A stretch of DNA of 64,000 bases from Pararcticibacter amylolyticus (GTDB lineage Bacteria > Bacteroidota > Bacteroidia > Sphingobacteriales > Sphingobacteriaceae): contig NZ_QEAS01000002.1 of assembly GCF_003130405.1 (NCBI RefSeq), positions 338,692 to 402,691 on the forward strand, in the 5' to 3' direction. Numbering within the stretch: the stretch's first letter is position 1; each line of letters begins with the position of its first letter. The notes below the pieces were generated by a model that saw nothing but the letters and a program-made list of their open reading frames with translations, was not told the DNA's origin and made no database searches. Made by a program: the position numbers and the translations under genes. Shown here piece by piece: positions 1-64,000 of this stretch.

Positions 1-1
1 G

Positions 2-79
2 GGTCTATGCGTCGGAGCTTTAGAGGGAGTTGTACCTGGAGAGGGAAATACCGGAGGGCTAATGGTATTCAACAGGTAA
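2..79 (+). CDS. C-terminal end of an unidentified protein (partial)
   Basis: An open frame enters from the left edge and stops at TAA 77-79, giving about 25 residues ending in GGLMVFNR. A strong stem-loop with a T-run follows about 70 bases later on the same strand, which is what the end of a plus-strand gene would look like. The fragment is too short to assign a family. Another frame also stays open to base 171, so the choice rests only on the terminator position and the plausible protein composition. Low certainty. Confidence 0.35.
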   Translation, partial: GLCVGALEGVVPGEGNTGGLMVFNR

Positions 80-147
80 AAGCGGGGTGTCCCAGGATTG
101 GAAAATATCCTTTCGAACTGCCCCAAAGTGATTTAAAAAAGACGAAA

Positions 148-180
148 GCCTCAGTATTCTGTAAATACTGAGGCTTTTTT
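148..180 (+). terminator. Rho-independent terminator, probably bidirectional
   Basis: An 11-bp perfect stem (148-158 with 164-174, loop of five) is followed by six T on the plus strand. A run of six A lies at 135-140 on the other side, so it can also end the minus-strand operon whose last stop codon is at 315. Confidence 0.8.
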
Positions 181-314
181 ATGATTAAGAAGAGGCTCTT
201 CTTTTATGCCGGTTTCATTGTAACCGGTGATATCGCACTTGCATTATTTCCGGATGCCTGACTTTTGCAATACGATTCACAGTTTATTTAACAATTACTT
301 TTAATCCGCCTTCC

Positions 315-2447
315 TTAACGCTCATTGCAGTCTAGCTGTGTCAGGTTAACGCCATTCAGGATCACATCAAACTCTGTACGGCGATTGAGCTGCTGGTCTG
401 CTTCAGAGCAGGGCACGCCGTCAAAGCAGCGGTTTACCAGTCGTGTCTTTCCATAGTATTCAACTTTTATGCGGGAGGGGCTTATTCCACGTGATGCCAG
501 ATAAGCTTTTGCAGACGCCCCTCTTCGTAGTGACAGGCCGCGATTATAGTCATCTGAAGCTCTTGAGTCGCAGTGACTTGAAGTGATCACTGTAATTTCA
601 GGATACTTTTTCATCAAAGTCGCCAATTCATCTAAAGCAGGCTTTGCATCCGGTCGGATCTCTGAACGATCAAGGTCATAATAGATACTTTGAACGGCAA
701 ACACACGTTTCAATGAGTCACAATGACTGATGACATATTGCTGAGGACTCTCGGTCTTATTAAGGTAAATGTCTGCCCTGATAACCGAATCCTTTGTAAT
801 ACCTACTGAGGTAACAAAAGACAACTGGCTAACATAGCCGAGCTTCTGGCCTGTAATTTCATAGTCTGTCTCCCTGGCAAGGTCTCTTCTGAACTCACCT
901 TTTGAATTTACACGGAGCGTGTCCGTTCCGTCCAGGTGGCGAAGCAGCAAACGACTGCCCGGAAGCGGAAGCTTTGTCCGCGCATCCCTTATAGTTCCTT
1001 CCAGGATGACGCGGTTCATTGCCTGACTTATGTGGTAAATATCATCTCCTCCCCTTCTGTTTGATGAGAAGAAGCCATTTTTACCGTCGTCATTCATCAC
1101 AAGGCCGAAATCATCCGATGACGAATTGACGGGCACGCCTACATTCCTTGGAGCAAACATAGGTTTCATTTCCTTTAATGCAACTTCAAATATATCCAGG
1201 CCACCCAATCCGGCATGACCGGTCGAAGCAAAATATAAGGTACCATCCTTTGTCAGGAACGGGAATTGTTCATTACCCTCTGTATTGATCTGTTTACCCA
1301 AATTCACAGGGCGGGTCCAGCTTGTTCCGCCCGAACGTACGCAATAGTACAGGTCGGTACCTCCAAATCCACCTGGCATGTCAGACGCAAAGATCAGGAT
1401 ATTACCATCCTTGCTTAGTGCGGGATGACCTACAGAATATTCATCACTGTTGTATGGAAAGGGATTGATCCTTTTCAGATGGGCGCCGCTTGCCGTAAAA
1501 AGCTTCAGCTTATTGACCCCATCCTTGCTTTTTCCGGACCTTCCCCTGTAGAAGTTATTCCTTGTGAACATTAGCGAACCATCCGGAAATGCCGCCGACG
1601 GACCTTCATGATAACGGGAGTTCACCCTTCCTTTAAGGGGTTTCCCTATCTTTCCCGCATTAAGTACCAGGCCTAGTGTATCAAAAAATATAGATGGATT
1701 GTATTCGCCCAGCGTCTTACTGTCATTACTGGTAGGCGCGGTATCATCGTGATTAAACTTATAGTTTCCTTTACCGCCCTTCGCAGCAATTGCCAGCGCG
1801 CTATCAATATTCACATCCTTTACATCCTGTAATCTCTCTACCCAATATAAATTAGTGTATGGAGTATTGTCCCATGGGAATACCATACTGTTCACACCGC
1901 CCTTAAGCCGGTTACTGGCAAACAATAATCCACCCCGGAAATACAGTGGCGCATATTCGGACGCTGCCGAATTAATATTTGCATACGCAATCTTCCACAG
2001 TCCATTATTCCTGGTAAAATCTTTCACGTTGGCCCTGGCAAATGCAGAAGCCCGTTTGTCTGCAGGCATCAGGCTCAGGTATCTCCTGTACCATTGCTCA
2101 GACCGCTCATAACGCTGCTTATTGGCAAGCGCCTCAGCGTAATAAAGAACCCACTCAGACTTTAGTTCTTTCTGGCGTGAAAGCTTTTCATACCAGAATA
2201 AAGCCTCATCATAATTCTTAACCTGTTTATAGCTGAAAGCCAGCATTTCCTGCGCTTTTACATTAGCTGAATCTTTAGCTAAAACAACATTTAAATGTTG
2301 TATCGCCGACAAATACCTGAGGGAATTATATTCGGCAACAGCCTTTCTCATTTCTTTGGTGAGACCGCTGGGCGTTTGGGCAAAGGCCGTTCCGGCAGTC
2401 AGGATAACCAGGAATATGATGGATGATATTATAGATCTAATCTTCAT
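315..2447 (-). CDS. TPR-PD40-OmpA outer-membrane protein (PorE/SprE-like layout)
   Basis: A 710-residue protein with a signal peptide (cleavage after about AFA at residue 23). In order it shows TPR-like helices (about 35-130), WD40-like PD40 repeats (about 165-455), a carboxypeptidase-regulatory-like beta domain (about 480-560) and a C-terminal OmpA peptidoglycan-binding domain (about 590-700; SHCDSRASDDYN, NRRTEFDV). This domain order is known from PorE-type proteins that tie type IX secretion components to peptidoglycan. It is the last gene of a three-gene unit, 12 bases after the PorP/SprF-like gene. Its role as the periplasmic anchor for the neighbouring adhesin is inferred. It could instead be one of the many paralogues of this family with other partners. 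Confidence 0.88.
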   Translation of the reverse strand: MKIRSIISSIIFLVILTAGTAFAQTPSGLTKEMRKAVAEYNSLRYLSAIQHLNVVLAKDSANVKAQEMLAFSYKQVKNYDEALFWYEKLSRQKELKSEWVLYYAEALANKQRYERSEQWYRRYLSLMPADKRASAFARANVKDFTRNNGLWKIAYANINSAASEYAPLYFRGGLLFASNRLKGGVNSMVFPWDNTPYTNLYWVERLQDVKDVNIDSALAIAAKGGKGNYKFNHDDTAPTSNDSKTLGEYNPSIFFDTLGLVLNAGKIGKPLKGRVNSRYHEGPSAAFPDGSLMFTRNNFYRGRSGKSKDGVNKLKLFTASGAHLKRINPFPYNSDEYSVGHPALSKDGNILIFASDMPGGFGGTDLYYCVRSGGTSWTRPVNLGKQINTEGNEQFPFLTKDGTLYFASTGHAGLGGLDIFEVALKEMKPMFAPRNVGVPVNSSSDDFGLVMNDDGKNGFFSSNRRGGDDIYHISQAMNRVILEGTIRDARTKLPLPGSRLLLRHLDGTDTLRVNSKGEFRRDLARETDYEITGQKLGYVSQLSFVTSVGITKDSVIRADIYLNKTESPQQYVISHCDSLKRVFAVQSIYYDLDRSEIRPDAKPALDELATLMKKYPEITVITSSHCDSRASDDYNRGLSLRRGASAKAYLASRGISPSRIKVEYYGKTRLVNRCFDGVPCSEADQQLNRRTEFDVILNGVNLTQLDCNER

Positions 2448-2459
2448 AAATTATTGGAA

Positions 2460-3395
2460 TCAGAAATATCTCGGTGATAAAATTTTGCCACGGCTTGAAC
2501 CAAACTCAAACCTGATCATGATCTCATGACTTCCGGAATTGAAGTTCTTCAACCCAGTAGTACTGCGATCATAACTATACCCGATTCTTATTTGCGGAGT
2601 TGCCTGCAACTCCACCAATGCCGCCACGTCGGAGCTGGTACGGTATTGCGCACCAAAAGCTATCACATCCTTAATCCAGAGTGTTGCATTGAGATCCGCT
2701 TCTACAGGAGCTCCGCCAACTGCCTTTATCAGGAAAGATGGCTTCAGCTTAAAGTCCTCGGCCAGCGGAAATACATATCCCGAAGCCAGGAATAAATGGA
2801 GTGATTTCCGGTTTCCCTGGGTGCTGTCAGTAGCGGCATTGTTCTCATTTAAACGATTATTGAGAAGGCCCTGTGCTGAAAGTCCAACGTAATACCTGTC
2901 AGAGTTATAGTACACGCCGGTACCGAAGTTAAACATGAGTTTGTTAACATTATTCGCGAAAGCCGGGTCGTAGCCTCCTGAACTGCTTAATGGCACACTT
3001 GTAAAATCAGCAGTATACTGATAAAGACTTCCCTGTAGCCCGAAAGCCAGAGAGCCCTCGTCCATTCTGATCCTGTATGCATAACTGGCAGCTCCTCCTG
3101 TTGTCTTCGTAATACCCACCTCATCATTAAAGATCTGAAACCCCAATCCGATTTTCTTGCTGTTTACAGCCGCATCGATAGTCAATGTAGTTGTCTTGGG
3201 AGCACCTGCAATACCAGACCACTGTGCCCGGTGCAGGGCAGTAGCAGAAAGCACATTACGGCTTCCGGCATACGCCGGGTTAATAGCCAGTGTATTGAAC
3301 ATATACTGGGAATACATCGCATCCTGCTGAGCCAGTGCATCAACGGAGAGGATCAACGTACCTGCCAGCAATAAAAATATCTTCGCTCTTTTCAT
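2460..3395 (-). CDS. PorP/SprF family type IX secretion outer-membrane protein
   Basis: A 311-residue outer-membrane beta-barrel protein. The N-terminus has a signal peptide ending ALA-QQ and then the family hallmark, QYMFNTLAINPAYAGSR. In this family the proteins work with one partner adhesin that carries a type B C-terminal domain and hold or export it at the cell surface (SprF for SprB in gliding Flavobacterium). The gene starts one base after the stop of exactly such an adhesin (3397-6708) and is followed by the OmpA/PD40 gene, so the partner assignment is well supported by context. The family call is secure; the specificity for the neighbour is inferred. Confidence 0.92.
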   Translation of the reverse strand: MKRAKIFLLLAGTLILSVDALAQQDAMYSQYMFNTLAINPAYAGSRNVLSATALHRAQWSGIAGAPKTTTLTIDAAVNSKKIGLGFQIFNDEVGITKTTGGAASYAYRIRMDEGSLAFGLQGSLYQYTADFTSVPLSSSGGYDPAFANNVNKLMFNFGTGVYYNSDRYYVGLSAQGLLNNRLNENNAATDSTQGNRKSLHLFLASGYVFPLAEDFKLKPSFLIKAVGGAPVEADLNATLWIKDVIAFGAQYRTSSDVAALVELQATPQIRIGYSYDRSTTGLKNFNSGSHEIMIRFEFGSSRGKILSPRYF

Positions 3396-3396
3396 C

Positions 3397-6300
3397 TTAC
3401 CTGTTTATTGTAACGTATCCAACTCTTTTCTCTTCATTCTGAATCGAAATCACAAAATAGTAAGTACCAACCGGTACATCTTCCCCGTAATGTATACCCT
3501 CGGTACACTTTCCATTCCAGTCGTTCTGATAATTCTTTGACCGGTATACCCGGTTCCCCCACCTGTTGTATACTTCCAGGCTTACCTGCTTGCCGGATGC
3601 GTTTTCAACGATGAAATAGTCGTTAATCCCATCGCCGTTCGGAGAAAACCCTCCCGGGATGAACAGCGGCTGTTTAACCAGCTTTACCGGGGTCAGTTCC
3701 GAAGGAGACGGATCTCCGGAAGTTACCGGGTCGGGGGTCAGGCCATTAGTAGACTGATCCGACACGCTGCTTCCGTTATTACCGGCCGTCCCGGTAACGC
3801 GGGAAGTATTATAAAAAGTAGCATCCTTATCACCTATGGAAACAATCAGATCCAGGGTCACGGTTTCCTTCCATCTTTCTCTTATGTAGCTGGAAGGCAG
3901 AAGCAATTCTTTGTCTGTTATGCCGTTATAAGAATCATTTACACGAAGATCGCCACTTGCGCTGATGCTTCTTACCGTGACGGAAGCAGATGGAAAAGCA
4001 CCTGCAAGGTCATCCGTTAAGCTAAGCTGATTGATCCTGTGATCGCCGTAGTTAACCACTGTAAACACGAATGTGATGTTGTATGTTCCATCAGGGTTCT
4101 TCGTCATAGCTGTAAGGCCTTTAGCCAGCCCGATCTTAGCCGGACGGCTTACTTCTATGATCACCCTTCCCGGGGTCTCATTGCCGTTCTCATCCCTGAT
4201 AACGTAATCAAAGTCATCCGGACCTGTATAACCAGGGTTAGGCGTGTAAATCCCGGTATTAGGATCAAAAGTCCCGTGTTTGGGAGGATTTGTCACCACT
4301 ATAGTTCCACCGGGCGGTACCGGGATCTGTATGGTTGAAGGCTGATCGCTGGGAACCTCCACGATAATATCATCAATCTTGGGAGGAATTCCTGAAATCG
4401 TAAGATTTACGGTAATGGGATCAGATTCGAGTCCGTCGGCAGTTCTTAACCGGTAGGTAAACGAGTCAGTACCTGAATAGCCGCTTGCCGGGGTATAAGT
4501 AACCGTATTATCCGCATTTACCGTAATACTTCCATGCAGAGGCAAGGTGTTGGGAACCACGGAGGTACCTGTTTTACTAATATCGTTATCTTTTACAGGA
4601 ATGCTCACTGGTGTGTTGAGATAGGCAGACCTGTTATCGGGGCTTCCCACCGGCCTCACATTAACCGTCACCAGGATCGGATCAGATTCCAGCCCCTCCT
4701 TATTTCTGAGTTTATAGGTAAATGTATCTTTGCCGCTGAAACCTGCCGCAGGAGTGTATGAAATTGTTCCCTCGGGATTCACAGTGATCACACCGTTAGC
4801 CGGATCCGTATTTTTTATGACGCTGGCGCCCGCTCTTCCGCTGTCGTTAGGCAAAACGGTCAATATTACCGGCGTTTCAGTGATAGTCCACCCGATATCC
4901 GGGGTTCCCGCTGGTTTCACATTAACAGCTATCAATACTGTAGCCTGTGTCGATTCAGCACCGTAGTTATCCTTTATGGTATAAACAAAAGAATCATACC
5001 CCGAGAAACCGTCACTTGGGCGATATCTTACCAGCCCGGTCGCGGGATCTACAAGGACAGTCCCGTGAGCTGGATTGGCTTTAATCGTAACGCTTGTCCT
5101 GTCAAGGGTGTTATCGCCATCGGGGTCCGTATCATTTGCCCAGACCGGAATCTCAATGAATGTATTTAAAGCGGTGGTGGTAGTGTCATTTTTAGCAACG
5201 GGCGTATGATTTATCGTAAGTACCACATCGTCAAAAAGCTCACATCCCGCGGTTGTAGTAACAGTCCACCGGAAAGTATAAGCGCCTCCGGAGAGGTTAC
5301 TGACAAGAGAATTCTGCACTGCCGGATTCGAAAATGTCGCCGTATTTGCTCCCGAAACCTGCGACCATCTTCCGGTTGAACCGGAGGAGGGGCTGCTGCC
5401 CTTCATGATGTAGCTAGCTGTGGCGTTCAGAGTATGAATTAACTGATCCGGCCCGGCATCCGGCTGTGCGGGAGCCGGCGTATATGTGACCGTAATAACT
5501 GCAGGATCGGAAGTAACACCATAAGAATCGTTCACGGTATAGTACCCCACTACTGGTCCGGTAAAACTTGCCTCCGGGGTAAAAAGCACGTTACCATCAG
5601 AGCTAAAGGAGAAGGTTCCCTTTCCGGAAACAGAATAGGAGCTCTGAATACCCGCTGTCGCCGGATCCAGGTCTATAGATGCTTTATTGATGACTCCTCC
5701 TTCATTGGTGGCTTTATCGTTTGCTGTTACATCAATAACAGCCTCTGTGCCAGCACAGACTGATATAATGTCGTTACCAACCTCCGGTTTATTGAGCTCA
5801 TCTCTTTTGTATACATCAATAAAAACGTTCCTGATCTCATGATAATTGGTCCTTTCACCTGTTGAAGATGCAATACCATATCTGAGATTGGCAGGAGCAG
5901 CCTCCCTGTAGTAAAAATTATCAATAACAGTGGTGGTAATCGGTGTAGGGCCTCCGCGCATCACCCTGACGGTAACATTATAGCCCCCTGCAGGATTTGG
6001 AGCAAGGTCCATATACACGCGGCGATACCCGGCGGAAGTAGAATCAGACTCCCTGTTGCTGCCGCCAGCTACTAATGGAAAGCCCAGAGACTGTGTCTGC
6101 TGGGAAGTCAGGTAGGGATAATTATCAGGAGTTAAACCCGCTCCGTTCCCGCGGCCCCTCAGAGTGATTGAACCCGGCATAAATCCAGGCCCCCCCTGCC
6201 GGCCTTGTGTCGGATTTGAAAAATTCCCAAATTCATCCAGACCTACAGCTATATACCCTTTGCTGACTCCCGGAGAAATGGGTGATGTATTGGTAATCTG

Positions 6301-6708
6301 GGCATAACCCAGGGAACCTCCAAACCCTCCGATATTAAAAGGGGATGCCAAAGCATCGTAGAGGAATAAACTGATCCCGTCGGCTCCCGTGCCCCCATAT
6401 ACATAATACTCAAAAATTACTTTTAAGCCGTTACGCGCAGGAAATTCTGCATTACTGATGATATACCCTTTTTGATAGGTGGTATTTCCGGTAAGCCTAA
6501 GATATCCCTGACCTTCCGGATCAATGCTTCCACCACCCGGAGCGGTACCGGGAGCAGCCGTAAGAATAGCAGAAGGTGCTCCACCGAATGTAATCCCAGG
6601 TGCAGTAGAGTTTCTGAAACTCTCCCTGTATGGCAACTGCGCAAAAGCCGCACCCGAAATCAGAAAGCAATATGCAAGTATTAAGACATATCGTAAATGT
6701 CCATTCAT
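3397..6708 (-). CDS. Large secreted adhesin: lectin domain, Ig/cadherin-like repeats, type B T9SS C-terminal domain
   Basis: An 1103-residue secreted protein with a signal peptide (cleavage after AFA, residue 23). Residues about 25-300 resemble an L-type (legume-like) lectin domain (GADGISLFLYD; DEFGNFSNP). Then come several tandem cadherin/Ig-like repeats of about 85-95 residues with the signature YTPASGYSGTDSFTYRLR, a DUF11-like segment (about 850-960), and a C-terminal gliding-motility-associated domain (about 1015-1103; GGFSPNGDGINDYF, VYNRWGNRVY, VGTYYFVI). The last domain is the type B signal used by type IX secretion. It heads the operon with its PorP/SprF partner. A sugar-binding adhesion role is likely; the ligand is unknown. 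Confidence 0.9.
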   Translation of the reverse strand: MNGHLRYVLILAYCFLISGAAFAQLPYRESFRNSTAPGITFGGAPSAILTAAPGTAPGGGSIDPEGQGYLRLTGNTTYQKGYIISNAEFPARNGLKVIFEYYVYGGTGADGISLFLYDALASPFNIGGFGGSLGYAQITNTSPISPGVSKGYIAVGLDEFGNFSNPTQGRQGGPGFMPGSITLRGRGNGAGLTPDNYPYLTSQQTQSLGFPLVAGGSNRESDSTSAGYRRVYMDLAPNPAGGYNVTVRVMRGGPTPITTTVIDNFYYREAAPANLRYGIASSTGERTNYHEIRNVFIDVYKRDELNKPEVGNDIISVCAGTEAVIDVTANDKATNEGGVINKASIDLDPATAGIQSSYSVSGKGTFSFSSDGNVLFTPEASFTGPVVGYYTVNDSYGVTSDPAVITVTYTPAPAQPDAGPDQLIHTLNATASYIMKGSSPSSGSTGRWSQVSGANTATFSNPAVQNSLVSNLSGGAYTFRWTVTTTAGCELFDDVVLTINHTPVAKNDTTTTALNTFIEIPVWANDTDPDGDNTLDRTSVTIKANPAHGTVLVDPATGLVRYRPSDGFSGYDSFVYTIKDNYGAESTQATVLIAVNVKPAGTPDIGWTITETPVILTVLPNDSGRAGASVIKNTDPANGVITVNPEGTISYTPAAGFSGKDTFTYKLRNKEGLESDPILVTVNVRPVGSPDNRSAYLNTPVSIPVKDNDISKTGTSVVPNTLPLHGSITVNADNTVTYTPASGYSGTDSFTYRLRTADGLESDPITVNLTISGIPPKIDDIIVEVPSDQPSTIQIPVPPGGTIVVTNPPKHGTFDPNTGIYTPNPGYTGPDDFDYVIRDENGNETPGRVIIEVSRPAKIGLAKGLTAMTKNPDGTYNITFVFTVVNYGDHRINQLSLTDDLAGAFPSASVTVRSISASGDLRVNDSYNGITDKELLLPSSYIRERWKETVTLDLIVSIGDKDATFYNTSRVTGTAGNNGSSVSDQSTNGLTPDPVTSGDPSPSELTPVKLVKQPLFIPGGFSPNGDGINDYFIVENASGKQVSLEVYNRWGNRVYRSKNYQNDWNGKCTEGIHYGEDVPVGTYYFVISIQNEEKRVGYVTINR

Positions 6709-7134
6709 AAAACAAATTTTAAAAAGATTTTCCCGTTTCTATATTCATTCTCCCCAGAGGAAGGCTCCTCGTTCAACAAGTTTTTCAAAAATGAAGCCAT
6801 AATCAAAGAAATCAACTTAACCTCCTGATTACTAAAAACTTTGAATAATCAGATCCCCTGACAAATAAATAGAAAGCATATATTAGCGTTTAAACGCGTA
6901 ATCCCCACCCTCCTTGGGGAACAAATTCCTCACCAAATTGCTTATTAATTAAAAGACTGGTTCTCCAGACAGGTATATGAAACTATATCGACTCCAAAAA
7001 GTCAATTGGTACAATAATAGCATATTTAATCAAATAGCGGCACGTTAAAGCAGAATAAATTTAAAGCGTTATATTTGACATTTAACAAGGGTAAAGCAAG
7101 CCGCATTCAATGCAGGAACTAGAAATGGGTATTT
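6709..7134. other. Divergent intergenic region between adhesin and polysaccharide operons
   Basis: 426 bases without a credible gene, AT-rich, between two divergent operons. It holds a perfect 12-base palindrome at 6886-6897 (GCGTTTAAACGC), a small stem-loop at 6903-6918, and a promoter-like -7 box at 7070-7077 facing right. No clear -7 box was found for the leftward adhesin operon. Confidence 0.6.
7070..7077 (+). promoter_or_regulatory. Bacteroidota -7 promoter box for the polysaccharide operon
   Basis: TATATTTG matches the TAnnTTTG -7 consensus exactly and lies 58 bases before the first start codon of the operon. No convincing TTTG -33 element was seen at the usual distance, so this is a candidate only. 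Confidence 0.45.
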
Positions 7135-7818
7135 ATGAACTATAAAAAATCAGCAGTTTTTATTCTATTCAACGCGCTGATCTTAACAAACATTTCCTTA
7201 GCACAGGAAACGATGATGAACGACTTTTCCTACCTGTACTTGGAGAAGCTTGTTGCTGTGGCTAAAGAAAATTACCCCAGGGCTAAGGCTTTTAATAACA
7301 GGATTAATATTGCAAAAAGCAATATCAGTGCGCAAACATTGTCATGGCTGGAACCTTTTTCGTTCTCCTATTATTTCAGGGAAAACAATAATGCGATAGA
7401 TATCGTCAATCCCGCATTACTTACCGGCTATCAATTTGGAGTATCTTTCAATCCGGGAAGTTTGTTCAGGAAGCCCTTTGCCGTTAAGACGGCAAAAGAG
7501 GAGCTTAAAATAACAAAACTTGAGCAGCAGGAATATGAGCTCCAATTAGAAACTGAGGTAAAAACACGTTATTTACAATACCTGCAGAACCTGAATAACC
7601 TGAGGCTACAATCCAAGGTAACTATTGATGCTGAAAGTATGTATAAGAACATTAAGAGCAGATATGAAAAAGGTGAAGTGCCGCTGGCTGATTACAATAA
7701 CGTATCTGTGTCTCTGAACGCAGCTTACCAGGCTAAAATAGCCGCAGAAGCCGCACTTATAACATCTAAAGTATCACTTGAACAACTGCTGGTTAAAAAA
7801 CTGGAAGAAATTAAATAA
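7135..7818 (+). CDS. Short TolC-like outer-membrane protein
   Basis: A 227-residue protein with a signal peptide (cleavage near residue 23, SLAQ). The rest is mostly long amphipathic helix with Ala/Asn/Leu-rich heptads typical of the TolC/OEP fold (for example KSRYEKGEVPLADYNNVSVS). Usual TolC proteins have about 430-500 residues with two repeats; this has about half that length, so only one repeat is present. It is the first gene of the polysaccharide operon and its stop codon touches the ATG of the Wzc-like gene. It may act as the periplasmic/outer-membrane partner of the co-polymerase. Function is inferred from fold and position. Confidence 0.7.
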   Translation: MNYKKSAVFILFNALILTNISLAQETMMNDFSYLYLEKLVAVAKENYPRAKAFNNRINIAKSNISAQTLSWLEPFSFSYYFRENNNAIDIVNPALLTGYQFGVSFNPGSLFRKPFAVKTAKEELKITKLEQQEYELQLETEVKTRYLQYLQNLNNLRLQSKVTIDAESMYKNIKSRYEKGEVPLADYNNVSVSLNAAYQAKIAAEAALITSKVSLEQLLVKKLEEIK

Positions 7819-9996
7819 ATGGACGAAATTAAAAAGTTCCTCCGCTTGCTGAAAAGGCATCGGTTTACCATTATCATTATCCCTGTTATTTCGGTTGTTA
7901 TTACCTATTTCCTGGTACGCAATCAGCCTAACTCTTACCTTTCGCAGGCCAGGATTGCCACAGGGCTGGTGGACGACACCCAGCAATCGTCTTTTCTGGA
8001 TGAGGTATCCCCCCGGGGACAGGAAATTACACAGGAATTCAGCAATATCGTGGAAATGATGAGGATGAAGAAGATCCTCGACCAGGTTTCCTACAGCCTG
8101 ATGATCCATGACCTGACCCTGAACAGGCCGTTCAGACCCCTCAGTACAGCTGTAAGGGATTTAAACCCAGCTATGAGATCACAGCTGGTAAACACGCTTA
8201 AGGCCAAATATTCCAGGAGTGAAGAACTGAATCTTTGGGAGGGCCACCAGAGGGGCCTTTACGGATATGTTAAATCTATGGAATACGACAGTGAATCACT
8301 GAAAAACAAACTCAGGATCAACCGGGTGGGCGACAGTGATTTCATCAGTGTCGAGTTTGAATCTGAAAATCCAGAATTGTCAGCATTCATTGCTAATTCA
8401 CTTTCCTCTGAATTCATAAAATACTACTCGTTCATTAAGAAATCTAATCAGCTAAAAGCGACTGCCTTTCTGAAGAATCTTATGGATGAAAAGAAAGCAG
8501 CACTTAACAATGCCGTAGATTCACTCCGCAGTTATAAGATCAGGAACAGGGTATTGAACCTGGATGAACAATCGAGCCAGTTATATGCGCAGATCATCGC
8601 CTATAACGAGAGGAAGCAGGATGTCATTAAATCTATAGCCTCCAACACGGGCGCTTTAAATGAAATTGACCGGAAATTCGAACCTGGTGAAAGAAAATAT
8701 CTTGAATCGGCCCTTACCAGGCTTAATCAGCGGATCGTGGGGACAAGGCAGGAGCTTCAGGCGCTGTACGATCAGTATATCCAGAGTAATTTTGAAGAGC
8801 AGTATAAATCGTCGATCGATTCACTTCAGAACCTTCTCACCGCCGAAATAAACAAGAGCAATGATACCTACGCTTATAATCCGTTATCAGCAAAAGAACA
8901 ACTGGTTCAGCAAAAATTAAACCTGGAGATCCAGCTCGACCTTTCACGGTACAGCATGAACTCAATAGAACGGGAATTGAATAGCCTCAATTCCCAGTTT
9001 GATCTCCTGGTTCCTCACGAGGCAGTTGTACAATCCCTTGACCGCGACATTGAAGTTGCCAGCCAGGAGTACCTTGATGCGCTTGGCAAGTACAATCAAA
9101 GCAATATGGTATCAGGTCTGGCTGTAAAACTCAACCTGGTTCAAAACGCAATGCCCGGAGCTATTCAGCCTTCGAAGAAGATGCTTCTTGTCATTCTGAG
9201 CGGTATCATCAGTTTTGCTTTTTGCTTTGTGGTATTGTTTCTGATATTTTTTACCGACCATTCGGTGCTTTCGGCCAAAGACCTGGCAAATAAGACCGGA
9301 AAACCTGTACTGGGCGAACTCGGTCACCTGAACTCCAGTGCCATAGATCTGAAAGAAATATGGAGTGCGGCAGGAAAAGAGGAGTTAACGGAGTTCAGGG
9401 AAGCTCTGCGGTCCGTCCGTTTCGAAATAGAAAGGGAACTGAAGGGAAAAGTCCTTGCAGTAACAAGCATGGGTCCTTCGGAAGGAAAAACGCTGCTCTC
9501 CTTAAGTGTTGCTTACGCATTCAGTAAAGCAAACAGGAAAGTACTCCTGCTTGACGGCAACTTCAGCCATCCTGAAATCAGTCGTCAGGCCAAAAACCCC
9601 GTTTACCTGGAAGATTATTTCAGGGGGGCCGGCCTGCTGAATGAACATTCTGCTGAATCTTTCGTGAGTGTACTTTCAAACCGCGGTGAAGATACTTCGG
9701 TGCTGGAACTCACTGATGAGGAGACTATCCACCAGAAAATAAACAAGCTGAAAGAGCAGTTCGATCTCATTATTATTGAGACACCATCCATTGACAGTTC
9801 CAATCAGGCAAAAGAATGGATCAGCTTTGCAGACAGTGTGGTAGCAGTTTTCGCCGCCGGTCAGACCATAAATGAAACCAAAAAGCTTTATGTCCAATAT
9901 TTCAAGAGCATAGACGAAAAATTTGCGGGATGGGTACTTAATCAGCCGACTGCAGATGGCATCTACAAAAACAAAGGGAAGAAAAAAGGGATATGA
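7819..9996 (+). CDS. Wzc/GumC-like polysaccharide co-polymerase with divergent BY-kinase domain
   Basis: A 725-residue inner-membrane protein. It has a Wzz-like N-terminus with a membrane helix (about 15-33), a long periplasmic coiled-coil part (about 200-450), a second membrane helix (about 457-481), and a cytoplasmic nucleotide-binding domain (about 535-710). Walker A reads GPSEGKTLLS (about 552-561). The later motifs are unusual: DGN where bacterial tyrosine kinases have DxD, and IIIETPS where the Walker B aspartate and PP are expected. The tail has only a few scattered tyrosines. Such proteins control chain length and export of exopolysaccharide. The chain-length role is likely; tyrosine kinase activity is doubtful. 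Confidence 0.88.
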   Translation: MDEIKKFLRLLKRHRFTIIIIPVISVVITYFLVRNQPNSYLSQARIATGLVDDTQQSSFLDEVSPRGQEITQEFSNIVEMMRMKKILDQVSYSLMIHDLTLNRPFRPLSTAVRDLNPAMRSQLVNTLKAKYSRSEELNLWEGHQRGLYGYVKSMEYDSESLKNKLRINRVGDSDFISVEFESENPELSAFIANSLSSEFIKYYSFIKKSNQLKATAFLKNLMDEKKAALNNAVDSLRSYKIRNRVLNLDEQSSQLYAQIIAYNERKQDVIKSIASNTGALNEIDRKFEPGERKYLESALTRLNQRIVGTRQELQALYDQYIQSNFEEQYKSSIDSLQNLLTAEINKSNDTYAYNPLSAKEQLVQQKLNLEIQLDLSRYSMNSIERELNSLNSQFDLLVPHEAVVQSLDRDIEVASQEYLDALGKYNQSNMVSGLAVKLNLVQNAMPGAIQPSKKMLLVILSGIISFAFCFVVLFLIFFTDHSVLSAKDLANKTGKPVLGELGHLNSSAIDLKEIWSAAGKEELTEFREALRSVRFEIERELKGKVLAVTSMGPSEGKTLLSLSVAYAFSKANRKVLLLDGNFSHPEISRQAKNPVYLEDYFRGAGLLNEHSAESFVSVLSNRGEDTSVLELTDEETIHQKINKLKEQFDLIIIETPSIDSSNQAKEWISFADSVVAVFAAGQTINETKKLYVQYFKSIDEKFAGWVLNQPTADGIYKNKGKKKGI

Positions 9997-11204
9997 GTTG
10001 GCTCTCCCCCATATGGACGGCAGTTCAGATTATCATCGGATACAATTTGGTGCTTCCGGTGCTGCTGTTCATCTTATGGCTTATTTTTAAACGGCGCGGG
10101 AGATCCGGTCGTATAGATAGTAGCTTTCAGCCAGACTATGCTATTATACTGACTGCCTACGAACAGACACACACGATTCCGGCGGCCGTTAATTCCATCC
10201 TGAATTTACATTACCGGAACTTTCTCCTTTATATTGTTGCTGATAACTGCGATGTCAGCGGGTTATCCTTCGATGATGAAAAAGTGATTATCCTGAGGCC
10301 CCCGATGATTCTTCAAAGTAATACAAGATCTCATTTCTATGCGATCAGCCACTTTCAAAGAAATCATACTCATTTAACGATCATAGACAGCGATAACCTC
10401 GTTGATCCCGGGTATCTGGACCAGCTCAACATTTATTTCAATAATGGATTTGAAGCCGTTCAGGGAGTCAGGAACGCAAAGAACCTGAATTCTGTTTACG
10501 CTTGCCTCGACGCTGCACGCGATATTTATTATCATTTTTATGACGGCAGGATCCTCTTCGGACTGGGGTCTTCAGCTACCCTTGCTGGTTCAGGCATGGC
10601 TTTCACCACGGAACTTTATGCAGGCTGCCTCCAGCATCTCGATGTGCAGGGGGCTGGCTTCGATAAGGTGCTTCAAAATGAAATTTTAAAAAAAGGGAAA
10701 AGGATCGCTTTTGCAGAGAAAGCGATTGTTTACGACGAAAAAACTTCGAGATCCGATCAACTGGTCAATCAGCGTTCAAGATGGATCAATACCTGGTTCC
10801 GGTATTTTTCATTTGGCTTTGGACTTATAACTCGTGGAATTACCAGGTTTAACCTCAATCAGTTCTTGTTCGGGCTCATCCTCCTAAGACCACCCCTTTT
10901 CATCTTCCTGCTGCTTTCGTTCGTCTGTCTTCTTGTGGATCTTTTCATAAGTCCGGTTCACGCCCTTCTTTGGGCTGTAGCATTTATGGTGTTCACCTGT
11001 GGATTTGCTATTTCACTGATATCTTCAGAAACAGATAAAAAGATCTACGATTCTTTGATTGCGATTCCTAAATTTATATATTTTCAGATAGTTTCACTGA
11101 TATACAGCAGGAAAGCCAATAAACGTTCGGTCGCCACGAAGCATTATCACCCGGGTATGGAAAACAAAGACCGGACAACAAAGGAGGAAACAAATGAGGA
11201 TTGA
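9993..11204 (+). CDS. Membrane glycosyltransferase, family 2 (cellulose-synthase-like)
   Basis: A 403-residue processive-type GT2 enzyme. An N-terminal membrane helix is followed by the GT-A domain with ILTAYEQ near residue 52, the metal-binding DSDN (about 131-134) and QRSRW (about 258-262, the QxxRW motif), then three or four membrane helices from about 285 to 380. It transfers a sugar from a nucleotide-sugar to a lipid-linked or growing glycan at the inner membrane. It overlaps the Wzc-like gene by four bases (ATGA), so the two are co-translated. Sugar specificity cannot be read from the sequence. Confidence 0.87.
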   Translation: MSWLSPIWTAVQIIIGYNLVLPVLLFILWLIFKRRGRSGRIDSSFQPDYAIILTAYEQTHTIPAAVNSILNLHYRNFLLYIVADNCDVSGLSFDDEKVIILRPPMILQSNTRSHFYAISHFQRNHTHLTIIDSDNLVDPGYLDQLNIYFNNGFEAVQGVRNAKNLNSVYACLDAARDIYYHFYDGRILFGLGSSATLAGSGMAFTTELYAGCLQHLDVQGAGFDKVLQNEILKKGKRIAFAEKAIVYDEKTSRSDQLVNQRSRWINTWFRYFSFGFGLITRGITRFNLNQFLFGLILLRPPLFIFLLLSFVCLLVDLFISPVHALLWAVAFMVFTCGFAISLISSETDKKIYDSLIAIPKFIYFQIVSLIYSRKANKRSVATKHYHPGMENKDRTTKEETNED

Positions 11205-11328
11205 TCCGGAAACAGGCACCACAAGCGGAAAACCCAAAAAGGATGTTAAAAAACTGTCGCGTAATGCGGCTATCGCGGTGTGTTTTGTAATCGTTTATTA
11301 TTTTTTCATTAAACTCCTGTTCCTGTAA
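11194..11328 (+). CDS. 44-residue single-span membrane peptide inside the polysaccharide operon
   Basis: A small gene. ATG at 11194 is preceded by a near-perfect ribosome binding site (AAGGAGG, 7 bases before the start), rare in this window. The 44-residue product has a polar, lysine-rich N-half (GKPKKDVKKLSRN) and one hydrophobic helix from about 25 to 44 rich in Val, Ile, Tyr and Phe. Its start overlaps the GT2 gene by 11 bases, and its TAA shares one base with the ATG of the polymerase gene, so it is translationally coupled on both sides. No family is recognised. It may be a small subunit or stabiliser of the polymerase or synthase; that is inference. Confidence 0.72.
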   Translation: MRIDPETGTTSGKPKKDVKKLSRNAAIAVCFVIVYYFFIKLLFL

Positions 11329-12839
11329 TGGAAAAGATCAGCTTATATAAGGAGATGGGAGACACACCTAAAAAAAGCGCGTTCAGATCCTTCCTTACGT
11401 TCAGGGGCAAACCAGCCCCGGTTTTCTATCTTGTTCTGTTACTGTGCTCGGCTCTTATTTCCTTCACAGTTGCCTATTCAGGCGTTGGAGGAGGAATAGC
11501 TGTGCTGGCCTTGATCGTGGGACTTCCTCTGTCTTATGGGATAGTTGTTTACCCCAAGTTCGGAATCACTATCCTGCTCATATCGGCCTATCTGCTTATG
11601 TGGGTTTACAGGATGGGGATTGTGGATTATCCCCTGGGTACATTAATGGACGCCTTGCTGGGACTTCTCATCGTCGGGTTCCTGATTAAACAAAAGAAGA
11701 ATCCTGACTGGACAATGTTCAAGACGCCTGTCGGAATAATTATTGTTCTCTGGATTTCCTACAACATTCTCCAGTTTGCCAATCCCTTCGCTGAATCCAG
11801 GATGGCCTGGATTTATACGATACGCTCGGTAGCTTTCGTCATGCTGATGTACTTCATTTTCTGCTATCATATCCGCACTGTCGCATTCATCCGCTTTATC
11901 GTAAAGATATGGATAGCTCTGTCACTCTTTGCGGCACTTTACGGACTGAAACAGGAATTCATTGGTTTTTTTGATTATGAGTTCAGAAGTATAGATAATC
12001 AGAGGTTCAGGTCTCTCCTGTTCATCGCCGGTCACTGGCGTAAGTTTTCGATATTTACCGATCCCGTTGCATTTTCTTATAATATGGTAGCAAGTGCCAT
12101 CATGTGCCTGGTGCTTATCTTCCGCCCGGCCATGGTTTTATGGAAGAGGATTACACTTTTCGTACTGGCCTCCATATTCCTGTATTCTATGCTGTTTTCC
12201 GGCACCAGGGGGGCGTATGTGCTCATACCGGCAGCGATCGTCTTATTTGTGATCCTCAATCCGGCAAGAAAGGTTCTGCTGATTTGCTCTGTCATTGCGG
12301 TATTATTCACCATCGTAGTCTTTTTACCGACATCCAGTCCAACTATACGACGTTTCCAAACCGCGTTCAGACCTTCTGAAGATGCATCCTTTAATGCCCG
12401 TAAGAATAATCAGAAACGCTTTCAGCCTTATATCCGGTCGCATCCAATTGGCGGCGGACTCGGCGCCACAGGCGGCTGGGGTGTAAAGTTCGCCCCTCAT
12501 TCTTACCTCGCACAACTTCCGCCGGATAGCGGATATGTGAGGGTTGCAGCAGAATTGGGGTGGATAGGACTGTTCATGATCTGCACATTGTTTTTCATCA
12601 TCCTGAAAACAGGTATTGACAGCTATTGGAAAATAAAAGATCCCGAACTGAAGAACTATACCCTGGCAATGATTCTGATCGTGTTTGCTTACGCTATCGG
12701 TAATTATCCTCAGGAAGCAATCGTGCAATTCCCTTCTAATGTTTATTTTTACCTGTATACAGCACTTATCTTTGTAGTGGCAAGATTGGATGCGGAGAAA
12801 TCGAACAAAGTGACAAACGAAAATAACATACAGGCATAA
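11328..12839 (+). CDS. O-antigen ligase/polymerase (Wzy/WaaL-like) membrane protein
   Basis: A 503-residue inner-membrane protein with roughly ten to twelve hydrophobic segments. A large hydrophilic loop near residues 350-405 has the typical Wzy_C features, including GGGLGATGGWG, a His (PHSYLAQ) and a Gly-rich AELGWIGL. The protein joins repeat units of a polysaccharide on the periplasmic side. The downstream flippase and upstream co-polymerase make a Wzx/Wzy-dependent pathway likely. Start and stop overlap the neighbours by one base each. Ligase and polymerase members cannot be told apart by sequence alone. Confidence 0.83.
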   Translation: MEKISLYKEMGDTPKKSAFRSFLTFRGKPAPVFYLVLLLCSALISFTVAYSGVGGGIAVLALIVGLPLSYGIVVYPKFGITILLISAYLLMWVYRMGIVDYPLGTLMDALLGLLIVGFLIKQKKNPDWTMFKTPVGIIIVLWISYNILQFANPFAESRMAWIYTIRSVAFVMLMYFIFCYHIRTVAFIRFIVKIWIALSLFAALYGLKQEFIGFFDYEFRSIDNQRFRSLLFIAGHWRKFSIFTDPVAFSYNMVASAIMCLVLIFRPAMVLWKRITLFVLASIFLYSMLFSGTRGAYVLIPAAIVLFVILNPARKVLLICSVIAVLFTIVVFLPTSSPTIRRFQTAFRPSEDASFNARKNNQKRFQPYIRSHPIGGGLGATGGWGVKFAPHSYLAQLPPDSGYVRVAAELGWIGLFMICTLFFIILKTGIDSYWKIKDPELKNYTLAMILIVFAYAIGNYPQEAIVQFPSNVYFYLYTALIFVVARLDAEKSNKVTNENNIQA

Positions 12840-13699
12840 TGAGCATTTTCTCAGTCCCGGACTGGATCGGACAGTATAACTTTCCGTTCATTTTTTTTGA
12901 AGAAATTCCGGATCAGGTGTTTGATTCGATCAATTCAGATCTCGACAAGCTGGTTTCAAATACACCGGAGGTCAGCATCTTGATTTCAGCATGGAACGAG
13001 GAAGTGAACATCCTCAGATGTATCGCTGCATTGGCAAAAACGAAGACCAGCCTTCCGGTCGAGATCATTGTCATCAATAATAATTCTACAGACAGAACCC
13101 AGGATACGTTAAACAAACTGCATATCAAAAGCTTGTTTCAGCCTATTCAGGGTTGGGGCCCGGCCAGGCAGCTCGGACAAGAAAACGCCGGAGGCAAATA
13201 TATCCTGCTGGCCGATGCTGATTGCTTCTATCCCCCAACCTGGGTAGATGCCATGGTAAACGGATTAAAGCAGCCCGGTGTGGTGTGTGTTTACGGCAGA
13301 TATTCTTTCATTCCCGAGCCGGGCTTCCCCAGGTGGAAGCTATATATGCTCGAGAAAATGAAGGATGTCATCGCCGAGGTGAGGCAGATAAAAAGACCTT
13401 ATTTAAATTCCTATGGGATTAATATGGGATATATCCGGGAATACGGCCTGAAGGTTGGGTTTGTCATGAAAATGATCCGCGGAGATGAAGGCCGCCTCGC
13501 TTTTGATCTGATGACTTATGGGAAAATCAGGCAGGTCAGATCCAACAAGGCACGCACCTGGACAGGTCCCCGTACGCTTGCTAAAGACGGCAGCTTCAGT
13601 AAGGCCCTGACCAATCGTGTGAAACGGGAATTCAACCGCTTCTTCAAGATATTGACCCCCGAGAAACCACACGATACCAAAACATCTTCCAACGATTAG
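12839..13699 (+). CDS. Family 2 glycosyltransferase
   Basis: A 286-residue soluble GT-A enzyme. Motifs are SILISAWNEE (about 41-50), INNNSTDRT (about 80-88) and the metal-binding DAD (about 127-129) within LLADADCFYP. The first 40 residues are not typical of the family and may be a dimerisation or membrane-contact segment. The TAATG junction with the polymerase gene shows tight coupling. It is likely to add one sugar of the repeat unit; donor and acceptor are unknown. Confidence 0.85.
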   Translation: MSIFSVPDWIGQYNFPFIFFEEIPDQVFDSINSDLDKLVSNTPEVSILISAWNEEVNILRCIAALAKTKTSLPVEIIVINNNSTDRTQDTLNKLHIKSLFQPIQGWGPARQLGQENAGGKYILLADADCFYPPTWVDAMVNGLKQPGVVCVYGRYSFIPEPGFPRWKLYMLEKMKDVIAEVRQIKRPYLNSYGINMGYIREYGLKVGFVMKMIRGDEGRLAFDLMTYGKIRQVRSNKARTWTGPRTLAKDGSFSKALTNRVKREFNRFFKILTPEKPHDTKTSSND

Positions 13700-13714
13700 C
13701 TAGCGCCTTAAAGT

Positions 13715-14896
13715 ATGAATTTTGTCTTTGTAAGCCTTCAGAGAATCAACACAGACAGGGAATCGACGTCTACAAGTCTTGCAAAGGAACTGGCAAGGCA
13801 AAATCATCAGGTTCTTTATGTAAATCACCCGCTTGACAGAAGGACGCTTCTTAAAAAGGAAAGAGATCCCTACACAAACGAACATATCAGGAAAATAAAA
13901 GAAGGAGAGCCCTCCCTGGTGAAGATCGGAGAAAACTTGTGGGAACTGAATCCGGCAAAGACACTGGAATCCATAAACTGGATACCCAATACAACGATTT
14001 TCAGGCTTTTTAATAAACTTAACAACCTCAGGTTCGGTGCTGAAATCCGGGAAGCTGTCCGTCAGCTCCAGTTCGGGTCCTTTATCCTGATCAACGATAA
14101 AGATATTTTCAGAAGCTTTTACCTGAAGGAGATATTAAAACCGTCTTTGTACGTTTACCTTGACAGGGATTACACCCTGGGCTTTGACTACTGGAAAAGG
14201 CACGGAATAACACTCGAACCGGAATTAATGAAGAAGAGTGATGCGATTGTATGCAACTCACTCGATTTCACGAAAAATGCATCGAAGTATAACCCCAGGA
14301 GCTTTTATATAGGCAATGGCGGCGATCTTTCCTTGTTTAATAAAAACAATGCAGGTCCTGTTCCGCCGGAACTCCGCGATTTGCCCCGCCCTGTCATCGG
14401 GTATGTAGGTCTTTTAACAGCTCAGCGCCTCGATATCGAACTCATAAGAAAAACCGCTCTGAACAGCCGCGGAAGTGTCGTTCTGATCGGAGCAGAAGAC
14501 GAGATATTCAGTAAAAGCGATCTTCATAACCTGAAGAACGTTTATTTTATCGAAAAGAAACACACGCGGGAGATCCCGTCTTATATTAATGCTTTTGATG
14601 TCTGTATTAACCCGCAGGTGATTAATAAAATAACGATTGGCAATTTCCCCCTCAAAATTATTGAATACCTCGCAATGGGCAAACCGGTTGTGGCTATCTC
14701 TACCAACACCATGAGGGAGGTCTTCTCCGAGCATTGTTACCTGTCGGAAGATCACGATGGTTTTATTGAGAATATAGAAACTGCCCTCAGGGAAAATAAT
14801 ACTCAGCTTGAATCCGAACGAATGGAATATGCACAGAACTTTAGTTGGGAGAATATCGTAAAAAGACTGACGGGCATAATCTGCTCCTTGAATTAA
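13715..14896 (+). CDS. Family 4-type (GT-B) glycosyltransferase
   Basis: A 393-residue GT-B enzyme. The C-terminal half carries the GT4 nucleotide-sugar site: PVIGYVGLL (about 229-237), then FPLKIIEYLAMGKPVVA (about 311-327) with the two Gly/Glu-rich elements of the E-x7-E type. The N-terminal half begins with FVFVSLQRINTDRES, as in glycosyltransferases that move sugars onto lipid-linked acceptors. It lies 15 bases after the GT2 gene in the polysaccharide operon. A retaining mechanism is expected for the family; the sugar is unknown. Confidence 0.85.
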   Translation: MNFVFVSLQRINTDRESTSTSLAKELARQNHQVLYVNHPLDRRTLLKKERDPYTNEHIRKIKEGEPSLVKIGENLWELNPAKTLESINWIPNTTIFRLFNKLNNLRFGAEIREAVRQLQFGSFILINDKDIFRSFYLKEILKPSLYVYLDRDYTLGFDYWKRHGITLEPELMKKSDAIVCNSLDFTKNASKYNPRSFYIGNGGDLSLFNKNNAGPVPPELRDLPRPVIGYVGLLTAQRLDIELIRKTALNSRGSVVLIGAEDEIFSKSDLHNLKNVYFIEKKHTREIPSYINAFDVCINPQVINKITIGNFPLKIIEYLAMGKPVVAISTNTMREVFSEHCYLSEDHDGFIENIETALRENNTQLESERMEYAQNFSWENIVKRLTGIICSLN

Positions 14897-14916
14897 CGAA
14901 CAACAATTGAAGTTTA

Positions 14917-16272
14917 ATGCGTCTTTTAACCGACTTAGCAAATAAAATAAACAGTACAGACTGGCTCAAATCAGGGCTCTTTGTTACTGCTGGCAAAGGC
15001 ATTGTGGTGGTTTCTAATTTCCTGACTTTCTACCTTTTAGTACGGATCTGCACAGAAGAACAATATGGACTCTGGATACTGTATACCTCTATCTATTCTA
15101 TCTTTGAAATAGCAGGGAACAGCTTTGTCAATAATGCGATCATCAAGTATTACAACGATTATAAAGACGATCAGAACGGGCTCTTCATTTTCAATGCGCT
15201 CGCTTTCTGCCTCTTTTTAACACTTATTATTTCGGTTCTGTTAACAGGTTCTATCTATTTCATCGACAACATTTACCACTCTGCAATTCTCAATCATATG
15301 CTGTGGTATGCTCCCCTGCTCCTTCTCTTTTCTGCTCTTATCAACTTCGGAATATGCATAGAGCAGGGAAATATGAAATTTAAAGGTCAGCTGATATCAT
15401 CCCTTATAAGGTCCGGCTTATTTATCATTTATCTCGGTGCTGTGATCATCCTGAATATGAAAATAACCCTTACAGACTTTATCATGATCCAGCTGTTATC
15501 CGGGGCACTCTCCATCATCGTGATATTTTTTCTTATAAAACGGTATCTTGCTTTGAAGCCTGTGCTGCACAAACCGGTTATCCGGGACATTGCCACTTAT
15601 GGCTTGTTCACCTTCGGCGTTGAGGTGGTCGGCCAGGTATCCAACAATATCGGGCAGCTAATTTCGGGGGCATTGCTGACGCCTGCGGCTGTAGGCATTA
15701 TAAATGTTGCAAACCGGGTTTTGCAGTTAATAGAGATTCCGCTTCAGTCAATCTCTATGATATTGCTGCCAAAAGGTGTGGTTACGATGAAGGATGAAGG
15801 AATGACAGGGATCCGTACTTTGTACGAAAAGGTGTGCTCCATGCTTGTGGCAGTCATGTTTCCTTTTCTGCTGCTTCTTTTTATATTCTCGGATCAGGTG
15901 ATCTATATTATAGCGGGAGATAAGTTCATGCAGGCATCTGTTCTTCTTAAGGTTATCGTGGTATTCAGTTTAATAAAACCCTTTGGAAGAAACGCAGGAG
16001 TTATCCTCAATGCTGTTGGTAAAACACAGATCAACTTTCTGATGGTAATTATTCCTACGGCCATCAACCTTATTTTAAGTTACGTGTTGATAAAGGAGTT
16101 CGGGGTAATAGGTTCGCCAACAGCAAATCTGATTGCAACTGTTGTTGGCTTCATCTTTAACCAGATTGTCTTGTTCAAACTTGCGGGGGTTGAGTTGAAA
16201 AATATTATGCACAGAACCATTTCTCTGTATCAGAAAGGATTTAAAATGGTCATTCACCGGGGACAACATTAG
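14917..16272 (+). CDS. Wzx-type polysaccharide flippase
   Basis: A 451-residue membrane protein with about twelve to fourteen hydrophobic helices spread evenly over its length and the usual N-terminal motif region of the MOP/Wzx superfamily (LTFYLLVRICTEEQYGLWIL). Members move undecaprenyl-linked oligosaccharide units across the inner membrane. It sits between glycosyltransferase genes and downstream of the Wzy-like gene, as expected for a Wzx/Wzy pathway. The family assignment is firm; substrate is not known. Confidence 0.87.
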   Translation: MRLLTDLANKINSTDWLKSGLFVTAGKGIVVVSNFLTFYLLVRICTEEQYGLWILYTSIYSIFEIAGNSFVNNAIIKYYNDYKDDQNGLFIFNALAFCLFLTLIISVLLTGSIYFIDNIYHSAILNHMLWYAPLLLLFSALINFGICIEQGNMKFKGQLISSLIRSGLFIIYLGAVIILNMKITLTDFIMIQLLSGALSIIVIFFLIKRYLALKPVLHKPVIRDIATYGLFTFGVEVVGQVSNNIGQLISGALLTPAAVGIINVANRVLQLIEIPLQSISMILLPKGVVTMKDEGMTGIRTLYEKVCSMLVAVMFPFLLLLFIFSDQVIYIIAGDKFMQASVLLKVIVVFSLIKPFGRNAGVILNAVGKTQINFLMVIIPTAINLILSYVLIKEFGVIGSPTANLIATVVGFIFNQIVLFKLAGVELKNIMHRTISLYQKGFKMVIHRGQH

Positions 16273-16277
16273 GCATT

Positions 16278-17147
16278 ATGATCATTCCAGTAATCACAAG
16301 CGGTCTCGGGAATCAGTTATTCCAATATGCCCTGGCAAAACAGCTTTCTGTTCTGAATAATACACAGCTGTATTTCGATCTGAGGTTCTATCAAACAGAA
16401 TATGCCAGGGAGACACAGCGAACCTTTAAACTGGATAAATTCAATATACAATATTCTGAACTGAACAGACCACTTGAGTACGGTATTAAGCTTACAAGGG
16501 CTTTTCCCAACCGGAATGTGCCACTGTTATTCTCGTATGTACGGGAAAAGCATTTTCATTTTGACCCTGACATACTGGAGCTACGGTCGCCCTGCATATT
16601 TTTGATGGGGTACTGGCAGTCCGAGAAATATTTCCATCAGGCAGCAGACCAGGTGCGGAAAGAATTATCATTTAAAAATGAACCATGTGAAGTGTTTTTC
16701 CGTATTAAAGAGCAAATCATCAACGCAAATAATCCGGTGTCGCTACATATAAGACGGGGCGATTATGTTCACCATCCCGTATTCAGTGAGACATTTGGTT
16801 TCATCGGTACTGATTATTACAGGATGGCTATTTCCCGCATGAATTCAATGGTTGGCGAATGTGATTTTTTTATTTTTACAGATGACAGAGAATGGGTGGA
16901 AAAGGAGTTTCCGCTCCCGGGAAATGCAACGTATGTAACATGTACCGGCCCGGACGCTGATATAGATGATTTACACCTGATGACACTCTGCAATCACCAT
17001 ATCATTGCAAACAGTTCCTACAGCTGGTGGGGCGCATGGCTTGGAAATAATGCAGATAAATGTGTCATCGCCCCAAAACACTGGTATAAAAACCAACCCG
17101 ACTGGGACATTAAAGATTTAGTACCTGATGGCTGGGAACAGATTTAA
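16278..17147 (+). CDS. GT11 family alpha-1,2-fucosyltransferase-like enzyme
   Basis: A 289-residue protein with the complete GT11 signature. The N-terminal GLGNQLFQYALAKQL lies at about residues 9-23, the GDP-fucose site motif HIRRGDYV at about 157-164, and NSSYSWWGAWL near 244-254. Known members transfer L-fucose (in some cases another GDP-sugar) to galactose or a related residue in an alpha-1,2 linkage. In this operon it probably adds a fucosyl branch to the repeat unit. No GDP-fucose synthesis genes are in the window. Confidence 0.9.
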   Translation: MIIPVITSGLGNQLFQYALAKQLSVLNNTQLYFDLRFYQTEYARETQRTFKLDKFNIQYSELNRPLEYGIKLTRAFPNRNVPLLFSYVREKHFHFDPDILELRSPCIFLMGYWQSEKYFHQAADQVRKELSFKNEPCEVFFRIKEQIINANNPVSLHIRRGDYVHHPVFSETFGFIGTDYYRMAISRMNSMVGECDFFIFTDDREWVEKEFPLPGNATYVTCTGPDADIDDLHLMTLCNHHIIANSSYSWWGAWLGNNADKCVIAPKHWYKNQPDWDIKDLVPDGWEQI

Positions 17148-17151
17148 AATA

Positions 17152-18099
17152 ATGAAGAATTATATAAGAAAGTTTCTCCTTTTGCTTGTAGTGGTAAAAT
17201 ATCCCAAAGTCAGGAAAGAATACAAATATTTTATCCGCGACAATTATTATTGCCGTTTACTGCAATTTAAATATTTGTACAAAGATTACATTAAAAAAGG
17301 CAGGTATAAAACGATCGAGTTTCAGGGCGAATTCGACCAGGAAATACGATATGTTATGCCCTATGCCTACTGGCACTACCTCAACGGCACCCTGAAAAAA
17401 ACCATCTCCTGTAAGGGGACCAAAGAATTCTACTTTTTCAGTGATAATCACGAAGAACGCTATGATGAAAGGTTATGGGAAAAGAGCTATACCAACTTCA
17501 CCATCCCTAACATGACCCATAGCATCAGTTTTAGCTACAGGAAATGGAAGAGAATCCCTTTCAGGGAGCATTACAGTAACACCACCTTCCGGTATTCCAA
17601 GCCGACGCTGGTGATTGCCAACAAGTATAATGTAGAATGGGAAAAAGCACCTTTAAACTTCCTCGACATCTCAACCCTCGACAGCATTATTTCAAAGTAT
17701 AAAGAAAAGTATCAGATAATTTATAACAGGCCTCTCCCTTCCCAGATCGTCGAAGACAACAGTGCAATACTGGATCTGCAGGAACATCAATGGCTGAGGG
17801 AAACTCATCCGGAAGTGATCCTGATGGATGATCTGTACAGGCAGCACCAGGGCACTGTAAACAATTTCAATCACCTCCAACTCATGGTGTATGCCAATTG
17901 TTCCCATTATATATCCATGCACGGCGGAACAGGAGCTTTGGCAAGTTGTTTTGGCGGTGTGAATATTATTCTGTCAAAGCGCGGAATCGAACATGAGCTC
18001 AAAGAATTTGATACTATTGTACCCATGCTGTCAGGAGCAAAGATCCTTCACGCAAAGACAGAGGCCGAAATACTGGAATACTTATCGGAAAACTATTAA
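17152..18099 (+). CDS. Hypothetical protein, probable glycosyltransferase (GT61-like C-terminus)
   Basis: About 315 residues, not assignable to a family with certainty. The C-terminal third contains SMHGGTGALASCFGG, which resembles the HGAG nucleotide-sugar loop of GT61 enzymes, and a conserved-looking HQGTVNNFNHLQLMVY just before it. The N-terminus is very basic and aromatic (KYPKVRKEYKYF). An earlier in-frame ATG at 17128 would overlap the fucosyltransferase gene by 20 bases; I chose 17152 because it gives the cleaner junction. It ends the plus-strand polysaccharide operon, which supports a sugar-transfer or modification role. Confidence 0.68.
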   Translation: MKNYIRKFLLLLVVVKYPKVRKEYKYFIRDNYYCRLLQFKYLYKDYIKKGRYKTIEFQGEFDQEIRYVMPYAYWHYLNGTLKKTISCKGTKEFYFFSDNHEERYDERLWEKSYTNFTIPNMTHSISFSYRKWKRIPFREHYSNTTFRYSKPTLVIANKYNVEWEKAPLNFLDISTLDSIISKYKEKYQIIYNRPLPSQIVEDNSAILDLQEHQWLRETHPEVILMDDLYRQHQGTVNNFNHLQLMVYANCSHYISMHGGTGALASCFGGVNIILSKRGIEHELKEFDTIVPMLSGAKILHAKTEAEILEYLSENY

Positions 18100-18195
18100 C
18101 GGGAAATCAAATCCGGCATCTTTTCGCGTTGTACCGAGACACCTCTCCTGCCGGTCTGAAGAGCCGGTGGCAGTTAAGCTTCCCCTAAGAAACCA

Positions 18196-18984
18196 CTATT
18201 TTATTTTGGGATAACGGTATAGCTGGACAGTATTTTTGATCAGCCTGTATTTCAGATACACCGCTCTGAGAACGCGGATAAAGAAATCTTTTTTGTGCCG
18301 CCAGGGCTTGCGCTCCATCATGCTGGGTTCATCATTAGAATTCTGATGAATGAATACCTTATCATAATCTTTCGCAATAAGGGCCTTTCCACCGTTCCTG
18401 ATAAAAGAAAGGCTCATATCAAATTCCGTCACATCACCGGCCCACCCCTCTTTGTATTCACCGAATTTTTTAAAAAAGCTGCTTCTTCTCAAATGAGGAT
18501 TGTCGCTGTAACAAAAGAATTTAAGGTGACTCGTATTCCATTTATTAAAGAACACCAAGGAAAAATGATCATTATAGGGACTCAGATCAGGGTAACGAAA
18601 CAACGCAAAAAAACGGATAAAGTCTATCTGACTGTCCTCATTTAAAATAGAAAGCGACTCAGAAAGCCTTTCAGGGAAAACAGGCGCAGGAATGAAATCT
18701 TCCTGGACATACAAAGTATAAGGCGACTTAACCTCTTTCTGCCCCTTATTAATGTTATTGCCAAGACCCTTGTTGTATGGAGACGTCACGAGCTTAAAAT
18801 CAAACTCGCCCTGAAGCCTGCGAACGCGTCCCAAATGATCAGGACCGCTGCCATCGTCAGACACGATGATCTCTGCAAAAACACATTTAAGATCCCGGAA
18901 TGCCATTAGCAGACGCTCCAGAGAAATGCTGCGGTTATAATGAGTGATTAAAAGAGTTACTTCTTCAAATATATATGGATCCAT
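18196..18984 (-). CDS. Family 2 glycosyltransferase, paralogue A
   Basis: A 262-residue GT-A protein starting VTLLITHYNRSISLERLL, with the nucleotide-binding SDDGS near residue 42 and LYVQEDF (about 93-99) at the position of the metal motif (a Q-E-D rather than DxD). It is very similar along its length to the product of 20053-20829: both share GLGNNINKGQ, PYTLYVQEDF, HPHLRR/NPHLRR and FFIRxLR. The two flank a GT8-like gene, so a tandem duplication is likely. They probably add sugars to the surface polysaccharide. Acceptors are unknown. Confidence 0.83.
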   Translation of the reverse strand: MDPYIFEEVTLLITHYNRSISLERLLMAFRDLKCVFAEIIVSDDGSGPDHLGRVRRLQGEFDFKLVTSPYNKGLGNNINKGQKEVKSPYTLYVQEDFIPAPVFPERLSESLSILNEDSQIDFIRFFALFRYPDLSPYNDHFSLVFFNKWNTSHLKFFCYSDNPHLRRSSFFKKFGEYKEGWAGDVTEFDMSLSFIRNGGKALIAKDYDKVFIHQNSNDEPSMMERKPWRHKKDFFIRVLRAVYLKYRLIKNTVQLYRYPKIK

Positions 18985-18999
18985 TTTAAATTAGTATCG

Positions 19000-20013
19000 T
19001 TAATGAGCTCTTAAAGCGGCTTTCAACTCCGCCGACCGTAAGCCCAGATAAGACCAGAACAAACGACTCAAAGGGATGTTCAATAAAGCTTTGATAAGAA
19101 AAGAAGCTCCTTTATATATCTTTCTACGTTTGAAGGCATTTGCAGAGATCGAGAAGAACTGATCATGAGATACGATCTTCTTCAGAGCTGGCAGCAAAGA
19201 GCCGATACTTTTCACTTTTTCAGCAATCGCTCTTTCGGCAAACTCAGGCGTCAGGATTTCCCTTACCAAATGATCAACCCTGGCTTTGCAGCCGTAGTAA
19301 TGAACCAGGTAGTTACTGAATGGCGCTAATCGCGTTTTTTCCTGCAACAACAGTGAAAATGCGATCTGCTCACTTATAAACCAACCCGTACTGGGGAAAA
19401 AAATATCACTTAATGAGAGTATTCCCTTTAACAGATGAAGATTGCTTTTGGAAATACCTACAGTACCAGAATTCCAAACCTGATGCGTAAGATTGAAGGA
19501 AATTTTCTCCCCTTCTATTTCAAAAATAGTTTTTGAGATCAGTTTCAGAAATCTCTCCGGATACTGGAGAGCATTTTCAAACTTATCTCCCATAAATTTC
19601 TTATAAATCTGCTGCACTTCGCCAAGGCTGTATTCACGAACATGCATAATACTGGTGCCTGCATTAAGCTTTTTCAGTACATCCAGCGAGTTCTTTACAA
19701 AGAAAGTATCAGAATCGAGGTAGAAGATATCCCGCTCCGGATAAACATGAGCGATTTTATCAAGAACACAAATCTTACGTCTGTGAATATAGCCGCTTTC
19801 GTCTACCATTTCGGTCAGGTCAAACTGGCTCAGCAAAAAATATTCTACGTCTGCGCCCTTTAAAAAGCGATCAAAATATTCCTGGTTATCTGTGGCAATA
19901 ATTAATCGGAAATGTTCACTGCTGCCGTGAAAAAAAAGGAAGCTCAGTGCAGAAAATACCGCCCTCCTGTATTCTTCTTCCCTTCCGTAAGCCAAATACA
20001 CTATATTAACCAT
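19000..20013 (-). CDS. GT8-like nucleotide-sugar transferase
   Basis: About 337 residues. The N-terminus (VNIVYLAYG) and the metal-binding YLDSDTFF (about 98-105) are those of the GT-A, GT8-like superfamily, and a late HYYGCK segment (about 234-239) resembles the conserved His region of such enzymes. The ATG at 20013 is preferred; two codons upstream only a TTG is available. It lies between two paralogous GT2 genes with spacings of 15 and 39 bases, so the three form one minus-strand unit. Sugar specificity is not visible. Confidence 0.78.
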   Translation of the reverse strand: MVNIVYLAYGREEEYRRAVFSALSFLFFHGSSEHFRLIIATDNQEYFDRFLKGADVEYFLLSQFDLTEMVDESGYIHRRKICVLDKIAHVYPERDIFYLDSDTFFVKNSLDVLKKLNAGTSIMHVREYSLGEVQQIYKKFMGDKFENALQYPERFLKLISKTIFEIEGEKISFNLTHQVWNSGTVGISKSNLHLLKGILSLSDIFFPSTGWFISEQIAFSLLLQEKTRLAPFSNYLVHYYGCKARVDHLVREILTPEFAERAIAEKVKSIGSLLPALKKIVSHDQFFSISANAFKRRKIYKGASFLIKALLNIPLSRLFWSYLGLRSAELKAALRAH

Positions 20014-20052
20014 AAACAACGTTCCTTAAAATTGCCAATACCCCTGTATGCT

Positions 20053-20829
20053 TTAATATTTTACAAATAAGATATCAAAATTATATCTGATCTGACGATA
20101 AGAGTCGCGTAAAAACCTGATGAAGAAACTATTGCTCCGTGTCCACTTACTTCTCATTAGTGAACTGGGTTCTGTTTCTGAATTCATCTGTATAAAAAGT
20201 TCCTTAAAATTATCGTAAAAAAGCCCCTTACCTTTCTTCTGAATAAAGTTTATACATTTCCTGTATTCTGTCCGGTCAACGTTCCGCCCTTCGGCGTACC
20301 TGCCAAATTTCTCCAGGAAATTAGTTCTTCTCAGGTGAGGATGATCGCTATAAAAATAAATTTTCCTGTAATCGCCAAACCAGGGCTTAACATACATCTC
20401 CGAAAACCCATCTTTATACGGCTTCAGGTAAGGATATTTCAGATATGAATAAAACCGGATAATATCGAAGTCGGGGCGCTCTTCCATAATCTGAAGAGCA
20501 CTCCTGAATTTTTCCGGAAACAACAGTGTGGGTACAAAATCCTCCTGTACATATAGGGTATAAGGAGTTTTTACTGCGTCCTGCCCCTTATTTATATTAT
20601 TTCCAAGACCTCTGTTAACCGGGGTTGTCACCAGGTTAAAACGATAGATCCTGCTAAGTTCCCTGAGCACATCAAGATGTTCAGGCTTGCTGCAATCGTC
20701 TGAAACAACCACATCTGCGAATGAACAATTAAGTTCCTGAAACGTTCTGAGTAAACGCTCCAGAGAACTGCTCCTGTTGTAATGAGTCACTAACAGAGTG
20801 ACATTATTAAAATGAGATTGAGTATCCAC
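20053..20829 (-). CDS. Family 2 glycosyltransferase, paralogue B (GTG start)
   Basis: A 258-residue GT2 enzyme with VTLLVTHYNRSSSLERLL, SDDCS, GLGNNINKGQ and LYVQEDF. The start is GTG at 20829; no in-frame ATG exists near it, and alignment with paralogue A (18196-18984), whose ATG lies at nearly the same distance from the first beta strand, supports this start. It is the first gene of the minus-strand trio. The role in polysaccharide assembly is inferred from family and neighbours. Confidence 0.82.
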   Translation of the reverse strand: MDTQSHFNNVTLLVTHYNRSSSLERLLRTFQELNCSFADVVVSDDCSKPEHLDVLRELSRIYRFNLVTTPVNRGLGNNINKGQDAVKTPYTLYVQEDFVPTLLFPEKFRSALQIMEERPDFDIIRFYSYLKYPYLKPYKDGFSEMYVKPWFGDYRKIYFYSDHPHLRRTNFLEKFGRYAEGRNVDRTEYRKCINFIQKKGKGLFYDNFKELFIQMNSETEPSSLMRSKWTRSNSFFIRFLRDSYRQIRYNFDILFVKY

Positions 20830-21047
20830 TAATTATAACAAAGAGAAAATTATACCATTTTATAAACGCTATCAATATACAAATAATATGCCGTCGGAAC
20901 AGTGGCCATTTGAGCCCAAACGGAACTATCACCCCATATTGTGAAATATTCTTCCCGGCGTGGATATACAAGGCTCCTTCAGCGGGAAATACACAAACAG
21001 AAAAGTCCGGTCAGGTTTTTGCAGATTAACTATAAAGCAAGAATTGA

Positions 21048-21791
21048 ATGAAGAATAAAATAAAATTTCTCCTTCAGAATATCCTGGGTTTTAAAAATTA
21101 CCTCTTCCTTTTCTCCCTTTTTACGATAAGAAAGGCTCTGTCAAGAAGGTACGAACCTGGTTTTTCCCTCTTTGTTGACCGGATAAGAAACGGAGGCATT
21201 GTGCTTGATGTTGGTGCAAATATTGGTATCACAGCAATTCCAATCGCGCTTAATCATAAAAGCATGAAAGTACACGCCTTCGAGCCCATTGCCGAAAATT
21301 TCGCCACCTTGCAGAAAGTGGTATCGTTCCACAAAGCAGGCAATGTTTCAACCTTCAATATCGCCCTCGGTAACAAGTCAGGGCAGCTAAGGATGATCAT
21401 GCCCCTAAAAGGTAAGGCACGACAACAGGGACTCAGTAAAGTGTATGTGGAAGGCAGCACAGAAAAGGGCATCATCTACGACGTACCGGTAAAAAGACTT
21501 GATGACCTGTATCCGGAAGAAGAGATATCCGCCATTAAGATCGACGTTGAAAATTTCGAATATGAAGTATTATCCGGAGCCGTCAATTTAATAAGAAGAT
21601 GCCATCCGATTGTGTACTGCGAACTATGGAACAATGATAAACGGCAAATGGTCTTTGAACTTTTTCAAACAGAGGGATATAGTATTTACATCTTCGACGC
21701 GGAGAGTAATTCGCTGGTCCCGCTCAAAGACAAGACAACACCGGAATGTAACTTCTTCTTATTACCAGAAGAAAAAAAAACCGGATTCTGA
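21048..21791 (+). CDS. FkbM family methyltransferase
   Basis: A 247-residue SAM-dependent methyltransferase. Motif I is VLDVGANIGITAI (about 50-62), followed by HAFEPIAENF (about 77-86) and IKIDVENFEYEVLSGA (about 164-179), the FkbM hallmark. Members O-methylate sugars or other hydroxyls in polysaccharides and natural products. It stands alone on the plus strand between two minus-strand glycan operons, so methyl decoration of the same surface glycan is likely. Its 3-prime end lies 11 bases from the convergent SGNH gene. Confidence 0.88.
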   Translation: MKNKIKFLLQNILGFKNYLFLFSLFTIRKALSRRYEPGFSLFVDRIRNGGIVLDVGANIGITAIPIALNHKSMKVHAFEPIAENFATLQKVVSFHKAGNVSTFNIALGNKSGQLRMIMPLKGKARQQGLSKVYVEGSTEKGIIYDVPVKRLDDLYPEEEISAIKIDVENFEYEVLSGAVNLIRRCHPIVYCELWNNDKRQMVFELFQTEGYSIYIFDAESNSLVPLKDKTTPECNFFLLPEEKKTGF

Positions 21792-21802
21792 ACTTTAAAA
21801 CT

Positions 21803-22747
21803 TCAGTTCAACCTTTTTATATCAGCCGCCAGTTTCCTAGTAAACATTTCAGCGCCAGTGCGGTTCAAATGCTCGGAATTGTAGAAATAAGCAGTATCAT
21901 GCGAAATTGGATCGTTCGAATAATCCAGGAAAGGGATATTGTTTATCCCTGAAACTTGGCGAAAGTAGCTGAATACCTCATCACGGTTGACGAAATATTT
22001 CTGAACCTTGATGTATTCAGGAGAATACACAAAATAGAGCTTTATGCCTTTCTCCCGGCAGATACTTACCACATCTTCAAACTCTTTCTTTATGTACTTT
22101 TCCAGTTTCGGATGAAAGCGTTTCTTCGACTTCACGAAGTCGGAAAAGCTGTTGTCCCATTTCCGCTCCCGTCCCTCATAGCCCCTGAAACGGGGAGCGT
22201 CCATTTCTACGCTCTTATTAAGGTAAAGCAGGAATCCGATCTTAAGAAATTCGGGACGCGTACGATATTTCATAGCAGGAACATAGAGGTCGTACATGCC
22301 GAAACTGTTCTGATACCCGGAAGTTCCGCGCAGGATCACCGTATCGCTCAGAAACGGCATAAATTGCGGAGGGTCAAAAATTCCTTTCCCTTTTTCCAGG
22401 TCTTTAGCCGAGAGGGAAAGAATGATAGCTTTGGGTATTTTGTTCGTATTCATGTATACCCGAAAACGCGTGTAAGTAAGGTTAAAATCGGCTCCGTCTA
22501 TTCCTAAATTGTAGGATGAAAGATGCAAGCCCGAATCAAGGATCGCCGGGGAAATATGCGCCAATGCCCTCGAGTTACCGAGGATAAGAAGGTCAGCATT
22601 CACTTTCCGGTCATATATATCATTCCAGACGCTGAATTCGCCATTCCGGTATTTACGAAGTCCCTTATCCACGACCTTTTGAATAAAATACAGCGGAATA
22701 TACAGGCACAGTACAAAAAGAAATATTTTGAAGGTCAGTAATTTCAT
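21803..22747 (-). CDS. SGNH-like protein, AlgX/DltD-type partner of the MBOAT enzyme
   Basis: A 314-residue protein with one N-terminal membrane helix (about 5-23) and an extracytoplasmic SGNH-like domain. Block I is LLILGNSRA (Ser 59), and the C-terminal catalytic block reads NSEHLNRTGAEMF (His 293), with Asn where many relatives have Asp. AlgX, AlgJ and DltD proteins of this kind complete acyl transfer onto polysaccharides after an MBOAT enzyme. The gene begins one base after the MBOAT stop, so the pair is tightly coupled. Acyl transfer or esterase activity is inferred. Confidence 0.78.
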   Translation of the reverse strand: MKLLTFKIFLFVLCLYIPLYFIQKVVDKGLRKYRNGEFSVWNDIYDRKVNADLLILGNSRALAHISPAILDSGLHLSSYNLGIDGADFNLTYTRFRVYMNTNKIPKAIILSLSAKDLEKGKGIFDPPQFMPFLSDTVILRGTSGYQNSFGMYDLYVPAMKYRTRPEFLKIGFLLYLNKSVEMDAPRFRGYEGRERKWDNSFSDFVKSKKRFHPKLEKYIKKEFEDVVSICREKGIKLYFVYSPEYIKVQKYFVNRDEVFSYFRQVSGINNIPFLDYSNDPISHDTAYFYNSEHLNRTGAEMFTRKLAADIKRLN

Positions 22748-22748
22748 A

Positions 22749-24212
22749 TCAGAACTGGAAATAAATAAACTTATGCGCAGTCGCCGACGCGAAGAACATC
22801 ATTACCAGCACGGTAAGATAATATACCGACCACCTTACCAGCGCTCTTTGTGTTCGGAGGCGCGAGAATATCTGAAACTTATTGTCGAGGTAATGAATAG
22901 TCTCCAGGAGAATGACAAACATGCCGCAATATATCAGGCCTAGGCGGTTCAGAGTACCGTCGAATATCGGCTTACTGTTGGTAACAGCAAAATTACTCAG
23001 TTCTGTAAACACCCCCGGGATGCGGCGTAACACGTAGAAAGCATCCTGCATGCTGCCGGCTCTGAAAAATATCCAGGTAAAGCAGACAAACAGAAAAGTC
23101 AATGCCTGGCACATTGGGTTATAAATGAATGCAGGAACTTTCTTTGACAGCCTTTTCCTCGATTTTTTTGTCAGGAACTCGTAGCTCATGGCGATTCCGT
23201 GCATCACCCCGAACACAACATAAGTCCAGGCCGCACCATGCCATAAACCACTTAAGGAAAAGGTCACCATTAAAGCAAAAACAACACCCCACTTGATAGA
23301 ATCACGATTCCGTATCACCAGTGGAGTAAAAAGGTAGTCATTAAACCAGGTAGTCAGCGACATATGCCATCTTCTCCAAAAGTCAGTTACACTCCTGCTC
23401 CTAAAGGGATAATTAAAGTTCTTTACCAGTTCAAAGCCCATCACTCTCGCTGCTCCCCTTGCAATATCTGTATAAGCCGAAAAATCGCAGTATATCTGGA
23501 ATGCGAAAAAGAAAACGGCAATCACAATAGCTATAGACGTTTGAACATGAAGGTTACCGTACACACTGTCAGTATATGTTGCAAGATTATCGGCAATCAC
23601 GATCTTTTTAAAGAAACCCCACAACATCAGCCTTAATCCATCGACCACCCTGGTATAACAGAATTCTTTTTTCTCATGGAACTGGTGGATCATATTCTGG
23701 GGCCGTTCTATAGGACCTGCTACCAACTGGGGATAAAACATCACGTAAAGGGCGTAGATCCCGAAGTGCTTCTCTGCCCGGTAATTTCCCCTGGCAATTT
23801 CAAGCGTATAGCTCATAGCCTGAAAGGTATGGAATGATAAACCTACCGGTAAAAGCATGGTTAAGGCAGGGATTGGATTCGTCCAGCCAAACAGCCCCGC
23901 CAGTCCCGTAATATTGTCGTTGATAAAATTATAATATTTAAAAACAGCCAGCACCCCTATATTCGCTACAAGGCTTATCATTAAATACCTTTTTTTCAAT
24001 TTGCTTGTTGCCGCACTTTCAATCAAAATGCCCGCATAATAATCCACAACAATGGTAAAGGCCAGGATGAGAATGTACTCGGGCTTAAAAAACATGTAGA
24101 AAAAGCAGGAAGCAGCCAGCAGTAACTGCCATCTGAACCTGTGCGGAAGAATAAAGAAAAGAACGGTTACTACCGGAAAAAAAACGAGGAATTCAAATGA
24201 ATTAAATAGCAT
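22749..24212 (-). CDS. MBOAT family O-acyltransferase (AlgI/DltB-like)
   Basis: A 487-residue polytopic membrane enzyme. It has the MBOAT core SVTDFWRRWHMSLTTWF and the conserved active-site WHG (LSGLWHGAAW; His 325). AlgI and DltB are the best known relatives: AlgI moves acetyl groups and DltB moves D-alanine from a carrier protein across the membrane to a surface polymer. Here an acyl carrier protein gene lies 23 bases upstream and an SGNH partner follows, so transfer from a carrier protein, as in DltB, is plausible. The acyl group is not determined by sequence. Confidence 0.9.
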   Translation of the reverse strand: MLFNSFEFLVFFPVVTVLFFILPHRFRWQLLLAASCFFYMFFKPEYILILAFTIVVDYYAGILIESAATSKLKKRYLMISLVANIGVLAVFKYYNFINDNITGLAGLFGWTNPIPALTMLLPVGLSFHTFQAMSYTLEIARGNYRAEKHFGIYALYVMFYPQLVAGPIERPQNMIHQFHEKKEFCYTRVVDGLRLMLWGFFKKIVIADNLATYTDSVYGNLHVQTSIAIVIAVFFFAFQIYCDFSAYTDIARGAARVMGFELVKNFNYPFRSRSVTDFWRRWHMSLTTWFNDYLFTPLVIRNRDSIKWGVVFALMVTFSLSGLWHGAAWTYVVFGVMHGIAMSYEFLTKKSRKRLSKKVPAFIYNPMCQALTFLFVCFTWIFFRAGSMQDAFYVLRRIPGVFTELSNFAVTNSKPIFDGTLNRLGLIYCGMFVILLETIHYLDNKFQIFSRLRTQRALVRWSVYYLTVLVMMFFASATAHKFIYFQF

Positions 24213-24235
24213 TTCAGCCTAAATTATCGGAAACG

Positions 24236-24481
24236 TTATGGATTCAGCTTACTGTTAATGGAGCTGATCATTTCCCCAACATTCTTAAACTGGTAAATTT
24301 CCGTTGATGTAAACTTTATACGGAAAGCCTTTTCTATGGCAGCAATCAGCTGAATATGGTTCAAAGAGTCCCAGTCATCGACATCTGAGGCAACGGTATC
24401 AAAATTGATGACGACATCTTCATTATCAAGTACATCTTTAAAAATCTCATTTACTTCTTTTAACAATTGTTCTTGGTTCAT
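24236..24481 (-). CDS. Acyl carrier protein (phosphopantetheine-binding)
   Basis: An 81-residue acidic carrier protein with the attachment motif DSLNHIQLI (Ser 39) preceded by DDW. Length and motif fit FkbJ/DltC-like dedicated carriers. The ATG overlaps the stop of the FkbH gene by four bases, which points to equal expression of the loading enzyme and the carrier. It probably carries a glyceryl or related acyl thioester for the next enzyme. This is not the housekeeping fatty-acid ACP, judging from its sequence and context, though I cannot exclude a wider role. Confidence 0.87.
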   Translation of the reverse strand: MNQEQLLKEVNEIFKDVLDNEDVVINFDTVASDVDDWDSLNHIQLIAAIEKAFRIKFTSTEIYQFKNVGEMISSINSKLNP

Positions 24482-26223
24482 ACCGGTGTTGACGTTTTCT
24501 TTATGTGAATAATTTTCTCTAATCTATAATCTGCCAGCTCGAGGCAGTACCTGTTCTCCGAGATTGTTCCAAATCCCAGAGAGGGATAATGTTCTTTTAC
24601 AAGTGAATTCTTTGCTGTAGGAATATACTCACCCACGATCCTCCGGACACCCGACAGCCTGGCATCACTGGCTATGCAGTTGAGGGTAAACCACTCCATC
24701 CCTCTTTTTAAAACCCGGCAACTCATTGCCCAGTTCTCAATGAACAGCGTCTCAGAATCCGTCTTTTTCAGGACAACAAATGCGACAAGTCCGTTATCAC
24801 CGAACTTATCCTTTAATGTAAACGAATAAGTGCAATAATCAGGATCGCCGGTCATTCTTTTAACCTCCTCCTCTGTATACCTGATAGTCCTCAAATTAAA
24901 CTGGTTAGAACGCTGGGATAACTGCGAGACCCTTGGCACGCTGAAAGGATCAAAAGCCCTTACCTCCGAAGACATATCCAGGCTGGCCAAAAATGCATCT
25001 TCGTTCGCAAAGCCCTTTAACACATTCCTTCTTTTTGCCTCTTCCTGGTACTGGCGGGTCCTCTCACTATCATTTGGTGTATATGACGCTGTTTCAAACA
25101 AATTTAATGAGTGCAGAAAGAGCAGGTATTCTGCCGGGTCTTCCGGAAGATCCGGAACAATGATCTCCGGTATTTCCTTTTTTACCAGTGCTCTTTCCAC
25201 CGGGTTGTCGTCAATAAATACCATAGAGTCTATGCCAATATTCAGCACACTTTGAATATGCCTGATATTATCGGCCTTGTTCTCCCAGTTGGCAACAAAA
25301 ACCGCAATGTCATCAAGCCGGAGTTCCATTTCAGGGTGACTGATAAAAGGTTGACGGGCAGTATCATCATTATTCTTGCTGCATACAGCCAGGATGATCC
25401 CCCTTGCCTTCAGCTGCTTCAGCCATAACTGAAGTTCTGAGAATATTTTCCCGTTTCCCAGGCTGCCAATCTGTATTCCGTCGGTGCCGTCATCTCCGAT
25501 AACACCTCCCCAGAGGGTATTGTCGAGATCCAATACCACACATTTTACAAACGAACCTGAAACAGCGAATATGATATCATTTATATTCTTCGCCAGATAT
25601 GGTAAAAAATCAATACTGTAAACCATATCCGCCGCATAATAGATCTTGGGATCAAAAGAGCCATTATGTCCTGCCCTTGCAATCATCGAATTTAAATCCA
25701 GGAGAAATAAATCCTTCCTGTTCACAGACAAATCAATCAGCTTCATATTCAATTTCTTCAGCTGATATGCAAAAGAAGACATTACCTTCAACCCGAAATT
25801 ACCAAAGACACTATCGTTAATCTCAGAGTAATTATTAGTGATAACCGCACAATCAAGCCTTTGCGATACCGTGGCACATAATTCTTCCAGATACTGTAGC
25901 TGACTGTCCGCAAAATTTCCCCGTTCATCATGGTCCATTTTGTAGAAATACTTCATAAGCCGGCTGGTGCTTCTTAGTATGATCACAAAGGCCGGAGCAA
26001 ATCTGTACAGTTCAGAACCAGCATCAAACACCTGCATATCAATCTGGTTGTAATCCGCTTCAAAGATTTCATACTTTACATTGAACTCAGCGCCATATCC
26101 TTTTAAAGCATTGACAGTTAACTGAGAGGATGAATCTGAAAGCACAGCCACCCTGATCTCTTTATTCAAAGATGAAAGCCTCTTCAGGTTCTTTTTAAGA
26201 TCGTTGAACGGTTTAATATTCAC
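24478..26223 (-). CDS. FkbH-like HAD-superfamily protein (probable glyceryl-ACP loading enzyme)
   Basis: A 581-residue protein. The N-terminal part has the family's SDSSSQ (about 30-34). The HAD domain has VLDLDNTLWGG with Asp 232 and Asp 234, a preceding Cys 228, and FIDDNPVERALV further on. The C-terminal region (about 430-560) is GNAT-like. Characterised FkbH-type enzymes (for example OzmB) load a glyceryl unit from 1,3-bisphosphoglycerate onto an ACP and remove the phosphate. The start is GTG at 26223, because an in-frame stop lies close upstream and no early ATG exists. It heads an operon with ACP, MBOAT and SGNH genes. Family is certain; glyceryl chemistry here is inferred. Confidence 0.88.
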   Translation of the reverse strand: MNIKPFNDLKKNLKRLSSLNKEIRVAVLSDSSSQLTVNALKGYGAEFNVKYEIFEADYNQIDMQVFDAGSELYRFAPAFVIILRSTSRLMKYFYKMDHDERGNFADSQLQYLEELCATVSQRLDCAVITNNYSEINDSVFGNFGLKVMSSFAYQLKKLNMKLIDLSVNRKDLFLLDLNSMIARAGHNGSFDPKIYYAADMVYSIDFLPYLAKNINDIIFAVSGSFVKCVVLDLDNTLWGGVIGDDGTDGIQIGSLGNGKIFSELQLWLKQLKARGIILAVCSKNNDDTARQPFISHPEMELRLDDIAVFVANWENKADNIRHIQSVLNIGIDSMVFIDDNPVERALVKKEIPEIIVPDLPEDPAEYLLFLHSLNLFETASYTPNDSERTRQYQEEAKRRNVLKGFANEDAFLASLDMSSEVRAFDPFSVPRVSQLSQRSNQFNLRTIRYTEEEVKRMTGDPDYCTYSFTLKDKFGDNGLVAFVVLKKTDSETLFIENWAMSCRVLKRGMEWFTLNCIASDARLSGVRRIVGEYIPTAKNSLVKEHYPSLGFGTISENRYCLELADYRLEKIIHIKKTSTPV

Positions 26224-26586
26224 GTTTAATAGTTATAGTGGATTTCCGGAAGCAATAACCGATAAAGCTGTTGCTAAATCGCCTTCGGATTCTCTCTTTT
26301 CCCCCTTGTGTTCACAACAAAAATAATACAAATCCGGCAGACTCCTCATCTTTGGGGTTTACAGAAAAAAGCGTAGCAGATAATCAACAATTGATAGCAA
26401 ATTTTCCTCAATTAGCGCATTCACAACATGAACAATAATTCATATTTTTACTGTTCCTCCGCATCAGCGTGGATCACATGCCTTCCCCCTGAATACAGCA
26501 TTTTCTTCCTCTTAATGTCATGAATAACCCGGATACCGGATTATCCTGGCAAGTACTTTACGTGTCTCGGCATTCACTCTGCTGTG

Positions 26587-26638
26587 TCTCCACATCGAGT
26601 CCACATGTTTTTACAATTATGTGGACTCAATGTGGAGA
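26587..26638. repeat. Inverted repeat with 20-bp arms built from four 7-base boxes
   Basis: Arms at 26587-26606 and 26619-26638 pair with a single mismatch and enclose a 12-base AT-rich spacer. Each arm contains the box TCCACAT twice with an 11-base period (26589 and 26600; in reverse as ATGTGGA at 26619 and 26630). There is no T-run on either side, so it is not a normal terminator. It may be a protein-binding array, a structured RNA or a mobile-element remnant. Confidence 0.85.
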
Positions 26639-26998
26639 GAACGAAGTTTCAATGTGCACACGTACAGGAAAAAAATAAATAAATCAGGAATGGATCCTGA
26701 GATCCTTTGAATTGGCAGTAGACAGGATACATCGTGAACAGTCCGACTCGTGACTTGCAGGGAAAGGCAGACACTGGAGGGTTTTGTGACCGGCCACCCT
26801 TTGCAGATGTAAAATTACTCTTTTATCATTTCAGGATCCATGCATTTTGAAAAAATATTTCAGACCTGCGTCTTAGCTGCCGGAAAGTCTGTTAATGGTG
26901 CTATCTTGCTTTTCTGGTAAAGCAGTTTGCTCTTCCCAGCAGTAAACCTAATGGCCCCTTTGTAACAGCATTATCAGCAACGGAGATAAGTTAGTTAC

Positions 26999-27034
26999 AA
27001 AAAAACGGGGCAATGCAAGCGCACATTACCCCGT
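26999..27034 (-). terminator. Terminator of the NDH-2 gene
   Basis: On the minus strand an 11-bp stem with one mismatch (arms 27024-27034 and 27005-27015, 8-base loop) is followed by seven T. It lies about 50 bases past the stop codon at 27081. Confidence 0.82.
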
Positions 27035-27080
27035 TTATATGTGGTTTTAACAGAATGGAAAATTCTTCGTCCTGATAAAT

Positions 27081-28376
27081 TTAATGATTTACAGGGCTCT
27101 TTCGTTCCTCTCCATGATTTTCCTCTTCCGGCCTGACAATAAGGCGGAGAGTGGCATCATTCGTCACAAAGGACCAGAACCAGCTAAAGGCCAGCTTCGC
27201 CTTGTTTCTGAATCCTACCAATGGAATGATGTGAATGAAAAGCCAGACAAGCCATGCAAAAAATCCTTTGAAGGAGAACTTTGGAAGATCGGCCGCCGCA
27301 TTGTATTTCGAAATGATGGCCATACTTCCTTTGTCTTTATACGAAAAGGGAGTTTGAGGCTTTTTTTCAATCTTGTTCAGAAGGTTCTGTGCTAACAAGG
27401 CTCCCTGCTGCATCGCCACCTGAGCTACCTGCGGGTGTCCTTTTGGATAATTGACGTCCGAAAGCTGCAGGCTCTGATCACCGAGAGCAAAAATGTTATC
27501 CGAACCCAAGACTTTGTTGTGTTCGTCTACCATTATTCTGCGCCCGCGTGCAATGACCTTTTCGGGCAAGCCCGGCACTTCCCTTCCGATCACACCGGAA
27601 GTCCAGATCAGAGTATTTGTTTCAATAGAAGTACCATCATTCAAAATGACCCTGCCCTGACTATAATCCTGTACCGCTTTATTGAGGATAATTTTAACCC
27701 CCAGCTTACTCAATACCTGGTATGCTTCATCCTGCGCCTTCTTACTCATAGGAGCCAGCAGCACCGGTCCCGCGTCAATAAGATAAATATGGGAAGCGAA
27801 ATTCTTTATCTCGGGGTATTCCTTCACCATAATCTTACTTCCCATTTCCGCAAGCATTCCGGCGAGCTCCACACCTGTAGGCCCTCCCCCTGCTATAACG
27901 AAATTTAAAAGCTTGTTCCGTTCACTTCTCTCTTTTGAGCGCACTGCCTTTTCCAGGTTAAGAAGCAAATGATTCCGCATGTTTAAAGCTTCATCAATCG
28001 TCTTCATCGGCATGGCATTTTTCCGTACATTCTCAATTCCAAAATAATTGGTCTCGGTCCCCATCGCCAATACGAGATAGTCATACTCTAAAACTCCGTT
28101 ATCGGTTTCAATTGTATTTCGTGACGGGTTGACCCTGACAAGCGAACCGAGATGAAAACGAACATTGCTCCTTTCTCTGAACAGACGTCTGAAAGGATAA
28201 CTTATATTAGAAAGCTCGATAAATGCGGTAGCCACCTGGTAGAGAAGCGGCGGAAAAAAATGGTAGTTGTTCTTGTCAACAAGCGTGATCAGGAAGCGGT
28301 CGTCGCCCTTGAATTTCTTAATAAGATTGATACCCGCAAATCCCCCTCCAACTATAACGATTTTTATTTTACTCAT
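27081..28376 (-). CDS. Type II NADH dehydrogenase (NAD(P)/FAD-dependent oxidoreductase)
   Basis: About 431 residues. The first Rossmann motif, IVIVGGGFAGINLI, binds FAD and starts four residues from the N-terminus; a second GGGPTGVELAG near residue 165 binds NADH. A C-terminal hydrophobic stretch (FFAWLVWLFIHIIPLVGF) gives membrane attachment. NDH-2 passes electrons from NADH to quinone without pumping protons. I chose ATG 28376 because the longer frame to 28427 adds a non-family leader in front of the FAD motif. It is a single-gene unit with its own terminator. Confidence 0.9.
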   Translation of the reverse strand: MSKIKIVIVGGGFAGINLIKKFKGDDRFLITLVDKNNYHFFPPLLYQVATAFIELSNISYPFRRLFRERSNVRFHLGSLVRVNPSRNTIETDNGVLEYDYLVLAMGTETNYFGIENVRKNAMPMKTIDEALNMRNHLLLNLEKAVRSKERSERNKLLNFVIAGGGPTGVELAGMLAEMGSKIMVKEYPEIKNFASHIYLIDAGPVLLAPMSKKAQDEAYQVLSKLGVKIILNKAVQDYSQGRVILNDGTSIETNTLIWTSGVIGREVPGLPEKVIARGRRIMVDEHNKVLGSDNIFALGDQSLQLSDVNYPKGHPQVAQVAMQQGALLAQNLLNKIEKKPQTPFSYKDKGSMAIISKYNAAADLPKFSFKGFFAWLVWLFIHIIPLVGFRNKAKLAFSWFWSFVTNDATLRLIVRPEEENHGEERKSPVNH

Positions 28377-28795
28377 ATTCTCGTTGCAATTTTTACAAAA
28401 ATACACCAAATTCCCTAATAAAGACACACCAAACAGTCATAATTGTTTAAACTTTAATCTTATTTACAACAAATCTAAGAACCCTAGCAACCTGGTTCCC
28501 GCTCCTCCCTGAAGAGTATTATGTACCTCCCTGACAGGCCTCACCCGGAAAACCACTTACACTCTACAGAAGCAGGATAAAAAAATACAATGTAACCCGT
28601 AAACAGCCTCTTCGTATACTTCCTCAGTTATACCTGACATGTAAAATTGATAAGAACAAGTCTACTATATGAGTTACATACATCTGATTATAAATAAGTT
28701 GCTTTTCGAGGCATTTATACAACAAGCTCTGATATGTTGTCCCTGGATAATTTGCAGAAAACTGGTTCTCACGAAAAGACAGCGGGTTAAATAAT
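28377..28795. other. Divergent intergenic region, NDH-2 / sensor kinase
   Basis: 419 bases with no gene. A leftward -7-like box (CAAAAATA on the plus strand, 28396-28403) lies about 20 bases before the NDH-2 start. No clear rightward promoter or other structure was recognised. Confidence 0.5.
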
Positions 28796-30670
28796 ATGCA
28801 GCCTGTAAGAATATTACATCTGGAAAACTCTCTGCCTGATCCGATACCGGCCGACAAGATTCTCAGGAGTGCCGGTTTTGAATTTGAAAAACGGGTAACC
28901 GGCAACTGTGAAGATTTCGTCAGAGCGCTCAATGATTTCAAACCGGACGTAATTCTCTCCGGTCGATCCGTTTCAACATTCGGACCAATGAAAGCGCTGG
29001 AAATACTCCAAAACCGCGGAAGTTCGATTCCTTTTATTCTGATGACTCCCGGCGAAACAGAGGACATCTCTGTTGAGGCCATGAAAACCGGAGCAACGGT
29101 ATATGTGCTTAAAGATAATATTCACAGCTTGCCGCAGGTTATAAGTTCTGCTGTTTGCAGTTATGATGCAAATGAAGGAATATCCCGCCATGCCAGAGAC
29201 ATTGCAACAGATGAAGAAATGATGCAGGAAGCTGAATTGATCTCGTGTTCTGGGAGTTTTACATGGGACCTCAACGCAAACAAAGGACGCTTTTCCAGGG
29301 GACTATTGCGAATCTTTGGACTTCCGGATGAAGAAAAGCCCTCCTCTTTTAAGAAGCTCTTCCACTATTTACACAGTGAAGACCGGCCGCAGTTAAGAAA
29401 AGATATCAGTCTTATCAGGCGCGGTATAACACCAGAAAAAAACATATACAGGATATGCCGCGGAGAGACGACAATAAAGTACTTCAGGGTAGAATACCTT
29501 ATTAAAGACTCTGATAGCAACCGGAATCTTTTTGGATTTATCCGGGACATGACGGAAATGAAGGCCGAAACAGAGCAGCTTAAAAGGTATGCAACGGACC
29601 TCCGTACCATTCTTAACCATACCGACGTTGCGTATCTCCTGCTTGATCGGGACTTCAGGGTAGTGTCTTATAATAACCAGGCGGCAACATTTTCTTTGAG
29701 TGCTTTTGGCAAAGACCTGCAGCAAGGAACTTCCGGCCTGGATTATCTTAAAAGTCACAGAAGAAACTTCGTGAGTTCTGTTATCAGCCAGCTTCGCTGT
29801 GGTCAGACGGTTAGATATGAAACCAGTTATAACATTTCCGAAAAACCGGAATGGTTTGAAGTGATATGGACCGGGATAACCTGTGATTCAGGAGAGATCA
29901 CTGGTTATGTCTTCTCTGCAAAAAACATCACAGAAAGAAAGCTTAATGAGCTCGAAAGAGAGAGAAAAATATCTGAAATATCAGCGAGGAACAATGCCCT
30001 GGAGCAGTTCACTTATATCGTTTCACATAACCTGCGTTCACCGGTCGCCAACATTAAAGGTATTACCTCACTGCTAACAGAAATGGAGCTTGCGCCAGAA
30101 GATACTTTTCTGCTGAATGGTATCGGAGAATCGATTGAACGGGTTGACGAGGTAATTAAAGATCTGGGGCAGGTCATCCACGTCAAAAACACGGTCACAG
30201 AAAGTTCCGAATTACTTACTTTCGAAGACTTGCTTGACGAAGTAGCGGTATTTATCCGCAACAGCCCTGATTGCCCGGCTTTTTATATAGAACAGGATTT
30301 TTCTGACGTCCCCTCTTTCTCCGGCATAAAAAGTTATCTGTTCAGTATCTTTTATAACCTGATATCCAACAGCATCAAGTACCGAAGACCGGAAGAAGAA
30401 GCGATCATTCAAATTAAAGCTTTGAAAAAAGGAGATGGCATCATACTGGTTTTCAGGGATAACGGGAAGGGCATCGACCTCGTCAAGAACGGCAAAATGC
30501 TGTTCGGTCTATACAAGCGATTTGATTTAACGATTGAAGGCAGAGGCATGGGATTGTTTATGGTGAAGACCCAGGTCGAAGCCCTTGGGGGAACTATCGA
30601 GGCGGAAAGTCTTCCCGGATCATATTGTCAGTTTACAATCAACCTGCCACCAGCAAATGTTTATATATAG
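28796..30670 (+). CDS. Hybrid sensor kinase: degenerate receiver, two PAS, histidine kinase
   Basis: A 624-residue cytoplasmic protein without membrane helices. Residues 1-125 form a receiver-like domain in which the phospho-acceptor Asp is replaced by Gly 56 (VILSGRSVS) while the Lys of VLKDN is kept. Two PAS domains follow (about 140-260 and 265-385). The kinase core has SHNLRSPV (His 411), NLISNSIKYR (N box), DNGKGIDL and GRGMGLFMV. It is expected to sense an internal signal and pass phosphate to an unlinked regulator; none is encoded beside it. The receiver is probably a structural or binding module. Signal unknown. Confidence 0.87.
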   Translation: MQPVRILHLENSLPDPIPADKILRSAGFEFEKRVTGNCEDFVRALNDFKPDVILSGRSVSTFGPMKALEILQNRGSSIPFILMTPGETEDISVEAMKTGATVYVLKDNIHSLPQVISSAVCSYDANEGISRHARDIATDEEMMQEAELISCSGSFTWDLNANKGRFSRGLLRIFGLPDEEKPSSFKKLFHYLHSEDRPQLRKDISLIRRGITPEKNIYRICRGETTIKYFRVEYLIKDSDSNRNLFGFIRDMTEMKAETEQLKRYATDLRTILNHTDVAYLLLDRDFRVVSYNNQAATFSLSAFGKDLQQGTSGLDYLKSHRRNFVSSVISQLRCGQTVRYETSYNISEKPEWFEVIWTGITCDSGEITGYVFSAKNITERKLNELERERKISEISARNNALEQFTYIVSHNLRSPVANIKGITSLLTEMELAPEDTFLLNGIGESIERVDEVIKDLGQVIHVKNTVTESSELLTFEDLLDEVAVFIRNSPDCPAFYIEQDFSDVPSFSGIKSYLFSIFYNLISNSIKYRRPEEEAIIQIKALKKGDGIILVFRDNGKGIDLVKNGKMLFGLYKRFDLTIEGRGMGLFMVKTQVEALGGTIEAESLPGSYCQFTINLPPANVYI

Positions 30671-30772
30671 GTATCCGTAGAAAATGCCTGCCTCAATTAT
30701 CCGGAGATCACTGAGGCAGACATCCCACTTCTAATATTAAAAGCTGGCCTTGCTTTACAGCATACGGGACCC

Positions 30773-31747
30773 TTATCTTGATCGGATCTCTTTTTTCATA
30801 AATGAAAAGTAAGAAAATGCAAAACATAATATGGTTGAGGCAATTAAGCCCGTTAGTTGCGGCCACACCAGCAAAAGGCTTTGTCCCAATGGTAAAGGGC
30901 TTGGAATTGCTCCATACACCTGCTCCATGGTAAGCGGCCCCAGGCTTCTCACGGCCGGCATCAGCAAAGTAGTTGTTGCATCGCTGAACAACTGGCTTGG
31001 CACCAGACGTAACAATCCTAAGATGAAGTGCTGATAATTCACCACTTCTGCTTCAGATGCTCCTTGTCCGGGCATGGTCAGTTTTGCCACCAGGCTAATG
31101 ATAATCTGGTAAAAGATCGTAAAGAATAGCCATACTGCAATAGATGTCAAAGCCGATGTAGCTGCCTGTTTAAACCTGATCGAAAAAAGGATAGACATAT
31201 TCAGCCAGAAGGCTACATAGAGGACGCTCAATGCAAGAAAAAATATTATCCTTAGAAACTCTTCAGCAGTTGGCGGTATGCCTGTAATAATTAGTCCCAG
31301 CCCCATTACCAGAAAGCCGAGTGCGAAAAACAGTGTACTTATCACGATCAGCGATCCTGTAAATTTTGCGTTGATCAGGTAGTCGCGGTGTATGGGTTGC
31401 GATGTGATCCGGCTCAGAGTTCCGCGGTTCTGTTCTGAATTTACCGCATCAAACCCCAGAGCTATACCAAGCAGTGGACCGAGGAAGCCGATAAAGACGT
31501 GAAAAGGAGGCAGTGATCCATCAGATAACGTGAATAATTTAAGAAACAAGAAAGCATTTTGCGGATCGTTTTGGTTAACCGATTTCGGCAAATTGCTGAT
31601 AGAAGTGTAAAGTGACCCGATGCAAGTTAGCAGGATCAGGAAAAGCAGGATCAGGAAACGCCAGCTTCTCACATGGTCGCCTACCTCTTTCTGAACCATC
31701 ACCCAAAACGGATGCGGCCGGGCGGTATGTTTACTTGCGTATTCCAC
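30773..31747 (-). CDS. ABC-2 type transporter permease
   Basis: About 324 residues with six hydrophobic segments, a conserved N-terminal HPFWVMVQKEVGDHVRSWRF just before the first helix, and SRITSQPIHRDYLI after the second, typical of ABC-2 permeases. The start is taken as GTG 31747, since AGGAGG stands five bases before it. ATG 31786 and ATG 31699 are alternatives. The gene overlaps the ATPase stop by about 17 bases, so the two are coupled. It forms the membrane part of an exporter with the two genes upstream. Substrate unknown. Confidence 0.82.
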   Translation of the reverse strand: MEYASKHTARPHPFWVMVQKEVGDHVRSWRFLILLFLILLTCIGSLYTSISNLPKSVNQNDPQNAFLFLKLFTLSDGSLPPFHVFIGFLGPLLGIALGFDAVNSEQNRGTLSRITSQPIHRDYLINAKFTGSLIVISTLFFALGFLVMGLGLIITGIPPTAEEFLRIIFFLALSVLYVAFWLNMSILFSIRFKQAATSALTSIAVWLFFTIFYQIIISLVAKLTMPGQGASEAEVVNYQHFILGLLRLVPSQLFSDATTTLLMPAVRSLGPLTMEQVYGAIPSPLPLGQSLLLVWPQLTGLIASTILCFAFSYFSFMKKEIRSR

Positions 31748-32711
31748 TCGCACCTCCTGCTTCAAAATAGCGTTGATAGATTTCATCCAGTCCAAATTCT
31801 TTGTTATTTAAATATATCAGATCGAATCCGGCATTTACTATAGCCCTTGAGACATCTGCTGCGGCATCAGAGGTACAGCCAATGGTAATGGTATCACCCG
31901 AAAACTCAATGGTAGTCACCCCAGGCACTGCACTGATCACAGCCTTCAGTTTCTGCTTCTCATTCTCTGTGCAGGTTACGGCCGCCGGCTTTACTTTCAC
32001 CGTCAGAGCGAAGCTATCCTTATTAAAAAGCTGATGCGAGAGCGTGGGGATATCGCCCATGGCGAGCAAGCGGCCTCCGACGAAAATTCCGACCCGGTCG
32101 CATACCTGCTGCACCTGGTGTAAGTGATGAGAAGACAGCAATACCGTTAATTGCTCTTCGCGGCTTAATTTGACGATCAGATCAAGAAACTCCCGTACTC
32201 CCTGAGGGTCGATACCAAGAGTAGGCTCATCCAGGATAATGATCTCCGGGTTTTTAATCAGCACATCAGCCAGTCCAAGGCGCTGCCTCATCCCTCTTGA
32301 ATATTTTCCCGCTTTCTTTGATGCCGCATCCGACAATCCTACCCGCTTGAGAAGGCTAAGTGCCCTGGATTCGGCTTCCTCCCGTGAAATCCTGTTCAGC
32401 CGGGCGGTGTAAATAAGATTATCAAGTCCACTATAATCTTCATAGAAGCCTACATCATCGGGAAGATACCCCACACGCTTCTTCACCTCTACTGGGTTTG
32501 ATGTAGCATCTATCCCGCAAACGCTTACACTTCCCCCGGACGGTTCCGTCAGGCCGAGCATCATGAGAATGGTCGTTGATTTCCCGGCACCATTGGGGCC
32601 TAACAGTCCGAATACTTCTCCCTTGTTAACAGACAGATCGAGGCGATCTACGGCCAGGAAAGTGCCGTATCTCTTGGTAAGTCCGCGTAACTCAATAATA
32701 CCTGAACCCAC
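31731..32711 (-). CDS. ABC transporter ATP-binding protein
   Basis: A 326-residue ATPase with Walker A GPNGAGKST (about 39-47), signature YSRGMRQRLGLA (about 137-148), Walker B IIILDEPTLGID and the H-loop SSHH. A C-terminal extension of about 90 residues is typical of exporters of the Nod/Gld type. The start is GTG at 32711, supported by AAGGAGGT seven bases upstream. It lies three bases after the NEW3-domain gene and overlaps the permease gene. It powers export of an unknown substrate. Confidence 0.9.
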   Translation of the reverse strand: MGSGIIELRGLTKRYGTFLAVDRLDLSVNKGEVFGLLGPNGAGKSTTILMMLGLTEPSGGSVSVCGIDATSNPVEVKKRVGYLPDDVGFYEDYSGLDNLIYTARLNRISREEAESRALSLLKRVGLSDAASKKAGKYSRGMRQRLGLADVLIKNPEIIILDEPTLGIDPQGVREFLDLIVKLSREEQLTVLLSSHHLHQVQQVCDRVGIFVGGRLLAMGDIPTLSHQLFNKDSFALTVKVKPAAVTCTENEKQKLKAVISAVPGVTTIEFSGDTITIGCTSDAAADVSRAIVNAGFDLIYLNNKEFGLDEIYQRYFEAGGASGIRK

Positions 32712-32714
32712 GGC

Positions 32715-33881
32715 CTACCTCCTTCCGTATTTCCTGAACAGATAATAAACACTACCTAAAGCAAGTAAGATGATGAGCAAGCCAAGCCACCCGGATAAGA
32801 GGGACGTCTCGACGGTAACCCTGAAATCAGCTTTTGATGAGACCTCGGCAGTTTTAGCCTCAAGGCTTACGACATAATCGCCTGCAATTGCTTTTTTATC
32901 CGCCTTGACAGTGGCAGATATCTTTGTCGTATCCCCGGGCTCCAGATTCTCTATTTTAAGCGGTTCAAACTTCACCTCCCAGTTTGACGGCGAAGCTGCC
33001 TGAAGGGAGATGTTTTTGAGAGCTGCTGTGCCGGTATTTCTGATTGTCAGGTCTACCCTTTTTTCATCGCCGGCAGTAGTTTTCGTACTTAGAAGGCCTG
33101 TTGGTGTGGTCAACTGAAGACCATAAGAACCTGTAATGACCATATCGAGCCCCAGTTCGGCAGAGGTAGAATTGGTAGCGGCCATAACCGGTACTTTATA
33201 ACTCCCGGCAGGTGTTTCATCCGGAGGATCTACTTCGATGGTAATATCTTTGGTCTTATTGGCTTCTACGTTTACAGAAGAAACCTGTTTATAGTCGGCT
33301 TTAAATACCACATTCCAGCCCGGCGGCACGTTTGAATTAAGCGCATAAACCTGATCAGCGCCTGTTCCGTTTCTGAGGGTTGCAGTGTAAGTGAAAGATG
33401 AATTTGCCGCACCTTCCATATTGGGCTGAGCGCTGGTGAACTCCGACTTATAAGTGCCCTGTTTAGACACTACTACAGTCAGCGGAAGACGGCCTAGCCC
33501 TTTTGCCGAAACTGCAAAATTGTAAGCGCCTTTATTCACCTGTAAGGGCACCTGTAGCTGGAGAGATAACGTCTTCTTGTCGTTGGGTAGTACAGAAACC
33601 TGATTGACTGTCCATCCCCCCGACTTTAGCGTATATATCCAGGACTTGGGTAATCCCGTCACAGCGATAGCTGCGTTTGACACCGATTTGCCTTTGTTTA
33701 TCACATCGATATCATAGTTGATTGACTCGCCGGGCGGGACAGAGATCCTGGTGTAGGGTGTGTAAAGGGTAACATTCTGAGCGATACATTTGTTAAAGCC
33801 GGCGGCTCCGGATACAATGAGAATAAAGAAACTCAAATAAAACTTCGCTGCACGTGTACGACGCGTAAAAAGTGATAACAT
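32715..33881 (-). CDS. NEW3-domain (NPCBM-associated) exported membrane-anchored protein
   Basis: A 388-residue protein with an N-terminal signal/anchor, three or four Ig-like beta domains of the NEW3 kind (repeated YxxPxxRI.VPPGESINYDI and DLTIRNTGTAAL patterns), and a C-terminal membrane helix (about 366-384; GWLGLLIILLALGSVYYLF) with a basic tail. It is the first gene of the operon with the ABC ATPase and permease, and families of this arrangement are common in Bacteroidota. It probably presents a periplasmic binding or scaffold domain to the transporter; this is inference. Confidence 0.8.
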   Translation of the reverse strand: MLSLFTRRTRAAKFYLSFFILIVSGAAGFNKCIAQNVTLYTPYTRISVPPGESINYDIDVINKGKSVSNAAIAVTGLPKSWIYTLKSGGWTVNQVSVLPNDKKTLSLQLQVPLQVNKGAYNFAVSAKGLGRLPLTVVVSKQGTYKSEFTSAQPNMEGAANSSFTYTATLRNGTGADQVYALNSNVPPGWNVVFKADYKQVSSVNVEANKTKDITIEVDPPDETPAGSYKVPVMAATNSTSAELGLDMVITGSYGLQLTTPTGLLSTKTTAGDEKRVDLTIRNTGTAALKNISLQAASPSNWEVKFEPLKIENLEPGDTTKISATVKADKKAIAGDYVVSLEAKTAEVSSKADFRVTVETSLLSGWLGLLIILLALGSVYYLFRKYGRR

Positions 33882-34468
33882 AGATCTAAAAGCTAACAGT
33901 ACATTAATTAATTAGTATTCTGACCCAGGCCGTTGTAACCAAATAATTCATACCGGAGAATAGCTCCCGTTTCAGGTAGGCTCTACCAATAGAATTATTG
34001 GTTAGGTATAAGCCTTTTCGGGGGACAAATTTTTATTATAGAAAGAAAATTTCCAAAAATTTTAACAAAGTTTAACAAATGATAAAGTACTGGATGAAGG
34101 CATCCCGTATTCGTTGCGGGCCACGCGGGAAGATGTGACTGCCGGCGCTAAAGCACCTGGGTAAATTGGAAACGGATGCGTGTTATGTATTAAGAAGTTC
34201 TATAAAACACAAAGAGCAATACCCCTGGTAAAAAGGACTATTGCTCTTTGTAAAAAATTAACTGTCACCAATACTTCAACAAGTATTTATTCTTGTTTGT
34301 TCAGGATTAAGACTCTATTTCTTCGGAAAGATTTACGGCGACTTCAAAACCCAGCCCAGAAGCCACATAAAGACCTATATTAAAGCCAGTTAACCAAACC
34401 TCACAACACAAAATCAACAAATTAATCCTCGTAAAAATACTGTTACCTGGCTGTTCCCTATTTACTGC
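33882..34468. other. Intergenic region upstream of the ABC operon
   Basis: 587 bases with no convincing gene. It contains a small inverted repeat at 33985-34002 (7-bp arms) and a hairpin at 34209-34251. A 67-codon frame at 34180-34383 runs through the hairpin and looks fortuitous. Confidence 0.55.
34209..34251 (-). terminator. Stem-loop terminator candidate after the SNF2 gene
   Basis: Perfect 13-bp arms (34209-34221 and 34239-34251) with a 17-base loop. On the minus strand the stem is followed by GTTTT, a modest T-run. It lies about 220 bases downstream of the stop at 34469, farther than usual, so the link to that gene is tentative. Confidence 0.55.
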
Positions 34469-37400
34469 TTAGGATACGAGGGATAACAGATCGCTTTTTG
34501 ATAAACTTTTAAAGAAAGAACTTTCCGTCTTGATAAGGCGATCTATCAGATCTTTCTTTGATTCCTGCAATTTCATGATCTTCTCCTCTACAGTTCCCGG
34601 ACATATAAGGCGTACAGCAACCACCTTTTTATTCTGACCTAAGCGATGAGAGCGGTCAATTGCCTGACTTTCAACTGCCGGATTCCACCAGGGTTCCGCC
34701 AGGTAAACATAATCGGCCTCTGTCAGGTTTAAGCCGATGCCTCCTGCTTTTAAACTGATCAGGAATACCCTTATCGCAGGATCATCCTGAAATTTACCAA
34801 CTACCTGCTCCCTGTTCCGGGTAGCTCCGGTTAACGAGACAAAACCAATATTCCGGTCTTTCAGTTGCGCTGCAATTAAATCGAGCATCGAAACAAACTG
34901 AGAAAAAACCAGGATCTTGTGCTGTGGTGCTTTCGTTTCAATCTGCTCTATAAGAGTGAGGATCTTCGCCGATTCATTTCCTTTCAGTTTTTCTCCTTTT
35001 ATCAGCAAGGGAGAATCACAAATCTGCCTCAGGCGCGTTAGGCCTCTCAAAACATACATGGAGCTTTTCTTTATTTCTTCATCGGTAGTGGCAGAAACAA
35101 AATCCCTGAATTCCTTTTCAAAGGCCTCGTAGGTTTTCCGCTGATCCTCTCCCATTTTACAATACACAACCATTTCGGTTTTTTCCGGCAACTCCGGGGC
35201 AACCTGCTGTTTCGTTCGCCTCAGAATAAAGGGATTAATCCTGTTTTGCAATTCTCGCGACCGCTTTGTATTATGGAACATGTCTACAGGAGCAGAGTAG
35301 ATCTCTTTAAAATACTGGCGGTTGCCGAGCAAACCAGGACAGGCAAATGACATTTGGGCGAAAAGATCAAAGGTGTTATTTTCGACAGGAGTTCCTGTAA
35401 TGACAATTCTGTTTCTTGATCTTAGCAGCCTTACAGCCTTATAACGCTGAGATCCCGGATTTTTGATATTTTGAGATTCATCCAGAAATATATAATTAAA
35501 CTCAAAATCCTTAAGAATATGAACATCGGACAATAATGTACCGTAGGAGGTCAGGACTAATTCATGTTGTTTAATATCTTCCAGGCTTTTATTTCTTGCG
35601 GGGCCATATATCGTCATGACCTTTATCGAAGGAGCGAACCGGCTGATTTCACGCTGCCAGTTAAAGATCAGCGAAGCCGGCACGACCACCAGATTAGTAT
35701 TGTTGCTGGCCCTTTCTCTCTGAGCGAGGATAAAAGCGATGATCTGGATGGTCTTCCCCAGGCCCATATCGTCAGCGAGACATCCACCAAACCCGAGGTT
35801 ATCAAGAAAGCATAACCAGTTTAAGCCATGTTTCTGATACTCCCTGAGCTCTCCCTGCAGCGCTTCGGGGACAGGAACTTCCGGGATTTCCTCAAAGCCG
35901 TTCAGCTTTTCACTCAGAATTCTGAGGTCTTTTTTTACTTCCTCATCCAGCATGTCTTCCTCAAAAAGTTCATCTATAATGGCGAAATTCACTTTGGCTA
36001 TCCCCAGCATTTCGTCGTCTATCTTTAATGCCGCTTTAAAATAAGCAGAAAACCGCTCAATCCATTCGGATGGTAATATCCCCAGTGTGCCGTCATCCAG
36101 CTGAACATATTTGCTTTTGTTCTTTACTGCCTTGAATAGTTGTTTAAGCGAAGCCCTCTTTTTCCCAAAGCGGGCATTGACCTGAACGTCGAACCAATTG
36201 ATGCCGCTTAAAACTTTAATGTTCACTTTCACCTTATGCTGGTTCAGGTGGTTGTTGCCGATCTCATTAAAACCAAGAATGGTAATTCCGTGTTGCCGCC
36301 AGTCTTCAAAGACATTTAAAAACCAGTTATCATCTAAGAAGCGGTTCTTATGGAGATAGAAATAATAAAGGTCATTGTCAAGCTGTTCTTCAAACCAGGG
36401 ATGCTGCCTGGCAAGCAGGGTGATAAATGCATCTTCCTCTTCCCGGCTCCTTTTAACAAAAAACTCATTCCCTTTGCTGTCCTGCGTATAGATTGGCTTT
36501 TTTGTTCTCACGGGGATCTCCACTTCACCGTATCTTAACACAGGAATGATCATAACATACTGGCCGAAGTCTGAAAGAAAGAGGATCTTCTCATTTCCTG
36601 CGTCAAAGCCTTGCTGTCTGAGCTGCACGGACGTTGCGGGATTCAGATACCTGTAATTTATAGTCGTCCTCTCTTCAAGTTTGCTAAGCCAGGCATTTCT
36701 GAAACCGGCGTAACGTGAAGTATGAACAAGCATCATCCCTCCCCGCTTCTTTAAGAGTTCGATAAGAGCAATTGATTGCAAGCTGCCGGACAAATAAAGC
36801 GTTCCCTTACTTAAAATGAACCACCCGAACATGATCGTAATATCGTTCACTGAAATTTCAGATCCGTCTATATCGACAGCACCGGAGATCTGATAAAAAG
36901 GATCGCGTAAGCTTATATCCAGATTCAGATCCTTTTCAAGTTCGGAAACACGGATGGGAACCAGTGAACGGGCCGTGATATTTTCTGAAACTTTCTTGTC
37001 GTGATAATAAAACCTGTATGCGGAAGGATTCTTTACAATGGCTTTCAATGCTCTCAGATCCTGTTCTGACCTGGCAGCATCCGAATAACTTTGAAATTTG
37101 CTTAAAGCTGTAAAAAATTTCTGGGCCTCGTGATCGCCGGATTCCCAGAGAAGGTCAAGAGGCGACAATCGCTTCAGTGGATTTTTCGGAGCACCGTCCC
37201 TGGTTAGTTCCGACTGATACAGCTCTATGAAGAGATAATCGTAGTATTTATGCTGTCTTAAGACTACAAAGGCCGGTGATGCACCGGGACCAGCAGGGAG
37301 AGGGGGCATTACATCAGCGTTTGAGAAAACAGCAGAAAGGGACATTATACTTTCCTTCGTCACAGGGAAAACCGAAGAATCAGCTGGTTGTATAAGGAGC

Positions 37401-37855
37401 TTTCCATTATGAATACTAATTAAGAAAAACGATTCAATATCAGGCTCGTCCTGTAACCCGTAGTCTTCCGCAAATGTCCTTAATTTTTTAATCCGTAAGT
37501 CATCGTCGAAAAAAACACGCAGGTCCTGGTTTTTCATCACCGCAGTAAGCACCGCTGCCTGATGCCCGCAAAGCCGTTCGTTTTCCGATGTACAGGTACA
37601 AGACAACAGAATCCCGTCGTCCGTCTTCATCAATTCAACATCGGGGAAAATACTCAAGGTCAACCGGCCCGAGAAGGTTCCCCTATTTAATTCCAGCTTC
37701 TCCGGGACAATATGCTTATAGTCCTCCAGCCAGGATGAAGCCCCCGAAGCAAGGTACTGATATACCCTGGTATCCGTAATATCATTTATATTACTTTGGG
37801 GAAATAAAAAGTAATGTTTTTCCGGTTGATGCTGATAGTCTGTCCCTTTGTCCAC
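34469..37855 (-). CDS. SNF2-family helicase with N-terminal SWIM zinc finger
   Basis: A 1128-residue protein. A SWIM finger (CTCTSENERLCGH) lies near residues 85-97. The SNF2 ATPase spans about 665-1110: motif I ADDMGLGKT, motif II FLDESQNIKN (DESQ), motif III TGTPVENN, and the C-terminal lobe ending at HRLGQNKKV. Proteins of this type remodel nucleoprotein in an ATP-dependent way; bacterial members are thought to act on RNA polymerase or DNA repair. The start codon is GTG at 37855; no ATG is near. It is a single-gene unit. Confidence 0.92.
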   Translation of the reverse strand: MDKGTDYQHQPEKHYFLFPQSNINDITDTRVYQYLASGASSWLEDYKHIVPEKLELNRGTFSGRLTLSIFPDVELMKTDDGILLSCTCTSENERLCGHQAAVLTAVMKNQDLRVFFDDDLRIKKLRTFAEDYGLQDEPDIESFFLISIHNGKLLIQPADSSVFPVTKESIMSLSAVFSNADVMPPLPAGPGASPAFVVLRQHKYYDYLFIELYQSELTRDGAPKNPLKRLSPLDLLWESGDHEAQKFFTALSKFQSYSDAARSEQDLRALKAIVKNPSAYRFYYHDKKVSENITARSLVPIRVSELEKDLNLDISLRDPFYQISGAVDIDGSEISVNDITIMFGWFILSKGTLYLSGSLQSIALIELLKKRGGMMLVHTSRYAGFRNAWLSKLEERTTINYRYLNPATSVQLRQQGFDAGNEKILFLSDFGQYVMIIPVLRYGEVEIPVRTKKPIYTQDSKGNEFFVKRSREEEDAFITLLARQHPWFEEQLDNDLYYFYLHKNRFLDDNWFLNVFEDWRQHGITILGFNEIGNNHLNQHKVKVNIKVLSGINWFDVQVNARFGKKRASLKQLFKAVKNKSKYVQLDDGTLGILPSEWIERFSAYFKAALKIDDEMLGIAKVNFAIIDELFEEDMLDEEVKKDLRILSEKLNGFEEIPEVPVPEALQGELREYQKHGLNWLCFLDNLGFGGCLADDMGLGKTIQIIAFILAQRERASNNTNLVVVPASLIFNWQREISRFAPSIKVMTIYGPARNKSLEDIKQHELVLTSYGTLLSDVHILKDFEFNYIFLDESQNIKNPGSQRYKAVRLLRSRNRIVITGTPVENNTFDLFAQMSFACPGLLGNRQYFKEIYSAPVDMFHNTKRSRELQNRINPFILRRTKQQVAPELPEKTEMVVYCKMGEDQRKTYEAFEKEFRDFVSATTDEEIKKSSMYVLRGLTRLRQICDSPLLIKGEKLKGNESAKILTLIEQIETKAPQHKILVFSQFVSMLDLIAAQLKDRNIGFVSLTGATRNREQVVGKFQDDPAIRVFLISLKAGGIGLNLTEADYVYLAEPWWNPAVESQAIDRSHRLGQNKKVVAVRLICPGTVEEKIMKLQESKKDLIDRLIKTESSFFKSLSKSDLLSLVS

Positions 37856-38117
37856 TGATACTTACAACTAATTAAATGTACGCCGAAGTTAAGGATATCT
37901 GCCTTAGGACAAAAACCGGCTAACATCCTTATTTTTCTTATCTGTCAGACCCAGGCTCCTGGTCTGCAAGGGAAAGTAGTATAACCTGCAACAAATGGAT
38001 TACCGATCCTGAGACCTCCATGTTTCCGGCCGGCCATAAATTATGAATGATGAACCATGCAGCCTGCCGGACTCAGTCTTCAATTAAAAGAGTTGGCATC
38101 TATAAGATTAAGTATCA

Positions 38118-38963
38118 TCAATCAGAATCAGATTGCCGGTCTTCGTCTAATACAAGCAGAGGGATCCATGTATGGTAAGCCAGTTCACACGATGTACTTT
38201 TATGAAAAAGACTCTGAAAGAACCTTCTATGTTTCCGGACGACAACTGCCATATCCACCTGATTGTCTTTTATAAATTTCATAATACCGGTGGCGGTATC
38301 TTTATCATTGAGATAATGATATGCAGGTTGCGGGTTACCCCACATTTCATGGAGTGTCTTTTGTTCTGATAACAGCCTGGTGTTAAATTCATCACCCGGA
38401 GCACTTACACTCAGGATATGAAGATGTGCATGAAAGCAAGATGCCAGCATACTGATTGATTTTACAGGAGTATGGTGTACATTCTTCAGATCGCAGGCAA
38501 ATACCATAGTATTAATAGACCGGAAAGAAGCCTGAGGCGGGATGATCAGCAGCGGAACAGTACAATTGCGGATCATCTGAACAGTAAAACTTCCAATAAG
38601 AGCTCTTTCCAGGGCTCCTTTTCCCGTAGCCCCCATCACCACCATATCGAAGGGATAATGAATGATATAAGAGATCAGGGCATCCACAGACATTTCGTTT
38701 CGGGCGGTCACTTCTATCTCCAATGCCGGATTTATATCAAGAATGCTGTTTTTAAGCTCGTCCAGTTGATTTAGTGCTTTTTCTTTGATAGATTCTTCAA
38801 AAGCCGGCGAGGGAACCGGTATTTCTAGCAGGGAATGTATCGGTAAAAATGAATGGTATAAAATGACCTTTAAGGGCTTGAGATCCCTGCTGAGGGTCGC
38901 AGCATAACGTGCCGCGTGGATAGATGAGTCGGAAAAATCGGTTAAAACAAGAATGGCATTCAT
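38118..38963 (-). CDS. Universal stress protein with two UspA domains
   Basis: A 281-residue protein composed of two Usp domains (about 1-145 and 150-275). The first begins AILVLTDFSDSSIHAARYA and ends with the ATP-binding GATGKGALERALIGSFT, a classic G-2x-G-9x-G-S/T motif. The second lacks a clear copy of this motif, so only one domain is expected to bind ATP. Such proteins act in survival under stress or low oxygen. Single-gene unit. Confidence 0.9.
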   Translation of the reverse strand: MNAILVLTDFSDSSIHAARYAATLSRDLKPLKVILYHSFLPIHSLLEIPVPSPAFEESIKEKALNQLDELKNSILDINPALEIEVTARNEMSVDALISYIIHYPFDMVVMGATGKGALERALIGSFTVQMIRNCTVPLLIIPPQASFRSINTMVFACDLKNVHHTPVKSISMLASCFHAHLHILSVSAPGDEFNTRLLSEQKTLHEMWGNPQPAYHYLNDKDTATGIMKFIKDNQVDMAVVVRKHRRFFQSLFHKSTSCELAYHTWIPLLVLDEDRQSDSD

Positions 38964-39320
38964 GGCTCTATTCCGTTAATTATGAATTGGTTGGTTAGCT
39001 CTCCTAAAGCAAACTTAGGGATATTGACAGCATATATACAAATCAGATTCAAACTAATTTCTTAACTATATGGGAGGCTTCTTTTACGGATATGGCGCTA
39101 TTTGAAATAATCAACTTAATGAAAAAATGAAAGGGAAAGAATGATGAGAAACTATTTAGACCTGCCAGAATGGTGCGCCGTGCCGGCGCACAAAAAAGCC
39201 CCGTCACGATGAGCGTGATCAGGGCACCTAAACCTTATCATTTCAAATGTACGACTTTTTTTATATATCCTAAAATAAATTGATCTTTTTACAACTCCTG
39301 ACATTTGGGTGACAATCCAC
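38964..39320. other. Intergenic region between USP and HipA-like operon
   Basis: 357 bases without a gene. It carries a 7-bp GC-rich hairpin at 39173-39191 (arms GTGCGCC and GGCGCAC) and, beside it, the operon terminator at 39192-39225. Nothing else was recognised. Confidence 0.5.
39192..39225 (-). terminator. Terminator of the HipA-like/DUF3037 operon
   Basis: On the minus strand a GC-rich stem (arms 39215-39225 and 39198-39208, with a small internal bulge and a CTCAT loop) is followed by six T. Confidence 0.7.
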
Positions 39321-39704
39321 CTATTCTACCATCTGGCTGAAGAGCTTTTGAAGAGTTTCATCCGGATCTTCACAAAAGCCAGGATGAACTTTAGAGGATT
39401 GAATGACGGTGCTTCGTGTTGCAGTAAGCCAGCGGAAACGGGATGCAATATCTAAACTGGCTATAGGGCCGGCGGCCTTACTACCCGAGCAAATATCCGC
39501 AAAGGACTTCAAATGTTCCCTTAATTCCTTGAAATCCGTATCATTGGTAAACACTTCCAACCGCTTTTCATTTACGACACAAAGACATTTCAGAAACTTT
39601 TTCCTGGCGCAAAACAGGATCACACCGGAGTTGATGAACTCTTCCCTTTCAACCCTCGGCACTATGCGGATCACGGCATACTCAAATAAGTAGTTTTCTT
39701 GCAT
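39321..39704 (-). CDS. DUF3037 family protein
   Basis: A 127-residue protein matching DUF3037: an N-terminal EYAVIRIVPRVEREEFINSGVILFC and a C-terminal RFRWLTATRSTVIQ followed by SKVHPGF. The function of the family is unknown. It overlaps the HipA-like gene by 23 bases. The pair HipA-like plus DUF3037 recurs in many bacteria, so a functional link is likely, perhaps a regulatory or antitoxin-like partner of the kinase. Family certain, role unknown. Confidence 0.85.
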   Translation of the reverse strand: MQENYLFEYAVIRIVPRVEREEFINSGVILFCARKKFLKCLCVVNEKRLEVFTNDTDFKELREHLKSFADICSGSKAAGPIASLDIASRFRWLTATRSTVIQSSKVHPGFCEDPDETLQKLFSQMVE

Positions 39705-40467
39705 TTTGCGCTTCGTTTACAAAAATTTCGGAAGAGTCGATACGATGTTCTAAAAAGCGGGCATATACGTCCCGGATTACATCAGCCGGTTCGTCGGGAG
39801 AATGAAGAGTAAGCCATTCGTCAGGAATCAGGGACACAATGGAATTGATCTTTTCCTTGCTCAGCAAAGACCTGAAAAACAGGTCGGCGTCTTCAAGCTG
39901 CGAAGCTAAAGGCAGCAGAACATGATCTTTAACCTGCGAAAAGGGCCTCAGAGCCTGTTCTTCCCAATTATCCCAGCTATGGTGAAAATAGAGAGAGGCG
40001 CCATGATCAATCAGCCACAATTCTTTATGCCACATAAGCATATTGGCGTTGCGCGCAGTACGGTCGACATTTGTAAGCAGACAATCGAGCCAGACAATCT
40101 TCGAAGCAAGCAACCCGTCCGGCTTATTTACTACCGGATCAAAGGTAATGGCACCGGAAAGGTAGTGCAAAGCTAGGTTCAACCCGGTGCTGAACTTAAG
40201 CAGATCCTGAATTTCTTCATCTGGTTCAGTGCGCCCAAAAGCTTCGTCAAGATTCGCAAATACAATCTCAGGGATTTTTAAACCCGCCGTTCGCGCTATT
40301 TCACCTCCAATCAGTTCAGCGATCAGAGCTTTTACACCCTGACCCGCTCCCCTGAATTTAAGTACATACAGAAATCCGTCGTCAGCCTCTGCCAAAGCCG
40401 GCAGCGATCCTCCCTCCCTTAAGGGAGTCACATATCGCATAACGTTTACGGTTCTGATTTCCTTCAT
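39682..40467 (-). CDS. HipA-like kinase domain protein
   Basis: A 261-residue protein with the HipA-type kinase fold in short form. It keeps the catalytic NVDRTARNANML and the metal-binding LIDHGASLYF, and a glycine-poor nucleotide region near FRGAGQGVKALIAEL. HipA kinases phosphorylate a tRNA synthetase; substrates of this shorter group are not known. It lacks the N-terminal HipA domain and a HipB repressor gene is absent; DUF3037 follows instead. It starts four bases after the OmpA-lipoprotein gene region on the same strand. Confidence 0.83.
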   Translation of the reverse strand: MKEIRTVNVMRYVTPLREGGSLPALAEADDGFLYVLKFRGAGQGVKALIAELIGGEIARTAGLKIPEIVFANLDEAFGRTEPDEEIQDLLKFSTGLNLALHYLSGAITFDPVVNKPDGLLASKIVWLDCLLTNVDRTARNANMLMWHKELWLIDHGASLYFHHSWDNWEEQALRPFSQVKDHVLLPLASQLEDADLFFRSLLSKEKINSIVSLIPDEWLTLHSPDEPADVIRDVYARFLEHRIDSSEIFVNEAQNARKLLI

Positions 40468-40471
40468 ATTG

Positions 40472-41005
40472 TTATTTTACAAGCTGAATTTCCACGCGAC
40501 GGTTTAATGCCCGCCCTTCTTCATTACTGTTGGAGGCAATTGGTTTGGTTTCGCCAAAACCTTTTACGCTCAGGTTGGCTGCATCAATGCCAGCATTTAC
40601 AAGATAGGTCTTTACAGCATTGGCACGGTCTACTGACAATGACATGTTGTGTGAAGAGCTGCCTTCTTCTGATGAATGCCCGTTTAAGATGAACTTAGCG
40701 GAAGGAGCTTTTTTTATTTCGCGTGAAGCTTTTTCTAAAATTTCGTAAGCCCCTGTCTTCAATACCACCGAGTTAAATTCAAACTGGATGTTTTTAAAGT
40801 TAAGATCCGGCTTTTCAACAGGAGCCGGTTCTTCTTCCTTTTCTGCGGGCGCCGTTTGAGTCTGTTCAACTGGGGGCACCTCTTCCTTCACTGCCGGAGC
40901 GGGAGTTGGTTTCACAACAGCTTTCTTCGATTTACATGAGTTCAAAGAAATGCACAATGCCATAGCAATAGCAAAAGACAGGTAGATCCTTGTGTTTTTG
41001 TTCAT
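40472..41005 (-). CDS. OmpA-family lipoprotein
   Basis: About 177 residues. A lipoprotein signal peptide ends at ISLNSC (Cys 24), followed by a Pro/Glu/Ala-rich linker (about 30-75) and an OmpA peptidoglycan-binding domain (about 80-177; NGHSSEEGSSSHNMSLSVDRA, NRRVEIQLV). It tethers the outer membrane to the cell wall, like Pal. ATG 41005 gives a typical lipoprotein leader; the longer frame to 41032 does not. It stands upstream of the HipA-like gene with a four-base gap, so both may share a transcript. Confidence 0.85.
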   Translation of the reverse strand: MNKNTRIYLSFAIAMALCISLNSCKSKKAVVKPTPAPAVKEEVPPVEQTQTAPAEKEEEPAPVEKPDLNFKNIQFEFNSVVLKTGAYEILEKASREIKKAPSAKFILNGHSSEEGSSSHNMSLSVDRANAVKTYLVNAGIDAANLSVKGFGETKPIASNSNEEGRALNRRVEIQLVK

Positions 41006-41145
41006 ATCTAAAGGTGTTTTTTTTGTAAACATAAAAAATTATTAAACAAAACGAATACCTGAATGTATCCTGATTCAAAAAGAGGGTGATTTGCGTTCAG
41101 GTTGTTTCGCGGAATTGTCTATAAAATACTATCTTAGTTTAAGAT

Positions 41146-42129
41146 ATGAAACACGTCACCATACTGATACCTGAAGGAGAAACAAGCCTGAGTAACATCG
41201 AGGCAACCTATAAGATGTTCAACAAAGTGAACGAAGCATTGACGGCATCCGGAAAAAAACCGTTGTTTACCGTTCAACTTGCCGGATTGAACAAAGAAAC
41301 GAGCCTGACAAACGGACTTTTCTCTGTTAAAGCCGGGTTGACGATCAAAGATGTGGATGCGACGAACCTCATTATTATTCCGGCGGTGCATGGTGACGTG
41401 AATAAAGTACTCACTGACAACCGGGAGCTGATACCATGGCTTACCAGGCAATACGGCCAGGGAGCAGAAATAGTTTCCCTGTGTATAGGAGCATTCATCC
41501 TTGCCTCTACAGGTTTACTTAACGGAAAGGTTTGTACTACTCACTGGTTAATGGCTGATGAATTCAGGTCAATGTTTCCGGAGGTGAATCTCCAGGCCTA
41601 TAAGATCATTACAGATGAAGCCGGTATCTATACCAGCGGCGGAGCATATTCTTCTCTTAACCTGATCCTCTACCTGGTTGAGAAGTTTGCGGGCAGGGAA
41701 ATGGCTCTGTTATCATCAAAAGTCTTTGAGATAGACATTGAGAGGAGCAGCCAGTCGCCTTTTATCATTTTTAAGGGCCAAAAAGAACACCATGACGAAG
41801 TGATAAAAAAGACGCAGATCTTTATCGAAAACCATTACCATGAGAAGATCACAGTAGATCAGCTGGCGTCGATATTTGCGATCAGCCGCCGGCACCTTGA
41901 GCGCCGGTTTAAAAAGGCTACGTCCAATACTGTATTGGAGTACGTACAGAGAGTCAGGATCGAAGCAGCGAAAATGAGCCTCGAATCACTCCGGGAAAAT
42001 GTGAACGAAGTGATGTACAAAACCGGATATACCGACCCGAAAGCATTCAGGACAATTTTCAGGAAAATAACAGGACTATCACCACTGGAATACAGGAGCA
42101 GGTACAATAAAGCTATTAATGCCGCTTAA
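41146..42129 (+). CDS. GlxA-type AraC-family transcriptional regulator
   Basis: A 327-residue regulator. The N-terminal DJ-1/PfpI-like domain (about 1-190) includes SLCIGAFILASTGLLNG with a Cys at the nucleophile-elbow position. The C-terminal AraC DNA-binding domain (about 222-320) has two helix-turn-helix units (VDQLASIFAISRRHLERRF; MYKTGYTDPKAFRTIFRK). The inducer and targets are unknown. It is a single gene divergent from the OmpA lipoprotein. Confidence 0.88.
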   Translation: MKHVTILIPEGETSLSNIEATYKMFNKVNEALTASGKKPLFTVQLAGLNKETSLTNGLFSVKAGLTIKDVDATNLIIIPAVHGDVNKVLTDNRELIPWLTRQYGQGAEIVSLCIGAFILASTGLLNGKVCTTHWLMADEFRSMFPEVNLQAYKIITDEAGIYTSGGAYSSLNLILYLVEKFAGREMALLSSKVFEIDIERSSQSPFIIFKGQKEHHDEVIKKTQIFIENHYHEKITVDQLASIFAISRRHLERRFKKATSNTVLEYVQRVRIEAAKMSLESLRENVNEVMYKTGYTDPKAFRTIFRKITGLSPLEYRSRYNKAINAA

Positions 42130-42248
42130 ATATGTTACCGAAGTCATGGCAGTATCCTTATTTGGCCCTTGCATTCTTTTTTATAAAAATTTAAACCATT
42201 TGTCAATAAAATGAGTTACCTTTATAAACAATATAATTTTTTAAAATA

Positions 42249-42440
42249 ATGCAAAAAGGAACAGTAAAATTTTTTAATGAAACCAAAGGTTTCGGTTTTA
42301 TCACACCTCACAATGGAGGCAGCGAAATCTTTGTTCATTCTTCAGGCCTCATTGACAACATTCGTCAGAATGATACTGTTGAGTATGAAGTAGAGCAAGG
42401 CCGTAAAGGTCCTAACGCGGTAAATGTAAAAGTAGCTTAA
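42249..42440 (+). CDS. Cold-shock domain protein
   Basis: A 63-residue CspA-type protein with RNP1 KGFGFI and RNP2 IFVHSSG. It binds single-stranded RNA and DNA as a chaperone or antiterminator. The 120-base upstream leader is AT-rich. A strong terminator follows at 42467-42502. It lies 190 bases before another small RNA-binding protein. Confidence 0.95.
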   Translation: MQKGTVKFFNETKGFGFITPHNGGSEIFVHSSGLIDNIRQNDTVEYEVEQGRKGPNAVNVKVA

Positions 42441-42466
42441 AAAATACTATATAGATTAATCGTGTA

Positions 42467-42502
42467 AGGAGCCGGAATCATTTAATTCCGGCTTCTTATT
42501 TT
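42467..42502 (+). terminator. Terminator of the cold-shock gene
   Basis: Stem of 8 perfect GC-rich pairs (42471-42478 with 42485-42492), extendable to 12 with a wobble, followed by TTCTTATTTT. Confidence 0.82.
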
Positions 42503-42630
42503 ATAACAAGTAGATTTCAACATAATTAACTCCGGTTAATTCAACAAGCAGTACCCCCGCGTAATAAGACCGGAGCTTCAGTTAAAGGGCAACAAGAAGA
42601 GGCTTATTACCAATTTCAATATATTAATTA

Positions 42631-42957
42631 ATGAAAATTTTTATTAAAGGACTCCCGCTTCAGGTAGAAGAGTCTGAATTAAGAGAAGTATTCGGCGACT
42701 TCGGACAAGTTAAATCGCTGAGAATTATTAAAGACCGGGAGACCGGACAAAGCCGCGGATTTGGATTCGTAGAAATGCCGAATGTAGCTGAAGCTAAAGA
42801 AGCAATTGCCAATATGAACGGAGGAGATTATTACGGCAATACCATCTTTGTAGCTGAAGCTAAAGACGATAAAGGTCCTGAAGGGGGCAACAACCGTGGC
42901 GGCGGCTTTAACCGCGGCGGAGGGAACAGGTCTGGGTACAGTAACAACAGATATTAA
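42631..42957 (+). CDS. RRM-domain RNA-binding protein
   Basis: A 108-residue protein with one RRM domain: RNP2 IFIKGL at the start and RNP1 RGFGFVEM (about 42-49). A glycine/arginine/asparagine-rich tail (NNRGGGFNRGGGNRSG) follows. Such small RRM proteins are frequent in Bacteroidota and cyanobacteria and bind mRNA; some act as global regulators. It has its own terminator at 42964-42988. Confidence 0.95.
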   Translation: MKIFIKGLPLQVEESELREVFGDFGQVKSLRIIKDRETGQSRGFGFVEMPNVAEAKEAIANMNGGDYYGNTIFVAEAKDDKGPEGGNNRGGGFNRGGGNRSGYSNNRY

Positions 42958-42963
42958 TTTTTT

Positions 42964-42988
42964 AGCCCCCTCTGGGGGCTTTTTATTT
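42964..42988 (+). terminator. Terminator of the RRM gene
   Basis: A perfect 7-bp GC stem (42964-42970 with 42974-42980), 3-base loop, then TTTTATTT. Confidence 0.88.
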
Positions 42989-43012
42989 ACTGCAATCTTG
43001 TCACTATCTCTT

Positions 43013-43080
43013 TACAAAAATTTTGTATTGTAAACCTTGTTTGGATCATAGTATTTTTTCTAAGTTAGTATTATACTAAC
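43013..43080 (+). promoter_or_regulatory. Two palindromes in front of the 43092 gene
   Basis: TACAAAA-A-TTTTGTA at 43013-43027 and GTTAGTAT-T-ATACTAAC at 43064-43080 are perfect dyads (7- and 8-base arms). The second ends 11 bases before the start codon, where an operator would block transcription or translation. Function unproven. Confidence 0.4.
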
Positions 43081-43091
43081 ACACACTTAAA

Positions 43092-43844
43092 ATGAAGTAT
43101 TTATTGACCTTAATCGTGCTGTATACTCTATGCGGGAGCATTACGTATGCACAACCTGATGAATCCCGGGACTTCCTAGTTCTCTATTCTGATTCAGTAA
43201 TTTACGCAAACCGGATTGATCTTGAAAGAGATTATACCGGATCGCTTCGCCTCTGGGTTGATTCAAGAAGTGTCCCAGCGGGGCAGGTAAAATTCGTCAA
43301 CAACAATCGTGGTTTCTTTGCGAATGTCAAGGAGTTTAACACTACAGGTGAAACCAGGTTTTCTGAACGGATCCGAAAGGGGAAATTAAACCTGTTCGAA
43401 ATGCGAACGATTGACTGGGAAAATTATCATAACCCCGCTGTCTACTCTACTTCGCCCTCGGTAGAAAGAAAGAATTATTACAATATTGGCTATTCCCGAC
43501 TCAAAAAAACCAATTACGTAAACCTGAGCATAGACTTAGCTTCTAATCCCGAAAGCATGTCGTTCCTGAAAAAGTACCAGAATATAAGAAGGGCTCAAAC
43601 AGCTATGTACGTAACGGCAGGGCTTTCCGTCATAGGTGGAGTGATAGCACTTCTTTCAGAGAGCAGCGAGATAGAAAGTGGATTTGGTAAGGCTCCGGGC
43701 TCCGGTATTAACAAAAGTGACAAGTCTTTCGGTTTTGCAACCGGAGCGGTGATGGTCGGCATAGGTTTAGCAGCAGGCGGTTATTTGATTGGCCCTTTAC
43801 AAAAAGGATACCTGAAAAGAGCAATCGATACCTATAATGATTAG
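43092..43844 (+). CDS. Hypothetical secreted/membrane protein
   Basis: A 250-residue protein not assigned to a family. A signal peptide (residues 1-20, ITYAQ) is followed by a beta-rich region with many Asn, Tyr and Arg, then two hydrophobic glycine-rich segments (about 176-193 and 216-238) that could be membrane helices. It is preceded by two palindromes and ends at a bidirectional terminator shared with the GH92 gene. Location in the envelope is inferred; no function is suggested. Confidence 0.72.
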   Translation: MKYLLTLIVLYTLCGSITYAQPDESRDFLVLYSDSVIYANRIDLERDYTGSLRLWVDSRSVPAGQVKFVNNNRGFFANVKEFNTTGETRFSERIRKGKLNLFEMRTIDWENYHNPAVYSTSPSVERKNYYNIGYSRLKKTNYVNLSIDLASNPESMSFLKKYQNIRRAQTAMYVTAGLSVIGGVIALLSESSEIESGFGKAPGSGINKSDKSFGFATGAVMVGIGLAAGGYLIGPLQKGYLKRAIDTYND

Positions 43845-43859
43845 CAGGATGCCAAATAA

Positions 43860-43910
43860 AAGGAAGGAATACTGCTCCCTTTATTAAGCGGGCAGCATTC
43901 CTTCCTTTTC
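43860..43910. terminator. Bidirectional terminator between convergent genes
   Basis: Long stem: arms 43860-43878 and 43890-43907 pair over about 16 to 18 bases with one wobble and a bulge. T-runs lie on both sides (TTTTC rightward, TTTTATTT leftward), so it serves both the 43092 gene and the GH92 gene. Confidence 0.82.
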
Positions 43911-46096
43911 TATTCAGCAGTTCTCACTATAATCTCCCCTCCTTTATTAAACAGCTCGTGAGGGATAAAATATCCTTTATGAGCCTTTCTGTCTACAGTT
44001 AGACCCGTCATTCTTCTTCCTTTCCCGTCCTTTCTTAAAGTAAGAGTTCTGCCATTGTTTAGCTTCCACTTCACTTCATCAAAATGAGGGACCAAAACCA
44101 TGTATTCAGGATCTGCAGCACAATAGGGATACAATCCCAGAGCACTGAAAACATACCAGGAAGACATTTCTCCTGCATCATCCATTCCGCAAAGGGTTAA
44201 TCCGTCATCGCCTATCCCGTACAGATTGTTCAGGATATAATCAACCATCTTCTGTGATTTTTCGGGTTTCCCGATAAAATAATATGCGAAGGGAGCTTCG
44301 TGGTCAGGCTGATTTCCATGGCAATACTGTCCGACCATTGTCTCCACATTCCTTGCTATATATTGCGGGTTCCAGGGCACAGAAAACAGGGAATCCAATT
44401 TTGATTCAAAGTTTCCGGCGCCTCCATACAGGGAGATCAGTCCGTCCATGTCATGCGGAGCGAAGAAAGATACCTGCCATGCGTTTGCCTCCCTGTACAT
44501 ATATTCATAATACGGATATTGCGGATTGAAGTTCTTAACCCATTCCCCATTAGCAAGTTTTCCTCTCATGAACCGTGTCGAAGGGTCGAAAACATTCTTA
44601 TAGTTTTTTGACCGCTCCATCAGTATCCTGTAATTAGCCGTGTCACCCAGCCTCTTAGCAAGCTGCGCAAGGGAATAATCATCATATGCATATTCGAGGG
44701 TTTTTGAAACACCGGCTTTTGCTTTGGTTTCTACATGCGGGGACTGGATATCCGGTTCAGAAATATATCCTTTCGAGATATACTCTTTTATGAAAGGGCG
44801 TGTTCCGCCCTCCAGATTTGCATTGCGGAGAAGCAACTGATACGTTCCCTTTACATCAAAATCATTCAATCCTCTCAAATAAGAACCGGCTATAAATGAG
44901 GCAGCATGGTCCCCATGAAAAAATGTCGGAATGAAGCCCGTTTTGTCTCCTATATCCTTCAATGACTTGATGATATCAACCGTTACCCGGGGAGAAAGAA
45001 TTGAAAGAAGCACATCCTTGTTCCTGTAAGTATCCCACAGGGAGGGAATAGTATAGTAATTAAAGTCAGCCTTAACAACTTTTCCTTTCTCGTCCGTATA
45101 CTCACCGTTGACGTCGCTGCGTAAGGTTGGCCAAAGAGCCATCCTGTAGAGAGAAGAATAAAAAAGCTGTTTCTGCTTTTCTGTTCCGCCTGTCACCTGG
45201 ATCTTCGAAAGAAAGGCTTCCCACGTTTGCTTCCCCTCTTTGAGCACCTGGTCAAAGGATTTATCGGCCACTTCCTTCTCAAGGTTTAGCTTTGCATTCT
45301 GTGTACTGACAAAGGAGATCCCGATCTTTACGTCAACAGGTCCGCTGCCATTGTCAGCCAGGCTTACCAAAGCATTTCCCTTACCTGTGCCCTCTCCTTC
45401 CTTTCTAATCTCACGGATCTTACCGTTCAGCTTAGCATAGAAATAAATCTTGTACTCGCTGATATCCTGGTATCCCTCCACCGTAAAGTCATCCACCTGA
45501 GCAATCTTCCAGTCAGTCACCCTGTTGTTAGCCCTCGAAAGGTCAAAGAGGATCTGTCTGTTTTTATTATTGCTGTATTCGTAACGGTGATAACCGCATC
45601 TTGCGGTCGAAGTAAGACTAACATTCACTTTATAATCATCCAGAAACACCTGGTAGAACGCCGGGGATGCGCTCTCCTTCTTATGGGAAAAGCCGGAACC
45701 GAATTTACCATCCTGATGGATTTTACCTGACACCGGTAAGAGAGGGATATTGCAAAGGTTCCAATGCCCTTTATTAGTATGGGTAAACCCGTAAATCATG
45801 GTATCTTCATACTCATAACCTGCTCCGGATCCGTATTCAGTGATAGGACTTAACTGCACCATCGCATTGGGCAGCGCACTGCCCGGAAACACGAGTCCCG
45901 CCCAGGAGCGCCATCCTTCAGGCAACTTATATCCTAAAATAGCAGAATCAGTGAGCGGGGCTGTTCCTATAAAGGGGTTCACATACCGGGAAAAATCGGT
46001 GCTCTGCTTTTGCGCATAAGAAATACCGGAAAATCCGCACATCAGAGCGGAAATTCCGACCGTAAACCTAAAAAGGCGATGAATCCGTTGTATCAT
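43910..46096 (-). CDS. GH92 family alpha-1,2-mannosidase-like glycoside hydrolase
   Basis: A 728-residue secreted enzyme with a signal peptide (ISYAQ, about residue 28). The GH92 start is clear: SRYVNPFIGTA, then PNAMVQLSPIT, YGFTHTNKGHW and, later, GLTLCGMDDAGEMSSWYVF, which carries the conserved acidic residues of the family. GH92 enzymes are calcium-dependent exo-mannosidases acting on alpha-mannans or N-glycans. It is a single gene outside the polysaccharide utilisation locus. Linkage specificity cannot be read. Confidence 0.93.
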   Translation of the reverse strand: MIQRIHRLFRFTVGISALMCGFSGISYAQKQSTDFSRYVNPFIGTAPLTDSAILGYKLPEGWRSWAGLVFPGSALPNAMVQLSPITEYGSGAGYEYEDTMIYGFTHTNKGHWNLCNIPLLPVSGKIHQDGKFGSGFSHKKESASPAFYQVFLDDYKVNVSLTSTARCGYHRYEYSNNKNRQILFDLSRANNRVTDWKIAQVDDFTVEGYQDISEYKIYFYAKLNGKIREIRKEGEGTGKGNALVSLADNGSGPVDVKIGISFVSTQNAKLNLEKEVADKSFDQVLKEGKQTWEAFLSKIQVTGGTEKQKQLFYSSLYRMALWPTLRSDVNGEYTDEKGKVVKADFNYYTIPSLWDTYRNKDVLLSILSPRVTVDIIKSLKDIGDKTGFIPTFFHGDHAASFIAGSYLRGLNDFDVKGTYQLLLRNANLEGGTRPFIKEYISKGYISEPDIQSPHVETKAKAGVSKTLEYAYDDYSLAQLAKRLGDTANYRILMERSKNYKNVFDPSTRFMRGKLANGEWVKNFNPQYPYYEYMYREANAWQVSFFAPHDMDGLISLYGGAGNFESKLDSLFSVPWNPQYIARNVETMVGQYCHGNQPDHEAPFAYYFIGKPEKSQKMVDYILNNLYGIGDDGLTLCGMDDAGEMSSWYVFSALGLYPYCAADPEYMVLVPHFDEVKWKLNNGRTLTLRKDGKGRRMTGLTVDRKAHKGYFIPHELFNKGGEIIVRTAE

Positions 46097-46161
46097 ATTG
46101 TGTGTTAATTGGTTGAATTTAGAATACGCAAACTCGTACTAAACCCGTACTCGTGACAACA

Positions 46162-46169
46162 CAAATATA
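46162..46169 (-). promoter_or_regulatory. Candidate -7 box for the GH92 gene
   Basis: On the minus strand TATATTTG matches TAnnTTTG and lies 66 bases before the start codon. No matching -33 element was seen. Confidence 0.35.
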
Positions 46170-46192
46170 ATAAATCGTTTTAGCAGTATAAA

Positions 46193-47041
46193 TTATTTTC
46201 TTTGACTATTAGAGAATTGATCAAGAACGGTCCCGGGTTTCATCAGCTTTTTGATCAGATCATATGGGATCAGGAGTTTCGTCTGACCGGCTGCATACGG
46301 TTTAATCTCATACTGATTGTAAAGAAACATGATCCCCTGAGGGGTAAACACATAATTGTCATTTAAGCTGAATTTATCATTTTCGAAAAAATAGCCGGAT
46401 GAAGGAAGCGGTTTTCCTACATCTAATCCCTCATTTTTCTTAAAGATCTGCTCCGCTATCACGTTGAGAGAGTCTTTGAAGCCTTCATTAAGAACATCCT
46501 GAAGGTGAACCATCTTCTTGCTCTTCACATCATAATTAAAAAAGCGGGTAAATGAAGCGCCATGAGCTCCCCCGCTATAGGTGTAAGAGTCCAGCTGCAT
46601 GGTGAAAAGGTCCCCGGACTCGGTCAGTACTTTTGTTGAGCTGATCAGTTCGTACCTCCTGCCTTCAGAATAAGGCTCCTTCCTGAATTTCCGGTATTGC
46701 TCCATAAATTCATCAGCCTGCCCCTCAAGGGAAGGCTTCGAAGCCGAACCGCTTCTTTCGAAAGGATATATAGCGAGAAGAAGAGACTTAACAGAATCAT
46801 TTAGTACAGGGTGACTATCAAAAAAATGATACCTGATATTAATAATCCGGCAGTTTTTTTCCTTAACAGAATCGCAGTCATCATCATCCCGGGTGATCGT
46901 CTTAATCGTATATGTAATGGTATCGAAACCGGTTCCATCCGGCTTGTCACTTTTAAGCTTTTTTCCATTATTATTACCGCAACCCATTAATCCGATAGCC
47001 AGAATAAACAAAAGGCAAACAAAAGTACATTGAAGTTTCAT
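46193..47041 (-). CDS. Lipoprotein with DUF3298/DUF4163-like domain
   Basis: A 282-residue lipoprotein (lipobox LMGC, Cys 21). The C-terminal part has the DUF3298 pattern: YFFENDKFSLNDNYVFTPQG and YEIKPYAAGQTKLLIPYDLI; the middle has the DUF4163-like SYTYSGGAHGAS. Proteins of this RsiV-related fold bind lysozyme in some Gram-positive bacteria, but the role in Bacteroidota is unknown. Single-gene unit. Confidence 0.8.
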   Translation of the reverse strand: MKLQCTFVCLLFILAIGLMGCGNNNGKKLKSDKPDGTGFDTITYTIKTITRDDDDCDSVKEKNCRIINIRYHFFDSHPVLNDSVKSLLLAIYPFERSGSASKPSLEGQADEFMEQYRKFRKEPYSEGRRYELISSTKVLTESGDLFTMQLDSYTYSGGAHGASFTRFFNYDVKSKKMVHLQDVLNEGFKDSLNVIAEQIFKKNEGLDVGKPLPSSGYFFENDKFSLNDNYVFTPQGIMFLYNQYEIKPYAAGQTKLLIPYDLIKKLMKPGTVLDQFSNSQRK

Positions 47042-47238
47042 GATATATTAAATAATAAAGGATAACCCTCCCGGTGTCCGGATGTTTAAAATGAAGGTGA
47101 GAAATTTTTCCCACATCAGGCACAACCATAAATTTCACACTTGGAAATCAGTTTAATTAGTTATCTTTAACATAGCTGTATAAGCAATCAATATTTACCT
47201 GTATTCTGCTGTCATTTTATATCTTAACATCTGCACCA

Positions 47239-48444
47239 ATGAAACACCATGTTCAATTATCCGCGTACTTCCTTCTTTTCATTTTTATAACAGCCAGCTG
47301 CAAAAAAGACCGAAAGCATGAAGAAACTGCCGATAAAACAAACTTTGTTTCTGCATCTGTATCAGCAAGTTTAAGCAGCACGCAAATAAAGGGGCTTGCC
47401 TCACAGGCAGGATATGGAACATTCTCTCCATACCTGAATTATGACGTTGATTTTTACAAGGTCATCTATACAACTAACTACAAAGAGAGCCAGATTGAAG
47501 TTTCCGGTTTGCTAGGCATCCCCAAAGGCACACCGTCTGCGCCTTCCATGATGAGCGCACAGCACGGCACTATGTTTCTGGATGTTGCAGCTCCATCTAA
47601 CTTCCCTGCTCCGCAGGCTTTTTCCGGGTTCGAACTTCTTGCGTCGGTCGGTTATATCACCCTGATTCCTGATTTCATCGGTTACGGAATTTCAAAAGAC
47701 CTCCCGCACCCCTACTATGACATGGAATATTCAGGATCTGTGGTTGCAGATATGATAAAAGCGGTGAAATACTATCTGGATAAAGAAAAAATCCCCTTGG
47801 GAAACCGGCTTTTTCTGATGGGATATTCTGAAGGAGGATATGTAAGCCTGGCGGCGGAAAAGAAAATAGAAGCGGAACCTGTTGAAGGTTTATCTCTGAC
47901 GGCAGTTGTTGCCGGAGCGGGGGGATATGATTTAAACGGGATGCTGAGCACTATTGCCACTGTGCCAACCTACAGCGATCCTTCCTTTATTGCCATGATA
48001 CTGAATGGGTACAATTCCACATACGGATGGAAGCGCACTTTTTCTGACTTCTTCAAGGACCCTTATGCCGGAAAGATACCGTCCCTGCTGGACGGATCAA
48101 AGGATGGAAACGCTATTAATCAGGAATTAACAGATTCTCCTTCTGAATTACTGAACTCCAATTTTTATGCTGCTTTACTGAATGCTGATGCAGAGAAGGT
48201 GCTGAAACAGGCGATTAACGCTAACAGCTTTCCCGGCTGGTTTCCAAAAACGCCTACAAGGCTCTATCATGGCACTGCTGATCTTGCCGTTCCCTATGAG
48301 ACTTCTGTATCGGCATACAATAAGTTTACAACACTGGGAGCAAAAAACATTGAGCTGAAGCCAATACAGGGAGGAACTCATGCAACAAGTATTTTACCCA
48401 TGATGCAGGATGCGCTGGTATGGCTTCTTGCAGCAGATAAATAA
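47239..48444 (+). CDS. Secreted alpha/beta-hydrolase lipoprotein (lipase/esterase-like)
   Basis: A 401-residue lipoprotein (FITASC, Cys 21). The catalytic elbow is GYSEGGYVS (Ser about 196), with a probable acid in GTADLAVPY and His in GGTHATS. This arrangement matches secretory lipases and related esterases. Residues 25-60 are a low-complexity linker. It is divergent from the DUF3298 lipoprotein gene and ends six bases from the convergent NHL-repeat gene. Substrate unknown. Confidence 0.85.
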   Translation: MKHHVQLSAYFLLFIFITASCKKDRKHEETADKTNFVSASVSASLSSTQIKGLASQAGYGTFSPYLNYDVDFYKVIYTTNYKESQIEVSGLLGIPKGTPSAPSMMSAQHGTMFLDVAAPSNFPAPQAFSGFELLASVGYITLIPDFIGYGISKDLPHPYYDMEYSGSVVADMIKAVKYYLDKEKIPLGNRLFLMGYSEGGYVSLAAEKKIEAEPVEGLSLTAVVAGAGGYDLNGMLSTIATVPTYSDPSFIAMILNGYNSTYGWKRTFSDFFKDPYAGKIPSLLDGSKDGNAINQELTDSPSELLNSNFYAALLNADAEKVLKQAINANSFPGWFPKTPTRLYHGTADLAVPYETSVSAYNKFTTLGAKNIELKPIQGGTHATSILPMMQDALVWLLAADK

Positions 48445-48450
48445 GAAGGA

Positions 48451-49284
48451 CTACCTGCTCTTTAACTTATATGCTGCGACTGTCTTTCCGAAGAAGGTAG
48501 GAAGATACAGAATACCCTTTTTTTTATCAAAACTTATATCGGCCGTATTTTTTTTCTGAAGATGCGTATCCATCAGGAGTTCTTTTTCTCCATTTGCGTA
48601 CACATACCAGATATATCCTGTCCATGCAGTGACGATAAAATCACCATTACCAACGGGCTCCAGTCCATCTCCTCCTACATCCAACGTCGTGATGTTTGTG
48701 ATTTTCCTGTTTGCATCAGCTTTCACGAAGGATTTCCCGGCAAGCATATACAGTTCATTCCCAATGGACTTCAACCCGTTTACTCCACCTAAATTCTCGA
48801 GGTAAAGCGTAGCCACGTCATCCTTTATCATATGAACTTTACCTTTTCTTGAGTCTGACACATACACAATCCCTGCATTATCCACAGTAACATCATTCAG
48901 TCCGACGGCCCCGTTTACCGGGACTTTCTTTTCGATCTTTCCTTTATTAATATCAATTATTACGACTTCGGTTAAATCTGCCACATACAGCCTGTTTTTG
49001 TACCGGCCAAGCCCTTTCGGTGCATTCAGCCCGGTAATCCATTCCATATTAATGATCTTTCCCCCGAGCGACAGTTTCCCTACGCCTCCTTTCCCGTCGG
49101 CCTCTGCCGGCTGCCCGTCTACAAGTGATACAAACATAAAGCCTTTGCTATAGTCAGGGAGAACAGATTCAGGTACCGCAACTACAGTATCGGTTTCCCA
49201 TATTTTTTCCAGCGAATATTTCTGAGCCAGGGACTGTCCGGCGAGAAAGGAAAGAGTTAAAGCAAAAAAAAGTCTTTTCATCAT
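48451..49284 (-). CDS. Secreted SMP-30/NHL-type beta-propeller protein
   Basis: A 277-residue protein with a signal peptide (SLAQ, residue 20) and about six repeats of beta-propeller type: NAPKGLGRYKNRLYVADL, VGLNDVTVDNAGIVYVSD, NGLKSIGNELYMLAG. It resembles SMP-30/gluconolactonase-like ATP-independent propellers. No catalytic metal residues can be assigned with confidence. A (TG) run lies just upstream. Function unknown beyond a periplasmic binding or lactonase role. Confidence 0.78.
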   Translation of the reverse strand: MMKRLFFALTLSFLAGQSLAQKYSLEKIWETDTVVAVPESVLPDYSKGFMFVSLVDGQPAEADGKGGVGKLSLGGKIINMEWITGLNAPKGLGRYKNRLYVADLTEVVIIDINKGKIEKKVPVNGAVGLNDVTVDNAGIVYVSDSRKGKVHMIKDDVATLYLENLGGVNGLKSIGNELYMLAGKSFVKADANRKITNITTLDVGGDGLEPVGNGDFIVTAWTGYIWYVYANGEKELLMDTHLQKKNTADISFDKKKGILYLPTFFGKTVAAYKLKSR

Positions 49285-49394
49285 GTTTACTAAAGGTTAT
49301 CTCACCCAAACAAAGGGTCTATGTGTGTGTGTGTAACCGCAAACTTAGATAAATTGCTTTTATATGCAAAACGCGTATAAAAGCAATTTGTCGT

Positions 49395-50435
49395 TTACGC
49401 TTCACCTAGCTCTTTTTTTACAAGAGGAACGACTTTCGTTGCGTACAGCTCTATTGATTTCATCATGGATGCATGGTTGGGGGCACCGATATCCATATGA
49501 CCAATGAAACGGGTGAGTCCGAATAACTTCGAGAACCTGGCAATCTTCTCCGCCACTTGTTCCGGAGATCCCATAAACAACGCACCGTCGCGACTCATTC
49601 CTCCTTCAAACTGCAGCTTTGTATAGGGAGGCCAGCCCCGCGTTTTGCCCACCCTGTCCATCTGTTCGGCGTAAACAGGATAGTAATCCGAAACCAGCGT
49701 GCCGGAAGAATTAGCGACGAACGTATGCGAATGAACGGCCAGCTGAAAATCATCCTGGTTATGGCCCGCTTCTTTATAAACCCTTTTGTAATACTCCACA
49801 ACATCAGAAAACTGTTCCGGCATGCCGCCAATGATGGCAAGCGTCATAGGAAGGCCTAATGTACCTGCCCGCTGAACCGACTGAGCTGTACCTCCGACAG
49901 CTATCCATACCGGTAATTTCCGTCCTCCCAGCGGCCGCGGATAAACTGTTTGTTTATTAATCGGGGCCCTGAACTTCCCTTGCCAGGTAATCTCTTCATT
50001 CTGATTGAGCGTAAGCAGAAGCTCAAGTTTTTCTGAAAATAACTCATCATAGTCCCATAAGTCGTAACCGAATAAGGGAAATGACTCTGTAAAACTTCCG
50101 CGTCCTGCCATAATCTCCGCCCTGCCGTTTGAAAGAAGGTCAAGAGTGGCATAATCCTGGTAAACTTTAATGGGGTCTGTCGAACTCAATACAGTAACAC
50201 CGCTCGCCAGCTTAATGCGTTTTGTTACGGTTGAAACAGCTGCAAGGACCACTTCTGTTGAAGCAATCGCATAATCGGGCCTGTGATGCTCGCCAAGTGC
50301 AATGACATCAATACCCAGCTCGTCGGCAAGCTTAATCTCTTCAACAATCTCCGCAAGGCGCTGTTCCGCAGGCATAAACTTCCCGCTTCCTTTATCGAAG
50401 GACAAGTCCCCAAACATACCTATACCAAATTCCAT
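49395..50435 (-). CDS. LLM-class flavin-dependent oxidoreductase
   Basis: A 346-residue protein with the bacterial luciferase-like TIM barrel: LGIDVIALGEHHRPDYA near residue 40, TKRIKLASGVTVLSSTDP (about 90-107) and GRAEIMAGRGS (about 128-138). Members use reduced flavin from F420 or FMNH2 to oxidise or mono-oxygenate small molecules. Single-gene unit; substrate unknown. Confidence 0.9.
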   Translation of the reverse strand: MEFGIGMFGDLSFDKGSGKFMPAEQRLAEIVEEIKLADELGIDVIALGEHHRPDYAIASTEVVLAAVSTVTKRIKLASGVTVLSSTDPIKVYQDYATLDLLSNGRAEIMAGRGSFTESFPLFGYDLWDYDELFSEKLELLLTLNQNEEITWQGKFRAPINKQTVYPRPLGGRKLPVWIAVGGTAQSVQRAGTLGLPMTLAIIGGMPEQFSDVVEYYKRVYKEAGHNQDDFQLAVHSHTFVANSSGTLVSDYYPVYAEQMDRVGKTRGWPPYTKLQFEGGMSRDGALFMGSPEQVAEKIARFSKLFGLTRFIGHMDIGAPNHASMMKSIELYATKVVPLVKKELGEA

Positions 50436-50566
50436 ATATTAATTGTAAGATGTTATTAGCCGGCTTCCCTATGAAGCTGACGATCCTAAGATAAGAAAAA
50501 TTGCAGCTGCTGACATACGGCTGTCATTCGTCTTTTGCAAATTTGTAGTGTCAAAACAAACAAATA

Positions 50567-51049
50567 ATGGAAACAGCAATCACAGCAACAGTTATCAATC
50601 CTCAGGAACTTCTGGTTCACTGGCAGGGCCACAGATCTTTAACAAGAAGAGTTATCGAAGCCTTTCCCGAAAAGGAGTTATTCGAGTTCTCTATCGGAGG
50701 TATGCGGCCATTTGCAAAAATGATATTGGAATTACTTGCAATAGGCGGACCTGGGATAACAGAGATCGCTACTGGAATCAGTAAGCCATTTAATGAGGGC
50801 GGAGAAGCGTTCAGCAGCAAGACTGAACTTTTAAAAAAGTGGGATAAGGAGACAGAAGTTATCAACGAACACTTTTCCAGCTTAACCCTGGATAAGTTTC
50901 ATGAAATGAATAATCTCTTTGGAGAATATAACTTCCCGGCCATTAACAACATTCTCTATTTCATTGACAATGAAATACATCATCGCGGACAGGGATATGT
51001 TTATCTCCGGGCGCTAGGTATCGAACCTCCGGCATTTTGGGAGAGATAA
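50567..51049 (+). CDS. DinB-family protein
   Basis: A 160-residue four-helix protein of the DinB/YfiT fold. The metal ligands are probably a His in the first helix region (HWQGHRSL) and the HH pair in DNEIHHRGQGYVYLR near the end. Members are metal-binding transferases or of unknown function, often stress-linked. It is divergent from the LLM oxidoreductase gene. Confidence 0.85.
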   Translation: METAITATVINPQELLVHWQGHRSLTRRVIEAFPEKELFEFSIGGMRPFAKMILELLAIGGPGITEIATGISKPFNEGGEAFSSKTELLKKWDKETEVINEHFSSLTLDKFHEMNNLFGEYNFPAINNILYFIDNEIHHRGQGYVYLRALGIEPPAFWER

Positions 51050-51071
51050 ACTCATCATAATATCTTAATCA

Positions 51072-51107
51072 GGAAGGGGATGTCACGCATGAGTGATTTT
51101 CCCTTCC
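51072..51107. terminator. Stem-loop between convergent genes
   Basis: Outer arms GGAAGGG (51072-51078) and CCCTTCC (51101-51107) plus inner TCAC/GTGA pairs. It lies between the DinB stop and the UVR-protein stop. T-runs are weak (TTTT inside the stem), so it is only a candidate terminator. Confidence 0.4.
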
Positions 51108-51164
51108 GCAGAGAATCCTTCCGCTATCAGCTGAGTTGACCGGAAAATATAATGTTTTCGGATG

Positions 51165-51365
51165 TCAGTTACGTCTTGAAAGTTCATCACGAATGATGCA
51201 GCATTCTTCATAACGTTCCTGTTGTACTTTCTCCTCCAGAAGTCCCTGAAGTTCTGCTTTCGTTTTGGAAGCATATTCTAAACCTGCAATTGTCAGTGCC
51301 CTTACTGGCTGGAAGAAGCCGTCACCGCTGAGGAATCCCCATATTGTCTTTTTTTGCTCGTTCAT
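51165..51365 (-). CDS. Small UVR-motif protein
   Basis: A 66-residue protein whose C-terminal half is a UVR motif (EEKVQQERYEECCIIRDEL), the helical hairpin that links UvrB to UvrC and also occurs in ClpC and McsA. The N-terminal half (WGFLSGDGFFQPVRAL) looks conserved but has no assigned function. Probably a small adaptor of a protease or repair complex. Confidence 0.75.
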   Translation of the reverse strand: MNEQKKTIWGFLSGDGFFQPVRALTIAGLEYASKTKAELQGLLEEKVQQERYEECCIIRDELSRRN

Positions 51366-51493
51366 CTGGCGTTTATTTAAATATAATTCCGTGTACGAAA
51401 AAGAGAAGGAAAAGGTTATCTGTTCATGACAGATATATTAAAACTTCAGACTGATTTAATCACCGGAATTATCCTCACATTCAACGAAGATCA

Positions 51494-51501
51494 TACATTT
51501 G
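51494..51501 (+). promoter_or_regulatory. -7 box directly before the thioesterase start codon
   Basis: TACATTTG matches TAnnTTTG, and its last base is only four bases before the ATG at 51506. Transcription would start at or beside the start codon, which implies a leaderless or near-leaderless mRNA. Confidence 0.5.
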
Positions 51502-51505
51502 CACC

Positions 51506-51928
51506 ATGAGTGCAGAAAAAAAATTCAGCCGCTTCCGTACAGAGTTCAAAGTACGGCCTGACGATATCGACATGTTTAATCACGTCCACAACAGCAAGTA
51601 TTTCGATTATGTGTTAGCAGCCAGATATGAACAGATGGAAGAATTCTATGGGATGCCAATGGAAGAATTCCTGACCCTTGGATATGGATGGGTGGTGAAA
51701 ACCGCCTATGTGGACTACAAAAGGCCCCTGGGGCTTGGTGACTTTTTTATTGTTGAAACAGGCATTGAAGAATTACATGAAAGAGGCTGCCGGGTGACAT
51801 TTTCTCTTCTTAATAAAAAAACCTCAAAGGTGTGTTGTGACGGCTGGTTTGATTATGTTCTTATCGACAAAAAGACAGGACGAAGCGCAAAGATTACAGG
51901 TGAGATGCTTGAAAAATATTCTATCTAA
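51506..51928 (+). CDS. Acyl-CoA thioesterase (hotdog fold, 4HBT family)
   Basis: A 140-residue single-hotdog protein. The catalytic DIDMFNHVHNSKYFDY (Asp-Asn-His type site) lies at about 19-34. Members hydrolyse acyl-CoA or hydroxybenzoyl-CoA thioesters. The stop overlaps the stop region of the convergent adenine deaminase gene by four bases. A -7 box sits four bases before the ATG, so the mRNA is probably leaderless. Confidence 0.88.
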   Translation: MSAEKKFSRFRTEFKVRPDDIDMFNHVHNSKYFDYVLAARYEQMEEFYGMPMEEFLTLGYGWVVKTAYVDYKRPLGLGDFFIVETGIEELHERGCRVTFSLLNKKTSKVCCDGWFDYVLIDKKTGRSAKITGEMLEKYSI

Positions 51929-53613
51929 CTGCCTCGCCTGGTCCCAAAGCAATCAGACCGTTCCCGGAATTCCGGATTGATCAACCTGAATTGTTGTCCG
52001 TCAAAGAGCCCTTTGTCGCTCAGCTTCATCTCAGGTATAACAAGCAGTGCCATAAAGGATAAGGTCATATAAGGTGAAGAAAGAGAGGAACCAAGTTCTT
52101 TTGCTGCCGAATCCATTTCAGAATATTTTGCTGCTACCTCATAACCGTCTTCTGCCGACATCAATCCGGCTACAGGAAGCGCGAGCAACCTGTCCTCTTT
52201 ATCAGCGAGGGAAATTCCTCCTTTACTTTCTATCAGCAGATTAACCGCCCTGGCCATGCTCTCGTCATCCGCACCGACCACAATTATATTGTGGCTGTCA
52301 TGCGCTACAGACGAAGCAATTGCACCGCTTTTTAAACCAAAGTTCTTTACGAAAGCCTTCGCGACCGGAGCATCAAAATACCGGTTCACTACCGCCATTT
52401 TTAAAATATCTGCCTGAGTATCCCCCAGCAGATTACCATTTTGGATACCCGGCCTGAACATAGTGCGCCTTGTAACAAGCTGCCCGTCCGAAACCTCTAT
52501 TACAGGAACAAATCCTTCTTCATCTGCCGGATATTCCGTCTGACGAAGTCCAAAATCAGCTTCTGTCTTAACAGAACAGTTAAAGTTATTTATAGGGCGT
52601 TCCCTGAATGGGATATGCGGGATCCTGGTCTTTCCTCCGGATGCAACAAGCTCGCCATCAATATAAGTTTCGAGCACTTCAAATGATTTCAAATCATTCA
52701 GCACAATAAAATCTGCAGGGTCTCCCGGCCGCAATAAGCCGACATTCAGGTTATAATGTTTTACAGGGTTAATGCATGCTGCCCTTAAAATTTTAAACTG
52801 ATCCAGCCCCTTCGCCACCGCCCGCGCACAAAGTTTATTAATATGCCCCTCCACAAGGTTGTCAGGATGCTTGTCATCACTGCAGAACATCATCATTTCG
52901 GAATGCTCATCCAGCAAGCCGATAAGCGCTTCAAAATTTTTGGCTGCACTCCCCTCTCTTATCTGCACTTTTATTCCCGCTCTTAATTTCTCCAGGCCCT
53001 CCTTCTGCGATGAACACTCATGATCTGTTGTAATGCCCGCAGCCGCATACTGCAGAAGGTCCTCACCTGCCAGACCGGGCGCATGTCCGTCAATAGGTTT
53101 ATCAAGACGTTGCGCATATCCCAGTTTCTTCATCAGGTCAGGATCTGCCGCAAGCACTCCGGGGTAATTCATCACCTCGGTGAGATATCCTATATTTTCA
53201 TTTGTCAGAAGATTTTCTATATCAGTTGAATCAATTGAGTAACCTGAAGTTTCAAATGATGTAGCAGGAACACATGAAGGAGCACCGAAACAGAATTTAA
53301 AAGGAACGTCTTTCCCGTTCTCTATCATAAATTCGATGCCCCTGATTCCGCATACGTTTGCAATTTCATGCGGATCACTTACCGTTGCAACCGTTCCATG
53401 AACCACTGCAAGTCTCGCAAACTCCGAAGGAACAAGCATAGAACTCTCGATATGAACGTGGGCATCGATAAAACCTGGAATAATAAACCGATCGGGAACC
53501 GGAGCCCGGATGCTTTCAACAGAACTGATCTTTCCATCAACAATATTGACCTTTGCCGGATAGATCTTTTCAGCATCTATATCTACAAAATTTCCGCTGA
53601 CAGAGAAAAGCAT
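51925..53613 (-). CDS. ade: Adenine deaminase
   Basis: A 562-residue amidohydrolase. The metal site HVHIESSM follows GFIDA near residue 50, and further metal or active-site residues are in DHECSSQKEG and CSDDKHPDN. The C-terminal adenine-deaminase domain (about 390-560) contains VAHDSHNIIVVG. It converts adenine to hypoxanthine and ammonia in purine salvage. Length fits the Ade family (about 540-600). Single-gene unit, convergent with the thioesterase gene. Confidence 0.93.
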   Translation of the reverse strand: MLFSVSGNFVDIDAEKIYPAKVNIVDGKISSVESIRAPVPDRFIIPGFIDAHVHIESSMLVPSEFARLAVVHGTVATVSDPHEIANVCGIRGIEFMIENGKDVPFKFCFGAPSCVPATSFETSGYSIDSTDIENLLTNENIGYLTEVMNYPGVLAADPDLMKKLGYAQRLDKPIDGHAPGLAGEDLLQYAAAGITTDHECSSQKEGLEKLRAGIKVQIREGSAAKNFEALIGLLDEHSEMMMFCSDDKHPDNLVEGHINKLCARAVAKGLDQFKILRAACINPVKHYNLNVGLLRPGDPADFIVLNDLKSFEVLETYIDGELVASGGKTRIPHIPFRERPINNFNCSVKTEADFGLRQTEYPADEEGFVPVIEVSDGQLVTRRTMFRPGIQNGNLLGDTQADILKMAVVNRYFDAPVAKAFVKNFGLKSGAIASSVAHDSHNIIVVGADDESMARAVNLLIESKGGISLADKEDRLLALPVAGLMSAEDGYEVAAKYSEMDSAAKELGSSLSSPYMTLSFMALLVIPEMKLSDKGLFDGQQFRLINPEFRERSDCFGTRRGS

Positions 53614-53745
53614 TGATAAAAGATTACCAGGGCCAAGGTAAGTAAATTGAGATTATGTGCAAAAAATAAAACTGATCTGCAAAACCTGAACCGCATAACA
53701 AAGCAGTATGAACTTAATAACAAAACTGCTGCCCCCGATCCTCGC

Positions 53746-53753
53746 TACTTTTG
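53746..53753 (+). promoter_or_regulatory. -7 box of the aldehyde dehydrogenase gene
   Basis: TACTTTTG matches TAnnTTTG and lies 32 bases before ATG 53785. It falls inside the longer open frame that begins at 53647, which supports the later start. Confidence 0.5.
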
Positions 53754-53784
53754 TAGTCGTAATTCAAAGATAAATATTCAAAAA

Positions 53785-55200
53785 ATGCAAACAGTAGACA
53801 AAATTTATATCAACGGGGAATTTGTAACTCCTCACGGAACAGAAACATTTGAGCTCCTGAGCCCGGTAAATCGCAAATTATTAGGTAAAGTAATACTGGC
53901 CGATGCCACTGACGCCCAGCGTGCTATTGCAGCTGCGAAGGAAGCGTTCGCGTCATTCCGTTTTACCACAAGAGAAGAGCGGATTGAATATCTGGAAAGG
54001 ATTGCTAAGGCTGTGTCCTTTCATAAACAGGAGTTAATTGATGTGATGGTACTCGAATACGGAGCACCCCAGCAATTTGCCACGGCAAGTTTCCTGAATG
54101 CTGTGGGCGCGATCCGCGCTAACATCAGTTTGCTGCAGGAATATTCATTCAGCCGGAAGATTGGCACATCTACTGTGATCCAGACTCCGGTGGGCGTAGC
54201 AGGTATCATCACGCCCTGGAATGCCAGCAATAGCTTTATATGCAGTAAGTTGTCTACCGCCATCGCAGCGGGCTGCACTGCAGTAATCAAACCGAGCGAA
54301 TTCAGCGCCCTTCAGACACAGGTGATCAGCCAGTGCCTTCACGAAGCAGGCCTTCCGAAAGGTGTTGTAAACATTGTTACAGGCCTGGGCACAGTAGTGG
54401 GTGAAGAGATTACGCTGCATCCTGACGTCGCTAAAATATCCTTTACAGGCTCAACCGCTACCGGGAAAACAATTGCAAAGAACGCCGCCGAAACGATGAA
54501 ACGAATAACACTTGAACTCGGAGGCAAATCGCCAAACATCATTTTAAACGACGCTGACCTACCCGATGTGATTAAATTGAGTGTTACTGCAGCATTTATG
54601 AACAGCGGGCAAGCCTGCATAGCCGCAAGCAGGTTATTAGTGCCCGAAGAAAGACTGGAAGAAATAAAGCCGCTGTTAAGAGAGGCTGTTTCGCAATTCA
54701 AAGTGGGCGACCCTCGTAACTCTGACACCAGTATAGGTCCGTTGCTAAACGAAAAGCAATACAACAAAGTTCAGGATTATATCCGCTCGGGAATGGAGGA
54801 AGGTGCGGAAATACTGACAGGTGGGCTGGGAAAACCGGAAGGACTGGAAGACGGAAATTTTGTAAAACCAACCGTTTTTATTCATGTATCAAACACGATG
54901 CGCATTGCCCGGGAAGAAATCTTCGGTCCTGTCCTTTCTGTAATTACTTATCGTAACGAAGAAGAAGCTGTCAGTATAGCAAACGACACAAAGTACGGTC
55001 TTGCTGCTTATATACAAGGTCGTGATGCGGAAAAGGCAAAAGGCATCGCGGCGCGTATCGACGCCGGTCGCGTTTCAGTCAACTCATTAAGTCATGACCC
55101 AAATGTTCCGTTTGGTGGCTTTAAGCAGTCGGGAATTGGCCGGGAATATGGAGTTTATGGTCTCGAATCCTATCTTGAGCCAAAGGCAATTCTTGAATAA
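53785..55200 (+). CDS. Aldehyde dehydrogenase family protein
   Basis: 471 residues from ATG 53785. The family signature ELGGKSPNI carries the general base Glu, and the catalytic Cys is in NSGQACIAASRL (Cys 278). The NAD site is represented by FTGSTATGK. A longer frame from 53647 adds 46 residues that look like untranslated leader and would cover the promoter box, so it is rejected. Oxidises an aldehyde with NAD(P)+; substrate unknown. An AraC-type regulator gene follows 71 bases later on the same strand. Confidence 0.92.
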   Translation: MQTVDKIYINGEFVTPHGTETFELLSPVNRKLLGKVILADATDAQRAIAAAKEAFASFRFTTREERIEYLERIAKAVSFHKQELIDVMVLEYGAPQQFATASFLNAVGAIRANISLLQEYSFSRKIGTSTVIQTPVGVAGIITPWNASNSFICSKLSTAIAAGCTAVIKPSEFSALQTQVISQCLHEAGLPKGVVNIVTGLGTVVGEEITLHPDVAKISFTGSTATGKTIAKNAAETMKRITLELGGKSPNIILNDADLPDVIKLSVTAAFMNSGQACIAASRLLVPEERLEEIKPLLREAVSQFKVGDPRNSDTSIGPLLNEKQYNKVQDYIRSGMEEGAEILTGGLGKPEGLEDGNFVKPTVFIHVSNTMRIAREEIFGPVLSVITYRNEEEAVSIANDTKYGLAAYIQGRDAEKAKGIAARIDAGRVSVNSLSHDPNVPFGGFKQSGIGREYGVYGLESYLEPKAILE

Positions 55201-55271
55201 TAAATATTCTTTAAAAAGTCTATAATTGTGGGGACAGCAGTTCTGCTGCTTCTCCACTTTGGAAATCAGGT

Positions 55272-56123
55272 ATGAGCGGACAAATGAAAAAATCAAAGAT
55301 CCTCTACAGTTGCTATTTTGCAAGAAGCAGGGAAGGCGAACAATTTATTCCCGAACACGTGTTTAGTTTGCAGATAGCAGGGACTTTAACCGTTACTGAC
55401 GGAGTGAACCGCTATATTTTTAAGGAAGGAGACTACCGGCTGAGCCGGCGAAACCGTCTTGCCAGGTTCGTCAAACAACCTCCTGAGAAAGGGGAATTTA
55501 AATCACTGTCAGTATACCTGGATCAGGAAACTCTTAGAAAACTAAGTGAAGAGTGGAAAATTCAGCCCGACAAGGTAAAAGACAGCGCGCACTCTGTCAT
55601 AACACTCCGGGACCATGTTCTGTACAAAAGTTATATGGATTCACTTCTGGTATACCTGCAGCTTCCTGAGGATGAACAACAAATAATTATGGACCTGAAG
55701 GTGCGGGAGGCAGTGCAGTTGCTCTTAAAAGTAAATCCGGAAGTAAAGAACGTCTTATTTGATTTCACGGAGCCCGGCAAAATAGACCTGGAGGCTTTTA
55801 TGATACAAAATTATCATTTCAATGTATCCCTCGACAGGTTCGCCTACTTAACCGGCCGCAGTCTCGCTACCTTCAAGCGTGACTTTCAAAAAATCTTTCA
55901 TGTTTCGCCACATCGCTGGTTACAGGAACGCCGGTTGAAAGAAGCCTTTTTTCTTCTGGCAGAAAAAAAGAGGAACGTATCGGAGATCTATCAGGATCTT
56001 GGGTTTGAGAACCTGTCCCACTTCTCGTATGCCTTCAAAAAGCACTTCGGCATGGCTCCTACCTACTTATGGAACATCCATAACAATGCGTCCCTGAATG
56101 CAGGTTCGAGTAGCGAAAAGTGA
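55272..56123 (+). CDS. AraC-family transcriptional regulator
   Basis: A 283-residue regulator. The N-terminal part (about 1-150) is a cupin-like sensing domain (FSLQIAGTLTVTD). The C-terminal AraC domain has two helix-turn-helix units (VSLDRFAYLTGRSLATFKRDF; VSEIYQDLGFENLSHFSYAFKK). It may control the aldehyde dehydrogenase gene just upstream. Its last 61 bases overlap the convergent esterase gene, an unusually long overlap. Confidence 0.87.
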   Translation: MSGQMKKSKILYSCYFARSREGEQFIPEHVFSLQIAGTLTVTDGVNRYIFKEGDYRLSRRNRLARFVKQPPEKGEFKSLSVYLDQETLRKLSEEWKIQPDKVKDSAHSVITLRDHVLYKSYMDSLLVYLQLPEDEQQIIMDLKVREAVQLLLKVNPEVKNVLFDFTEPGKIDLEAFMIQNYHFNVSLDRFAYLTGRSLATFKRDFQKIFHVSPHRWLQERRLKEAFFLLAEKKRNVSEIYQDLGFENLSHFSYAFKKHFGMAPTYLWNIHNNASLNAGSSSEK

Positions 56124-56845
56124 TTTTCTTCGGGATAATACTTCCACTGAAAATAGATCTTGTCCTTCAGTCCCTTAAGATAGTCTGCAAATTCAATATT
56201 TGGCCGTATGATATCTCCCTTTTTGCTGTGGTCTTCCCTGATCTCCGGCACGGAAAGATGCTTGCCCACACTATCTGCTACCGCCAGAAAGAAGCAGACA
56301 TGATTGTATCTGTCATCGGCCAGAAGCAGCTTTGCCTCATCAAGAAGATTATGTTCGTCATACCAAAGACTGGGTTCGATGCAAATATAATATTGAAACA
56401 AATACATTTGCTTTAGCAGGATATTCACCACTTCCAGTCCCCCAAGGGAATGACCGGCAATACCCCACTTTTTAATTTTTGGATACGTTTGATGTAACCA
56501 GGGACACAGTTCCTTCTCAAGATACTGTGCAAACAAATTGCCGCCGCCGGTACTGGCAAGCGATTCCTTATCGAGAAAAGGTGATTCCGAAACGGAGGTA
56601 GGCGTATAATCCCTTACTCTGGATCCCTTATTTCCCAATCCGACTACCACTACATTCTCCTCTCCCGCTACCTCTTTCAGCTCCCCGGTAACAAGCTGAA
56701 GCAGATCCTGACCGTCCAGAACAATCAGGCCGTAACCAGGTGAATGATCTTTGACCGAACTTCCCGCTGAGGAATTCTCATACAAATAAATGTCGCGGTC
56801 TTCTCTTAAAATCTCCGAATAAATACTTTTATGCTTTATATCCAA
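56063..56845 (-). CDS. Alpha/beta-hydrolase esterase (putative esterase D-like)
   Basis: A 260-residue esterase of the PF00756 kind: early LIVLDGQDLLQ, catalytic elbow GHSLGGLEVV (Ser about 149), and late YPEENHFSLLEP with the His. Members cleave acyl esters on sugars, siderophores or mycolates. No ATG exists near the N-terminus; the start is TTG at 56845, so a truncated or differently started version is possible. It has no visible signal peptide in this form. It overlaps the AraC gene tail by 61 bases. Confidence 0.78.
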   Translation of the reverse strand: MDIKHKSIYSEILREDRDIYLYENSSAGSSVKDHSPGYGLIVLDGQDLLQLVTGELKEVAGEENVVVVGLGNKGSRVRDYTPTSVSESPFLDKESLASTGGGNLFAQYLEKELCPWLHQTYPKIKKWGIAGHSLGGLEVVNILLKQMYLFQYYICIEPSLWYDEHNLLDEAKLLLADDRYNHVCFFLAVADSVGKHLSVPEIREDHSKKGDIIRPNIEFADYLKGLKDKIYFQWKYYPEENHFSLLEPAFRDALLWMFHK

Positions 56846-56930
56846 ACCAGGCTTATAAGTGCTATTATCGCTATCTTGTTTTACAAAAATTCATTTGTGC
56901 AGTGAAAAGCAATAAATTTACACTCCTTCT

Positions 56931-57566
56931 TTAAAAGGAGAAGCCAACATCCAGGGACCCTACCCTGTTTTTTGATTTGTAGTAAGGATTCGGATCTATA
57001 TCTTTCAGCCCGATTTCGTAATTAATGCTGATTGTAAACTTCTTAATCTTGTATCCAAGATAAGTATTCAGGCCATAATCATACTTTTCCCAGTTGTCAT
57101 TCTGTTTGCTTGTTGCGCTCACATAAGTACTGCCGAATTTCATGTCTTGCTTTGCAGAACCAGCCTCGTAGGTTCCGCTCAATGCAACAGAAGCATATCC
57201 TCCGGCACCAACGAAAATATTCTTATACTTATACACCAGATCAACAGGCAGTTGAATATAATTGACTTTGCTTTTCTGCTCCGAATCTGAATTATACGGC
57301 TTCTTTACCTGCCCCTTCTTTGTAAACTCAACGGCTGGTTGCACAGACAAGGCCGCTGTAAGCGGAATATCCACTACAACGGTGACACTATAAGACTTTA
57401 GTCCCTTCATTTTGGGAGGATTCACCTCTCCCAAAGAACTGGAACGGGTAGTGCTGTTAGTATTAATCCCCAGTTTGATTCCATAGGTAACTTTTGTTGA
57501 ATCCTGTGCTTTAAGCGCAGTAGAGACAACAATAAAGGAGAAAAAAATAAGGATATATTTATTCAT
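56931..57566 (-). CDS. Outer-membrane beta-barrel (porin-like) protein
   Basis: A 211-residue protein with a signal peptide (LKAQ, about residue 21) and alternating amphipathic strands such as YGIKLGINTN, AVEFTKKGQV and FTISINYEIGL. It ends in Phe (DVGFSF), the usual C-terminal signal of outer-membrane barrels. Small outer-membrane barrel family of Bacteroidota; function unknown. Confidence 0.85.
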   Translation of the reverse strand: MNKYILIFFSFIVVSTALKAQDSTKVTYGIKLGINTNSTTRSSSLGEVNPPKMKGLKSYSVTVVVDIPLTAALSVQPAVEFTKKGQVKKPYNSDSEQKSKVNYIQLPVDLVYKYKNIFVGAGGYASVALSGTYEAGSAKQDMKFGSTYVSATSKQNDNWEKYDYGLNTYLGYKIKKFTISINYEIGLKDIDPNPYYKSKNRVGSLDVGFSF

Positions 57567-57679
57567 ATTCTATGTTTTAAGGAACAAGCATAACTGATTC
57601 ACGCGGTAAAAATCGTTTTTTAATTCCTAAAAACCAGCCGATTAACAACTTTTAACAATGTTAAAAACAAGCCCTATAC

Positions 57680-57712
57680 TATGAAAAAGCCGCTTTTGCA
57701 GATACAAAAGCG
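57680..57712 (-). terminator. Terminator after the GH10 gene
   Basis: On the minus strand arms 57705-57712 and 57691-57698 (extendable to 10 pairs) with a 6-base loop are followed by five T. It lies about 50 bases past the GH10 stop codon and ends the utilisation-locus operon. Confidence 0.8.
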
Positions 57713-57764
57713 ACAGTGGTAATTTCATGCGCGGCATTGGTCGCACTAACTTTTTTTTGATATC

Positions 57765-58844
57765 CTATTTTACCCCATCCAAAATCCCCTGGTAAGCCGG
57801 CTTCTTCTTATAGTCACCGTCGAAAGGCAGAGGCCAGTCAGGACGATTGTATGTACCCGGGATCCAGCTGTCTGCATCCCCGACATTCCAGGTAGTAATA
57901 CCGAACTTCTGGTTTGCAGGGAGAGCATTATACGTTTTCACGATAAACTTATATTTCTGAGACTGTTGTTCTGCCAGTGCAGGCGAAAATGTCAAAGCCT
58001 GAAGATTGTCAGGGTTTATCGCAATATCCAGTTCGGCAATATGAATCTTCAAGCCCGTTTGCGCAACGGTATTAATGGCATTGGCCAGGTTATTATCTGC
58101 CATGTTATATCTGGTATGCATCTGCAGACCTATGCCATGAACAGGAATATGGCGGTTCTTAAGATCGTTGATCAGATCAAGTATTGCGCCTCTTTTTGTA
58201 GGGCCATATTCATGTCCATAATCGTTATAGAATAAAAGAGCATCCGGGTCCGCTTCGTGAGCATACTGAAAAGCTTTGGCAATGTAATCAGGTCCTATCT
58301 TTTCAAGCCAGATGCAGGGACGCAATGTCCCGTCGTCGGCAATTGCTTCATTGACTACGTCCCAGGAAGCAACTTTTCCTTTGAAATGGGTAACAATTGT
58401 TTGAATATGGGTTTTGAAAAGATTATCCCAGGCAGCTGCATCCCCTTGAAACTCTGTGATCCACGAAGGGAGCGACTTGTACCAGATCAGCGTATGTCCG
58501 TGTACCCTTTTGTTATTTTGCTTCGCAAAATCCACCAGATAATCAGCATCCGCCCAGTTATAGGTATTTTGCTGAGGATGAATAACCGATGCCTTCATTG
58601 CATTCTCTGGAGTCAGACTGTTATATTCCCTCACAACCAAATCCCGGTAAGCGACCCGGGTTTTTAGCAGATTGATGTTCACAGCAGCACCGAAAGGAAA
58701 TGGCAGTGCCTTCCGGAGGGAGGTCTCTTCCGTTGCAGGAGGATCAGGAACAGGAGGTTCAGCTTTCTTCGCCTCATCACTTTTAGAGCAATTTAAACCT
58801 GTCAGCAGAGTCACCACTGCCAGGATAATTCTTAATCTTCTCAT
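57765..58844 (-). CDS. GH10 endo-1,4-beta-xylanase lipoprotein
   Basis: A 359-residue lipoprotein (GLNC, Cys 19) with a short Pro/Glu-rich linker and a GH10 catalytic barrel. Acid/base Glu 166 is in WDVVNEAI, the nucleophile Glu 271 in HIAELDI, and NSLTPENAMK (about 75-84) is conserved in the family. It cuts beta-1,4-xylan chains at the cell surface. Last gene of the operon with SusC/SusD, GH2 and a GH-A hydrolase; its start overlaps the previous stop by four bases (ATGA). Confidence 0.94.
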   Translation of the reverse strand: MRRLRIILAVVTLLTGLNCSKSDEAKKAEPPVPDPPATEETSLRKALPFPFGAAVNINLLKTRVAYRDLVVREYNSLTPENAMKASVIHPQQNTYNWADADYLVDFAKQNNKRVHGHTLIWYKSLPSWITEFQGDAAAWDNLFKTHIQTIVTHFKGKVASWDVVNEAIADDGTLRPCIWLEKIGPDYIAKAFQYAHEADPDALLFYNDYGHEYGPTKRGAILDLINDLKNRHIPVHGIGLQMHTRYNMADNNLANAINTVAQTGLKIHIAELDIAINPDNLQALTFSPALAEQQSQKYKFIVKTYNALPANQKFGITTWNVGDADSWIPGTYNRPDWPLPFDGDYKKKPAYQGILDGVK

Positions 58845-60268
58845 CTTTGTTTCCGGTTACTAAAGAAATCGGCCAGATTGTACATCTGGAAATTCAGCTC
58901 CTTCATTTTCTCTACCAGCGGCTGGTAGAGATTATAATTATTATCGACAATACCTTTATTGGCGTTTGTATTCGAAGGCTCTGCCCCTTTTTGAGTGGGG
59001 TCGTTATCCATGTACTTAAACCAGTGCCACCCAACACAGTTGCCTGATTCAATAAGTCCCAGGACGAAGTTCTGATAGAACAGTCCTCTGTCGGCCTGCG
59101 TTTTCACAATCCAGCCTGCACCGGCAGTGTTTCCAAGCCCTGAATCATCCGCCTTTACATACCATTCAGTCACGATAAAAGGCTTTCCCGACCACTCTTC
59201 CCATTTTCGCATGAAGTCCTTCTGAGGAGTCCAGTTGTTGTAGTAATTGATCGAGATAACATCAGCGTATTTTCCTGCAGCCCTGAACAACTCCGGATAA
59301 TTTCGCTGACTGCCGTAAAAGCGGCATCCCAGATACAGGTGATTAGGGTCGTACTTCCTGATCGCCTTTGCTACAATTGAAAAATACCTTTCAGAAGAAT
59401 ATTCGAGAAACTGCGCCCGGTGCTCATCCGTAATCTGATCAGCGCTGATTCCCTTGTCATCTATCCATTTCTTGGCAGCCTTATATCCGGGATCATTCTG
59501 GTCCTTCAGGGTCAGGTATCCGTCAAGGTTTTTCAGGCCCAGGGGCATCTCGTTGTCCGAAAAGTAACCAAATAAGTTCTTGTCATCCTTATATTGCAAG
59601 AGTGTCTTTGCCTGCTTTTCACAATAAGTCTCAAAGGCAGGATCAAAGAGGAAAATCACATTATTGGGATATCCCCTGTGCCCGGGAACCTGGAAGGTAC
59701 CTCCGCGTTCCTTACCATAGCCGCTCATCCAGTCGAGATTAATCGTATAAGCCAGAGGCTTTTTATTCTGCAAGGCCGACTTTCTGATCAACGAAACATT
59801 TGACCACGCTCCTGCCCCGTTAAAACCATTAGAAGTAAGTATCTCCTGAGTCCTCCTGATCCAATTGTTCTCATCTCCAAACTTACCCTTCAGCGCCTGT
59901 TTGTTCCTGTCGGAGGCACCCATACTGACGGCATTGAGTGCATTATGCAGGAAGTAGTAACCTTCAGGGTCCACTGCCCACCAGCGGCCGTCAATCTTTT
60001 TAATATAAAAGAACCCGGTTGCTTTCGTTTTCTTATCCGTCCTGCCGCCATACTTGCTTAGCCTGACGGTTGAAGGGAGAAATCCCTTCAATTGCGCAAC
60101 CGTGCGGGTTGGATACTCCTTATATTCCGTAAAAGCATTTGATCCGTCCTTATGATTAATTCCTTTTCTCGCAGCAACCCGGAGAGTATATTCTGTAGTG
60201 TCCTGTGCAAAAGCCTGAACAGATACCAGGCAAAGTGCTAAAAGGTATTTACTTCCCCGTGTTAACAT
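58841..60268 (-). CDS. GH-A clan glycoside hydrolase (beta-agarase-like), family uncertain
   Basis: About 475 residues with a signal peptide (VQAFAQ). The barrel has the acid/base candidate in YFSDNEMPLG and the nucleophile candidate in FIVTEWYV, plus YADVISINYYN, typical of clan GH-A. The N-terminal region (about 25-130; FFYIKKIDGRWWAVDPEGYY) resembles the beta domain of agarase-like enzymes such as GH50/GH86. ATG 60268 has a purine-rich site (AAGGGAAG) upstream and removes most of the overlap with the GH2 gene. Within a xylan-type locus it may act on side chains or another hemicellulose. Family uncertain. Confidence 0.8.
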   Translation of the reverse strand: MLTRGSKYLLALCLVSVQAFAQDTTEYTLRVAARKGINHKDGSNAFTEYKEYPTRTVAQLKGFLPSTVRLSKYGGRTDKKTKATGFFYIKKIDGRWWAVDPEGYYFLHNALNAVSMGASDRNKQALKGKFGDENNWIRRTQEILTSNGFNGAGAWSNVSLIRKSALQNKKPLAYTINLDWMSGYGKERGGTFQVPGHRGYPNNVIFLFDPAFETYCEKQAKTLLQYKDDKNLFGYFSDNEMPLGLKNLDGYLTLKDQNDPGYKAAKKWIDDKGISADQITDEHRAQFLEYSSERYFSIVAKAIRKYDPNHLYLGCRFYGSQRNYPELFRAAGKYADVISINYYNNWTPQKDFMRKWEEWSGKPFIVTEWYVKADDSGLGNTAGAGWIVKTQADRGLFYQNFVLGLIESGNCVGWHWFKYMDNDPTQKGAEPSNTNANKGIVDNNYNLYQPLVEKMKELNFQMYNLADFFSNRKQR

Positions 60269-62096
60269 GGCTTCCCTTGTATTGATTTTCCTTCTCATCA
60301 TAGAACTTTTTCAGGACGTAGAATGCCTTTTTCTTTACACCGGTATCGGAGTAAAGCCCCTTCCTGTTAAAGAAATTCTGGTATACAGGATGCGGCCTTC
60401 TTGGCGATTTAAAATCGGCAAGGATCCAGGGGGTCATTCCTCTGAGGCCATCGACAGTGCTCAGCATACGCAATTGCGCCTTATAAAGCGCTTCCTGGTA
60501 TTCTTCCGTCCAGCGGGTGTCTTCATCTCCGTGGAATCCCGCTAAAGCATCTCCTCCAAACTCGGTTATAATCACCGGCTTATCGTACTTAATATTAAAA
60601 TGATATTTGCTCAGTTCTTTAGGTGTGCCTCCCCAGTACCACGCACCATACTCATTAAAGCTCGTAACATCCAGTTTCTCCCCGAGTGAGTCGTCTACTA
60701 CCACTTCTGTACCTACCCGGTGTACTTCCAGGGCAGCGCCTACTAACCTGGTATTATCCGTAGCCCGGACATGGGAAATCAGGCTGCTCATAAATTTATA
60801 TCTCGAATCGCTTAGCGGAGTCTCGTTGCCGACTGACCAGATGATCACACTTGCACGGTTTTTGTCCCTTGTGATAAGTGTGTTCAACTGACTTTCTGCA
60901 TTCCGGTAAGTATCCGGATTATCCCATTCAATTGTCCAGTATACAGGTACTTCCGCCCATACAAGAAGTCCCATCTCATCCGCAAGCTTTAGCATTTTCT
61001 CATTATGAGGATAATGCGCCAGGCGCACAAAGTTGCAGTTCAGTTCTTTTGCCCAGCTCAGGAGCATTTTAAGATCACCCTCCGACCTTGCTCGTCCTGG
61101 TATCAAAGGATTCTCATCATGAATGGAAATCCCTCTAAGAAATACAGACTTTCCGTTCAGAAGAATATCCTTTCCGCGCGTAATAACGCTCCTGAAGCCG
61201 ATCCGGTCTGTAATTTTATCAGTCGCTGCCTGAACGGAGACAGTATAAAGCTTAGGGGTTTCAGGAGACCAGAAAATTATTTTACCAGCAGGAAGGCTCA
61301 CATTTAATTGTGCCCGGCCCGAAGCATCCGTCTTTACTGTTTTTTCTATACCCGCTTCAGGGATGGAGACCTTCACTGTCTGCCCTGCACCCGGTGCCGA
61401 CAATTGAACAAATCCGTCTATTTGTGTTAAGCTGCCTTTTGCCAGCTGTATTTTGTAGTCAGAAATAAAAGATTCAGGAGTTTCCGCGATAAAGACATCC
61501 CGGGTGATCCCTCCGTAATTCCACCAGTCGGTGTTAATAGTTGGCACCTCCTCCTTTTTACGGGTATTATCAGCTTTAACTACTACCGAGTTTTCTCCTT
61601 TCTTTAACTCAGAGGTTACATCAAACTGAAACGGAGTGAAGCCTCCCTTATGCATTCCCAGCTTTTTACCGTTCAGGTACACATGAGATTCATAATTTAC
61701 AGCTCCGAAGTAAAGGAAATACCGCTTGCCCGCTTTAGGCTCGAAAGTAAACTTATTACGGTACCAGACAGTCCCTTCATAAAGCTCCAGCTTTTCAACC
61801 TGTGAACTCCAGTCACCGGGTACGTTCAGCGTCGGCGAGTGATCAAAGTCGTATTCGATCAGTTCTGACTTATCATCCTGTTTTTTATCATCATAATACC
61901 CTCCTTTGCCGCTCTTCGACTGATCAAATGCTTCTCTCCGGTAGTCATAATAGCCATTTTCATATGGATCGATAATATAATTCCAGCGGCCGTTCAGACT
62001 TAAAACGCTTCTGGAACTGATGTTTTGAATAAATGTCTGGGCGAACCCCGGCATTGATAATAGTAGTAAAACGATTATATAGCTTGCTCTTTTCAT
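60249..62096 (-). CDS. GH2 family glycoside hydrolase
   Basis: About 615 residues from ATG 62096, with a signal peptide (GFAQ). Domain order: jelly-roll sugar-binding domain, Ig-like domain (about 190-285), then the TIM barrel with the acid/base in IIWSVGNETP and the nucleophile in VIITEFGGDA. The whole layout fits the beta-glucuronidase/beta-galactosidase group. In a xylan locus a beta-glucuronidase, or an exo-enzyme on side chains, is plausible but unproven. The longer frame to 62132 only adds a basic leader. Confidence 0.9.
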   Translation of the reverse strand: MKRASYIIVLLLLSMPGFAQTFIQNISSRSVLSLNGRWNYIIDPYENGYYDYRREAFDQSKSGKGGYYDDKKQDDKSELIEYDFDHSPTLNVPGDWSSQVEKLELYEGTVWYRNKFTFEPKAGKRYFLYFGAVNYESHVYLNGKKLGMHKGGFTPFQFDVTSELKKGENSVVVKADNTRKKEEVPTINTDWWNYGGITRDVFIAETPESFISDYKIQLAKGSLTQIDGFVQLSAPGAGQTVKVSIPEAGIEKTVKTDASGRAQLNVSLPAGKIIFWSPETPKLYTVSVQAATDKITDRIGFRSVITRGKDILLNGKSVFLRGISIHDENPLIPGRARSEGDLKMLLSWAKELNCNFVRLAHYPHNEKMLKLADEMGLLVWAEVPVYWTIEWDNPDTYRNAESQLNTLITRDKNRASVIIWSVGNETPLSDSRYKFMSSLISHVRATDNTRLVGAALEVHRVGTEVVVDDSLGEKLDVTSFNEYGAWYWGGTPKELSKYHFNIKYDKPVIITEFGGDALAGFHGDEDTRWTEEYQEALYKAQLRMLSTVDGLRGMTPWILADFKSPRRPHPVYQNFFNRKGLYSDTGVKKKAFYVLKKFYDEKENQYKGSHVNTGK

Positions 62097-62133
62097 AAAC
62101 AAATAAAAATATCCCTTCGATCTCTTCCTCATC

Positions 62134-62172
62134 AGGTTTATCCGCCACTCCTGCTGAGTGACAGATAAACCT
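62134..62172 (-). promoter_or_regulatory. Intercistronic stem-loop between susD and the GH2 gene
   Basis: AGGTTTATC (62134-62142) and GATAAACCT (62164-62172) pair perfectly. Inside, CACTC/GAGTG form a second 5-bp stem around a 5-base loop. No T-run follows on the minus strand, so it looks like a transcript-stabilising or processing element, not a terminator. Confidence 0.65.
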
Positions 62173-62189
62173 TTATTAAATCAGGCCAG

Positions 62190-63890
62190 TTAATATCCCG
62201 GATTTTGAGTCAGCGCGGGTTGCCTGTTAATATCATTTATCGAAAATGGGAACCGGTAATTCTTACTTTCAAAAACCCGGTTTTCCACTGTAAACCGCTG
62301 ATATGAAAGCGTATTATCATCATTCCTTGTTATCCGCATCCCGGTGACCGGCTTATTAAAATAAAGCTCTCCTTCCTTCCACCTTCTCACATCATAAAAC
62401 CGGTGTCCCTCGAAGCACAATTCAATTCTCCGTTCCCTCTTAATCCTGGTGCGCATTTCATCTTTACTCAAACCGGCCGCAAGCAGAGGCATTTTTATTC
62501 CTGCGCGGTCACGGACCAAATTCACAGCCTGACGTGCAGTCAGGGTGAACGCCGGTTTGCCTGCAGTGGCAGCCGGTAACGCGTCTGGGCCTACCAGTTC
62601 GTTCACCGCTTCAGCATAATTGAGGAGTATTTCAGCATATCTGAAGATCACCCATGGACGGCGGGAATTGGTGGGCGTAGGAACATTCCATGTCACCGCA
62701 CCTTCATTCATAAACTTCTTCATGTAATAGCCGGTGCGGGTAGCGTTGACAGCCACATCCAGCCCGTCCTTTCCCCCAACGTAGGTTTGTACTGCCACGT
62801 TTTTGAACGTCCGTCCGTTGTAGACGATCACTAAATCGAAGCGCGGATCACGGTTTAAACCCGGATTTGTTTCAGATGGTGCAGTTCCGTTTTTAGTCTC
62901 GAATGCGTCAATCATCTCCTGAGTGGGGTTTAGCCTTCCTTTAGCACCAGAATAACTGACGGGCGCGTTATTCGACTCGATATCGTTCCGGTTATTGGCC
63001 CTTGAGGCAAAAATCACTTCATCGTTATATGCCGCCTGTCCAAATAAAAATATCTGGCTGTAGGAAGAATGCAGTTTATGCTTGTTCACGGCAATCAATT
63101 GATTGGCAGCTTCAGCAGCCAGTCTCCATTTCTCAGGATCTCCTCCCTCATTATTCAACGGGCTGGCAGCATAAAGAAGTAATCTCGACTTCAAAGCCAT
63201 TGCAGCAGTTTGAGTTGCCCGGCCGCGGTTGGAAGAATTCCAGGATCCTGTCCATAAAGGCAGTAGCGCTATTGCAGAATCGCAATCTCTTACAATCTGT
63301 GTCACACATTCTTCATAGCTATTGCGCGGAAGATTCGTATCATCCGATTCGTCCAGTACCTTAGTAACGAGGGGAATTGCTCCATATCTTTTAACGAGTT
63401 CGAAATGAAAAAGCGCCCGCAGAAAATAGGCCTGGCCTTTCGACCGCTGGATCTGACGGGGAAGATTGTTTGTTCCAGCCTCAACTTCTTCATCCACCGG
63501 CTGAATGCCGCTTGTTTCAATGTGATCAAGGAACAGGTTGGTCTTCCTGATCCCGGTATACATGTCGCCATAAGCGTCATCAAAAGTTCTGGCAGGCCCC
63601 CATGTGCCATTATTGGGATACGTAACAGAAGAATTAGGGTTTGAGTTAACCGCCTCATCAGAAGCGGAAGCCAGCATCGCCCCGTCTCCGTCCATATTAT
63701 ACTCATCGGGAACGTGGGTATAGATATTATTCAGGAAGTTTCTCACCCAGTCTTTATGCTGCCAGAATTGCTGCTCGTTGACATTGCTGCCCCCGGTGTC
63801 CTTGCCGTCGGTCAGATAACTGCTTTTTTCGCATCCCAGAAGTAATACCGGGATCAGGAATATGATGGATCTAAAATGGAATCTTTTCAT
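62190..63890 (-). CDS. susD: SusD/RagB-family outer-membrane lipoprotein
   Basis: About 566 residues. A lipoprotein signal peptide ends at LLLGC; ATG 63890 gives the canonical leader, while the frame to 63914 adds eight residues. Typical SusD features are an alpha-helical TPR-like core, RSKGQAYFLRALFHFELVKRYG near residue 160, and the C-terminal RRIELCFEGHRFYDVRRW. SusD sits over the SusC pore and binds glycan for uptake. The SusC stop is ten bases upstream, so the two are co-translated. Glycan specificity is probably xylan-like from the neighbours. Confidence 0.94.
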   Translation of the reverse strand: MKRFHFRSIIFLIPVLLLGCEKSSYLTDGKDTGGSNVNEQQFWQHKDWVRNFLNNIYTHVPDEYNMDGDGAMLASASDEAVNSNPNSSVTYPNNGTWGPARTFDDAYGDMYTGIRKTNLFLDHIETSGIQPVDEEVEAGTNNLPRQIQRSKGQAYFLRALFHFELVKRYGAIPLVTKVLDESDDTNLPRNSYEECVTQIVRDCDSAIALLPLWTGSWNSSNRGRATQTAAMALKSRLLLYAASPLNNEGGDPEKWRLAAEAANQLIAVNKHKLHSSYSQIFLFGQAAYNDEVIFASRANNRNDIESNNAPVSYSGAKGRLNPTQEMIDAFETKNGTAPSETNPGLNRDPRFDLVIVYNGRTFKNVAVQTYVGGKDGLDVAVNATRTGYYMKKFMNEGAVTWNVPTPTNSRRPWVIFRYAEILLNYAEAVNELVGPDALPAATAGKPAFTLTARQAVNLVRDRAGIKMPLLAAGLSKDEMRTRIKRERRIELCFEGHRFYDVRRWKEGELYFNKPVTGMRITRNDDNTLSYQRFTVENRVFESKNYRFPFSINDINRQPALTQNPGY

Positions 63891-63900
63891 CTTATGAGCT

Positions 63901-64000
63901 TTAAAACTTAACATTTACCCCCAACGCGAATGTCCTTACATAAGGATACGAGCTGTTATATCCCGACGAAGGGATTTCCGGATCAATATCCAGCTTATTC
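63901..64000 (-). CDS. susC: SusC-family TonB-dependent receptor, C-terminal end (partial)
   Basis: The last 32 codons of a SusC/RagA receptor run in from the right edge on the minus strand and stop at 63901. The terminal sequence (SSYPYVRTFALGVNVKF) ends in Phe and has the pattern of the last barrel strand of SusC proteins. The gene starts beyond the window. It is the first visible gene of the polysaccharide utilisation operon. Confidence 0.85.
   Translation of the reverse strand, partial: NKLDIDPEIPSSGYNSSYPYVRTFALGVNVKF

Follow-up and report, generated by a model that had tools for sequence, protein, structure and literature searches.

The window, a stretch of 64,000 nucleotides from Pararcticibacter amylolyticus, contains a four-gene operon on the reverse strand (26223-21803) in which genes for an FkbH-type protein, an acyl carrier protein (ACP), an MBOAT acyltransferase and an SGNH-type protein follow one another in that order, adjoining a Wzx/Wzy polysaccharide cluster. 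Four tightly linked genes had been proposed here in an initial annotation, and both coordinates and family matches agree with it: the FkbH and ACP genes overlap by 4 bases, 23 bases separate ACP from MBOAT and a single base separates MBOAT from SGNH.

24478..26223, reverse strand: FkbH-type HAD glyceryltransferase/phosphatase, the putative loader (581 aa, GTG start)
24236..24481, reverse strand: acyl carrier protein (81 aa; PF00550)
22749..24212, reverse strand: MBOAT acyltransferase (487 aa; PF03062)
21803..22747, reverse strand: SGNH-type protein (314 aa; N-terminal helix at residues 2-30)

None of the operon's four genes encodes an AMP-binding (DltA-type) ligase, a cytoplasmic acyltransferase or a tailoring enzyme of the MaoC, SDR, methyltransferase or VOC kind, and with gaps of only 23 and 1 bases there is no room within it for a separate DltX microprotein. 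The neighbouring cluster was delimited by Pfam matches as follows.

7135-7818: OEP-like
7819-9996: Wzz-like chain-length regulator
9993-11204: GT2
11328-12839: Wzy-like
12839-13699: GT2
13715-14896: GT1
14917-16272: Wzx-like
16278-17147: GT11
18196-18984, reverse strand: GT2
20053-20829, reverse strand: GT2

This cluster (7135..20829) is probably the pathway that supplies the acceptor, a link that rests on neighbourhood only. A glycosyltransferase gene lies 1 kb from the operon, which runs opposite to most of the Wzx/Wzy genes and has its own 850-base gap upstream. An FkbM-type methyltransferase gene (21048-21791) adjoins the operon on the other strand.

Putative loader, carrier and transferases

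The residues on which the functional assignments depend are conserved among near relatives, the fractions below giving the proportion of aligned sequences in which each was found.

25528..25530, reverse strand: Asp232 of FkbH in the DLDNT motif, with Asp234 two codons on (both 81/81)
24718..24720, reverse strand: Cys502 of FkbH in the SCRV motif (81/81; also in L090-L097)
24365..24367, reverse strand: Ser39 of the ACP, phosphopantetheine site, in WDSLNHIQL (87/87)
23364..23366, reverse strand: His283 of the MBOAT in the RWH motif, aligning with DltB H289 (74/74)
23274..23342, reverse strand: putative carrier-docking stretch at residues 291-313 of the MBOAT (NDYLFTPLVIRNRDSIKWGVVFA), in which V299/I300 replace GG
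23238..23240, reverse strand: His325 of the MBOAT in the WHG motif, the family's catalytic His (74/74)
22752..22769, reverse strand: C-terminal FIYFQF of the MBOAT, an FXYXXF acyl-shuttle motif that includes Tyr484 (Tyr 74/74)
22571..22573, reverse strand: Ser59 of the SGNH protein in GNS, candidate nucleophile (61/62; invariant in A3)
21869..21871, reverse strand: His293 of the SGNH protein in NSEHLN, candidate catalytic His (61/62)

In profile searches the FkbH protein matched FkbH_N (PF21211, 5e-63) and TIGR01686 (7e-89, 298 bits against a curated cut-off of 147), and its N-terminal 380 residues match the solved structure of BF1531 (3slr, 6e-117). Asp232 is presumably the HAD nucleophile. 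Both aspartates and Cys502 are also present in the polyketide-type FkbH proteins L095 and L096, and two other cysteines, C228 and C281, are not kept in all polyketide-type FkbH; Cys502 is the candidate cysteine for the glyceryl-thioester step, its acyl-binding role being inferred. Loading of glyceryl onto a carrier is known FkbH chemistry (PMC8949500, PMC7489565), and it is for this reason that the acyl group of the window system is taken to be glyceryl. As in the polyketide and nonribosomal peptide pathways that load glyceryl in this way, the FkbH protein scores over the cut-off, keeps the aspartates and the SCRV cysteine and has an ACP gene beside it, but here no ketosynthase, FabH-like tetronate enzyme or oxidising dehydrogenases come after it, and the acyl group appears destined for an export acyltransferase. 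FkbH was also seen in phage records, namely two unannotated faecal ones.

The ACP matches the PP-binding family (PF00550) at 4e-7, and in the alignment of ACPs the position one after Ser39 is L or I and the fourth after it is hydrophobic (I, L or V). The MBOAT matches PF03062 at 3e-19 and DltB (6bug) at 3e-28 by sequence, its predicted model (pLDDT 91) has DltB as best fold match (E 4.6e-14), and its score against the DltB model TIGR04091 (160.8 bits) is below the cut-off of 375. An FXYXXF-type C-terminus is present on the full-length MBOATs of FkbH loci; in PatA this motif is an acyl-tyrosine shuttle fed by acetyl-CoA (PMC12148441), and the shuttle function of FIYFQF is inferred from that precedent. 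The SGNH protein has no Pfam match, and its identity rests on an AlphaFold model (pLDDT 95.2, pTM 0.92), on a fold search in which the best PDB matches were DltD (3bma, 7dxm, 6o93; E 1e-5, TM 0.42-0.48) and on the conserved Ser59 and His293. The Asp of its DxxH motif is Asn290 in the window, a position that is D in 48/62 sequences and N in 9/62; this substitution counts against the pathway proposed below.

The putative docking site and the distribution of the module

In DltB, V305 and I306 touch the carrier DltC (PMC11035591), and V299/I300 of the window MBOAT align with these residues. At the DltC-contact positions MBOATs linked to an ACP have other, often hydrophobic, residues, whereas ACP-free MBOATs have GG(N/S); GG is absent from 65/67 linked MBOATs and present in 33/36 unlinked ones, the linked class including about 10 that were assigned by hand, being divergent or displaced beside FkbH-ACP. 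Loci with two MBOATs follow the rule within a single locus (L030, L067, L073, L084, L132 and L133). On a tree built without the docking columns linkage changed several times, and in 4-6 of 7 independent contrasts the loop changed as expected, with no change in the opposite sense in any of them (median p 0.06). The putative docking signature, read from sequence, is strong by the counts, but few phylogenetically independent contrasts stand behind it. There is one clear exception, L021, whose ACP is fused to a hexapeptide acyltransferase and therefore has another outlet for its acyl group. In a further set of plasmid MBOATs drawn from other phyla, none of the 8 that carry GG has an ACP listed alongside, and L179, flanked by an ACP and an AMP-ligase, and L190, in a Dlt operon, are without GG. 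A missing GG is nevertheless insufficient to predict an ACP, since plasmid L182 and L187 and Bacteroidota L163, L166 and L169 lack a clean GG yet have no adjacent ACP. Net charge did not bear out a simple basic-patch explanation of ACP binding (0.4 in the docking region of linked and 2.6 in that of unlinked MBOATs), the groups not being separated in the expected direction; the signal lies in individual positions.

The gene association is not a chance one. Public genomes supplied the nearest 80 FkbH loci, of which 74 have an ACP gene within 2.5 kb and 52 have an MBOAT gene in the same orientation no more than 4.5 kb downstream; an SGNH gene, detected by HMM matches, directly follows the MBOAT in 43 of the 49 loci with enough sequence. 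The module was found in about 50 other loci from several bacterial phyla, and in many of these sister loci MaoC+SDR, methyltransferase or VOC genes are inserted ahead of the MBOAT gene and after that for FkbH, their motifs intact, including the metal ligands of the VOC epimerase. The window operon is the minimal form of this modular family and no lone oddity. On a mixture-model tree the nearest row to its MBOAT is L020, also of the minimal type, as are L010 and L011, and L020 is flanked by genes that resemble glycosyltransferases by their first residues only; the closest MBOAT by identity (60%) is L018, from a locus with methyltransferase and VOC genes. Cassette types are scattered over a tree of 53 linked MBOATs (10 changes for the minimal type and 13 for MaoC+SDR, the latter no fewer than when shuffled) and cassettes therefore swap between MBOAT lineages. 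The idea that each MBOAT is specific for its tailored acyl group found no support on this tree, as sequence poorly predicts acyl type. A locus on pSymB of Sinorhizobium meliloti (L090/L091) has the same component set, beside capsule ABC export and RkpR genes, and its MBOAT ends in FLYQGF, but its gene order differs (VOC-MBOAT-SGNH-ACP-FkbH), it has a VOC gene and its FkbH reaches only some 38% identity across 69% of the query. What occupies the SGNH position there is annotated as a TonB-dependent receptor and has no Pfam match, leaving its SGNH identity unconfirmed.

Proposed pathway and alternatives

These observations are most readily explained by an MBOAT-SGNH system that is fed by a carrier and attaches glycerate in ester linkage to an exported polysaccharide, a reading to which we would assign a probability of roughly 0.7, the acyl group, the reaction and the acceptor all being inferred. 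Judging from its family, FkbH would take the glyceryl group of 1,3-bisphosphoglycerate, remove the phosphate and load the phosphopantetheine of the ACP. By the mapping onto DltB, glyceryl-ACP may then use V299/I300 to dock on the MBOAT's cytoplasmic horizontal helix, as DltC docks on DltB. If PatA is a guide, the MBOAT would pass the group to its own Tyr484 on the periplasmic side, whence Ser59 of the SGNH protein might receive it; the SGNH protein would then acylate a hydroxyl group on the polysaccharide that the adjacent Wzx/Wzy cluster produces. The sequence tests run are consistent with the logic of the initial annotation, in which FkbH loads, the MBOAT moves the group across the membrane and the SGNH protein finishes. 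Its description of the system as Dlt with FkbH in place of DltA survives only in part: the carrier with its phosphopantetheine serine as donor, the MBOAT of DltB fold with hydrophobic residues at the DltC-contact positions, the SGNH partner of DltD-like fold and the FkbH loader all fit. In Dlt (DltA, DltC, DltX, DltB and DltD, which D-alanylate teichoic acid), however, the loader is the ATP-dependent ligase DltA and FXYXXF is on the microprotein DltX, whereas in the window this motif is fused to the MBOAT as in PatA, and the host belongs to the Bacteroidota and the neighbourhood to polysaccharide genes. Plain Dlt membership was rejected on the absence of DltA and DltX and on the MBOAT score. 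With PatA/PatB the system shares the C-terminal motif with its invariant Tyr and an SGNH protein with conserved Ser and His, but PatA uses acetyl-CoA without a carrier and here an ACP gene stands 23 bases upstream of the MBOAT gene. The window system is thus a Dlt/Pat hybrid, carrier-fed like Dlt, shuttle-fused like Pat and FkbH-loaded, with donor and loading inferred.

It could be argued that the chemistry is as proposed and that the acyl group goes to peptidoglycan, lipopolysaccharide, a lipid or a protein glycan in place of the neighbouring polysaccharide, which is compatible with the main enzymology and, if unlikely, not negligible. MBOAT-SGNH pairs do act on several envelope polymers (PMC12148441), and the operon's orientation and private upstream gap leave room for it, but a glycosyltransferase gene lies close by, similar genes seem to flank L020 and a capsule export locus adjoins the S. 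meliloti module. Alternatively, enzymes whose genes lie elsewhere might act on the ACP-bound glyceryl ahead of its transfer, for instance by methylating it on oxygen, by epimerising C2 or by dehydrating it and reducing it to lactyl, giving an ester of a glycerate derivative. The tailoring genes of sister loci and the kinship with L018 point that way, but we think this rather improbable, as the window operon, L020 and L010/L011 have no such genes, and the adjacent FkbM-type methyltransferase is encoded on the opposite strand and belongs to a different family from that of the sister loci. That the MBOAT-SGNH pair simply acetylates a polysaccharide from acetyl-CoA while FkbH-ACP serves a separate cytoplasmic acyltransferase is harder still to credit. 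The wider family of the MBOAT is mostly ACP-free, which also weighs against the main reading, only 1/29 of the next-best matches fetched from 392 Bacteroidota genomes being FkbH-linked, so that most MBOAT-SGNH pairs near the window sequence lack FkbH and ACP; the fused ACP of L021 offers a precedent for such an outlet, and some FkbH-ACP pairs occur with KASIII and without an MBOAT (L029, L042 and L061). Ordinary O-acetylation is disfavoured, however, by the docking-site signature, the window MBOAT having V-I and not GG(N/S), and the four nearly contiguous genes include no cytoplasmic acyltransferase.

MBOAT/SGNH pathways other than Dlt have been said to lack a carrier protein (PMC12148441), and the literature searched yielded no account in which FkbH is paired with an MBOAT for polysaccharides; the only paper found with FkbH, MBOAT and ACP concerns the aeruginosins, and there the three act on a peptide (PMC10143770). 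Titles and abstracts, which were all that was searched on this point, yielded no glyceryltransferase gene for gellan. Returning to the glycerate reading, the chances seem evenly balanced that it extends to a whole family of modular, carrier-fed systems for export acylation. In these, FkbH-made glyceryl-ACP would pass through exchangeable tailoring cassettes acting on the ACP (VOC converting D to L glyceryl, methyltransferase giving O-methylglyceryl, MaoC+SDR dehydrating at C3 and reducing to lactyl), and the product would be placed on surface glycans by an SGNH protein and an MBOAT of DltB/PatA-hybrid type. The idea is directly testable because a copy of the module adjoins capsule-export genes in the model organism S. 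meliloti, and the presence or absence of GG at the putative docking helix provides a testable sequence rule for the acyl donor of bacterial MBOATs, one that would tell carrier-fed from CoA-fed enzymes. If true, such a family would contradict the claim that non-Dlt MBOAT-SGNH systems use acyl-CoA. The glycerate reading itself would make the decoration of surface polysaccharides draw on a glycolytic intermediate with no need for ATP-dependent acyl activation, and would bring glycerate chemistry known from antibiotics into the biology of the cell envelope.

The operon and the neighbouring polysaccharide genes

The initial annotation had described four tightly linked genes encoding an FkbH-like protein, a carrier protein (ACP), an MBOAT acyltransferase and an SGNH protein, and gene calls bore out their coordinates and spacing and placed them on the minus strand. 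The operon and the gene next to it are as follows:

24478-26223, minus strand, FkbH
24236-24481, minus strand, ACP
22749-24212, minus strand, MBOAT
21803-22747, minus strand, fourth gene (SGNH position)
21048-21791, strand opposite to the operon, FkbM-type methyltransferase

The FkbH product matched PF21211 and TIGR01686 far over the cut-off, and the ACP and MBOAT matched PF00550 and PF03062, respectively. Searches of Pfam and NCBIfam gave no match for the fourth-gene product; the top solved matches to its AlphaFold model (pLDDT 95.2) were DltD structures (E 1e-5, TM-scores 0.42-0.48) and, judged from that model, it resembles DltD at the level of fold. Its Ser59 and His293 are kept in 61 of 62 aligned sequences. 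The host genome has a single FkbH match and a single MBOAT match, and since none of the five same-genus genomes searched has an FkbH match, acquisition of the operon FkbH by transfer, or its loss in the other genomes, is suggested. The ~850 bases upstream of FkbH (26224-27080) contain no clear gene and may hold a promoter or regulatory site.

Between 7.8 and 20.8 kb the window encodes Wzz-like, Wzy-like and Wzx-like proteins and several glycosyltransferases, and these surroundings support, without proving, an exported polysaccharide as the acceptor. At the head of this cluster (7135-7818) lies an outer-membrane efflux-like protein that is just 227 aa long and matches OEP once, and two further cluster proteins (17128-18099 and 19000-20019) have no Pfam family. 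On Sinorhizobium meliloti pSymB a VOC gene comes first, then those for an MBOAT that ends FLYQGF, a TonB receptor by annotation, an ACP and FkbH, and beyond FkbH lie capsule export genes and RkpR; by position only, the TonB receptor-annotated protein would be the SGNH partner. The rkp-3 region has been linked to K-antigen biosynthesis (PMC5429615).

Proposed carrier loading and the fused shuttle motif

1,3-Bisphosphoglycerate is the substrate of FkbH proteins, which load it, dephosphorylate it and so leave a glyceryl group on a carrier (PMC8949500, PMC7489565). The operon FkbH and polyketide-type FkbH have the catalytic aspartates and Cys502 in common, and because C228 and C281 are not common to all of the latter, Cys502 is inferred from the alignment to be the candidate residue for a thioester intermediate.

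In Dlt systems the acyl-tyrosine motif FXYXXF is carried by DltX, while in PatA it lies at the MBOAT C-terminus, where the Tyr is acetylated from acetyl-CoA; a carrier protein is, according to the same authors, absent from all MBOAT/SGNH pathways except Dlt (PMC12148441). The window MBOAT ends FIYFQF, with the Tyr kept in all 74 sequences aligned, and an ACP gene is present; the system therefore combines a carrier protein, as in Dlt, with a shuttle motif fused to the MBOAT, as in Pat. A Metabacillus plasmid locus (L179:1629-5957) encodes an ACP, an AMP-binding ligase, an MBOAT that lacks GG at its docking helix and ends in a fused FIYGGF, and a hypothetical protein, and from its gene content is read as a second loader type, a ligase, paired with a fused-shuttle MBOAT.

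A proposed donor signature at the putative docking stretch

The nearest MBOATs in the Bacteroidota draw mostly lack an ACP, L149 being the only FkbH-linked one among the 29 next-best matches with locus sequence. When 53 ACP-linked MBOATs (linked) were compared with 28 others (unlinked), most of the strongest differences fell at residues 291-313, between two conserved histidines. Here unlinked proteins read DYLYIPLGG(N/S), and in linked ones the residues are hydrophobic or small, with R-D often coming next. Window V299 and I300, at the GG(N/S) position (GG below), align with DltB V305 and I306, which together with M302 and M309 contact DltC Met36 and Val39 in the solved DltB-DltC complex (PMC11035591); the operon ACP is still hydrophobic at the corresponding positions, +1 and +4.

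Among all collected MBOATs, GG was absent from 65 of 67 linked and present in 33 of 36 unlinked proteins, ~10 divergent or displaced MBOATs having been assigned to the linked class by hand. At loci with two MBOATs, GG is missing from the ACP-linked copy and present in the other. Random draws of seven independent contrasts, on a tree that left out the docking columns, showed 4-6 shifting as expected and none shifting the other way; at a median p of 0.06, this phylogenetic support is consistent without being decisive. L021 departs clearly from the pattern, and its ACP is fused to a hexapeptide acyltransferase; in the other exception, L079, the locus contains two MBOATs. At L021, an FkbH-MaoC-SDR locus, the fusion (6227-7114) is to a left-handed beta-helix enzyme beside a GG-type MBOAT, suggesting that the same acyl group may also leave the ACP in the cytoplasm.

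An outside check read the motif in MBOATs of plasmid records from other phyla, for which the gene table is incomplete. GG occurred in eight, none with an ACP listed alongside and one (L183) adjoining AlgF; it was absent from the Metabacillus protein, with its ACP and AMP-ligase flanks, from a Dlt operon (L190) and from a plasmid DltB (L189). It was also absent from L182 and L187, which have no listed ACP, so GG predicts the lack of a carrier better than its absence predicts one. That GG marks acyl-CoA use is an inference, no characterised PatA or AlgI sequence having been compared.

Putative tailoring cassettes and recurrence of the module

The initial annotation proposed a genome search for the conserved gene order, and the order does recur among FkbH loci. 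With one genome scanned per species, FkbH relatives turned up at 80 loci, the majority in Bacteroidota and some in Ignavibacteria, Treponema, Omnitrophota, one deltaproteobacterium, Clostridium and Verrucomicrobia; their gene content was read with HMMs built from the same loci. An ACP lay within 2.5 kb of FkbH in 74 of the 80, 52 had an MBOAT downstream on the FkbH strand at a distance of up to 4.5 kb, and an SGNH gene came directly after the MBOAT in 43 of the 49 with room. In three loci (Maribacter, Ulvibacterium, Flagellimonas) the gene after FkbH-ACP encodes KASIII and there is no MBOAT, which probably reflects a different use of glyceryl-ACP.

Many loci carry inserts between FkbH and MBOAT, either MaoC (PF01575) with SDR (PF00106) or a methyltransferase (PF13489) with VOC (PF13669). 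The MaoC D-x-N-x-x-H-x-D motif is intact in 28/30, the SDR Y-x3-K in 27/27 and VOC H5, E54, H73 and E121 in 21/21. From general enzyme chemistry it is inferred, and in no case shown, that these cassettes act on the ACP-bound group by C2 epimerisation, O-methylation, or C3 dehydration and reduction to lactyl. In a tree of 53 MBOATs the cassette types are scattered across lineages, and the window MBOAT groups with three from operons without tailoring genes (L020, L010, L011) and one with methyltransferase and VOC (L018). A Treponema locus (L055:12475-15121) has, between MaoC and MBOAT, an apparent aldo-keto reductase and two transketolase halves (starting residues only), possibly a further tailoring route.

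The 80 loci are the best FkbH matches, which biases module frequency upwards. In an even draw, 29 of 392 Bacteroidota genomes had FkbH over the cut-off, and 4 of 20 inspected neighbourhoods (L132, L133, L141, L143) held the MBOAT module. This MBOAT-SGNH variant is apparently undescribed in the literature searched, but since that took in no preprints and only a minority of subscription papers, an earlier description is not excluded; the module itself is real and recurrent, with a frequency in Bacteroidota of roughly one species per 100.
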